The translations under genes and the position numbers were made by a program. A stretch of DNA of 45,134 nt from positions 1 through 45,134 of the forward strand of contig JAIPES010000014.1 in NCBI GenBank assembly GCA_021737045.1, in the 5' to 3' direction. Each line of letters opens with the position of its first letter. Positions within the stretch are counted from its first letter, which is position 1. This document shows, one piece after another, positions 1-45,134 of this stretch. A model generated the notes under the pieces. It was not told the DNA's origin, ran no database searches, and saw nothing but the letters and a program-made list of their open reading frames with translations. The DNA comes from Desulfobacteraceae bacterium (GTDB lineage Bacteria; Desulfobacterota; Desulfobacteria; Desulfobacterales; Desulfosalsimonadaceae).

Positions 1-165
1 AAAAATTTCAAACTGTTTGAGGCCGACAGGCCGAGTTTTTGAAATTTTAAGCGAAGGCATTGGCTGAATCCGTAAACGGTCAGGAGCGAAAAAACTGACC
101 CCGGCCGCAGGGCTTCCTTCCTGCAACAACAGCGGACGCAGTAAAAAGCTTTTTACGGTGCCATC
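1..165 (-). repeat. MITE-like dispersed element, copy A (left end lies outside the window)
   Basis: Reverse complement of 70-165 (gatggcaccgtaaaaagctttttactgcgtccgctgttgttgcaggaaggaagccctgcggccgg) matches 18007-18102 apart from a 27-bp internal difference. It ends in the TIR ...ctttttacggtgccatc at 165. Bases 2-12/38-48 form a perfect 11-bp inverted repeat (AAAATTTCAAA/TTTGAAATTTT). Confidence 0.7.
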
Positions 166-271
166 AAGCCCTGGCGGGGAAATCGGGAAAAAATTTGCCG
201 GGCACGGCCGCGGAATTAGACCGGACGGCACAAATACGCGAAATTTTCAAAACGGTTTTTTTCGACATTTC

Positions 272-1210
272 ATGGAAACGCGTCAAAACAGGACAAACAA
301 AAACCCGGCCAAGCCTCCCTGGATCCGGGTGGCCGCACCCGGGGGTGATAATTATGAAACCGTCCGCCGCCTCAAAACGGCCGCGGGCCTGCACACGGTC
401 TGCGAATCAGCCCTTTGCCCCAATATCGCGGAATGCTGGCATGCCGGACATGCCACATTCATGATCCTGGGCAACGGCTGTACCCGCAACTGCCGGTTCT
501 GCGGAGTCGCCGGCCGGCCGAAGCCACTGGATAAAGACGAACCCCGGCGCGTGGCAAAAGCCGTTGCCGCCATGGGGCTGGATCACGCGGTGGTGACATC
601 TGTTACCCGGGATGATCTTTCCGACGGGGGAGCCGGCCATTTTGCCGCAACCATCAAAGAAATCCGGAAAAACTGCCCGAACGCGGGCATCGAGGTGCTG
701 GTCCCGGATTTTGCGGCAAACCGCAGGGCCCTTGAAACCGTGCTTGCAGCCGGACCGGACGTGGTGGGACACAACATGGAAACCACGGCCCGGCTCTATC
801 CAACAGTGCGGCCCGTGGCAGACTACCGGCAGTCCCTGGCCCTGCTTTGCACGGCAAAGCGGATCAACCCTGAATGCATTACAAAATCGGGATTCATGCT
901 CGGGCTCGGCGAAACCATGGGCGAAATCCGCCAGACCATCGCCGACATCCGGGCGGCGGGCGTGCAGGTGCTGACCATGGGCCAGTATCTCAAGCCCGGA
1001 CCGCAAAACATGGACGTGGCGGAATATTTTTCGCCTGAAATCTTTGCACAACTGAAGCAATATGCAACAGAGGCGGGGTTTGCGCTGGTGGAATCCGGCC
1101 CTTTTGTACGAAGCTCCTACAGGGCGGCAGCCCAGGCAGAAGCACTGGGGATTATCCGCACACCGAAATCCGGCAAGACCAATCCAGGGCCTGCGGCCTG
1201 CGGACAATAA
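272..1210 (+). CDS. lipA: Lipoyl synthase (radical SAM)
   Basis: CESALCPNIAEC and CTRNCRFC cluster motifs and SGPFVRSSYRA C-terminus. Start placed at ATG 272 (METRQNR) because the upstream ORF extension runs into the repeat. Confidence 0.93.
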   Translation: METRQNRTNKNPAKPPWIRVAAPGGDNYETVRRLKTAAGLHTVCESALCPNIAECWHAGHATFMILGNGCTRNCRFCGVAGRPKPLDKDEPRRVAKAVAAMGLDHAVVTSVTRDDLSDGGAGHFAATIKEIRKNCPNAGIEVLVPDFAANRRALETVLAAGPDVVGHNMETTARLYPTVRPVADYRQSLALLCTAKRINPECITKSGFMLGLGETMGEIRQTIADIRAAGVQVLTMGQYLKPGPQNMDVAEYFSPEIFAQLKQYATEAGFALVESGPFVRSSYRAAAQAEALGIIRTPKSGKTNPGPAACGQ

Positions 1211-1253
1211 CGGCCATGGATCAAAACTGCACAAACAGGAGACGCAACACACA

Positions 1254-4016
1254 ATGACTTATAACGGCCCATGGAGCGCCCAATACATTGAAACCCAATA
1301 CAACCGCTGGAAGCAGGATCCAAACTCCGTGGACCCGGACTGGCAGTTTTTTTTCCAGGGCTTTGAACTCGGACGGACCCAAAAGCCGGCAGCGTCCGAA
1401 GAAGTATGTGAGCCCTGTGACGAGCAAACCGTCAGAAAGCAGTCACGGGTCGAGGCCCTTGTCTACAGGTATCGCGATATCGGGCACCTGCTGTCGTGCA
1501 CAGATCCCCTTGCGGCATGCCCCACCGACCATCCCCTGTTAAACCCGAAAGCCTTTGGCCTGGATGAAAAAGACATGCAGCGGCGCTTCTACGCGCCGGG
1601 CCTGCCTGAACATCCTGGCCGGCAAATGACCCTTGACGAGCTTGTCGATCATCTGCGCCAAACCTACTGCCGCTCTGTTGGTGTGGAATACATGCACATC
1701 CAGGACCCGGAAGAACGCAAGTGGCTTCGGCAGCGGATGGAATCCACACAAAACATGCCGGCCCTTTCAGATGAGGAAAAAATCCGGATTCTTCGGAAAC
1801 TATCCGAGGCTTCCGGCCTTGAGCAGTTTATCCATAAAAAGTATCTGGGCCAGAAACGCTTCAGCGTTGAAGGCGCAGACGTGATCATCCCCATGCTCGA
1901 TTCCCTGCTGGCCCATGCCGCGGGTGAACACGGCTGCGAACAGATTGTTCTGGGCATGACCCACAGGGGGCGGTTAAATGTTCAGGCCAATATCCTGAAC
2001 AGGCCGTATGCCGATGTCATCGGTGAGTTTGAAAGCCACCACAACCCGGAAGCGGAAGTGGGCGCCGGAGACGTGAAATATCACAAGGGCTTTCACGGTC
2101 AGATCACCACATCGGGCAACAGGCCAATCGATATCCTCATGGCCGACAACCCCAGTCACCTGGAGTCGGTCAACCCGGTGGTGGAGGGAATGGCCCGGGC
2201 CCGGCTGGATGCGGCGGGCATTGAAAACACCGGTGCTGTCATGCCGTTGCTGCTCCATGGGGACGCGGCCTTTTCAGGCCAGGGAATCGTGGCTGAAACC
2301 CTGAACATGTCCCAGCTCGATGGCTATCATACCGGCGGCACCGTTCATATCATCGTCAACAACCAGATCGGGTACACAGCCCTGCCCGATGACCTGCGCT
2401 CCACCCGGTATGCCACGGATGTCGCCAAAAGTTTAATGGTTCCCATCTTCCACATACACGGTGAAAACCCCGAGGCGGCCGTGCATATTGCAAAGCTGGC
2501 CTGTGACTACCGGATGCGTTTTGGCAAGGACGTGGTCATGGATGTGGTCTGCTACCGCAGATACGGGCACAACGAGGGCGACGAGCCCTATTTCACCCAG
2601 CCGCTGATGTATGAACGCATCAAAAACCGCCCCACCCCGGCCCGGGTCTATGCCCGGCAGCTCATTGAACAGGGCGTATTGGACGAAAACACAGCCAGCG
2701 ACATCCAGGAGCAGACAACCCAATGCATCCAGGAAGCCTATGATGCTGTGCAAAAACAAACCGATCAACCGGCGCAGCAAACCACTGCCGAGGATCACCC
2801 GCCCACAAGGGAGCCTGAAAAGGGCCGCCAGAAACCCCGGGACCAACAGGATTCCGGCGCGGACACTGCTGTCAAGCCCTCCCTGCTAAAGCAACTGGCT
2901 GCAAAAATCAACGCAGCCCCGAATGATTTCCATCTGCACCCCAAGATTGAAAAACTCCTGAAAAAACGTCTGGCCGCAGTAAAAGACGGCAAGGGTATAG
3001 ACTGGGCAAACGCCGAAGCCCTGGGGTTTGCCACAATTGTAAACCAGGGCATTTCCGTCCGCCTGTCAGGCCAGGACAGCCAGCGGGGCACTTTCAGCCA
3101 GCGCCACAGCGTATTGTTTGACACCGCCACCAACGCGGAGCATGTGCCCATAAACAACGCAGCCAAAGACGGAGGCAAAATTACCGCCATCAACAGCCTG
3201 CTGTCCGAAGCCGGGGTTTTGGGATTTGAATACGGCTATTCCCTGGTGCGCACAAACGGCCTGACCATTTGGGAGGCCCAGTTCGGCGATTTTGCCAACA
3301 ACGCCCAGGCCGTCATTGACCTCTACCTTGCCAGCGGCGAGACCAAGTGGGGACGCAGAAGCGGCCTGGTGCTGCTGCTGCCACACGGCTATGAAGGCCA
3401 GGGCCCGGATCATTCCAGCAGCCGCGTGGAGCGGTTTTTGCAACTGGCCGCAGATGAAAACTTCTGTGTCTGCAACCCCACCACCCCGGCCCAGTATTAT
3501 CACCTTTTGCGGGGCCAGGCATGCGCCGGGAGACGAAAACCCCTGATCATCCTGACCCCCAAAAGCCTGCTTCGCCACCCTGAAGCCGTCTCCTCCCTGG
3601 ATGATCTGGCAAAGGGGAAATTTCAAAAAGTCATAGACGATACCCGGGCCCCGAAAAATCCCGAACAGGTGGTGCTGGTATCAGGCAAGCTGTTTTACGA
3701 CCTGGCAGAGGCCCGAAATGACAGGGAGGAAAAAAACACGGCCATCGTCCGGGTCGAACAACTCTATCCCTTTGCCGAAAAACAACTGGCTTCGGTGATC
3801 AAGAAATACAAAAACTGCCGCCGCTGGCTCTGGGCCCAGGAGGAGCCGGCCAACATGGGGGCATGGAACTACATCCGGCCCCTTTTGGAAACCCGCTTTT
3901 CAATCACCCCCAGCTATATCGGCCGCAAGGCCTCGGCCAGCACGGCCACGGGATATCACCACGTACACAAGCAACAGCAGCAGCAGATCATTGACATGGT
4001 CCTGAAGAAAAAATAA
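1254..4016 (+). CDS. sucA: 2-oxoglutarate dehydrogenase E1 component
   Basis: MTYNGPWSAQYIETQYNRWKQDPNSVDPDWQFFFQGFELG N-terminus, GMTHRGRLNVQANI, HGDAAFSGQGIVAETLN and GYEGQGPDHSSSRVERFLQL motifs. SD-like caggag upstream of ATG 1254. Confidence 0.95.
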   Translation: MTYNGPWSAQYIETQYNRWKQDPNSVDPDWQFFFQGFELGRTQKPAASEEVCEPCDEQTVRKQSRVEALVYRYRDIGHLLSCTDPLAACPTDHPLLNPKAFGLDEKDMQRRFYAPGLPEHPGRQMTLDELVDHLRQTYCRSVGVEYMHIQDPEERKWLRQRMESTQNMPALSDEEKIRILRKLSEASGLEQFIHKKYLGQKRFSVEGADVIIPMLDSLLAHAAGEHGCEQIVLGMTHRGRLNVQANILNRPYADVIGEFESHHNPEAEVGAGDVKYHKGFHGQITTSGNRPIDILMADNPSHLESVNPVVEGMARARLDAAGIENTGAVMPLLLHGDAAFSGQGIVAETLNMSQLDGYHTGGTVHIIVNNQIGYTALPDDLRSTRYATDVAKSLMVPIFHIHGENPEAAVHIAKLACDYRMRFGKDVVMDVVCYRRYGHNEGDEPYFTQPLMYERIKNRPTPARVYARQLIEQGVLDENTASDIQEQTTQCIQEAYDAVQKQTDQPAQQTTAEDHPPTREPEKGRQKPRDQQDSGADTAVKPSLLKQLAAKINAAPNDFHLHPKIEKLLKKRLAAVKDGKGIDWANAEALGFATIVNQGISVRLSGQDSQRGTFSQRHSVLFDTATNAEHVPINNAAKDGGKITAINSLLSEAGVLGFEYGYSLVRTNGLTIWEAQFGDFANNAQAVIDLYLASGETKWGRRSGLVLLLPHGYEGQGPDHSSSRVERFLQLAADENFCVCNPTTPAQYYHLLRGQACAGRRKPLIILTPKSLLRHPEAVSSLDDLAKGKFQKVIDDTRAPKNPEQVVLVSGKLFYDLAEARNDREEKNTAIVRVEQLYPFAEKQLASVIKKYKNCRRWLWAQEEPANMGAWNYIRPLLETRFSITPSYIGRKASASTATGYHHVHKQQQQQIIDMVLKKK

Positions 4017-4068
4017 AAACCTGCAGCACAAGCCCGTTGAAACAGCAAAAGCCCTGTAAGGAGGCTCC

Positions 4069-5412
4069 ATGAAAGTCGATATCAAGGTGCCGGAAGTCGG
4101 CGAATCCGTAAAGGAAGCCCTGCTGGCGGAATGGTACAAATCAGACGGCGGCCGGGTTGAAAAAGACGAGCCGGTCTTTGTCCTGGAAACAGACAAGGTC
4201 ACCCTGGAGGTCCCGGCAGAGCAAGGCGGCACCCTGGAAATCCTTGTCCATGCCGGCCAGAACGTAAAAATCGGACAGGTGGTGGGCAAAATCGACACGG
4301 ATGCCGCACAAACGGATTCAGCACAAAACACGGACCAGGAAAAACAACCCCCGGAAACAGAAAAAAAGGCGGCTGAACCAGCGCCTGCGCCGGAATCTGA
4401 ACCGGAACCCGAGCCCGAGCCCAAGCCGGGGTCAAAACAGGCCGAAGCAGCACCCGGGCCTGAAGACAAACCCGACCGGGCCCCGAAAACCCAAGAGGCC
4501 GGCGATGACAAACAAGCGGCACAACAGACAGAGACCCTGCCGCCGTCAGTGCGCCGCCTGGTGGCTGAAAACAACCTGGATGTTTCAAAAATCCGGGCAA
4601 CCGGCCCCAACGGACGGATCACCAAGGGTGATGTGATAGCCTACCTTGAATCCGGCGCCGGACAAACTCCAGCCCAGCCGGAGCAAAAAAGTCCTCAACC
4701 TGCGGAAACACAGGAAGCCGTCACCCGCACGCCCATGTCTCCGATCCGAAAATCCATTGCCGCCCACCTGCTCGATGCCAGGCAGAACACCGCCATGCTC
4801 ACCACGTTTAACGAAATCGACATGAGCCGGGTCAAAACACTGCGGGAGCGGTTCAAAGACACCTTTTACAACACCCACGGGGTGCGCCTGGGATTCATGT
4901 CCTTTTTTGTCAAAGCATGCGTGGCCGCCCTCAGGGAGTTTCCGGAAATCAACGCCAGCATAGAAGAAGATGAAATCATCTATCATCACTATTATCACAT
5001 CGGCATTGCCATTGGCGCCAAAAAGGGCCTTGTGGTGCCGGTTGTCCGGCATGCAGACCGGCTCGGTTTTGCAGACATCGAAGAAGCCATTGCGGACTTT
5101 GCCGCGCGCGTGGAAAAAAACCGCATCACCCTTTCCGAGCTCGAAGGGGGCACCTTTTCGATCACCAACGGCGGCATCTACGGCTCGCTTTTGTCCACAC
5201 CCATTTTAAACATGCCCCAGAGCGCCATTTTGGCCATGCATAAGATCGAGGACCGGCCGGTGGTGGAAAACAAGGAAGTGGTGATCCGGCCCATGATGTA
5301 TGTGGCGCTCAGCTACGACCACCGGATCGTGGACGGCAAGGACGCGGTGAGTTTTCTGCGGCGCATCAAGGAATTCATTGAAACCCCGGAACGCATGATC
5401 ATGGAGATATAA
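4069..5412 (+). CDS. sucB: 2-oxoglutarate dehydrogenase E2, dihydrolipoyl succinyltransferase
   Basis: Lipoyl domain (ETDKVTLEVPA), Pro/Glu-rich linker, E3-binding domain (PSVRRLVAENNLD), catalytic domain ending in LSYDHRIVDGKDAVSFLRRIKEFIE. Confidence 0.94.
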   Translation: MKVDIKVPEVGESVKEALLAEWYKSDGGRVEKDEPVFVLETDKVTLEVPAEQGGTLEILVHAGQNVKIGQVVGKIDTDAAQTDSAQNTDQEKQPPETEKKAAEPAPAPESEPEPEPEPKPGSKQAEAAPGPEDKPDRAPKTQEAGDDKQAAQQTETLPPSVRRLVAENNLDVSKIRATGPNGRITKGDVIAYLESGAGQTPAQPEQKSPQPAETQEAVTRTPMSPIRKSIAAHLLDARQNTAMLTTFNEIDMSRVKTLRERFKDTFYNTHGVRLGFMSFFVKACVAALREFPEINASIEEDEIIYHHYYHIGIAIGAKKGLVVPVVRHADRLGFADIEEAIADFAARVEKNRITLSELEGGTFSITNGGIYGSLLSTPILNMPQSAILAMHKIEDRPVVENKEVVIRPMMYVALSYDHRIVDGKDAVSFLRRIKEFIETPERMIMEI

Positions 5413-5413
5413 A

Positions 5414-6820
5414 ATGGGTGAACAGTCGCGTTATGACTTGATTGTAATCGGCGCCGGCCCGGGCGGGTACGTGGCCGCGGCCAGAGCCGGCCAGTTGGGC
5501 ATGAAAACGGCCTGTGTGGACAAATTTGACAGACCCGGCGGGGTATGCCTCAATTACGGATGCATCCCGAGCAAGGCCCTGCTCGATTCCTCGGAACATG
5601 CGGCCCAGGCGGTCAATTCATTTAAAAACCACGGCATCCGCGTGGGCAAGCCGGAAATCGATCTAAAGACCATGATGGGCAGAAAAGACGAGGTTGTGCG
5701 GGCGCTTACCGACAATGTGGAAAACCTGCTCAAAGCCAACAACGTGGAGATTATCAAGGGCACGGCCGCACTGCAGGGCGAATCTGCGGTCAGGGTGGAA
5801 AAAAACGGCCAGGCACAGACAATCGCGGCGAAAAACATTTTGCTTGCCACCGGCAGCAGCCCGGCCGAGGTCAAGGGTCTTGAGTTTGACGGCCAGTTTA
5901 TTGTCAACTCAACCGATGCCCTGGCCTTTGACAAGGTTCCCCGGCGCCTTCTCATCGTGGGCGGCGGATATATCGGCCTGGAGCTGGGCTCGGTCTGGTC
6001 GCGCCTGGGGTCAAAAGTGACTGTCGCGGAAATGACAGACCGGATTGCGGGCACGGCAGACAGCCAGTTGTCCCGCCGGCTGCTGCGGATCTTAAAGAGC
6101 CAGGGCATTGAATTTAAGCTCAAAACCCGGGTGACCGGCGCGGATGTGCGCAAAAAGACCGTAAAGGTGACACTGGATACAGACGGGGAAAAATCCGAGC
6201 AAGTTTGCGAAACCGTGCTGGTGGCCGTGGGCAGGCGCCCGCTGTCTGAAGACCTGGGCCTGGAAGACGCGGGCGTTGAGACCGATTCCCAGGGCTTTGT
6301 CAAGGTGGATGCCAATTTCCGCACCGCTGTTGCCAATATTTATGCCGTGGGCGACCTGATCGGCCAGCCCATGCTGGCTCACAAGGCATCGGCCGAAGGC
6401 CGGGCCGCAGTGGAAATCATGGCCGGAAAACCCGGCGAGGTGAACTACGACGCAGTGCCCATGGTCATCTACACCTTTCCCGAGGCCGCGTCAGTGGGCA
6501 AGACAGAAGAACAGTTAAAACAACAGGGAATTGACTACTGCACCGGCACCTTCCCGCTCACCGGCGCCGGCCGGGCCCGGTGCATGGGAGAGACCGAAGG
6601 CATGGTCAAGGTGCTTTCCCACAAAAAAACAGACCGGGTCCTGGGGGTGCACATCCTCTCGCCCCGGGCTTCGGACATGATCGCAGAAGCCGTGTTTGCC
6701 ATCGAATTCGGGGCGTCCTCGGAAGACATCGGCCGGATCATGCACGGCCATCCCACATTTGCCGAAGCCCTGCAGGAAGCCGCCCTGGTGACCCGGCAGT
6801 GCTCCATATATTCGGGATAG
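5414..6820 (+). CDS. lpd: Dihydrolipoyl dehydrogenase (E3)
   Basis: GAGPGGYVAAARAGQLG, GGVCLNYGCIPSKALL, HGHPTFAEALQEAAL. Confidence 0.95.
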   Translation: MGEQSRYDLIVIGAGPGGYVAAARAGQLGMKTACVDKFDRPGGVCLNYGCIPSKALLDSSEHAAQAVNSFKNHGIRVGKPEIDLKTMMGRKDEVVRALTDNVENLLKANNVEIIKGTAALQGESAVRVEKNGQAQTIAAKNILLATGSSPAEVKGLEFDGQFIVNSTDALAFDKVPRRLLIVGGGYIGLELGSVWSRLGSKVTVAEMTDRIAGTADSQLSRRLLRILKSQGIEFKLKTRVTGADVRKKTVKVTLDTDGEKSEQVCETVLVAVGRRPLSEDLGLEDAGVETDSQGFVKVDANFRTAVANIYAVGDLIGQPMLAHKASAEGRAAVEIMAGKPGEVNYDAVPMVIYTFPEAASVGKTEEQLKQQGIDYCTGTFPLTGAGRARCMGETEGMVKVLSHKKTDRVLGVHILSPRASDMIAEAVFAIEFGASSEDIGRIMHGHPTFAEALQEAALVTRQCSIYSG

Positions 6821-6834
6821 AACTCCCCCGCCGC

Positions 6835-8262
6835 TCAGGGAAGCAGCCCTGCTGTCATGGCACCGGCCAGGGCCGTCATGTATCGGGGATAAAGGCCGCC
6901 GGCCACCATGAAAACAATCATGGCAAGGGCCAGGAGCCTGAAGGGCAGGGATACAGCAATGGCCCGGGGCTGTGACGCAGGTGCAGTAAAATACGCGGCC
7001 TTAAGGACGCCGAGGTAATAGTAAAGCGATATCACCACGTTCAACATGGCAATGATCACCAGCCACAGCAGACCCTGTTCCATGGCGGCCTTAAAAACAA
7101 GCAGCTTTGCCGTAAAACCGATGGTGGGCGGAATGCCCGCCAGCCCGAAAAGCGCCAGCAGCAGGGCCAGAGCCAGCACAGGCGCCCGTTGGTGCAGGCC
7201 GGCAAGGGCATCTGTTTTGATGTTTCTGCCGCCGTCTGCGGCCTTGACCACCACCATGAAACAGGTGAATTTCATCACCATAAGCGACAGTCCGTAAAAT
7301 ATTGCACCTGTATAGCCCATGGCGTTTGCACTCAATATCCCGATCATCACGTAGCCGGCATGGGCCACGCTGGAAAAGGCCAGAAGCCGCTTGATATCCT
7401 TCTGGGCCATGGCCGCGAGATTGCCCGCGGTCATGGAAGCAACCGATACGAAAATCAGCACCCAGGCCACCCGGTCGCTCTGCCCCCCGGTCAGGGCGAT
7501 CATGCGCACCAAAATGGCAATGGCAGCCACCTTTGAGGCAGTGGCAATGTATGCCGACACCTGGTGGGGGGCGGCCTCGTAGGCGTCAGGGGCCCATAAA
7601 TGAAAGGGAAAAACCGCCAGCTTGAAAAAAAATCCCGACAACGACAGAACAAAACCGGTAAAAACCACGGGCTCATTGATCCTTGCCGGCACCTGCCCCA
7701 TCAGCTCGGCCATGTGCGCTGTTCCAAACGCGCCGTAAACCAGGGCAAACCCGAAAAGCATCACAGCAGATGATGCCGCGCCAAAAACGAAATACTGAAA
7801 TGCCGGCGCCGCCCCTTTTGGGTATCCCCGGCGAAAATAGACCAGCACATAAAGGCTGTAAGAAGAAATCTCAAGGGAAATATAGATGGTCAGCAGATGT
7901 ACGGAGCTTGCCAGCAGCATCATGGCAAGGGTAGACAAGCAAAGCAGGAGGTAGAATTCGCTGTGCCGGGCCTTGTCCACTCCTGAAAGATCGGCGCAAA
8001 GACATACGGTAAGAAAGAACCCGGAATAGATAAGGGCCTTAAACACCTGGGAGTAAAGATCCACCTGATAGACTCCCTCAAAGACAAGGCCTTCAAAACC
8101 CGCAGTGCAGACCGTCAGGACCAGACCGGCCGCAGACAGCATCATGGCCGCGGCATAATCCCGTCCGGGACGGCCCCGGCCCAGACAGAAAAAGAAAAAC
8201 ACGCCTCCTGCCGCCAGTGTATAGAGTTCGGGAATAAACAGGATCCAGTCCGTCATGGCCAT
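6835..8262 (-). CDS. nuoN: NADH-quinone oxidoreductase subunit N
   Basis: Proton-pumping antiporter-like subunit, FKLAVFPFHLWAPDAYEAAP, last gene of the nuo operon. Confidence 0.93.
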   Translation of the reverse strand: MAMTDWILFIPELYTLAAGGVFFFFCLGRGRPGRDYAAAMMLSAAGLVLTVCTAGFEGLVFEGVYQVDLYSQVFKALIYSGFFLTVCLCADLSGVDKARHSEFYLLLCLSTLAMMLLASSVHLLTIYISLEISSYSLYVLVYFRRGYPKGAAPAFQYFVFGAASSAVMLFGFALVYGAFGTAHMAELMGQVPARINEPVVFTGFVLSLSGFFFKLAVFPFHLWAPDAYEAAPHQVSAYIATASKVAAIAILVRMIALTGGQSDRVAWVLIFVSVASMTAGNLAAMAQKDIKRLLAFSSVAHAGYVMIGILSANAMGYTGAIFYGLSLMVMKFTCFMVVVKAADGGRNIKTDALAGLHQRAPVLALALLLALFGLAGIPPTIGFTAKLLVFKAAMEQGLLWLVIIAMLNVVISLYYYLGVLKAAYFTAPASQPRAIAVSLPFRLLALAMIVFMVAGGLYPRYMTALAGAMTAGLLP

Positions 8263-9809
8263 ACGCTCATCAATTCAGTGAAAAGGGTCTCAACGCTTTC
8301 CGGGCCTGCAAGCCCGACTGCCGGTCCCAGGGCATGGATCAGGGGAACCGAGGCGGTCTGGATCAGGTCATACATGAGAAACGGCATCAGACCGAAGCCC
8401 ACGATGGCCGCGGCCAGCACCGCCCGGGGCATACCCATTGCAAAACTCATGTCCTTTAAATGCGCCCAGCGGGGATTCAGGGGCCCAAAGCAGGTATTGC
8501 GGACAACCCGGAGCATGAACAGGGCGTTTACCACCAAAACCCCCACGGATATCATTGCCAGGGCCGGATAAACCCGGAATGCTGCGATAAAAACCAGCAG
8601 TTCGGCCCAGAAGCTGGCCAGGCAGGGCACACCGATGCCGGCAAGCGCGGCAATAACAAAATAGCTGCTGGCCGCGGGCATCACAGCCGACAAACCGCCG
8701 AGTTCGCCGATTTCCCGGGTGTGGGTGCGGTCATAGATATGTCCCACAGCCGAGAAAAAAAGGGCGGTCATGACCCCGTGGGCAAACATCTGAAACACCG
8801 CCCCGTTAATCCCGTCCACTGTCATGGTGGCAAACCCGAGGCCCACGATTCCCATGTGGGAAACACTGGAATAGCCGATCACAAACTTGAGATCCGTCTG
8901 GCGAAGGCCCACCATGACCCCGTAGACAATCCCGATGACCGCCAGAACCGCCATCATCGGCGACCAGTACATCCAGCCTTCCGGGCACAGAAACATGCCC
9001 ACCCGCAGGATGCCGAAAGCCCCGATCTTCATGAGCACGCCGGCATGCAGCATGCTCACCGCCGTGGGGGCGGCCACGTGACCCGTGGGCGACCAGGAGT
9101 GAAACGGCCATACCCCGGCCAGAATCCCGAATCCGATATAAAAAAGCAAAAATGCGGTTTTCTGCTCAAAACCGGAAAAAGACGCATTTTCCACCAGGGC
9201 GGGCAGAGAAAACGTCTCCAGGCCGGATACGGCTGCCAGATAAATGATGCCCGGCAGAATCAGTGCGCTTCCGAACAAAAGATACAGGGTCAGTTTCATG
9301 GCCCCGTACTCCCGTGCGCTGCTGCCCCAGATCACAATGAGCAGATACATGGGAAGAAGGGAGACATCAAACCACACGAAAATAAAAAACAGGTCAAGGG
9401 CCATGAACATGCCGTAAACGCCGATGACCAGGAGGATAAACAGGGCGAAGAATTCCTTTACCCGAAAATCGAGTTCCCACATGGAAACAACCCCGGTGAA
9501 AAACACAATTCCGGTGAGCAGAAGCATGGGCGCGGCAAATCCGTCTATGCCGTTTAAATAGGAAATGCCCATGGAGGGAATCCAGTCCAGGCGCTCCACG
9601 AACTGCATGCCCCCCGCCGCCCGGTCATATGCGGCAAACAAAAAAACCGACAGGGCCAGGGTTGCAGCCGAACATGCCGCACTCACCCATTTGACCGCCG
9701 CATTGCTGTTTTTGGGCAGCACCAGCACCAGCGCCAGCCCGCTTACGCATATCAGCAGGATCGTGCTCAAAAACGGAAAGTGTGCGGCATGCATCTGCAT
9801 GTTTCCCAT
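8253..9809 (-). CDS. nuoM: NADH-quinone oxidoreductase subunit M
   Basis: WPFHSWSPTGHVAAPTAVSMLHAGVLMKIGAFG. Start moved inside the longest ORF (MGNMQMH), after the nuoL stop at 9815. Confidence 0.93.
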   Translation of the reverse strand: MGNMQMHAAHFPFLSTILLICVSGLALVLVLPKNSNAAVKWVSAACSAATLALSVFLFAAYDRAAGGMQFVERLDWIPSMGISYLNGIDGFAAPMLLLTGIVFFTGVVSMWELDFRVKEFFALFILLVIGVYGMFMALDLFFIFVWFDVSLLPMYLLIVIWGSSAREYGAMKLTLYLLFGSALILPGIIYLAAVSGLETFSLPALVENASFSGFEQKTAFLLFYIGFGILAGVWPFHSWSPTGHVAAPTAVSMLHAGVLMKIGAFGILRVGMFLCPEGWMYWSPMMAVLAVIGIVYGVMVGLRQTDLKFVIGYSSVSHMGIVGLGFATMTVDGINGAVFQMFAHGVMTALFFSAVGHIYDRTHTREIGELGGLSAVMPAASSYFVIAALAGIGVPCLASFWAELLVFIAAFRVYPALAMISVGVLVVNALFMLRVVRNTCFGPLNPRWAHLKDMSFAMGMPRAVLAAAIVGFGLMPFLMYDLIQTASVPLIHALGPAVGLAGPESVETLFTELMSVWP

Positions 9810-9814
9810 TTCCT

Positions 9815-11692
9815 TTAAACAACCAGCAAAATGAGTGTCAATCCGAACATCACGGCAACCGCCACCATCAGCTTCGGCTGGATCATGGCCCGGTGCCATC
9901 CCGCAGCCATGCGTCCGCAGATAACAACCCAGCCGGTGATCATGGCCAGCGCCCCTTCAATCACCCGATTCTCCGTCCGCCGGGCCCCCTCGGCAATGCC
10001 CCGGTCCAGGACCCGGTCGGTTATCCAGGCGTAAACATGATCCAGGTACCAGCGGCTGGCAAAAAGACGGCCCACAGGCCCGATTTTCTCAGCAAACCCC
10101 ACCTGATCCGAGGCGCTGCGGCCAAATTGCATCCACGCGGCAAAAATGCCTGCAACCGCCAGAACCGGAGAGGCGATATGGGCCAAAAACGCCGTATGAC
10201 CGTCTTTGGCATGTGGGCTGTGGATACTGATAAAATCCTGAAAGCCTTGTGCAAAAAACCCCGCCGCCAGGGTAATCACAGCCAGGATCACCAGCACCGC
10301 ATACATGGCCGCACTGGCGGGCACAGACCCGTGGCCGTGGCTGTTGGCGCCGGCCGCTTGGGTGCGGGGAAACAGGATGATAAAAATCAGGCGGAACGTA
10401 TAATATGCGGTCAGAAACACTCCGGCAAGCCCGCAAAACAGCCATACGGGATTGTCTGCAGCCGCCAGCGCTCCCATGATCGCCTCTTTGCTGAAAAAAC
10501 CGGAAAAGGGCCATATTCCGGCAAGCGCCAGGGCGCCGGCTGTCATGCAGACCATGGCTGTTTTCATGCGGCGTCCGCCGGCCCGGCCGATGACAAACAT
10601 ATCGTTTGTATCATGGGCATGGATCAAAACCCCGGCACATAAAAACAACAGCGCCTTGAACCCGGCATGGGTGGTGAGGTGAAATATCCCGGCCGCATAA
10701 CCGCCCGCGCCAAGGGCCATGATCATGAAACCGAGCTGGCTGATGGTGGAATAAGCCCACACCTGCTTAATATCCCGGCTCACCATGGCCATGGTGGCTG
10801 AAAGCAGCATGCTGACAGTACCCACTGCCATGCACACGGTCATGACCGTATCTGACTGGCTGAAAAACGGAAACAGCCGGCCCAGCAAAAAAACCCCGGC
10901 GGCAACCATTGTGGCGGAATGAAGCAGGGCACTGACCGGCGTGGGGCCCTCCATGGCATCGGGCAGCCAGGTCATGAGCGGAAACTGGGCGCTTTTGCCG
11001 ATGATCCCGCCGAATACCAGCAGTGCGGATGCGGTTGTCATGGCACTGGAAAGCCCGTGTGCGCCGCTGTTTAACTCAAAGATCTGCAATGTCCCCCCCC
11101 AGACCAGCAAAATCAGCCAGCCCCAGAAAAACAGGGTATCGCCGGCCCGGGTCATGATAAACGCCTTTTTTCCCGCCCGGGTGGCGGAAAACTTCTCATA
11201 CCAGAAACCAATGAGCAGATAGGATGAAACACCCACCAGCTCCCAGAATATAAAGACCTGGAGGATATTGGGGGCAAGCACCAAACCGGCCATGGCCCAG
11301 GCAAACAGGGACATGAACCCAAAATACCGCCCATAGCCGGCATCGCCGGCCATGTAGCCAAGGGAATAAACCTGGACCAGAAACGCAATACAGGTCACAA
11401 TCACCAGCATGACAAGGCTCAACGGATCGAGCAGCACCCCAACGGCAATCTCAAAATCCCCTGAGGCCATCCATGTCACAGAAGATTGCAGGGGCGCATC
11501 CATGCCCAAATGGCGGACCAAAAGACAAACCGCGCAGATCAGGGACACGGCCGCGGCAGCCACGGAAGTCCCGGCCGCTGCTCTGGGCAGGCCCCGGAGA
11601 AACACCAGGATGAGCCCGAAGGCCGCCAGGGGCACCACGGCCGCGGCCCAGGCCAGGAAGAGCGAAATTTCGGGTACGGGTTGGAGAAGCAT
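9815..11692 (-). CDS. nuoL: NADH-quinone oxidoreductase subunit L
   Basis: SAQFPLMTWLPDAMEGPTPVSALLHSATMVAAGVFLLGR. Confidence 0.95.
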   Translation of the reverse strand: MLLQPVPEISLFLAWAAAVVPLAAFGLILVFLRGLPRAAAGTSVAAAAVSLICAVCLLVRHLGMDAPLQSSVTWMASGDFEIAVGVLLDPLSLVMLVIVTCIAFLVQVYSLGYMAGDAGYGRYFGFMSLFAWAMAGLVLAPNILQVFIFWELVGVSSYLLIGFWYEKFSATRAGKKAFIMTRAGDTLFFWGWLILLVWGGTLQIFELNSGAHGLSSAMTTASALLVFGGIIGKSAQFPLMTWLPDAMEGPTPVSALLHSATMVAAGVFLLGRLFPFFSQSDTVMTVCMAVGTVSMLLSATMAMVSRDIKQVWAYSTISQLGFMIMALGAGGYAAGIFHLTTHAGFKALLFLCAGVLIHAHDTNDMFVIGRAGGRRMKTAMVCMTAGALALAGIWPFSGFFSKEAIMGALAAADNPVWLFCGLAGVFLTAYYTFRLIFIILFPRTQAAGANSHGHGSVPASAAMYAVLVILAVITLAAGFFAQGFQDFISIHSPHAKDGHTAFLAHIASPVLAVAGIFAAWMQFGRSASDQVGFAEKIGPVGRLFASRWYLDHVYAWITDRVLDRGIAEGARRTENRVIEGALAMITGWVVICGRMAAGWHRAMIQPKLMVAVAVMFGLTLILLVV

Positions 11693-11702
11693 GATAAAAG
11701 TG

Positions 11703-11723
11703 TTAAGGGTTAAGGGTTAAGGG
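11703..11723. repeat. Heptamer tandem repeat (TTAAGGG)x3 overlapping the 3' end of nuoK
   Basis: Read directly: ttaaggg ttaaggg ttaaggg. Confidence 0.9.
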
Positions 11724-12056
11724 TTCGGAAGCGGCTTTCGGGTCCGGGACACGCGGGCTGTTTTCAATGCATTGCGGATCTATGCTGTGTCGCTGCCGGT
11801 ATATGCAAACCACCATGGCCAGGCCCACTGACACCTCGGCTGCGGCCACGGCCACGATAAAAAGGGCCATGACCTGGCCTTCGATCTGCTGAAACTGCAG
11901 GCCTGCGCCCACAAACACAATGGCAGCAGCGTTTAACATGATCTCCAGTCCCACAATGATCATAATCAGGTTCCTGCGGGTCAAAGTGCAGATCATCCCC
12001 ATCAGAAACACAATGGCCCCAAGCAGCATGACATGGGTGTAGGGTACAATCATCAC
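11703..12056 (-). CDS. nuoK: NADH-quinone oxidoreductase subunit K
   Basis: MLNAAAIVFVGAG, AAAEVSVGLAMVVCIYRQRHSID. The C-terminal tail is encoded by heptamer repeats. Confidence 0.93.
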   Translation of the reverse strand: MMIVPYTHVMLLGAIVFLMGMICTLTRRNLIMIIVGLEIMLNAAAIVFVGAGLQFQQIEGQVMALFIVAVAAAEVSVGLAMVVCIYRQRHSIDPQCIENSPRVPDPKAASEPLTLNP

Positions 12057-12586
12057 GGCTCCTTGTTTCCGGATTGTTTCCGTCTGCCCGCCCTGCCCAG
12101 GTGAAGGGCTCCGATCAGGGCAACCAGGAGAAGAATCGAAATCATCTCCACTGCCAGCCAGTGTTGGTCAAACAAATAAAACCCAAACGCAGCGGGTGAG
12201 GCCGCTGCCGCAGCCATTGGCCTGCCGGCTTCAGGGCCTGAAAAAAACGCAAGCACCAACGCGGCGGCAATGTATACGCCGCAGACCCCGAAGGCCGCTA
12301 TAAAGTGGCCTGCCGGAAAAGGGCGATCGGCTCCCGGAGCCATCCGGATCATCATGACAATGAAGAGAAAAAGCACCATAATGGCCCCGGCGTATAAGAT
12401 CACCTGAAAAATCCCCACAAGCGGTGCGCCCAGCAAATAAAACAGCAGGGCTGTTGCAATAAAGGACACCACCAGGTAAAGCACCGCATGAACCATGTGC
12501 TTTCTGGTGATCGCCAGGCCTGCAGAGGCGATGATCAGCGCGGCAATGATATAGAAAAACACGGCGTAAACAGTCATATCCCTCAC
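12053..12586 (-). CDS. nuoJ: NADH-quinone oxidoreductase subunit J
   Basis: ALLFYLLGAPLVGIFQVILYAGAIMVLFLFIVMMI; 4-bp overlaps with neighbouring genes. Confidence 0.93.
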   Translation of the reverse strand: MRDMTVYAVFFYIIAALIIASAGLAITRKHMVHAVLYLVVSFIATALLFYLLGAPLVGIFQVILYAGAIMVLFLFIVMMIRMAPGADRPFPAGHFIAAFGVCGVYIAAALVLAFFSGPEAGRPMAAAAASPAAFGFYLFDQHWLAVEMISILLLVALIGALHLGRAGRRKQSGNKEP

Positions 12587-13119
12587 GGCATGTTGGTTCT
12601 GACATTGACCGGCGGCGACTCGTTTACGTGCCCGCCCTTTGGGCGGATCGCGTCGGCCACACCGGCATGATGGTAGAAATTGTAATTTGGGTCCTTTCCG
12701 CAGTGGTCCACCTGGAGATCCTCCTTTTCAGCAACCATCTTCAGGATGTCCCGGTCTGCATGTTCAAAAGACGGGGTGAGCTGGATGGCGGCGGTGGGAC
12801 AGGCCTCCTCGCAGAGCCCGCAGTATATGCACCGGCCGAAATTGATCCGGAACCATGCCGCATACCGCCGACCTTCCGGGTTTTCGGCAGCCTGCATGGA
12901 AATGCAGTCCACCGGGCACGCAGCCGAGCAAAGATAGCAGGCCACACAGCGCTCCCTGCCGTCTGGATCAACGGTTAAAATGATGCGCGCCCTGGACCGG
13001 GCCGGCAGGGGACGCTTGTACTCGGGATACAGCTCCGTGGCCGGTCCCCGGAAAATGTGCTTCAATGTGGTGTAAAAACCCGTGCAAAGCGAATGCACGA
13101 CCAAAAACAATTCCTTCAT
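12583..13119 (-). CDS. nuoI: NADH-quinone oxidoreductase subunit I, 2[4Fe-4S]
   Basis: CVACYLCSAACPVDC and CIYCGLCEEACPTAAI ferredoxin motifs. Confidence 0.95.
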   Translation of the reverse strand: MKELFLVVHSLCTGFYTTLKHIFRGPATELYPEYKRPLPARSRARIILTVDPDGRERCVACYLCSAACPVDCISMQAAENPEGRRYAAWFRINFGRCIYCGLCEEACPTAAIQLTPSFEHADRDILKMVAEKEDLQVDHCGKDPNYNFYHHAGVADAIRPKGGHVNESPPVNVRTNMP

Positions 13120-14105
13120 ATGCCCACCATCACAAATCCGGTAATCACGATATTGATCAGGGCCGCAGGGATCAGAAACTTCCAGCCCAGGCCCATGAGC
13201 TGATCATAACGGAACCTGGGCAAAGTGGCCCGGATCCAGATCATGGCCGTTACCACCAGAACAATTTTTACAAGCAGCCACAGGGGAGCGGGCAAAAGCG
13301 GCCCGCGCCAGCCCCCGAGGAAAAACACCGCTGTAAGGGCACCAAGAACCTGCATCTGCACATATTCACCCAGAAAAAACATCCCAAAGCGCATGCCGCT
13401 GTATTCCGTGTGATACCCCGAGCCGAGCTCGGCCTCAGCTTCGGGCAGATCAAAGGGAATGCGCTTGCTTTCGGCCATGGCAGAGAGAAAAAATATGACA
13501 AACGCCAGGGGCTGGACCAGGATAAACGGCCTGCCCGCCTGGGCGTCTACGATATCGACCAGGCTAAGAGAGCCCGCCAGCATGACCACCGGGACAATGG
13601 AAAGCCCCAGGGCCAGTTCGTAGCTGATCATCTGGGCCGCGCCGCGGATGCTGCCGAGCATGGCATACTTGGAATCCGAGGCCCATCCACCCAGCACCAC
13701 CCCGTAAACACTCAAAGAAGCCATGGCAAAAACATAGAGCAGCCCCACATTCATGTCCGTTACCACCATGGGAATCTTTCTGCCGCCAAGGTGTAAGTCC
13801 GGACCCATGGGCACCACCGCAAAGGTGAGCAGGGCCGTGGCGGCCACAACAGCCGGGGCGAACAAAAAAATCCTGCGATGGGCCCCCTGGGGTATGACAT
13901 CTTCTTTTGTCAAAAGCTTGATGCCGTCGGAAACAGGCTGGAGCAGGCCGAAAATCCCGGTACGGTTGGGCCCGATGCGGGCCTGAAAGCGGCCCAGCAG
14001 CTTGCGTTCCAAAAGCACCAGGTAAGCGGCCAGCAACAAAACCCCGGTTAAAATCACCGCGATCTTAATCATTAAAATGGCATATCCTGTCAGCCAGAGT
14101 CCCAT
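13116..14105 (-). CDS. nuoH: NADH-quinone oxidoreductase subunit H
   Basis: RIGPNRTGIFGLLQPVSDGIKLLTKED, RIPFDLPEAEAELGSGYHTEYSGMRF. Confidence 0.96.
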   Translation of the reverse strand: MGLWLTGYAILMIKIAVILTGVLLLAAYLVLLERKLLGRFQARIGPNRTGIFGLLQPVSDGIKLLTKEDVIPQGAHRRIFLFAPAVVAATALLTFAVVPMGPDLHLGGRKIPMVVTDMNVGLLYVFAMASLSVYGVVLGGWASDSKYAMLGSIRGAAQMISYELALGLSIVPVVMLAGSLSLVDIVDAQAGRPFILVQPLAFVIFFLSAMAESKRIPFDLPEAEAELGSGYHTEYSGMRFGMFFLGEYVQMQVLGALTAVFFLGGWRGPLLPAPLWLLVKIVLVVTAMIWIRATLPRFRYDQLMGLGWKFLIPAALINIVITGFVMVGI

Positions 14106-14184
14106 TGCTGTTGCCTTGTGTTTGTTGGTCCCAAACCGCCCGCCCTGTTTTTTGCCACCGCGGGCCGGCCGGATTTTTTCATCG

Positions 14185-16230
14185 TTACTGCAAAGGAAAA
14201 ATCCGCACGCCTTGTGCTGCCATGGTTTTGACCGGCGCTGTCACCGGATAGGTTTTTGTCATCCACTCGAGCATTTCCCCGGGGCCGGCCGGCGGAGCCA
14301 GACCCGCAATCTGCCAGGCTGCCTGCCAGGCACCGGGCATATCACCTCCGGGTATGGCTGAGCCGATAACCCTTGGGGGATGGCCCCCTGCCCCGGTTAT
14401 GCGCACGGGCGTGCCCCCGGCATGGGCGGGGGCTGACCATTGGGCCCTTGCTTCCTGGTTGACATAGATCCCCCCGGCTTCATAGACGCTTGACACCGGG
14501 ATGACAATATCTGCCCGGGAAACGAGTTCAGTGGCCATGCAGTCGGCTGCACACAAAAATTCCAGGCCGTTGAGCGCGCGCTCCAGAAGATCCCGGTCTG
14601 TGCAGTTTTGCCAGAGATCGCTTTCTACGGCCACCAGCGCCTTGATTTCACCGGATTCCATGGCATGGATGAGTTCATCCGGGGGTTGCACCCGGTGATC
14701 CAGCAAAAGCCCGCCAAAGGTATTGGCCTTGGGCAGGGTGTAAAACAGGCGCGTGTCCTTTTTATTTTTGCGCAATCGTTTGACAAGGCCGGCTGCGGCC
14801 AAAGCCGTGCTTTGATCAACAATGGCAGTGCCGCACAGGATCACCGGAAAGCGGCTGTGCCGGATCTGGTCCTGGATTGCCGCCATTTTGCCGGCATGCT
14901 TGCCGGCATTGCCGCCAATTTCGTTTTCCGGCTCAATACCGGACAACAAATCAACGATTTCATGAGGTTCGGCCACAACCTGCTGGAATTCAAACGGCCA
15001 TTCCAGGTCTCTGGAATCAATGGCGAAAACTTTGGCCCCGGCGCGCCATGCCTGGCGCATGGCCAGGGCCAGCATGGGGGCCTCGCCCAGGGGATCTGCG
15101 CCCACAGCCAGAATCATGTCCGCGGATTCAACAGCTTTCATGGATACGACATTTTCCGGGCTCAGACCGGAAACCGCGGCCGGCGCCGCCGGGGCGGCTG
15201 CCAGGTCATCGAAAAAAAATCCGCGCCAGGAGCGGCGCCTGCACAAATCCATCCATGCAGCCAGGGTTTCCAGGCTGCTGCGCCCGGAGCCCGCAACCGC
15301 AATGGCACCGGCGCCGTATTGCTCCGCCAGGCTATCGAGCCTGCCAGCCGCGGCAGCAGCGGCCTTTTGCGGGGCCATTGCTTTTGCCGCCACACGGCCC
15401 TGCCTGGGCCGGTTTTCCGAGTTGACCCAGGAAAACCCGTATCGTCCGCGATCACAGATGAAAGCACCGTTGACCGCCCGACTGAAAGCCGCCTCCAGAC
15501 GGACAACCTGCCTGTACCTGGCCGAAACCATGATGCTGCAGCCCAGACCGCAGGTGGTACAAACGCCCGTGGTCCGCTCAAAATCCCATCTGCGGCCGGT
15601 GTAGCGCGACGGCTTGTCCGTGTAGACACCTGTGGGGCACAGATCGATGAGGTTTCCGGAAAACGGATTTTCAAGCACGCCGTCTTTGTAACGCCCGAAA
15701 TAAATCCGCTGGGCAATGCCCATGACCCCGAGGTCTGTGTATCCGCAATATTCCTGGTAAAACCGGGAACAGCGGTAACACTGAATGCAGCGGTTTTCCT
15801 CGTGGCTGATCAGCGGCCCCAGGTACTGATCTGCATATGTCCGTTTTTTGCCGGCAAACCTGCGGATACCGTGGCCGCCGGCAACGGTGAGGTCCTGGAG
15901 CAGACAATGGCCGCCTTCGTCGCAAACCGGGCAGTCATGCGGGTGGTTCATCATCATCCACTCAATGACATGCCTTCTGAAATCCACGGCCTCGGCATCG
16001 TCCGTGGCGACCACCATGCCGTCTTCAGCCTCGACCATGCAGCTCATCCGGATGCCTTCAACGGGTCCGTCTATGAATTTCACCGCGCATACCCGGCAGG
16101 CGCCCACCGCCCCGAGTTCCGCAAAATAGCAAAACCGCGGGATATAGATACCGGCGCTTTCGGCGGCATCAATGACCCGGGTGCCTTTGGCAACCCTGAT
16201 CTTTTTGTTGTCAATAATGAGATTCGGCAT
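14185..16230 (-). CDS. nuoG: NADH-quinone oxidoreductase subunit G
   Basis: [2Fe-2S] plus HPHDCPVCDEGGHCLLQD plus Cys-rich ferredoxin domain plus molybdopterin-like domain. Start at the ATG ATG near 16230-16233 is inferred. Confidence 0.92.
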   Translation of the reverse strand: MPNLIIDNKKIRVAKGTRVIDAAESAGIYIPRFCYFAELGAVGACRVCAVKFIDGPVEGIRMSCMVEAEDGMVVATDDAEAVDFRRHVIEWMMMNHPHDCPVCDEGGHCLLQDLTVAGGHGIRRFAGKKRTYADQYLGPLISHEENRCIQCYRCSRFYQEYCGYTDLGVMGIAQRIYFGRYKDGVLENPFSGNLIDLCPTGVYTDKPSRYTGRRWDFERTTGVCTTCGLGCSIMVSARYRQVVRLEAAFSRAVNGAFICDRGRYGFSWVNSENRPRQGRVAAKAMAPQKAAAAAAGRLDSLAEQYGAGAIAVAGSGRSSLETLAAWMDLCRRRSWRGFFFDDLAAAPAAPAAVSGLSPENVVSMKAVESADMILAVGADPLGEAPMLALAMRQAWRAGAKVFAIDSRDLEWPFEFQQVVAEPHEIVDLLSGIEPENEIGGNAGKHAGKMAAIQDQIRHSRFPVILCGTAIVDQSTALAAAGLVKRLRKNKKDTRLFYTLPKANTFGGLLLDHRVQPPDELIHAMESGEIKALVAVESDLWQNCTDRDLLERALNGLEFLCAADCMATELVSRADIVIPVSSVYEAGGIYVNQEARAQWSAPAHAGGTPVRITGAGGHPPRVIGSAIPGGDMPGAWQAAWQIAGLAPPAGPGEMLEWMTKTYPVTAPVKTMAAQGVRIFPLQ

Positions 16231-17521
16231 CATTTTCGCCGGATTGCCTGTTTTTAAACGGGCATCCCTGATTTTCAATATGGTCCGTGACCTCTGCGTG
16301 AAAATCCTCGATCAGGGCCTGAACCGGGGCCACGGCTCCTGGGGCAAACGCGCAATAGGAATATTTCATGTGCCCGCACATTTTTCGTATCATTTCAATG
16401 TATTCAGCCCTGCCCTGTCCGGCCTCAATGCGCTTTAGCAAATCCAGGATATAGGGCAGTCCTTCCCGGCAGGGCGTGCACCAGCCGCAGGACTCCCTGA
16501 CAAAAAACGTCATCAGGTTGGCGGCCGCCTGCACCAGGCAGGTCTTGTGATCAAACACCATGATCGCTCCGGTGCCCAGCCGATAGCCGTTTTTTTCCAT
16601 TTCGCTGTAATCGAGCCGAAGGTGATACATGGATCCGGGCATAAGCCGCGTGGAAGCCCCGCCCGGCATGCACGCCTTAAACCTTGAGCCCGGTACCATG
16701 CCGCCGGCATGTTCTTCAATGAGCTCCGAGAGCCGGATGCCCATGGGCAGTTCGAAACAGCCGGGATGATTGACCCTGCCGCTGACGGAAAACACCTTGG
16801 TGCCGGCCCCGTTTTCAGTCAGGGCCAGGGATCTGAACCATGGGGCCCCGTTGGAAATGACATGGGGCACGCAGCACAGGGTCTCAACATTTTGCACCTC
16901 GGTGGGCCGCTGCCACAGCCCGCTGGTAGTGGGATAAGGCGGCGGCCGCCGGGGATTGGCACGTTTTCCCTCAAGTGCGTTGGTCAGCGCCGTGCCCTCC
17001 CCGCAGATATACCGGCCGGCGCTGCGGTGGACAACAAGCTCACAGTCATGGCCGGAACCGAGAATGTTTTTGCCGGCAAGCCCGGCACCCAGGGCTACCT
17101 GAATTTCCCGTTCCAGAATCCGTGCGGCGTTTTCGTATTCCCGCCGGATAAAAATCACGGCGATTTCGGCCTCAATGGCCCGGGCGGCCAGCACAATGCC
17201 CTCAATGAGCTGGTGGGGATCGGCATGGATCAACACCCGGTCCTTGAAAGTGCCCGGTTCCATTTCATCGGCATTGCACACCAGATATCTCGGGTGCGGG
17301 GCATTGTCAGGGACGGTTGACATTTTTTTCCCAATGGGAAACCCGGCGCCGCCGCGGCCCAGAAGCCGGGCCTCAAGCAGAGTCTCCCGGATATCCCCGG
17401 GCGGGGGATCATTTTTGACAAACGCGTTTTCAAGCGCCTGATACCCCCCGCTTTGCCGGTATTCGTCAATCGTGGCGATCCGGCCGGACTTTCGGTTTTT
17501 CAGCAGTACCCGGGGATGCAT
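16211..17521 (-). CDS. nuoF: NADH-quinone oxidoreductase subunit F (NADH/FMN binding)
   Basis: GRGGAGFPIGKKM, CNADEMEPGTFKDR, ESCGWCTPCREG. Confidence 0.95.
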   Translation of the reverse strand: MHPRVLLKNRKSGRIATIDEYRQSGGYQALENAFVKNDPPPGDIRETLLEARLLGRGGAGFPIGKKMSTVPDNAPHPRYLVCNADEMEPGTFKDRVLIHADPHQLIEGIVLAARAIEAEIAVIFIRREYENAARILEREIQVALGAGLAGKNILGSGHDCELVVHRSAGRYICGEGTALTNALEGKRANPRRPPPYPTTSGLWQRPTEVQNVETLCCVPHVISNGAPWFRSLALTENGAGTKVFSVSGRVNHPGCFELPMGIRLSELIEEHAGGMVPGSRFKACMPGGASTRLMPGSMYHLRLDYSEMEKNGYRLGTGAIMVFDHKTCLVQAAANLMTFFVRESCGWCTPCREGLPYILDLLKRIEAGQGRAEYIEMIRKMCGHMKYSYCAFAPGAVAPVQALIEDFHAEVTDHIENQGCPFKNRQSGENDAESHY

Positions 17522-17998
17522 TTATTTTTCCCGCCTGAGGTCTTCAATGATCTGATCAAACTTTTCCGCAGTCAGACGACCATAGATTGTCCGGTTGATC
17601 ATGAGGGCCGGGGCCAGATCGCAATAGCCCAGACAGCAAACCGGAAGCAGGGTAAACATCCCATCATCGGTGGTCTGTCCCATCCGGATGCCGAGTTTTT
17701 CCTGGATGTGCTCCACAAAGGATTCATAACCGCCGATCATCCAGCAGATCACGCTGTCGCAGACATGAATGACGTACTTGCCCACCGGCTGTCTGTAGAT
17801 GTAGTTGTAAAAGGTTGCGAGTTCCTCGATTTCCAAAGGACTCATATTCAAAAGCCGTGCGGTCTGCTCCAGGGCCTCGTCTGAAAACCAGCCGTAGAAC
17901 TGCTGGACTTCGAGCATCACGTCAATGATGATTTCCCTGGGGTGCACGGCCCGGCGCAGCCGTTTTTCCACTTCATTGATGTAAGTTTCAGGCAGCAT
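17522..17998 (-). CDS. nuoE: NADH-quinone oxidoreductase subunit E
   Basis: HVCDSVICWM...CCLGYCDLAPALMI. Start placed at MLPETYINEV (17998) because upstream codons lie in the inserted repeat. Confidence 0.92.
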   Translation of the reverse strand: MLPETYINEVEKRLRRAVHPREIIIDVMLEVQQFYGWFSDEALEQTARLLNMSPLEIEELATFYNYIYRQPVGKYVIHVCDSVICWMIGGYESFVEHIQEKLGIRMGQTTDDGMFTLLPVCCLGYCDLAPALMINRTIYGRLTAEKFDQIIEDLRREK

Positions 17999-18036
17999 TT
18001 GTCTTTGATGGCACCGTAAAAAGTCTGATTTCAGAT

Positions 18037-18064
18037 GGCGCGGTAAAAAGCTTTTTACCGCGCC
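18037..18064. repeat. Perfect 28-bp palindrome inside element B
   Basis: GGCGCGGTAAAAAGCTTTTTACCGCGCC is its own reverse complement. Confidence 0.95.
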
Positions 18065-18158
18065 CGCTGTTTTTGCAGGAAGAAAGCCCTGCGGCCGGTG
18101 GCGAAACCCGAATTTACAAGCAACTAAAATTATTAGATAAAATTTTAAGTTACTTAGA

Positions 18159-18195
18159 AGTGTTCCCCCCGGGCCGCCGCCCGGGACCGAACACT
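18159..18195. repeat. GC-rich interrupted hairpin inside element B
   Basis: AGTGTTC...CCCGGGC-cgcc-GCCCGGG...GAACACT: two 7-bp stems separated by an internal loop. Confidence 0.85.
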
Positions 18196-18241
18196 GCAAA
18201 TAACTTTTTGCCGCATGCTTAAAAGCTTTGATTTTATTTTT

Positions 18242-18275
18242 TTGAACCTTGAACCTTGAACCTTGAACCTTGAAC
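18242..18275. repeat. Heptamer tandem repeat (TTGAACC)x4.9 inside element B
   Basis: ttgaacc x4 followed by ttgaac, read directly. Confidence 0.95.
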
Positions 18276-18313
18276 GAAGTTATTTAGAAGCTTTTTACCG
18301 CACCATCTGTCTT

Positions 18314-20668
18314 TTACCTGTCAATATCTGCCGGGGTATAGTCATGAGCGCCGATAATGGCAATAAAATCGGCAATGGTTGCCCCTTTGCAGATTTTGGC
18401 AAACGCCTGGACATTGGTAAAGCTCGAAGCCCGGATGCGCACCCGATAGGCAAAGCCCAGCCCGTCGCTGACCACGTAGTAGCCCTGCTCGCCCCGGGGA
18501 TTTTCCGTTGCGGCATATGCCTCGCCCCTGGGGATTTTCGGCCCCCGGGAGACATTGATAAAATGATGGATCAGGCTTTCAATGTCTTTTAGCATGTCCT
18601 GTCTTTGGGGCACCACGTACCGATAGTCCTCTGAGATATATCTTCCCCCGGGCATTTGGTCGATGACCTGCCGGATGATCCGGACACTTTCCCGGCATTC
18701 TTCTGCCCGCAGGCGAAACCGGGTCCAGCAGTCGCTGACCGTATCGGTCGGCACGTCAAAATCCAGGCTGCCGTAAACCGAATAGGGCATGTTTTTGCGC
18801 AAGTCCCAGTTAACCCCGGTGGACCTGAGATTGGGGCCGGATACCCCCAGATCCACTGCATCGTGTTTTTCCATCAGGCCCACATCCACGGTGCGGGCCC
18901 TGAAAACCGGATTTTTCAGTGTGATTTTTTCGTACTCGCCAAGCCTTTTGGGAAATACCCGCAAAAACGCCTCCACAGGCTCCTTCCAGCCTTCGGGAAG
19001 ATCTGCCGCCACGCCGCCCGGCCGGAAAAACGCGGGATGGAGCCGTCCGCCGGAGATCATCTCCACGATATCCATGATCATTTCCCGGTCCCTGAAGGCA
19101 TAAAAATTGGGCGTAAGCGCTCCCACGTCATTTGCCGTAATGCCCATGTAGGCCATGTGGTTGGCAATCCTGGAAAGTTCGGCAAAAAGCACCCGGATGT
19201 ATTCGGCGCGTTCAGGCACGCGTATGCCCGCTATTTTTTCCAGGGCCAGGACGTAGGGAAACTCGTTTGCCGCCCCCACCAGATAATCCACCCGGTCAGT
19301 GTAGGGGATATACTGTATCCAGTGCTGGCGCTCGCCGATTTTTTCCGCCCCCCGGTGGTGGTAGCCGATATCCATGTCCAGGCCGGTGATGGTTTCCCCG
19401 TCCATTTTTGCGATATACCGGATAATGCCATGGGTGCCGGTGTGGTGCGGGCCGATGTTTAAGACATAGGACTCGCCGTCTTCATCCACTTGGTAAAACT
19501 GCTCTCCGGCCCTGGGCTGGAGCCTGTGCGCATCTTCTGCGGTATAGGCGGGCATTTCAGTGGCCCGTCCCGTGTATGATTTCCGCAGCGGATGGCCCTG
19601 CCAGCCCTCGGGCATCAAAAGCCGGCGCAAATCCGGATGCCCGGAAAACCGGATCCCGAACATGTCATAGATTTCACGCTCGTACCAGCCGGCGTTTTCC
19701 CAGAGCTCGTGGATGCTTTGCGTCTCCGGGTATCTGCCGTACAGGGCCGCCCGGAGACGCACCCGCACGGCCGGATCAAAGGCCAGCAGATGATAGACCA
19801 GGGTGAAATCCGGGTAATCCTCCGGGTTCTGCCGGGCGGACTGGTCAACTGCGGTGTAATCCTCCAGGCGCAGAAAGCGCGGGCCGGACTCGTATTTGAG
19901 AAACCGCAGAACCTCGGCGGCCCGGCTTTGGTCCACATCAATGGTGAGCATGTCAGCGCTTTTTTCCGCAGGCGCCACGGCATCACCAAAACGCCGGACC
20001 AGTTGGGATTTGACTTCGTTTTCAACCGGGGACAGGGTAATTTGGGCCGCAGGCGGGGTCCACATCAATTGCGCCCGGTTTTCATGGAAATCAGGCGGGG
20101 TCACGGAACTGCCCCGAACGGGAATGCCGTTCATGCCCGGCCCACGGGTGTCGCGGGTCTTGGTTTCGCCGTCCACCAGCACGGGGGAAACGGTTCCCTG
20201 GCTGCCCCCGGCCATATGAAAAACCTTGCCCGACGGCCGTTCCTGGGATTGGATTTTTTCCTGCAGCCGGGTCAGGCCATGGAGTACCGCTTCAGGCCGG
20301 GGCGGGCATCCCGGGATGTAAACATCCACGGGCAGGATCTGGTTGACCCCCTGGACCACCGAGTAGACATCATACATTCCGCCGGTATTGGCGCACGATC
20401 CCATGGATATCACCCATTTGGGCTCGGCCATCTGCTCATAAAGGCGCAGCACCACCGGCGCCACCTTCTTGAACACGGTTCCTGAAACAATGAGCAGATC
20501 GGCCTGTCTTGGCGAAAGGCGCAGCACCTCTGCGCCGAAACGGGCAATATCGTATCGCGGCGTCCACGCGGTGATCTCTTCGACAAAGCAGCACGACAGC
20601 CCGAAATACATGGGCCATAGACTCGTTGCCCGGGCCCAGTTGATGACACTGTCCACAGCCCGGCTCAC
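18314..20668 (-). CDS. nuoBCD: Fused NADH-quinone oxidoreductase subunits B-C-D
   Basis: NuoB ([39 protein letters not shown]), NuoC ([38 protein letters not shown]) and NuoD ([16 protein letters not shown]) in one ORF. Start may be the GTG at 20668 (GTGA overlap with the nuoA stop) rather than ATG 20725. Confidence 0.93.
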
Positions 20669-21087
20669 CTGCGGTCGGCTCTTTTGTCCTTTCCGTCCTT
20701 TAATGCCAGTCCTCCCTTGCACCATATGTAGACCAGACCCATAAGCAAAACAAAAATAAAAAAGGTGATCTGCACCATGGCCTTTGCCCCGAGGGCTTTG
20801 ACAGCCAGGGCCCAGGAAAAGATAAATGCGCCTTCCACATCAAAAATCAAAAAAAACACCGCCACCAGAAAAAAGGGCACCGGATAGCGAATCGGTGCTG
20901 ATCCGGTTGGGATAATCCCGCTTTCATAGGGGCGAAGCTTGTTTTCATTGACACGTTTTTCACCCAGAAAGCCGGTGAGAAACATCAACACCGCCATCAT
21001 CAGAAAAACGGCAAAAATAAACGCCAGGAAGCTGACCACTGCCGGTGTCCAGGACGAAAGCGCATATGTGTAATTTACCGGAACCAT
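20665..21087 (-). CDS. nuoA: NADH-quinone oxidoreductase subunit A
   Basis: [46 protein letters not shown]-like cggggag before ATG 21087. Confidence 0.93.
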
Positions 21088-21290
21088 TGTCACTCCCCGA
21101 CCGGTGCGCATCAATTGCGCCAATTTCTTTTGTGCCGCGTCTGTGCGGCATGGTGACGATTTCAGTCTTATTTACCAATACTAATCATAGGCATCCTGTC
21201 TTGCCAATATCTCGGCAGTGTTCGTTTATGAGCCCAACCGGCCTGGCATTGCGGCTCTTTCTTGCCAATCCTGAAGGGATTTGTTAATCA

Positions 21291-21947
21291 ATGTATATGA
21301 ACCCGTTAAATGAAAAAAACAGCATTGTCCTGGCCTCTGCATCGCCCCGGCGCAGGCGGCTGCTTGGGCAGGCACAGATCGCATTTTGTGTGGTGCCCAG
21401 CGGAATCGATGAGGATGCCATCCGCGGCCCGGAGCCGGAGACCCATGCGCAAATCCTGGCTGCGGCCAAGGCAGAGGCGGTTGCAAAACAATATCCCGAT
21501 GCCTGGGTGATCGGAGCGGACTCCATTGTGGTCATCGATGGCCTGATCCTAAACAAACCGGGATCAGCCGCCGGGGCCGGACAAATGCTCAGGCGCTTAA
21601 GCGGGCGCACCCACCGGGTGATCACCGGCTACAGCATCTGGTGTGAAAACCGGGGGCACCGCCACAGCAATGCCTGCATCACAGAGGTGACATTTAAGCT
21701 ATTGACCGAAGATGAAATCAACTGGTACACACAAACCCCTGAGCCCCGGGACAAGGCCGGGGGCTATGCCATCCAGGGCATTGCCGCGTTCATGGTCAAA
21801 AGCATAAACGGATCCTATACAAACGTGGTGGGCCTGCCCATGTGCGAGATCGTCGGGCATTTGACCCGGCACGGGGCCATCGGGCAAAGGTCCGGGCCCG
21901 GGCAAATCCCCAGCCCGGCCGCAGCTGATGCCGCGGGAAAGTGTTGA
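21291..21947 (+). CDS. maf: Maf-family nucleotide pyrophosphatase
   Basis: IVLASASPRRRRLLGQ, GADSIVVIDG, RDKAGGYAIQGIAA. Confidence 0.92.
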   Translation: MYMNPLNEKNSIVLASASPRRRRLLGQAQIAFCVVPSGIDEDAIRGPEPETHAQILAAAKAEAVAKQYPDAWVIGADSIVVIDGLILNKPGSAAGAGQMLRRLSGRTHRVITGYSIWCENRGHRHSNACITEVTFKLLTEDEINWYTQTPEPRDKAGGYAIQGIAAFMVKSINGSYTNVVGLPMCEIVGHLTRHGAIGQRSGPGQIPSPAAADAAGKC

Positions 21948-22645
21948 TGCAAATGGATGATATCGCCGAAAACATCCAACAAGTCAGAGAGCGCATCACA
22001 AAAGCCGCCCTGGGCTGCGGGCGCAGTCCGCAGGAGGTCGGTCTGGTGGCTGTCACCAAAACGGTTTCGCATGAACAAATCAGAAAAGCCGCTGAAGCCG
22101 GCCTTGATTGTTTCGGGGAAAACTACATCCAGGAAGCGGACAAAAAAATCACGGCCCTGGCAGACACCGCAGTCAGCTGGCATTTTATCGGGCATCTGCA
22201 GTCCAACAAGGCCAAATACGCAGTGCGCCTGTTTGACCTGATCCATTCAGTGGACAGCCTCAAGCTGGCCAAAGAACTCAACCGGCAGGCCGCCCGGCAC
22301 GGGCGGGTCCAGAAAGTATTGATCCAGATCAACCTGGGAGGGGAACAAACCAAGTCCGGCGCAGAAAAACAGGCGGCAGAAGAGCTGGTCTACGATGTTG
22401 CCGGGCTGGAGAACCTTTCTATACGGGGCCTGATGACCCTTCCGCCGTTTTTTGACGCCCCTGAAAAGGTCCGGCCCTATTTCCGGCAGCTGGCGGAACT
22501 GCGCCGGGAAATTGCGGCCAAAAACATTGCCAACATGGAAATGGACGAGCTTTCCATGGGCATGACCGGTGATTTTGAAACCGCCATTGAAGAAGGCGCC
22601 ACCCTGGTGCGCATTGGCACCGCCATTTTCGGAAAGCGCTCATGA
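21947..22645 (+). CDS. YggS/PLPBP-family pyridoxal phosphate homeostasis protein
   Basis: LVAVTKTVSHEQI, FGENYIQEADKKI, WHFIGHLQSNKAKY, LSMGMTGDFETAIEEGATLVRIGTAIFG. Confidence 0.93.
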   Translation: MQMDDIAENIQQVRERITKAALGCGRSPQEVGLVAVTKTVSHEQIRKAAEAGLDCFGENYIQEADKKITALADTAVSWHFIGHLQSNKAKYAVRLFDLIHSVDSLKLAKELNRQAARHGRVQKVLIQINLGGEQTKSGAEKQAAEELVYDVAGLENLSIRGLMTLPPFFDAPEKVRPYFRQLAELRREIAAKNIANMEMDELSMGMTGDFETAIEEGATLVRIGTAIFGKRS

Positions 22646-23199
22646 AACTGCTGCTCCACATCTGCTGTGCGCCATGCGCCATCTATCCCGTTGACTGCCT
22701 GCAGGAAAAAGGCCTTGAGATCATGGGATTTTTCTACAGAAACAACATCCATCCGTTTACCGAATGCATGAAGCGCGAAGACACCCTCAGGGCTTATGCA
22801 CAACAGACCGGCCTGCGGGTGATCTTTCAGGAGGGCTACGATATCGAGGGCTTTTTGCAAAACGTGGTGTTCAGGGAAGCCCACAGGTGCCGGTTCTGCT
22901 ATCATGACCGGCTCATGACCACAGCCAAACTGGCCCGCAGGGGAAAATTCGACTATTTCTCCTCCACCCTGCTTTACAGCAAATTCCAGAATCATGACAC
23001 CATTGCCGAAATCGGCAAGGCCGCGGGCAAATCCGCAGGCGTGCCGTTTTATTACGAGGATTTCAGAACCGGGTGGAAAACCGGGGTGGAGACATCAAAG
23101 CAGATGGGCATGTACCGGCAGTCCTATTGCGGCTGTATTTACAGTGAAAAACAGCGCTTCTACACCGGGGCCACCAAAAACCGGCAGGACAACAGCTGA
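22642..23199 (+). CDS. queH: Epoxyqueuosine reductase QueH
   Basis: LLLHICCAPCAIYP, CRFCYHDRL, FSSTLLYSKFQNHD, QSYCGCIYSE. Confidence 0.9.
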   Translation: MKLLLHICCAPCAIYPVDCLQEKGLEIMGFFYRNNIHPFTECMKREDTLRAYAQQTGLRVIFQEGYDIEGFLQNVVFREAHRCRFCYHDRLMTTAKLARRGKFDYFSSTLLYSKFQNHDTIAEIGKAAGKSAGVPFYYEDFRTGWKTGVETSKQMGMYRQSYCGCIYSEKQRFYTGATKNRQDNS

Positions 23200-25034
23200 T
23201 GTTTGGCAATTTTCTCTACTTTATCATCGCCCTGCTGATTTACACCACCTATCCGCCTCCGGCACAGCCGCAGATGCCGCTTTTCCAGGCCTTAGGCTTT
23301 TTTGCCGCCATTTCCCTGCTGTTTGCCGCCCTGACCCGGATTTTGTTTAAAAAACTCGAAGACCGCATTGAACAGGGCGTAAACGGCGACCTGCACCAGA
23401 GCTTTGAATCCCTGATCGTGCGCCAGTGCATCATTGCCATCGGACTGTTTGCAGTCAATGTTTATGCACTGGAATTAAGCGGACACCTCCGAAAGATCCC
23501 TGCTGTTGAAAGCATGCCCACCCTGGGCGCAGTATTGTTTCTGGGCATTTTTCTGGGATATTTGTGCATTGTCTGGGCATCTGCCCACAAGGCCCACGAA
23601 AAGCTCTACCGGACCGGCATCACCCGGCGCCGCTACGTGGTTTCCCATATTACCTTTTCCATCCCGGTGCTGCTGCCCTGGTTTTTTCTCTCCCTGGCCG
23701 CGGATCTGATTTATGTGCTGCCCTTTGATGCGCCACGGGCATTTCTGAATTCCACCACGGGCCAGATCCTTTATTTCCTGTTTTTCCTTTTTGTAATCGC
23801 GGTGTTCGGCCCGGCTCTGATTCAGTATTTCTGGGGTTGCAGGCCGCTGGAACAAGGGGATGCACGCACCCGGATCGAGAATTTGTGCCGCCGGGCCGAA
23901 GTTTCCTACCGGGAAATCATGCAATGGCCGCTGTTTGGCGGCGGCATGATCACCGCCGGGGTCATGGGCCTGATTTCGCGGTTCCGCTATATCCTGGTGA
24001 CCCCGGGGCTGCTGCGCTATCTGGGCCCCGAGGAAGTCGAGGCGGTGGTGGCCCATGAAATCGGTCATGTCAAACACCGGCATCTGTATTTCTACCTGGT
24101 TTTTCTGGCCGGATACATGGTGATCGCGTTTGCAGCCCTGGATTTTATCGTCTTTGGGGCCGTGTATCTGCAGACGGTTTTCGGGGCGGTCAATGCCGGG
24201 GGCGAGACCTTTGTTTCCCTGGTGTTTAGCCTGGCCATGATTGTGACCTTTTTTGTTTATTTCCGGTTCGGATTCGGCTATTTCATGCGCAATTTCGAGC
24301 GCCAGGCCGATATCTCCGTCTACCGGCTCATGGACTCGGCCGTGCCGCTGATCACAACGTTTCACAAGATCGCGGCCTCCAGCGGCCAGGCTCCGGACCG
24401 GCCCAACTGGCATCATTTCAGCATATCCGACCGCATCGGCTACCTTCGCAAATGCGAGGCCGATCCGGCCTGGATCCGGCGCCATCACAGAAAGGTGCGC
24501 GCAAGCATGGCCGTTTACCTGGCCGTCATCCTCGGGCTGGCCTCAGTGGGCTACAGTCTGCATTTTGGCGCAGCCGGGGAACAACTGTCCGGAAAAATGG
24601 CCGAACAGATCCTCACCCGCCAAATCGGCCAGCAGCCCGGGAACCCGGAACTGCACGTGATGCTCGGGGATCTGTATTACAGCAGAAACAATCTCAACGC
24701 CGCAACACAGGCCTATCAGCAGGCCCTGGACCTGGATTCCGGCAATGTGGCGGCATTAAACAATCTGGCCTGGCTATACGCCACTTCAGAGCCGGATACG
24801 GAAATGTTTAAACCCCAACAGGCCCTTGTGCTGGCCAAAAAAGCCGCAGACCGGTCTTTGGCACCCCATGTGACAGATACCCTGGCAGAGGCCTGGTTTG
24901 TCAACGGGCAATATGAAAAGGCCGTTGAAACCGCTAAAAAAGCCCTGTCTGCGGCAACAACGAGGCAGGATTATTACCGCGATCAGCTCAGGCGGTTTGA
25001 GCAGGCCTTACACGACAATCACAAACCCCGGTGA
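23199..25034 (+). CDS. Multi-pass M48 (Ste24/HtpX-like) zinc metallopeptidase with C-terminal TPR
   Basis: HEIGHVKHRH zinc motif, multiple TM segments, FERQADISVYRL, C-terminal TPR (LNAATQAYQQALDLDSGNVAALNNLAWLYAT). TGATG overlap with queH. Confidence 0.88.
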   Translation: MFGNFLYFIIALLIYTTYPPPAQPQMPLFQALGFFAAISLLFAALTRILFKKLEDRIEQGVNGDLHQSFESLIVRQCIIAIGLFAVNVYALELSGHLRKIPAVESMPTLGAVLFLGIFLGYLCIVWASAHKAHEKLYRTGITRRRYVVSHITFSIPVLLPWFFLSLAADLIYVLPFDAPRAFLNSTTGQILYFLFFLFVIAVFGPALIQYFWGCRPLEQGDARTRIENLCRRAEVSYREIMQWPLFGGGMITAGVMGLISRFRYILVTPGLLRYLGPEEVEAVVAHEIGHVKHRHLYFYLVFLAGYMVIAFAALDFIVFGAVYLQTVFGAVNAGGETFVSLVFSLAMIVTFFVYFRFGFGYFMRNFERQADISVYRLMDSAVPLITTFHKIAASSGQAPDRPNWHHFSISDRIGYLRKCEADPAWIRRHHRKVRASMAVYLAVILGLASVGYSLHFGAAGEQLSGKMAEQILTRQIGQQPGNPELHVMLGDLYYSRNNLNAATQAYQQALDLDSGNVAALNNLAWLYATSEPDTEMFKPQQALVLAKKAADRSLAPHVTDTLAEAWFVNGQYEKAVETAKKALSAATTRQDYYRDQLRRFEQALHDNHKPR

Positions 25035-25043
25035 CAGCAAAAA

Positions 25044-26183
25044 ATGCACCCCCCCCTGCCGTCCGGAAAACCGCTTTTTGAACTGCAACAGGAGGATGAC
25101 AACATCCTGACCGTGGTCCTGCACGGCCGGGCCGATATCACCACCGCACCGACCCTGATCCGGCAGCTGCCGGCAGCTGTGCCATCAGATCAAAGGATTC
25201 AACAGCTGAAGGTGAATTTTGCCAACGTGACACAGTTTGACGATTACGGGGCCATGGTGGTGCTGCGCCTTGTTCAGATACTGCAACTCAACCACGACCA
25301 GCTCAGTTTTGTCAATCTTGCCGCAGACCATGAAAAAACCCTGGCACTGGTGGATTTCGGCCAGCCGGACTGCCGTATCCCGTCGCACAAATCCGGCAAC
25401 CTGATCGTCCATCTCGGGGACGCCACCATCTCGGTTTTCCGGGGCGGGGCCTTTTTTATTGAATTTATCGGGGCCATGGTGTTTTCCCTTCTGCGGGTTT
25501 TCAGACGCCCCCGGTCCTTCCGGGCCGGTGATACCATCGCATACATGAAAACCACCGGTGTGGACGCCCTGCCCGTGGTGGGGCTGATCACTTTCCTGCT
25601 GGGCCTGATCATGGCCTTTATGTCATCGCTGCAGCTTTCCCAGTTCGGGGCCAATTTGTATGTGGCCTCCCTGGTGTCTCTGGCCATGGTTTCCGAGCTG
25701 GGCCCGATCATGACCGCCATTGTGGTGGCCGGCCGGTCAGGATCGGCTTATGCCGCGGAAATCAGTACCATGAAAATTTCAGAAGAAATCGACGCACTGG
25801 TGGTCATGGGTTTTGACCCCAACGTGTTTCTGGTCCTGCCCAGGGTTGTGGCCGCCATGGTGGTGGTGCCGCTGCTGACTGTGTTTGCCAGCATATTCGC
25901 CGTGGCCGGCGGCCTGGTCATCGGCGTGCTTATGCTCAATCTCAGCCCAGGGGCCTATATCAACCAGTCCCTGGATGCCCTGACCCTGTTTGAGGTCATG
26001 TGGGGACTGTCAAAATCCGTTGTATTTGCCCTGCTCATTGCCCTGACCGGATGCTTCCGGGGGATGCAGGCCCGGGGCGGGGCCGCGGCCGTGGGCAGCG
26101 CTGCCACTTCCGCAGTTGTGACCAGCATATTTCTGATTATTTTGTTTGACTCGGTTTTTGCGGTAATCCGCAGCTACTGGTAA
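25044..26183 (+). CDS. mlaE: MlaE-family phospholipid ABC transporter permease with N-terminal STAS-like domain
   Basis: GLITFLLGLIMAFMSSLQLSQFGA, ELGPIMTAIVVAGRSGSAYAAEISTMKISEEIDALVVMGFDP. Confidence 0.92.
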   Translation: MHPPLPSGKPLFELQQEDDNILTVVLHGRADITTAPTLIRQLPAAVPSDQRIQQLKVNFANVTQFDDYGAMVVLRLVQILQLNHDQLSFVNLAADHEKTLALVDFGQPDCRIPSHKSGNLIVHLGDATISVFRGGAFFIEFIGAMVFSLLRVFRRPRSFRAGDTIAYMKTTGVDALPVVGLITFLLGLIMAFMSSLQLSQFGANLYVASLVSLAMVSELGPIMTAIVVAGRSGSAYAAEISTMKISEEIDALVVMGFDPNVFLVLPRVVAAMVVVPLLTVFASIFAVAGGLVIGVLMLNLSPGAYINQSLDALTLFEVMWGLSKSVVFALLIALTGCFRGMQARGGAAAVGSAATSAVVTSIFLIILFDSVFAVIRSYW

Positions 26184-26192
26184 GAAAGGTTT

Positions 26193-26951
26193 ATGGGCGC
26201 ACACGACATCATACGGGTTGAAAACCTGGCTGTTGTTTACGGTGAAGACCATGTACTGGACAAAGTGAACTTTACGGTAAACAAGGGCGAGATTTTTATT
26301 ATCGTTGGCGGCTCGGGCTCGGGCAAATCCACGCTCATGCGCCATATGATCGGTTTGGAACAACCGGCCGGGGGCAAAGTCTTTATCGGGGATACAGACA
26401 TTGCCACATCCGGCGAAAAGGCTGTTTCCCTGGCTTTAAGACGCATCGGGGTGCTGTTTCAGGCAAGTGCGCTTCTCGGCTCCATGACTGTGGCGGAAAA
26501 TGTGGCCCTGCCGATAACGGAATTTTCCGGATTGCCGGCTGAAGCCGTGGCCGCAATGGTGCAGATCAAGCTTTCCCTGGTGAGCCTGGAGTGCTACGGT
26601 GACCATTTGCCCTCGGAGATCAGCGGGGGCATGAAAAAACGGGCCGGTCTTGCCAGGGCCATGGCCCTGAATCCGGACATCCTGTTTCTAGATGAGCCTT
26701 CGGCGGGCCTGGATCCGGTAACTGCAGCTGAAATCGACCGGCTGATCCTGCATATCAACCAGACACTGGGCACTACCATTGTCATTGTGACCCATGATCT
26801 CGACAGCATCTTTGCCGTGGGCCAGCGGGCCATCATGCTGGGCAGGAAAACGGGCAATATCATCGCCCGGGGCGCACCTGCGGATTTGCGGGACCATGAT
26901 CCGGACCCGGAAGTCAGGCGCTTTTTCACCCGCAGGCCGCCGGATGCATAA
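26193..26951 (+). CDS. mlaF: MlaF-family ABC transporter ATP-binding protein
   Basis: Walker A GGSGSGKST, signature EISGGMKKRAGLARA, Walker B ILFLDEPSAGLDP. Confidence 0.93.
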   Translation: MGAHDIIRVENLAVVYGEDHVLDKVNFTVNKGEIFIIVGGSGSGKSTLMRHMIGLEQPAGGKVFIGDTDIATSGEKAVSLALRRIGVLFQASALLGSMTVAENVALPITEFSGLPAEAVAAMVQIKLSLVSLECYGDHLPSEISGGMKKRAGLARAMALNPDILFLDEPSAGLDPVTAAEIDRLILHINQTLGTTIVIVTHDLDSIFAVGQRAIMLGRKTGNIIARGAPADLRDHDPDPEVRRFFTRRPPDA

Positions 26952-27072
26952 CCGGTATCAAAGCAGGGACCGGCTTGTGATCCGGACAATCTAAGATTGC
27001 GCACCAGGTACAAATCCTTTATAAAAAAAGTGATCCCCGGCAGTTGACCCAATTTATCAGGAAAATGTTTGC

Positions 27073-28005
27073 ATGCAGTCTGTACGGACCAAATTCTCGG
27101 TGGGATTGTTTGTTATCCTTGGTATGACCGCGGTGATACTGCTGGTTTTATGGCTGGGCATGGCCCAGTACTTCCAGGAGGGACACAAGTACACTGCCTA
27201 TTTTGACGAGTCGGTGCAGGGCTTGAGCCAGGATGCGGCCGTCAAGTACCGGGGGGTGAACGTGGGCCGGGTGGAACAGATCAACGTAGCCCCGGACGGG
27301 CGGCTCATTGAGATCGTGTTCACCCTTGACAAAACACTCCGGAATACGGCCAATCTCGTGGCCCAGATCAAATCCGTGGGCATTACCGGCATCATGTTCG
27401 TGGAACTGGAAAGACAAACGCCGGACGAACTGGTTTCGATTCCGGATTATAAATTTGAACCCAAACACCCGGTGGTGGCCACCCGGCCATCGGAAATGAA
27501 ACAGCTTTTATCCGATATCAATGAAATTCTGGGAAGCATCAGGCAGGTGGATGTGGAAGGCATCTCAGTTCAGCTCAGCCAGCTTCTGGAAAAAAGCAAC
27601 CAATTGCTCGATACCCAGAAGTGGAGCCGCCTCCGGAGTTCTGCGGAACAAAGCCTGCAAAACATCAACGGACTCATTACCGATACCAGACGGGCGGTCA
27701 ACCGGATTGATGCAGCCGTCAACACAAGCGCCGGCCGGTTTGACAGCGCGGTAAACCAGGTGGGAAAGGCCGCGGAAACCGCAGACGACTTGTTTGCCAG
27801 GGGCTCGGCAAGCCTGGATGGGGCCGAAGTCCGTGTCCGGGACTATGACCGGCAGATGGCCGATATCATGGAACAACTCCGTGAGGCGGCAATGGGTATC
27901 AACCGCCTGATCAACCAGTTGGAGCGGCAGCCCTCACAGATTCTTTACGGACGGCCTGTTCCGGAAAAACCGATGGAACCGGAAACCCGGCCGGAAAACA
28001 GATAA
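27073..28005 (+). CDS. mlaD: MlaD/MCE domain substrate-binding protein
   Basis: N-terminal TM helix, AYFDESVQGLSQDAAVKYRGVNVGRVEQI, long C-terminal coiled coil. Confidence 0.9.
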   Translation: MQSVRTKFSVGLFVILGMTAVILLVLWLGMAQYFQEGHKYTAYFDESVQGLSQDAAVKYRGVNVGRVEQINVAPDGRLIEIVFTLDKTLRNTANLVAQIKSVGITGIMFVELERQTPDELVSIPDYKFEPKHPVVATRPSEMKQLLSDINEILGSIRQVDVEGISVQLSQLLEKSNQLLDTQKWSRLRSSAEQSLQNINGLITDTRRAVNRIDAAVNTSAGRFDSAVNQVGKAAETADDLFARGSASLDGAEVRVRDYDRQMADIMEQLREAAMGINRLINQLERQPSQILYGRPVPEKPMEPETRPENR

Positions 28006-28038
28006 ACAAAGGCCTTCAGGCAAAAAAGCGCTTAAAAA

Positions 28039-28689
28039 ATGAAGCAAAACATCTTGTTCATACAAATGCCGGCCATTGCCGCAGCCATTTTCGCGATCCT
28101 GCTGCTGCCCGGGTGCACCGGTTTCAGCCAACCCCCCAAACCGGTGGAATCCTATGTTCTTTCTTATCCTGCGCCAATGACGGCCGCCGACACCAGGACC
28201 ACCGCGCCGGATGCAGTGCTGGCCGTCCAGGCCTTTGATGCAGCCGCCCCTTACCAATCCAGGCAGATGGTGTATGCCGATCACCGGTTGCGCAGAAAAA
28301 CATACGCCTATCACCAATGGGTATCAAAGCCAGCAGAGATGATCCGGGACCTGATCATCCGGGATCTTCAGGCAGCACAGGCGGTCCGGAGCGTGACCCG
28401 TGCTGAAAAACGGCTGGAACCCCCCACGCATGTGCTTTGGGCAACCATAGAAGCATTTTACGAAGATGACACCCGCAGCCCGTGGCAGGCCGTGCTGGAA
28501 CTCACAGCGACCCTGGCCGAAACCCGGAGCGGGCAATCCGGGCGCTGCCTTATCATGACAAAAACCTACCAGGCCAGACAGGACCTTGAGCAAAACAACC
28601 CCCTGGGCCAGGCCAGGGCCATGAGCACGGCCCTGGCAGAAATTTCGGAAGATCTTGCAGCAGACCTCCGAAAGGCCCTGAGGCGATAA
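28039..28689 (+). CDS. ABC-type transport auxiliary lipoprotein (PqiC/MlaD-associated type)
   Basis: Lipobox LLLPGC, last gene of the MCE operon, YVLSYPAP and DHRLRRKTYAYHQWVSKPAEMI. Confidence 0.75.
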   Translation: MKQNILFIQMPAIAAAIFAILLLPGCTGFSQPPKPVESYVLSYPAPMTAADTRTTAPDAVLAVQAFDAAAPYQSRQMVYADHRLRRKTYAYHQWVSKPAEMIRDLIIRDLQAAQAVRSVTRAEKRLEPPTHVLWATIEAFYEDDTRSPWQAVLELTATLAETRSGQSGRCLIMTKTYQARQDLEQNNPLGQARAMSTALAEISEDLAADLRKALRR

Positions 28690-28695
28690 TTTCGT

Positions 28696-29244
28696 CTAGA
28701 ACGTATTTTGCCGGCAGAATTCTTCCACGGATTTGCGCTTTGGTGCAGAGGGCACCTTGGAGGGGTATCCCATGGGAATCAGGCTCACCAGTTCATAATT
28801 TTGCGGCACCTTGAGCACTTCTGCGGCCTTGTCCTGGTCAAACAGGCCCATGATCACCGAGCCCAGCCCCAGGGAATGCGCGGCCAGAGACAGGTTCTGG
28901 GCGGCAATGCCGAGATCGAACATAAACCAGTCACCGAACTTGGTGGTCACCTGCCCTTTGTAATAGCCGGCCTCGTTTAAGCGGGCGCACAATGCCAGCA
29001 CCACCGGAGCGCTACCAACGGCCTTGTGGGCCGGATTGGACTTGGGCACGGCCTCCTGCTGCAGCCGGGCCTTGATTTGCGGATCGGTTACCGCCACCAC
29101 CTCCCAGCACTGGGTATTGGCCCAGGAAGGCGCCCACTTGACAGCTTCGAGCACGGACTTGAGCACGTCATCGGAAACGGGTTTGTCTTCGAAATTACGG
29201 ACGGTGCGTCTTTGGTAAATGGCGTCGAATACTTCATTGCTCAT
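28696..29244 (-). CDS. Nitroreductase-family protein
   Basis: IYQRRTVRNFEDKPVSDDVLKSVLEAVKWAPSWANTQCWEVVAV, HSLGLGSVIMG. ATGA overlap with ispD. Confidence 0.9.
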   Translation of the reverse strand: MSNEVFDAIYQRRTVRNFEDKPVSDDVLKSVLEAVKWAPSWANTQCWEVVAVTDPQIKARLQQEAVPKSNPAHKAVGSAPVVLALCARLNEAGYYKGQVTTKFGDWFMFDLGIAAQNLSLAAHSLGLGSVIMGLFDQDKAAEVLKVPQNYELVSLIPMGYPSKVPSAPKRKSVEEFCRQNTF

Positions 29245-29969
29245 GGTTTGGCCTCCGCTGTTGATTGGTTTTCTAAAAGCCGGGCAGCCATTTCCAGGTC
29301 TGCCGGTGTGGTGATCTTGATATTGCAGCGGCTGCCCTCGATGATGCGCACACCCACACCCATGCGCTCCACAAGGGAAGCGTCATCGGTTCCGAGAAAT
29401 CCGTCAGCCGCCGCTTTTTCAAAAGCCCTTTGGATGAGTCCGGATTCAAATGCCTGGGGGGTCTGGGCCAGCCAGATCCCGTCCCGGTTTACGGTTTCGG
29501 CAATCACGTTGCCGGCGTCCACCCGCTTAAGCGTTTCTGCGGCAGGAATGCCCGCAATGCAGGCCCCGGTTTCAGCCGCCATGTCAATACAGCCGGAAAT
29601 GAGCTTGACCGTGACAAAGGGACGCACTCCATCGTGGATCACGACAATTTTTTCAGGCCGGTCCAGACTGGCCAGCCCGCGTTGCACCGAGTCCTGCCGC
29701 TTTCTGCCCCCGGCCGTGAGTTTGACGGGTTTTTGGGTCTGTACCAGGGGCAGAACCGATTTGCGGCAAAACGCAAAATCCGCCTCCGGAACCACAAGGC
29801 AGATATCGGCGATCCGGGGATGTGCGGCAAAAACCTGCAGGGTGCGCGCAAGAACGGGCATGTCCCCGAGCGCAAGAAACTGCTTGGCAACCGGCGAACA
29901 CATGCGCACCCCGCGTCCGGCTGCCACGATCACGGCTGAGGCCATATGCCGGGTTTCATTCATGAACAA
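29241..29969 (-). CDS. ispD: 2-C-methyl-D-erythritol 4-phosphate cytidylyltransferase
   Basis: VIVAAGRGVRM, KQFLALGDMPVLARTL, VVIHDGVRPFV, LAQTPQAFE, KITTPADLEMA. Confidence 0.92.
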   Translation of the reverse strand: MFMNETRHMASAVIVAAGRGVRMCSPVAKQFLALGDMPVLARTLQVFAAHPRIADICLVVPEADFAFCRKSVLPLVQTQKPVKLTAGGRKRQDSVQRGLASLDRPEKIVVIHDGVRPFVTVKLISGCIDMAAETGACIAGIPAAETLKRVDAGNVIAETVNRDGIWLAQTPQAFESGLIQRAFEKAAADGFLGTDDASLVERMGVGVRIIEGSRCNIKITTPADLEMAARLLENQSTAEAKP

Positions 29970-29979
29970 ATCACAAAGC

Positions 29980-31299
29980 CTATCGCAGGTATTTCAGGCT
30001 TTTGGGAAGCGGGATGCCCTTGCCCATCCGGTCTTCGCCGTAGTTGACCCCGGCAAGGACCTCAATGTCTTTTAACGCCCGGACATCACCCTCAAAACTC
30101 ACCTCCTTGATGCCTTCCTTCTGTATCATACCCCCGGCCCACTGGATATCGAGCACGCTGCTGGCGTCAAAGCGGTGATCGCCCACCACCAGATCCACCT
30201 GCCCGCCGTAGCGCTGGACCACCTTGGCCACGAGCAGGCTGGGCCGGCAGTGAAACCCCAGATCCTTTGGAATGGGCACCTGAATGGCGCCTTTTTCCAC
30301 GTTTTCCTTTAAAATTTCCCTGGCCTCTTCCCGGCCGGAGGCAAAGTAGTGGTTGACGTAATAAAGGCCGTAATTGATGGTGCAGTCCAGCAGGCGGTCG
30401 GGATCAACAAGTTCACAGAGCTGCCTGCGCACCACCCGGTAGATGTTTTTATACCCCACCTCAATGAGATGCCGCTCGTAGAAATGCAGAAGCCGGCCCA
30501 TGATCTGCAGAAGGTGGAATATCACGGAAAAATAGGAACGGAACTGCTTCAGCCCCCGGTTACCGTACCGGAATCCGCCGTGGATCACATAGGAATCAAA
30601 CGAGGACTGCAGGTTGTGCACCAGCATTTCAAAGCGCCGGATCTCCACTTCGTTGACTTTTTCAGGCACCAGGGCCTTTAACCCGTCCCGGTCGTATACC
30701 TCGTAGAATTCATAGGTGTCAAAATCATCGGCAATGGAGAGAAACTCATTGGCCACCCGGACGATCTGGTTTCGCTGCTGGTCCTTGTCCTCGTCATAAA
30801 TATTGTAGTCCAGCATCTCGCCGGAAGAAACCCCGGGAAAATTGGTTTCCGGATATCCGCCCTCGGCCGGTTCGGCAATGCCGAGCCGGCTGGCTTCCGC
30901 CAAAATGGCCGGGGCCAGGTTGGACAGGGATCCGGTGATAAAGGAGAGCACGATCTCCCCGTGAATCCGGAAATCCTCCTTGGCGTCAATGTCATAGAAC
31001 ACCAGGCGGTTTAATATATGCTTCTGGGTGTATCCGGCAAGACTTAAATGGCGGACTGCCGCGGCCAGCTCCCGGTAATAGTACCAGTCTGCATTGTTTT
31101 TGGCCCCGTGGAAATCCAGGAAATCCTCTAGCAAATGGGAGTTGGTGATCAGTTTTGAATAAAGACTTTTGGTAAAGGATTTCTCCGGGTAGGAACAGGT
31201 GCGGATAAACATGAGGCAGCGCATGTAATTGTGGGAATAAAACCGCACCCGCTCTCCAAAAGAAAGATCACAAAGCCCGTTTGCCGCATCGATTTCCAT
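29980..31299 (-). CDS. Uncharacterised ~340-aa domain fused to a C-terminal HPr-like phosphocarrier domain
   Basis: C-terminal GFHCRPSLLVAKVVQRYGGQVDLVVGDHRFDASSVLDIQWAGGMIQKEGIKEVSFEGDVRALKDI aligns by eye with HPr; the His and Ser are 31 residues apart, as in HPr His15/Ser46. Confidence 0.75.
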   Translation of the reverse strand: MEIDAANGLCDLSFGERVRFYSHNYMRCLMFIRTCSYPEKSFTKSLYSKLITNSHLLEDFLDFHGAKNNADWYYYRELAAAVRHLSLAGYTQKHILNRLVFYDIDAKEDFRIHGEIVLSFITGSLSNLAPAILAEASRLGIAEPAEGGYPETNFPGVSSGEMLDYNIYDEDKDQQRNQIVRVANEFLSIADDFDTYEFYEVYDRDGLKALVPEKVNEVEIRRFEMLVHNLQSSFDSYVIHGGFRYGNRGLKQFRSYFSVIFHLLQIMGRLLHFYERHLIEVGYKNIYRVVRRQLCELVDPDRLLDCTINYGLYYVNHYFASGREEAREILKENVEKGAIQVPIPKDLGFHCRPSLLVAKVVQRYGGQVDLVVGDHRFDASSVLDIQWAGGMIQKEGIKEVSFEGDVRALKDIEVLAGVNYGEDRMGKGIPLPKSLKYLR

Positions 31300-31308
31300 T
31301 ACATCCGC

Positions 31309-32517
31309 CTATATTGCATCATGTTGGGTCTCGCTGACCACCTGGTCGATTTCCTCGGCCAGGCCTGGCGGCAGCCCTTCGATGTCCACGTTTAAAAATC
31401 CGCGGACAATGGTGGAAACAGCGGTTTCCTCGTCAAGCCCCCGGGCCATGAGATACTCGATTTCCCGCTGGTCGATCTTTCCCACAGCCGCCTCATGGGA
31501 CATGTCCACTCCCGGCACCCGGCCCACCAATTCCGGAATGGCGTGCATAATGCCCTCTTTTAAAATCAATCCCTTGCATTCCAGATGCCCCTTGACGCCT
31601 TCGACCCGGGCATCCATCTCGCCCCGGGCGATAATGGTGCCGCCTGTGGTAATGGCCCTGGAAATGATTTCCGCCCGTGCCCCGGGATGCTCCAGAATCA
31701 CCGTGGAGCCGGTATCGAGCTCGCATCCGGGCGGAGCCACAAGGATACTGTTAAACCGCGCCACCGAATCTTTGCCGGCCAGGTAGGTCACCGGGTTCAT
31801 CTGCAAAGATCCCACGGGACGCAGGGAAATATAATTGGACACCACTGTACCGCCTTCTTCCACGTAAATGCCCGTGCGGGGGCGCACCTCGATCTGCTCG
31901 CCCCAGCGATGGATCATGGTAAAGTGCAAAGTGGCGTTCTTTTTGACATAAAATTCAGAAACCCCCACGTGCAGGCCGCTGCGAAGATGCTCGGCAGTTG
32001 CGCAGCCGGTAATAATATGGATGCTGGAATTTTCCTCGGCAATCACCACGTTGTGTACATGCTGGGACAGGCCTTCCTCTGAAATATACAGGCAGGACTG
32101 GACCGGCTCGGCAACCTGCGCCCCGGGAAGCGACCGGATGAAATATCCCTCATGGGGGATATCACGGGTCATGCGGGTATAATCGTCCTTTTCCGGGGAA
32201 ACCAGGCGCCACATGTAATCGCTGAGCCAGTCGTGGGTTTGCAGGGCCTGGCTGATACCCATGATTTCAACATCTGCGGACCCGCAGCCGGAATGGAGAA
32301 CCGAGCAGTCTTTTTGAATAAAGGTTCCGGAACGGTTCTGCCCGGTGATATCCACACCCACATTGAGCCATTGCCTGGCTTCCTCGGGATCCACATTGTC
32401 GAGCTGCTCCAGATAGGCATGCGGATCTGCCTGGTCCTTGTATCCGGTCTTGTGGCTGCTGTTGTCATCCCGGGCTGCCGCCTTGTTTTTATCATCTAGC
32501 TCGCGCATCGAAAACAC
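31309..32517 (-). CDS. sufB: SufB/SufD-family Fe-S scaffold protein, single-copy SmsB-like
   Basis: SYLCIYISEE-like region, GSTVILEHPGARAEIISRAITTGGTIIARGEMDA, LVGRVPGVDMSHEAAVGKIDQREIEYLMARGLDEETAVSTIVRGFLNVD. Start may be 32508. Confidence 0.87.
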   Translation of the reverse strand: MFSMRELDDKNKAAARDDNSSHKTGYKDQADPHAYLEQLDNVDPEEARQWLNVGVDITGQNRSGTFIQKDCSVLHSGCGSADVEIMGISQALQTHDWLSDYMWRLVSPEKDDYTRMTRDIPHEGYFIRSLPGAQVAEPVQSCLYISEEGLSQHVHNVVIAEENSSIHIITGCATAEHLRSGLHVGVSEFYVKKNATLHFTMIHRWGEQIEVRPRTGIYVEEGGTVVSNYISLRPVGSLQMNPVTYLAGKDSVARFNSILVAPPGCELDTGSTVILEHPGARAEIISRAITTGGTIIARGEMDARVEGVKGHLECKGLILKEGIMHAIPELVGRVPGVDMSHEAAVGKIDQREIEYLMARGLDEETAVSTIVRGFLNVDIEGLPPGLAEEIDQVVSETQHDAI

Positions 32518-33254
32518 TCCTCATAGCCGTATTCACGGATCCATTGCAGAATTTCCCGGGCGTTTCTGGCACAGCACAACACGCCGTTATACAGCACATG
32601 TCCCTTGTCTGCGGTGATGTAGTTTAAAATGTGGCCGGTATGGGTGATAACAAGGGCGGATTTGCTCTTTTTCTCGCGGTGGGCAATGGGACCCTCCTTT
32701 TCCCGCTGACGCACACCCCGGCCGAGCAGCTCATTGATAATCTCGCCGAGCAGCACCACGTTTTCCAGGTCCACGCCGGACTCGGGCTCGTCGAGCAGCA
32801 CCAGATCCGGACTCTGGGCCATGAGCTGCAGCATTTCAGATCTTTTCATCTCACCGCCGGAAAAGTTCAGGTTCAGATCCCGGTCCAGGAAATCCGCGAA
32901 ATTGGCCTTTTGGGCCAGCTCTTCCACATTGGCGGGCTGTTGCCCCGCACACAGGGAGACCACGTCCCGGGTTTTGAGTCCGTTTATGGCCGGCGGCCGC
33001 TGAAAGGCCACGCCGATTCCCAGCCGCGCCCTTTCGTGGATGGGCATTCGGGTGATGTCCTCGCCTTTAAACCAGATATGCCCGCTTTTCACCCGGTAGC
33101 CGGAAAAGCCCATGATGGTCATCATCAGGGTGGATTTGCCCGACCCGTTGGGTCCGAACAGGATATGGGTTTCGCCCTCGGGAATCTCCAGGCTGATTCG
33201 GTTTAAAATGGTGCGGCCCTCAACCTCCACCACCAGATCTTCGATTTTTAACAT
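32496..33254 (-). CDS. sufC: SufC-family ATPase
   Basis: FGPNGSGKSTLMMTIMG, NLNFSGGEMKRSEMLQLMAQSPDLVLLDEPESGVD. Start at MLKIEDL with SD gagagg. Confidence 0.9.
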   Translation of the reverse strand: MLKIEDLVVEVEGRTILNRISLEIPEGETHILFGPNGSGKSTLMMTIMGFSGYRVKSGHIWFKGEDITRMPIHERARLGIGVAFQRPPAINGLKTRDVVSLCAGQQPANVEELAQKANFADFLDRDLNLNFSGGEMKRSEMLQLMAQSPDLVLLDEPESGVDLENVVLLGEIINELLGRGVRQREKEGPIAHREKKSKSALVITHTGHILNYITADKGHVLYNGVLCCARNAREILQWIREYGYEECFRCAS

Positions 33255-33302
33255 AACCATCCTCTCATGTATCCATGCAGACAAATTGCGCAGAAAAAAT
33301 TA

Positions 33303-33697
<395 letters not shown>

Positions 33698-33703
33698 AAA
33701 TCC

Positions 33704-33732
33704 ATTATAAAACATAAATCAACCGATGGCAA
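33704..33732 (-). promoter_or_regulatory. Predicted sigma70 promoter for rnpB, nested in the 3' end of the upstream CDS
   Basis: Minus strand TTGCCA (33732-33727), 17-nt spacer, TATAAT (33709-33704), about 7 nt upstream of the predicted rnpB 5' end. Confidence 0.8.
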
Positions 33733-34418
33733 TGCGGACACATCCGCAGCTCATTTCCGCGATGCAGTTCATTATACAACTGGGGGGGAATATTTAAATG
33801 ACACCCCTTGCACACGGCATTTTCCACCGGCACCAGGCCGATACCGGCGCAACGCTGCTTGACCTGCCGGTACTGAGCCACCAGGTCCGAATCCAGTTTG
33901 TCGGCAAGCTCTGCTGCTTTTTCCTGCAGCTGATTCATTTGTTGCCGCAGTTGTTGGGTCTGCTCCGCCAGCTGCTGCTTTTCCGCATCGATGCGCTCTT
34001 TTTCTGCGGCAAAAGCCCTGTTTTTTTCCTCCAATTGCTTTTCCGCAGCCTCCAGATCGTCCAGGCACTGCAGGCTGGCATCCTCGATTCTGGAACTGGC
34101 CGCACGGATATCCTCGATTTCCTTTAACATCCCCTGATATTCCCGGTTGGTCTTCACCGAGTTAAGCTGAACCTGGCGCTTTTTGATCCTGGCCTGGTTG
34201 GTCTCCAGTTCGCCCTCATAAGCCCGGTAATCCTTTTTCAGAGCGTCCACATGCGCCTTTCTGGTTTCAATCTCCTGGGTCCATGCCTGGAGCCCGGATT
34301 CAAGGGCGGCCATTTTGTCGGGCATGGCGTCGATTTCCGCCTGCACCCGGCCGGCCTCGCGTTCGTTTTCCTGCAGTTCAATGAGCAGCTCCAGCTGCGG
34401 TTTGCTGATCGATAGCAT
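33705..34418 (-). CDS. C4-type zinc ribbon / coiled-coil protein (COG1579-like)
   Basis: Long coiled coil followed by CKGCHLNIPPQLYNELHRGNELRMCPHCHRLIYVL. Confidence 0.88.
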   Translation of the reverse strand: MLSISKPQLELLIELQENEREAGRVQAEIDAMPDKMAALESGLQAWTQEIETRKAHVDALKKDYRAYEGELETNQARIKKRQVQLNSVKTNREYQGMLKEIEDIRAASSRIEDASLQCLDDLEAAEKQLEEKNRAFAAEKERIDAEKQQLAEQTQQLRQQMNQLQEKAAELADKLDSDLVAQYRQVKQRCAGIGLVPVENAVCKGCHLNIPPQLYNELHRGNELRMCPHCHRLIYVL

Positions 34419-34462
34419 AATTTACCCGGCTTTCATAGGGTTTGTATTTTTCGGCAGGCCCC

Positions 34463-35581
34463 TCACACGTGGACAAAAGGATCAGCCTCCCGGTCAAAGA
34501 CGTTTACATCAACAGACTCGCCGGCCGCATGGACAGCATCCCGAATCCGGGAGCAGATCACGTCAACCACAATGTGCTCGGAGGCAAAATGGCCGATGTC
34601 AATCAAACCCCGCCCCTTTTGGACGGCATCAACTGCGTCATGATACCTTAAGTCCCCGGTGATCAGCACTTGCGCAGGGCTGGCGAAAAAAGGACCAAGC
34701 AGACCGCCGCCGCTTCCCGAACACACGGCCGCGCAATCCACGGCAAGATCAGCAGGCCCGGAAAAACGCACCCACGGCAATTCCAGCCGGTTCTTTAAAT
34801 CCCGTGCCAGTTCGCCAAGGGTTTTGGCCGGTCTGATCCGGCCGATACGCCCCAGGCCCTGGTTTGAGGTCTCCGGCACCAGGGGATAAACATCATATGC
34901 CATGGTCTCATAGGGGTGATGCGCCTTTAAATGGGCAATCACCGCATCCAGATCCGCCTTTTCCACCACGGTTTCCATCCGCACTTCGAAGGCCTCTGAG
35001 AGTTCCCCGATCACCCCGTCATAGGGATCCGCCCCGGGTCCGGGCATGAACGTGCCCGTGCCCGGACTGCGGAACGTGCAGCAGGAATAATTGCCGATAC
35101 GGCCGGCCGGGCTTTGGCACACAGCATCAATCATCTTTGATGTGTGGTCTTCCGGCACAAACACCACCACCTTGTACTGCCGGGGCCCGGACGCCGGGCA
35201 CAGCACGGACAGGTCCCTCAGACCGATTTTTCCGCACAGCACATCATTGACTCCTCCTGCAGCACTGTCAAGATTGGTATGGGCGGCAAAAACAGCAAGG
35301 CGGTTTCTGGCGGCGGTTTCAATGACGGCACCGGTCGGACTGTCTGTGTCAATGGCGGACAAGGGCTTGAAAATCAGGGGATGGTGGGTGATCAACATAT
35401 CCGCCCCGGCGTTGACAGCTGCATTGACCGCTTCTACAGACGGCTCCAGGGCCACGAAAATATTTTTGACATCCCGCCCCGGGCTGCCGAACTGCAAGCC
35501 GGAATTGTCCCAGTCTTCGGCCAAATGCGGCGGAGCCATGTCAGCCATGATTTTGATGACATCAGATACCTTCATTTCCAC
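34463..35581 (-). CDS. NIF3/YqfO-family metal-binding protein with inserted PII/CutA-like domain
   Basis: APPHLAEDWDNSGLQFG, ADMLITHHPLIFKPL, AAHTNLDSAAGGVNDVL, VVVFVPEDHTSKMIDAV, ITGDLRYHDAVDA, DIGHFASE. Confidence 0.9.
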   Translation of the reverse strand: MEMKVSDVIKIMADMAPPHLAEDWDNSGLQFGSPGRDVKNIFVALEPSVEAVNAAVNAGADMLITHHPLIFKPLSAIDTDSPTGAVIETAARNRLAVFAAHTNLDSAAGGVNDVLCGKIGLRDLSVLCPASGPRQYKVVVFVPEDHTSKMIDAVCQSPAGRIGNYSCCTFRSPGTGTFMPGPGADPYDGVIGELSEAFEVRMETVVEKADLDAVIAHLKAHHPYETMAYDVYPLVPETSNQGLGRIGRIRPAKTLGELARDLKNRLELPWVRFSGPADLAVDCAAVCSGSGGGLLGPFFASPAQVLITGDLRYHDAVDAVQKGRGLIDIGHFASEHIVVDVICSRIRDAVHAAGESVDVNVFDREADPFVHV

Positions 35582-35613
35582 GACCTTTCACAAAAACTGG
35601 GTTTTGCCGATTT

Positions 35614-35763
35614 GATGGGACCGTAAAAGTCTGATTTCAGATGGTGTCGTAAAAAGTTCAGGATCAAGGCTTGCGCAATTTCAAAGAATGCAGGGTACTT
35701 ATCCGTACGTGAAATGCTGAGAAATTGCGCATAACGCAGATATCGGACTTTTACAGCGCCATC
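35614..35763 (+). repeat. MITE-like element copy C (150 bp)
   Basis: TIRs gatgggaccgtaaaagtc and gacttttacagcgccatc; imperfect flank duplication cgattt/agattt. Internal inverted repeat gcgcaatttc/gaaattgcgc. Confidence 0.85.
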
Positions 35764-35774
35764 AGATTTCAGAC

Positions 35775-35807
35775 AAAAAAAGGCGTGGAGGTCCTTGCAC
35801 CCACGCC
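35775..35807 (-). terminator. Predicted rho-independent terminator
   Basis: Minus strand GGCGTGG...CCACGCC followed by TTTTTTT. Confidence 0.6.
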
Positions 35808-36012
35808 CTTTTGTCCTGTTATCTCGGTATTGATATGTCATTGCCGTGCTTATGATATGGCCGTCCGCATCTTCCGGTTTTTTCTTCCCTGATGGACTGC
35901 TATGGCATATCACCGCAAACTTGTCAACTTGCCAGTTTATTGATAGCGGCATAAACATCTTTTACGTTCATTGCCTTCGGCTTGCCTTGAGTTCGGCAAG
36001 AGAAACAAACCC

Positions 36013-36038
36013 GGCGCTGCCGGATTTTTGGCAGCGCC
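36013..36038 (-). terminator. Strong hairpin 15 bp after the regulator stop (terminator-like)
   Basis: GGCGCTGCC-N8-GGCAGCGCC, perfect 9-bp stem followed on minus by gggtttgtttc. Confidence 0.55.
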
Positions 36039-36052
36039 TCGCCCACCCCGCA

Positions 36053-39000
36053 TCAGGATGTACTGACCTTATAAACGTCTTTTTTGATACCCAGCCGTTT
36101 TATCTTGGAATAAAGCGTTGTGGGCTTGATATCCAGAAGTGCGGCCGCACCACTGGTGCCGCTCACCCTGCCCTGGCAGGCGGATAAAGCCTTTAAGATA
36201 TGCCGGGCTTGCATTTCTTTTAAGGGCAGAATTGTTTCATCAGGATCGGAAAGACTTTTTGAGGCTTTTTGATCCAGGGCGGGGAGCTCAAGTCGATTGC
36301 TTTTGCTGAGCAGCACGGCACGCTCTATTACATGGCGCAGCTCCCGTATATTGCCGGGCCAGGGATAGCGAATCAGGGCCTCTACATCTTTTCTGGAAAT
36401 CCTGTCAATGTCTTTGCCGAATTTTTTGCTGAATGTCTTCATAAAATATCGGGCCAACAAAGGGATGTCTTCTGAGCGCTCCCGCAGCGGGGGGATATTG
36501 ATGGGAAAGACGTTTAGCCGGTAATAAAAATCCGATCGGAAAAGCCCCTGGCGAACCAGGTCTTCGATGTTGCGATTGCTGGCCGCCACCAGTCGAAACC
36601 GGGTCTTCCGGGTCTGTGTCCCCCCTACCCGCTCAAACTCGCGGGCTTCAAGAACCCTCAGCATTTTGGCCTGAATTTCCAGGGAGAAGGCATCGATATC
36701 ATCCAGAAAAAGCGTTCCATCACTGGCCAGTTCAAAACGGCCTTTCCGTGTCTGGGACGCCCCGGTAAACGCGCCTTTCTCATGGCCGAAAAGTTCGCTG
36801 GCAATCAACTCCGGGCTCAAGGAAACAACACTGACTGCAATAAAGGGCCCGGACGCGCGCTCGCTGCTATGGTGGATGGCCTGGGCGACCAATTCCTTGC
36901 CCACGCCGGTTTCCCCGGTGATCATGACTGTGGTATCGGATTCGGCCACCTGCTGGATGGATCTGAGCATTTTTTTAAATGGCGCTGATCGGCCGATCAT
37001 CTGAGAATGGACGGGACCGGACTCAAGATTTTCTCTGTGATAGTGGGTTTCCGCTTCCAGATCGCTTTTGAGATTGATGATCTCCTCATAGGCTTCCATG
37101 TTTTCAATGGCCACAGCTGCCTGGTTGCTGATGATCCGCAGCAGGGCAGTCTCATCTTCCGGCAGCTGCAGCCGGGTGGGGCCCCGGTCCATGAAAAGCA
37201 CACCCATCACCCTTGCCCTGAGCCGGATTGGAAAACAGCCGAGCCATCCCTTGACGTCCAGATTTCGCTCCTGATGCGGCTGACAGATATCTGCCTGTTG
37301 AATGATCTGTTCACCGGATTCAACAACCTGATGAATAAGCTTCATCCGGGAGCTAAACGTATCCGAGTCAATCTCACGCGTTTTAATGTTTCGGCTGGTC
37401 ACCATTTTCAACTGCCCGTCCTGCCGCAGAAAAATGCAGCCTCTTTCGGCGCCGGCGATGCGCATGGCGTGTTTGATAATTCGGCTGAGCAGCTGTTCCC
37501 GGTTTCGTATGGCGCCTATGGCGTCTCCAATCTCCAAAAGAGATTCAACCCATAAGGCGTGTTTCGATTGACGGTCCAGATAGGGCCTCAGATCCTTTGG
37601 AAAAAGGTCCGGATTGATCCTGGAGAAGACTTCCCAGGCTGATTTGAGCAGTGTCTCCACCCTGGCACGCTCCTTATCCCGTATCATCACACGCGCCTGA
37701 AGGATCTTTGCATGGGACAGTTCGATCTTGGCTCCGGCCCGGGTCAGCAGGGCAATGCTTTGCTTTAAATCCGCCCTGATCTGCCCGGATAACCCTCCTT
37801 TGCGAAAAGCCTTGAGCGCCTTGAAGCGCAGGGCCACCCCTTTCATGTAGATATCCGGCCAACTGAGCAGCCGTGCGATATCCGATTCAAAATTCCACTC
37901 GGGATGGACCATCCCCTGCTCTTCAAGGCCGAGCATGACCTCGAGATTATCCGGTCCCCTGTGATGCGGTGTGCCCAGTATCTTTGAATTCTCCCAGGCC
38001 TGGCTCAGGTGATAAAACGCCTTTTCATATTCCCCGCGGCGGTAGGCAAAAAAGGCACTTTTGCCATTTCCCGGCCAGAGAGTATAAGGATCGAGAAACT
38101 CATCAGGGGTTTTATAAACCTCTTCTAAAAAAGCCTCGCCCTCCTCAAGTCGGCCGGCGTCCGACAAAATGATGACAAGAATCAGCGTGGCATAACGTTC
38201 CAGAACCTGAGCGCCAATTGCTCTGGCCTTCCTGCGAACCGACCGTACCAGCCCCACACCCCTGGCTGTTTCCCCGGCGTTGCCATAGGTCCATCCCAGC
38301 CGAACGCTGCTTTTGAGGGTTTCCACATCCGAGGGAAGTTCCTCATGGTTACCGATAACCGATTCATAGCGATCAATGGCTTCATTGAGATATCCCTGCC
38401 AAAAAAGCAGCTCGGAATTGGCCAGGGCCACCTGAATTTTCAGTCCCGCAGGCAGATCGTGTTTGGGCAGCATCTGCCAGGCCTGTTCCAGCAGTTTTTG
38501 GGCTTCGCCGGATTCACAGGTTCTAATAAAGGTTTTGGCAAGCAGCACCTTGAGCTTTATACAGCGGATCGGATCATCCACCTGATCGCTGAATGCCAGG
38601 GCTTTCAGCAGCCAGGAACGCTGGATATTTTTGGACAGTGCCGTGTCCCTGCAGGTGCAAAGGCCGATGGCTGCGTCGATGAAATCCTTACGTCCATCAC
38701 CGCCTACTGCGGCCATGTCCATGCTCTCCAAAGCCATGCGGTAATACTCTGCCGCATCAATGGGCAGGTTCTGTTCCTGGCAGTAGTGACCGGCATTTAC
38801 GACATCCCTGGCATGCTGAATCGGCATTCCGGAAACCTGGTAAATGTGGGCGACGTTCATCCATCGCCTGGCCCCGTCGGGCAGATATTGGCAGACACCG
38901 CACAGAGATTTTTCTGCCGCACGGAACCGCTCGGTTTCAGAAACAGCATTTATAAGGTTCTTTGCAGAATTAAAATCGGTCAGGTAATAATATCCCGCGC

Positions 39001-39211
39001 CTTTGTCTCTGCAACAGGAAAGTTGGCCGGAGCGCTGCAGATCCTCGATGATCCGCAACACCTCTACCGGGGAATAGCCCGTAGTGGTGCAAAGAATGTT
39101 CAAAGAAATCGGTGGCGGCAGCAGTGATAAAATCAGAATAATTTCCGCGCCCATATCATCCTGCTGTAAAAAGCATTCATCCATTTGTTTCGTGCGTGCT
39201 TCAAGGCTCAT
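36053..39211 (-). CDS. Sigma54-dependent transcriptional activator with winged-helix/TPR, GAF, AAA+ and Fis-type HTH domains (1052 aa)
   Basis: Walker A [14 protein letters not shown] loop ([11 protein letters not shown]), [42 protein letters not shown], C-terminal HTH. N-terminal ~560 aa look helical/TPR-like with an N-terminal HTH. Confidence 0.9.
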   Translation of the reverse strand: [1052 protein letters not shown]

Positions 39212-39270
39212 AGGCTATATCGTAAAAGTGTAGCCGAAAAATTCGATAAATTCTTTAACAAACAATTGCT

Positions 39271-39422
39271 GACGCGCTCGTAAAAAGTCGATTTTCAGAT
39301 GGCGCTGTAAAAAGTTCAAGATCAAGGCTTGCGCGATTTCGAAGAATGCAGAGTACTTATCCGTACGTGAAATTCTGAGAAATCGCGCGTAACGCTGATA
39401 TTGGACTTTTTGCGGTGCCATC
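39271..39422 (+). repeat. MITE-like element copy D (152 bp)
   Basis: TIRs gacgcgctcgtaaaaagtc and gactttttgcggtgccatc (reads ggactttttgcggtgccatc), flanked by a perfect 7-bp TSD AATTGCT (39264-39270 and 39423-39429). Internal inverted repeat gcgcgatttc/gaaatcgcgc. Confidence 0.88.
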
Positions 39423-39694
39423 AATTGCTGAAATTCATAAAATCCCCTATGAAGAAGCAATTTTTCCCAAATAAAATACTTTCAAAAGGGACTTTTCGCT
39501 ATATTGTCAAAATATCAAACATGGGATCAGAAAACAAAACAAAAGATCCTATCCAGACTGGCAGCGGCTGAGCAAAAAAATAAAACCGGCCTGAAACAAT
39601 ATTAATGGCATCACCGTTTGAAACCGGAATTTATGACATTACAGATCAGTATTGCATGATAGACTGCTTTGATTGCATAGATTCCAAAAAACTT

Positions 39695-39726
39695 TAAAAA
39701 AGCCCCATGCGAAATCCGCACAGGGC
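39695..39726 (-). terminator. Rho-independent terminator downstream of the porin-like gene
   Basis: Minus strand GCCCTGTGCG-gattt-CGCATGGGGC followed by TTTTTT; 10-bp stem with two G-U pairs. Confidence 0.75.
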
Positions 39727-39759
39727 CCTTCACTGATTTTATAAGGTGTTTGGACTTTC

Positions 39760-41277
39760 TTAAAACCGCCATGTCATTTCAATGTAATTACATAAGGCGA
39801 TTTCATCCCAGTCTCCCCCTGTATCCGGATATTTTGCCTCCAGGATGTCCTGTGTTCCATTGCCGGGAGAAAAAAGGGACAGTGTTGTCCCGAGAGAAAA
39901 ATGCGGGTTGAATCTATAGGTCAGGTTTGCGGATAATTCAGACCCCATTTCATCATCAATCTCGGTGCCGGTGAGATCTTCCATGGCGCCTGTTTCGGTG
40001 AACATCAGATACTGAAACTGCACCTTGTAATCGAACTTGTCCCAACGACCCTTGAACCCGGCTCCAATAGAGGTCAAACCCGGATGATAAGCCGAACTGG
40101 TATTGCCAACGCCGCCATATCCGGTGCCGACAACCCATGGAGCCGGCCCATTGGCAAGATCATTGCCCAAAAGTGCGGGAAGCATTGAATAGACTATCGT
40201 TCCAAGGGATTCAACTGTCTTGTAAGCGAACGCGTTGGGATTGCCAAAGGTCGGGGTGGCAAACTGCCCGTCTGTAATACCGTTATAGGCATTAATTTCT
40301 GAATCATTTGCATCGTCATCGCCTGCAACAAGGTATCCTCCGAAATAGGGTTGGAAAGAGGAAGAAACTTTGTACTCAAGTGAAGCAAAGGCGGCATAGG
40401 AGCTTACATCCGCATCTTCGTCCGTGGCCGGATAGTTTGCTTTTTCTCCTGTTACATAGACGAATTCCGCCCTTGGCGTCAGCCTCCCCAGTGTTCCAAA
40501 AAATTCGGTTGCCACGTAATGTATTTTCGCGTCCCTTTCTCTGTTGTCAGAATATGCATAAAAAGGGCTGACATTGAGATTTTGATTCATTAAAGGAATA
40601 TTAAATTTCAAAGAATAGAATCGCCAGTCCTGCTCCTGAGAAATCAGCTCGCTATCCGTGGTTTCAAGATCCTCCTCAATCGTGTGATATCTAAGGGCCC
40701 AATCCACGTCATTAAAGGAGCCCGTTAAACCCAGGTAGGGGTGATCATCACCATAAACCAGTCCACCGGTTGCCAAATCGAGTCCTTTGATTGACCATCC
40801 GGATTCCAGGGTGACTGGCGAGTTGCCAAACGTATTGAAATCATATGTTAATACCAACGCCTCAATGCCGAACTGATCCCCGTAGACACCGGACGGGGCA
40901 TCCCATCCTTCATCTGCCCCAACATCCCGGGTCCGGTCAACATTGTCCTTGTCCATTACGAATTCGCCTTCCAGCAAAGTCATAAAACTCCAGTTTTCGC
41001 CGCCGCCCTCAAGCCCCAGGCGAAGCTGTTGCCGGATGGAATGGTCTGCATAGTTTCCGCCGGTATCCCCGATATATTCAAGGGGCGTGGACTCATCGTT
41101 AAAATCCGGGTTAGCGACAAAGATAGGCTGGGTTGTTGCGCTTCCAAAGATTTGGATATTCATATCAGAAAACTTTGAGACCACTTCCCCTGTTTTCATT
41201 TTTGCTTCAGAGGGTTGGATGGTTAAGAATAAAAAACTGACACACAGACCGGTTAAAATCAACAAGGACCTCTTCAT
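39760..41277 (-). CDS. Outer-membrane beta-barrel / porin-like protein
   Basis: Signal peptide (MKRSLLILTGLCVSFLFLTIQPSEA), alternating amphipathic strands, aromatic C-terminus ...IEMTWRF. SD aggagga. Confidence 0.75.
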   Translation of the reverse strand: MKRSLLILTGLCVSFLFLTIQPSEAKMKTGEVVSKFSDMNIQIFGSATTQPIFVANPDFNDESTPLEYIGDTGGNYADHSIRQQLRLGLEGGGENWSFMTLLEGEFVMDKDNVDRTRDVGADEGWDAPSGVYGDQFGIEALVLTYDFNTFGNSPVTLESGWSIKGLDLATGGLVYGDDHPYLGLTGSFNDVDWALRYHTIEEDLETTDSELISQEQDWRFYSLKFNIPLMNQNLNVSPFYAYSDNRERDAKIHYVATEFFGTLGRLTPRAEFVYVTGEKANYPATDEDADVSSYAAFASLEYKVSSSFQPYFGGYLVAGDDDANDSEINAYNGITDGQFATPTFGNPNAFAYKTVESLGTIVYSMLPALLGNDLANGPAPWVVGTGYGGVGNTSSAYHPGLTSIGAGFKGRWDKFDYKVQFQYLMFTETGAMEDLTGTEIDDEMGSELSANLTYRFNPHFSLGTTLSLFSPGNGTQDILEAKYPDTGGDWDEIALCNYIEMTWRF

Positions 41278-41346
41278 AAAAAAATTCCTCCTGCAGTGAT
41301 GTGTTTAATTTTTTCTTTAAGAACAAAGCATTGTCTAGATTACAGG

Positions 41347-42324
41347 TCAGAACGTTTTTCTGCTCATCCCATCGATGGCCTCGGAGACGGCTTCATATAC
41401 ACCCGGAAATGAACTGACATTGAGGCCCTGGGTCAGGCAGGGGATGAAATAGTGCTTTCCGCACCGCCGGCAGGCATTTTCCACATGATCCGCAATGATT
41501 TCCGGTTTCCAGTCCTTGCAGTCCACTACCCCGCTGTCAATTTCGCCCATAAAGGAAATCTGCCCCCCGTATTCCCTGATCAGCTCCGGTGTATTATTGG
41601 TGGTCATCACGCCCTGCCAGATATCGATGCCCATATCGATCATGTAGGGAACCAGATTGGCGGCATAGGAATCACTGTGGTGGACAATCAGTTCAACGCC
41701 GTTGTCCTTCCAGAAACCATATGCCTTTTTGTAAGGCTCCAGATAGAACTCCTCAAACATTTCCGGCGACATGAACGAGGCAATCTGTCCGCCCCAGTCA
41801 TCATGGTGGAAAACAGCATCCGGCTGAATCCTGTCGATGATCTGCCTGGCATAACGGATTTCATACTCGGTCAGATAGTCGATCAGCTCGTGCATGTACT
41901 CGGGTTCTTCGTACAGGTTCATCATGGCGGCTTCCATGCCCATGAGCATGTGGGTCATCTCAAATGTTCCTGAAGCAAAAAACGCGGTGACGAATTTGTC
42001 CTTCCGGTCGACCGCTTTGGCATGCTCGATGGCCGGTGCCCAGCTTTCATCAGAAAATTCAACCGACGGCGCAGAGACCACGTCCCGCCATTTGGTGATA
42101 TCCTTGAGCACGATGTGTTCATCGTCATGTACAGGAAACGGACCGAGCTGATCTTTCGGCCAGTTAAAAGTAATCCCCCACTCGTTGGTAATTATCTCCC
42201 CGGGCTTGGGACGGGTTCGCAGCGGGGCTTCCAGTATGATTTCCAGGAATTCATACTGATTGACAAACCGATCCGGGTTGCCGCCCCTTATGGCCTCCAT
42301 GAGGTTCTGTCGTTTGGTAAGCAT
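41347..42324 (-). CDS. UroD-superfamily methyltransferase (MtvB-like MT1)
   Basis: NEWGITFNWPKDQLGPFP, HHDDWGGQIASFMSPEMFEEFYLEPYK, VELIVHHSDSYAANLVPYMIDMGIDIWQGVM; adjacent to the corrinoid protein and MT2. Confidence 0.82.
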   Translation of the reverse strand: MLTKRQNLMEAIRGGNPDRFVNQYEFLEIILEAPLRTRPKPGEIITNEWGITFNWPKDQLGPFPVHDDEHIVLKDITKWRDVVSAPSVEFSDESWAPAIEHAKAVDRKDKFVTAFFASGTFEMTHMLMGMEAAMMNLYEEPEYMHELIDYLTEYEIRYARQIIDRIQPDAVFHHDDWGGQIASFMSPEMFEEFYLEPYKKAYGFWKDNGVELIVHHSDSYAANLVPYMIDMGIDIWQGVMTTNNTPELIREYGGQISFMGEIDSGVVDCKDWKPEIIADHVENACRRCGKHYFIPCLTQGLNVSSFPGVYEAVSEAIDGMSRKTF

Positions 42325-42372
42325 GGGTTTGGATCCTTTCTTTTATTTTTTTTAACATTGAAAACACTGGCA

Positions 42373-43008
42373 TTATAAGGAGTTAACCAGCTCCCTGGCT
42401 TTGACTGCCGCGCTGCCGGCATCCGGGGCATAGGCATCTGCACCGATTTTATCTGCAAACTCCTGGGTAACCGGTGCCCCGCCGACGATGACTTTAAATC
42501 CGCTCAGGCCGCTTTCCTTAAGCGCTTCAACCGTGGCCTGCATAGCCGGCATGGTGGTGGACAAAAGACCGGAACATGCGACCAGCTTGACATTCTCATT
42601 TTCCTTGACGGCCTGAATAAATTTTTCCGCCGGCACATCAACTCCCAGATCCACCATGGTAAACCCGGCGCTCTCCAGCATCATGGTGACCAGATTTTTG
42701 CCGATATCATGCAGGTCGCCCTGAACCGTACCGATGATGCAGGTGCCAAGTGAGATGGATGTCTCTTTTGCCAGATGGGGCTTGAGTACATCCACGCCCA
42801 GAGACATGGCCTTGGCGGCAATGAGCATTTCCGGCACAAAAATGGTGCCGGCCGAAAACTTATCGCCCACCGTTCCCATCCCGTCGATCATGGCCTGGAG
42901 AATATCATTGGCTGCATATCCTTCATCCAGGGCTTCCTGTACCAGCCCGGATATGAGTTTGGTTTTGCCTGCTTCCACGTTTGATTTTACTTCTTCGATT
43001 TTAGACAT
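42373..43008 (-). CDS. Corrinoid protein (methyltransferase cognate, MtvC-like)
   Basis: B12-binding motif GDLHDIGKNLV (DxHxxG) and the SGLLSTTMPAM...VIVGGAPVT region. Confidence 0.93.
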   Translation of the reverse strand: MSKIEEVKSNVEAGKTKLISGLVQEALDEGYAANDILQAMIDGMGTVGDKFSAGTIFVPEMLIAAKAMSLGVDVLKPHLAKETSISLGTCIIGTVQGDLHDIGKNLVTMMLESAGFTMVDLGVDVPAEKFIQAVKENENVKLVACSGLLSTTMPAMQATVEALKESGLSGFKVIVGGAPVTQEFADKIGADAYAPDAGSAAVKARELVNSL

Positions 43009-43049
43009 GGCCTACACCCTTTCTATGAAATTGATTTTTCGACATTTAT

Positions 43050-43853
43050 CTATTTTACAGGGCCGAAAAGCCCTTCCCTGTAGGCATTGATGTATTCAAT
43101 GCAGTACTCATCATTGCCTTTCAAAGCTTCCGCGGCATAGATCAGCCCCATCATGTGCTTGTCCATCGGGTTAATAATGGCACTGTCCATACCGGCACCA
43201 ACGGCAAGGACAATAAAAGCCTGGTTGACATATTTTCTGGCCGGCAGGTTAAACGAGATATTGCTGGCACCGCCCGTGACATGAATGCCCGGGTACTGCT
43301 CTTTTATTTCTCTTATGACTTTCAGCACCGTGTTGATCCCATCCTCGGATGTGCACAGCATCTCCACCAGGGGATCGATGTGAAGGCGCGAGGGAGCAAT
43401 GCCATATTCCTTTGCTTTTTCCATAATGCCGGAAAACACCTGCATTCGATGTTCACCGCTTTTGGGAATGCCGGTGTCATCGCTTAAAAGAGCGACGCAT
43501 TCCCATTCGGTGTCGGCGATTACAGGGAAGATGACATCGATTTTATCCCCTTCCAGGGATACGGAGTTGACCATGCCGGGCTTGTTGCACAGTTTAATGG
43601 ATTCAGCACAGATCTGCGCACTGGGACTGTCCACTGCAATGGGGGTATCCGTTGTTTCCTGAACAAAATCGATCAGCCACTTCATTGATTCAAGCTCCAC
43701 GGAAACTTCCGTGGATGCGCAGACATCAATAAAGTGAGCACCTGCACCCGCCTGGTTTTCAGCCAGATTTTTTATAAAATCCTTGTCTTTGCTGGCGATG
43801 GCCTTTGAAACAGAGGGAATCGCTCCGTTTATTTTTTCTCCGATGATGATCAT
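43050..43853 (-). CDS. Methyltetrahydrofolate:corrinoid methyltransferase (pterin-binding MT2, MtvA-like)
   Basis: MIIIGEKINGAIPSV, GAHFIDVCAS, PIAVDSPS, VTGGASNISFNLPARKYVNQAF. Confidence 0.9.
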   Translation of the reverse strand: MIIIGEKINGAIPSVSKAIASKDKDFIKNLAENQAGAGAHFIDVCASTEVSVELESMKWLIDFVQETTDTPIAVDSPSAQICAESIKLCNKPGMVNSVSLEGDKIDVIFPVIADTEWECVALLSDDTGIPKSGEHRMQVFSGIMEKAKEYGIAPSRLHIDPLVEMLCTSEDGINTVLKVIREIKEQYPGIHVTGGASNISFNLPARKYVNQAFIVLAVGAGMDSAIINPMDKHMMGLIYAAEALKGNDEYCIEYINAYREGLFGPVK

Positions 43854-43913
43854 TTTGGGCTAACCTTTCTCGTATGTTGAATTAGACAAAAAGGCTGCCG
43901 GTATGAAGGAAGC

Positions 43914-45134
43914 TCATTTTCTTCCACCGGGAGCGTCACGATTTGCCGAAAGCTTCTTTGGAAAGAAGAGCATTACAGCGGCCAGCAGGGAACCCATCCC
44001 CATTATCAGGGCAACGGTGGGCAGCTTTGCCCCGATCTGCAAAAATACACCGGCCAGGATGGGGGAGAGCACAGCGCCGGCCCGTCCAACGCCGATGACA
44101 AAGCCTGTACCCGTGGCTCTGACATCCGTGGGAAAGGCAACGGCAAGGAGCGAATACAGACCGGAAATGCCGGCATTTGCGAAAAAGCCGGCCAGCGCCG
44201 CCAATAGTTTGATCTGGGTGAGTTCGGGACCGGTTCGACCAAATACCGCAACAAATAGCGATGTGAGCACCATGATCAGCACGGTCAGCTTCTTCAACGC
44301 GATCCGTGTGGTCAACCACCCGAAAACCGCGCCGCCCAGTGCCCCGCCCAAACTGGCCCAAACCAGGACTCCGCCGGCAAGGGCGGGAGAAAACCCCATG
44401 TCGGCAACGACCTTGGGAGACCATTTCAGAATGAAGTAGAAGGTGGTGATGTGAAGGAAATAGGCAGCGGTCAGTATCAGGGTTATCGGAAGGATGGATG
44501 GCGAAAAAATGCTCCAAACAGCCTTTTTCTCTTTTGTCTCCCGGATTTCGGGCAGTTTTTCGATACCTGGAAAATTCATTCTTGCCAGTACGGCATTAAT
44601 CTTTCCCAAGGCCCCTTTGGGCTGCCTGTTTGTCAGCCAGTGCACGGATTCGGGCACAAGAACGTATACCGCAAGGGCCAGGATGCCGGTTACCGCAGCG
44701 CCGAAGTAAAATATGGAACGCCAGTCGTGGGCCTGGAGCAGGTGTGAGGCGATCATGCCCCCGAAGGTGCCGCCTAAAGGGTAGCCGATAACCATCAATG
44801 AAATGCTCATCCCCCGGCGTTTGATATTGGAAAACTCCGCTACTATCGCATTGACACAGGCCAGAATACCGCCGATGCCCAAACCCACCAGAATCCGCCA
44901 GACAGAAAGTTGAATGGGATTGGAAGCGGTGGTGACCAAAAACATACCGGCGGACATGGCAATCAGGCAGCCCAGGACCGTGGGCCGCCTGCCGAACCTG
45001 TCCGCCACGCTCCCCAGGAAAAAGGAACCCACAGCCATACCGATCAATTCCATGGCCATAACCACTCCCAGGGCAGCCTGGGGTATCCCCCACTCACTGG
45101 CTATACCCGGCGCGGCAAAACTGATGGACAAGAC
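43914..45134 (-). CDS. MFS transporter, AAHS (aromatic acid:H+ symporter)-like, 5' end truncated by window edge
   Basis: GSVADRFGRRP, GLGIGGILACVNAIVAEFSNIKRRG, VIGYPLGGTFGGMI. The frame stays open (VLSISF...) to the last base. Confidence 0.82.
   Translation of the reverse strand, partial: VLSISFAAPGIASEWGIPQAALGVVMAMELIGMAVGSFFLGSVADRFGRRPTVLGCLIAMSAGMFLVTTASNPIQLSVWRILVGLGIGGILACVNAIVAEFSNIKRRGMSISLMVIGYPLGGTFGGMIASHLLQAHDWRSIFYFGAAVTGILALAVYVLVPESVHWLTNRQPKGALGKINAVLARMNFPGIEKLPEIRETKEKKAVWSIFSPSILPITLILTAAYFLHITTFYFILKWSPKVVADMGFSPALAGGVLVWASLGGALGGAVFGWLTTRIALKKLTVLIMVLTSLFVAVFGRTGPELTQIKLLAALAGFFANAGISGLYSLLAVAFPTDVRATGTGFVIGVGRAGAVLSPILAGVFLQIGAKLPTVALIMGMGSLLAAVMLFFPKKLSANRDAPGGRK

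Follow-up and report, generated by a model that had tools for sequence, protein, structure and literature searches.

Acetogens, a small number of Gram-positive sulfate reducers and certain archaea are regarded as the main anaerobic users of lignin methoxyl groups. Among the closest described systems, the vanillate O-demethylase of Acetobacterium dehalogenans (OdmB/OdmA/OdmD) has a UroD-superfamily methyltransferase I (MT1), a separate corrinoid protein (CP), a pterin-binding methyltransferase II (MT2) and an activator encoded at an unlinked position; this single activator serves two O-demethylases (PMC13222342). Operons of Desulfitobacterium and Desulfosporosinus (Dhaf_4610-4612 type) have the gene order MT2-CP-MT1, which is identical to that of the locus analyzed here. 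The Mto system of Methermicoccus shengliensis and Archaeoglobus fulgidus, compared by its description, also combines an MtvB-like MT1, a CP, a separate MT2 and MFS genes in one cluster (PMC8630106, PMC8359953), but it is archaeal, uses H4MPT as methyl acceptor and has its activator, MtoD, within the cluster. The CdmBCA chloromethane system of A. dehalogenans shares the UroD-superfamily MT1, the CP and an MT2 that passes methyl groups to tetrahydrofolate (THF), but it is inactive on methoxylated aromatics (PMC13222342). CdmB, a related MT1, uses haloalkanes, and thus membership of the superfamily alone leaves the substrate unfixed. Sulfate reducers already known to use methoxylated aromatics include A. 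fulgidus, which grows on them (PMC8630106, PMC8359953), and Desulfotomaculum gibsoniae, which has O-demethylation genes (PMC4148979); the novelty of the present case is therefore moderate.

The locus was found in a metagenome-assembled genome of 2.86 Mb (148 contigs, 88% complete). The window, that is, the whole stretch of DNA analyzed, is one complete contig of 45,134 nt. The four genes named in the earlier note, coding for an MFS permease, MT2, CP and MT1 in order of transcription, were confirmed as consecutive, co-directional and clean ORFs with the expected Pfam families (Table 1), and the gaps between them were 41-60 nt. The grouping of MT2, CP and MT1 was far beyond chance, and the set recurs in dozens of genomes. 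The predicted beta-barrel protein had no match in Pfam or NCBIfam, and no counterpart of its gene was present in the flanks of related loci; whether it is a member of the operon is unsure.

Table 1. Features of the O-demethylase-type locus, with positions in the window
Feature	Coordinates	Strand	Details
MT1, UroD-superfamily OdmB-like methyltransferase I (predicted aryl methyl ether:corrinoid)	41347..42324	-	325 aa; Pfam URO-D 5.6e-19
Corrinoid protein (CP), OdmA/VdmA-type	42373..43008	-	211 aa; Pfam B12-binding + B12-binding_2
MT2, predicted methyl-corrinoid:tetrahydrofolate methyltransferase	43050..43853	-	267 aa; Pfam Pterin_bind 1e-20
AAHS-like MFS permease, 5' end lost at contig end	43914..45134	-	Pfam MFS_1 1.3e-46
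Sigma-54 activator TPR-GAF-AAA-HTH_8, probable operon regulator	36053..39211	-	1052 aa; Pfam
Predicted outer-membrane beta-barrel protein	39760..41277	-	immediately downstream of MT1; has a signal peptide and a C-terminal Phe

We consider it likely, with a probability of about 0.78, that the locus is an OdmB-type corrinoid-dependent O-demethylase operon of a Gram-negative sulfate reducer, and to judge from the sequences this B12-dependent gene set probably demethylates plant-derived methoxylated aromatics. The enzyme would be of a known kind that is otherwise typical of acetogens, and the new details are that it occurs within this lineage of Gram-negative sulfate reducers and is likely switched by sigma-54. 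Unlike the Odm system of A. dehalogenans, the locus belongs to a Gram-negative sulfate reducer, has Gln as the third residue of the presumed zinc motif, and represents an operon type with GPH and AAHS permeases and an attached sigma-54 activator. Permeases and activators of this kind were not recognized in the flanks examined of the Desulfitobacterium and Desulfosporosinus operons, whose hosts are Gram-positive.

The affiliation of MT1 was analyzed by comparison with its relatives. MT1 of the window was 53-72% identical over the full length to MT1s of Acetobacterium, Alkalibaculum, Desulfosporosinus, Clostridium carboxidivorans and other Bacillota, and in the MT1 tree all of these formed a single clade with it (SH-aLRT 100). 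An identity as MtaA, MtbA or CmuA was rejected, as the NCBIfam model mtaA_cmuA gave 37.4 bits against a cut-off of 235.4. A. dehalogenans has 28 UroD-family genes; ten of the paralogues, fetched as separate regions, were about 58-69% identical to the window MT1, an eleventh (L129, the same gene as L023) was 69% identical, and the remaining ones did not exceed 29%. We take the zinc motif of OdmB, the vanillate MT1, to be E-X14-E-X20-H, and the corresponding motif of VdmB, the veratrole MT1, to be D-X27-C-X39-C. The former was found in seven A. dehalogenans paralogues, every one of them inside the clade of the window MT1, and the latter in L130 alone, a paralogue accompanied by a CP and an MT2 of its own. 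The D-X27-C-X39-C motif is absent from the window MT1, which is 24% identical to L130, and a VdmB-type identity was rejected; the paralogues that are likely VdmB and CdmB were 22-24% identical to it. On the best reading of these comparisons, MT1 is probably of the OdmB type, a link that depends on the structure of the A. dehalogenans paralogues and on the presumed zinc motif that several of them bear. Members of the clade occur as many paralogues within a genome, which implies differing substrates and counts against this reading.

The CP and MT2 pointed in the same direction. The CP carries DLHDIG (DxHxxG) at residues 98-103, with S-L and GG elements downstream, with which eight A. dehalogenans CPs, among them that of the presumed Vdm cluster, grouped closely (69-77% identity to the window CP); the next best reached 48%. 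MT2 scored 355.6 bits with NCBIfam NF005719 (cut-off 259), and was 66-68% identical to A. dehalogenans MT2s of the O-demethylase type and 48% to other MT2s. It also matched PDB 4O0Q from end to end (3.3e-85). PMC8318568, citing Sjuts 2015, gives 4O0Q as the MT2 of a D. hafniense O-demethylase system, and the same structure served as MT2 template in PMC13222342. When the 4O0Q sequence was compared with six genomes of the Desulfosporosinus family, the best identity was 82%, so that D. hafniense is not one of the six. Since CP, MT2 and MT1 all group with the O-demethylase type, the locus is best read as encoding an O-demethylase of the OdmB type. The three-component corrinoid O-demethylation module of the Odm/Vdm kind that the earlier note had predicted in a probable sulfate reducer is thus well supported by the MT1 clade, the type of MT2 and CP, and dsrA, which scored above its cut-off in the host genome (629 bits) and bears out a sulfate-reducing host.

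We infer the substrate class, reaction, transport, regulation and physiological use as follows. A methoxylated aromatic would be taken up by the GPH permease, the AAHS permease or both, perhaps by way of the neighboring beta-barrel protein. MT1 would bind the substrate and offer its methoxy group to the cob(I)alamin of the CP, giving methyl-cob(III)alamin and a free phenol, and MT2 would pass the methyl group to THF. Corrinoid that has lapsed to Co(II) would be reduced again by a RACE encoded elsewhere. Methyl-THF would then be oxidized via MTHFR and FTHFS with sulfate as terminal acceptor, and the TPR-GAF sigma-54 activator would probably switch the operon on from a -24/-12 promoter before the GPH gene.

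A dedicated aromatic-acid transporter had been proposed in the earlier note, and this was less well supported. The best NCBIfam match of the window MFS permease was indeed TIGR00895 (aromatic acid/H+ symport), but the truncated protein scored 298 bits against a cut-off of 418.55, and a full-length AAHS-like relative, with 316.6 bits, was likewise below it. The window permease was about 76% identical to the permease at the same position in locus L002, and the order GPH-AAHS-MT2-CP-MT1 was found in L002, L194 and L195. In L003/L196 and in Desulfosarcina cetonica (L004/L197) there was no AAHS gene and GPH stood immediately before MT2, so that AAHS was present in four of the six Desulfobacterota loci (the window and three relatives). 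In contrast, a GPH (MelB-type) symporter gene was upstream in all five Desulfobacterota loci readable at that place, before which the window contig ends; it passed TIGR00792 narrowly (233.7 bits, cut-off 231.35). Since AAHS is optional and below the cut-off and GPH is constant, the transporters are no more than suggestive of an aromatic acid.

The GPH family consists of glycoside/hexuronide carriers, and GPH genes were also found in the A. dehalogenans clusters L117 and L123. As a variant of the O-demethylase reading, the substrate might therefore be a neutral or conjugated methoxylated aromatic, such as guaiacol, a methoxyphenol, a lignan or a glycoside, and not an aromatic acid, with GPH as the constant transporter and AAHS as an optional one. 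We regard this variant as a serious minority option, because the AAHS gene is present in the window and three relatives and vanillate is a substrate of the characterized OdmB and MtvB (PMC13222342).

The possibility that MT1 is a dehalogenating methyltransferase for haloalkanes was also considered. The MT1 of the D. hafniense O-demethylase accepts methyl chloride as a side substrate. CdmB, moreover, is likewise a UroD-superfamily MT1 with a separate CP and MT2 (PMC13222342), and an enzyme like it would demethylate chloromethane and feed the methyl group to THF. The MT1 of A. dehalogenans L116, presumed to be CdmB from its cdmBCA-like gene order, had no match in the PDB copy searched and was 22% identical to the window MT1. 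The MT2 and CP of L116 were about 48% identical to those of the window, which places the MT2 in another subgroup, as against 66-77% for the O-demethylase type. A Cdm-type haloalkane enzyme is thus quite unlikely, as far as the presumed identity of L116 holds, and the permeases of the operon suit a polar or charged substrate and not a diffusible gas.

We searched the host genome for the activator and for the fate of the methyl group. The earlier note had seen no RACE gene beside the cluster, and this held: a complete RACE of 617 aa, with RACo_C_ter and middle domains, is encoded on another contig, unlinked to the window cluster. It stands in a second corrinoid operon that codes for DUF1638, MT2, CP, a 448-aa UroD MT1, a Phenol_MetA_deg outer-membrane protein, RACE and MFS. 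By analogy with the activator shared by two O-demethylases in A. dehalogenans, activation in trans is reasonable here. FTHFS was present, as were six matches to the MTHFR family, and neither CdhC nor ACS had a match in this 88%-complete genome; the benzoyl-CoA marker BamA likewise had no match above the cut-off in it, and at this completeness such negatives are weak evidence. The proposal that methyl groups enter the oxidative C1 branch is plausible, with FTHFS and MTHFR found and ACS not found.

The residues of the window MT1 were compared with those of 40 relatives. At the presumed zinc positions it has E131, E146 and Q167, the third residue being Gln and not His, so that the presumed site is incomplete. 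Position 167 is Lys in 16 of the 40 relatives, including close Desulfobacterota proteins and one Desulfitobacteriaceae protein; His is thus not required there, and the motif does not define the clade. E-X14-E-X20-H is a property of OdmB and not an established mark of the family. E122, H125, H174-D175-D176-W177-G178, H215-H216, D218 and N243 were invariant across the relatives. The AlphaFold2 model (pLDDT 96.2) was a TIM barrel of the UroD/MtaA fold, and the closest folds in Foldseek were those of UroD and of the M. mazei methyltransferase (4AY7/4AY8). In the model, E131 and E146 are helical residues and position 167 falls where a helix ends, away from the strand ends of the barrel, at which H174-D175-D176 and H215-H216 are located. 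These five residues are likelier candidates for the active site, judging from the model, than the presumed zinc positions. That the locus is a non-functional relic, as Gln at position 167 and a cluster without RACE might suggest, is very improbable, because all ORFs are intact, all 36 invariant alignment columns are kept, 16 of the 40 relatives have Lys at position 167, zinc is absent from the working enzymes MtvB and CdmB, and in A. dehalogenans the activator is unlinked as well (PMC13222342).

The distribution of the OdmB-type operon was examined by a GTDB genome scan for MT1 relatives, which gave 80 loci. The nearest relatives were in Desulfobacula MAGs (83-84%) and in the isolate D. cetonica (78%), followed by Desulfosporosinus, Acetobacterium, Alkalibaculum, C. 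carboxidivorans and their kin (63-72%), and by Lachnospiraceae and others (53-60%); the order MT2-CP-MT1 was preserved in many close Bacillota loci. In the family to which Desulfosporosinus hippei belongs, 27 of the 46 genomes contained MT1 (63-73% identity). Among 395 Desulfobacterota genomes, members at E 1e-60 were found in only six and the close type in three, namely the host genome and two genomes from a single other genus. Within the genus of the host, another genome that is 99% complete had no MT1 member. This patchy occurrence and the identity of about 70% to Bacillota proteins argue for lateral gain. The close Desulfobacterota MT1s formed one clade (100/99), which was nested within Bacillota in the bootstrap trees, while the AU test did not reject a sister position (p 0.3). 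The Desulfobacterota cluster thus probably came from Bacillota, this direction of transfer being likely, not proven. In Gram-negative sulfate reducers the operon would serve as a genetic marker of a methoxyl sink that could rival acetogens and methanogens in sediments rich in sulfate.

Regulation of such systems was called largely unexplored in the 2026 Cdm paper (PMC13222342), and one search of the literature yielded no work that links sigma-54 to corrinoid O-demethylase-type operons; the attached activator offers a lead. A TPR-GAF-AAA-HTH_8 activator gene adjoined the operon in five of the six Desulfobacterota loci. A -24/-12-like box was found upstream of GPH in L194, L195, L002 and L003 (TGGCATAGGCTTTGC, TGGCATGGGGTTTGC and, twice, CGGCACGGGTTTTGC), with matches at 9-10 of 11 positions and 112-130 nt ahead of the GPH start codon, as compared with a background rate of about 0.04 such boxes per 500 nt. 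Because the loci closely resemble each other within each pair, the four count as two independent lineages. The short D. cetonica contig had no activator gene, and no box at 112-130 nt. From these sequence features, the TPR-GAF activator probably turns the operon on via the -24/-12 promoter ahead of GPH. More tentatively, an acetogen O-demethylase acquired by some Desulfobacterota might have become a self-contained, sigma-54-controlled methoxydotrophy island (GPH-AAHS-MT2-CP-MT1 with the TPR-GAF activator), which would harvest methyl groups for sulfate respiration and leave the ring intact. The activator gene was convergent with MT1 in L002, L003/L196, L194 and L195. In the window it is on the same strand as MT1, with the beta-barrel gene in between, and its product was about 70% identical to the L002 and L003 counterparts.

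The genome that carries the window MT1 (the methyltransferase) was also found to contain another corrinoid operon, on contig C91, which comprises genes for DUF1638, MT2, the corrinoid protein, a UroD-type MT1 of 448 aa, a Phenol_MetA_deg outer-membrane protein, the reductive activator RACE and an MFS efflux-like protein. In the window, a predicted outer-membrane beta-barrel protein of 505 aa is encoded between MT1 and the sigma-54 activator; it had no Pfam or NCBIfam match, and no counterpart of its gene was found in the related loci.

MT1 paralogues numbered two to five per genome in another Desulfobacterota family, f43 (L137-L148; genomes G040, G215 and G259), and the nearest of them showed 54-60% identity to the window MT1. 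These genomes are candidate methoxydotrophs, and their MT1 genes were apparently gained separately. The clustered MT1 copies of Alkalibacter mobilis are a sign of lineage-specific expansion. In L002, a related Desulfobacterota locus, the apparent frameshifts in two genes are likely assembly errors, because the coverage of the contig was only about 3x.

Elsewhere in the window, the SufC-like and SufB/D-like pair resembles a minimal SUF system; its top NCBIfam match was SmsB, with a score under the family cut-off. The fused NuoBCD-like ORF belongs to a nuo gene set.

Coordinates of the features described
Feature	Sequence	Position
Fused Complex I 20-, 30- and 49-kDa subunits, single 803-aa ORF	window	18314-20725
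SufC-like ATPase, then short SufB/D-like protein	window	31309-33284
Beta-barrel protein	window	39760-41277
Corrinoid operon	C91 (L192)	9414-15934
Three window-clade MT1 copies with corrinoid proteins, A. mobilis	L017	314-4349
Apparently frameshifted AAHS and MT2 genes	L002	7114-9299
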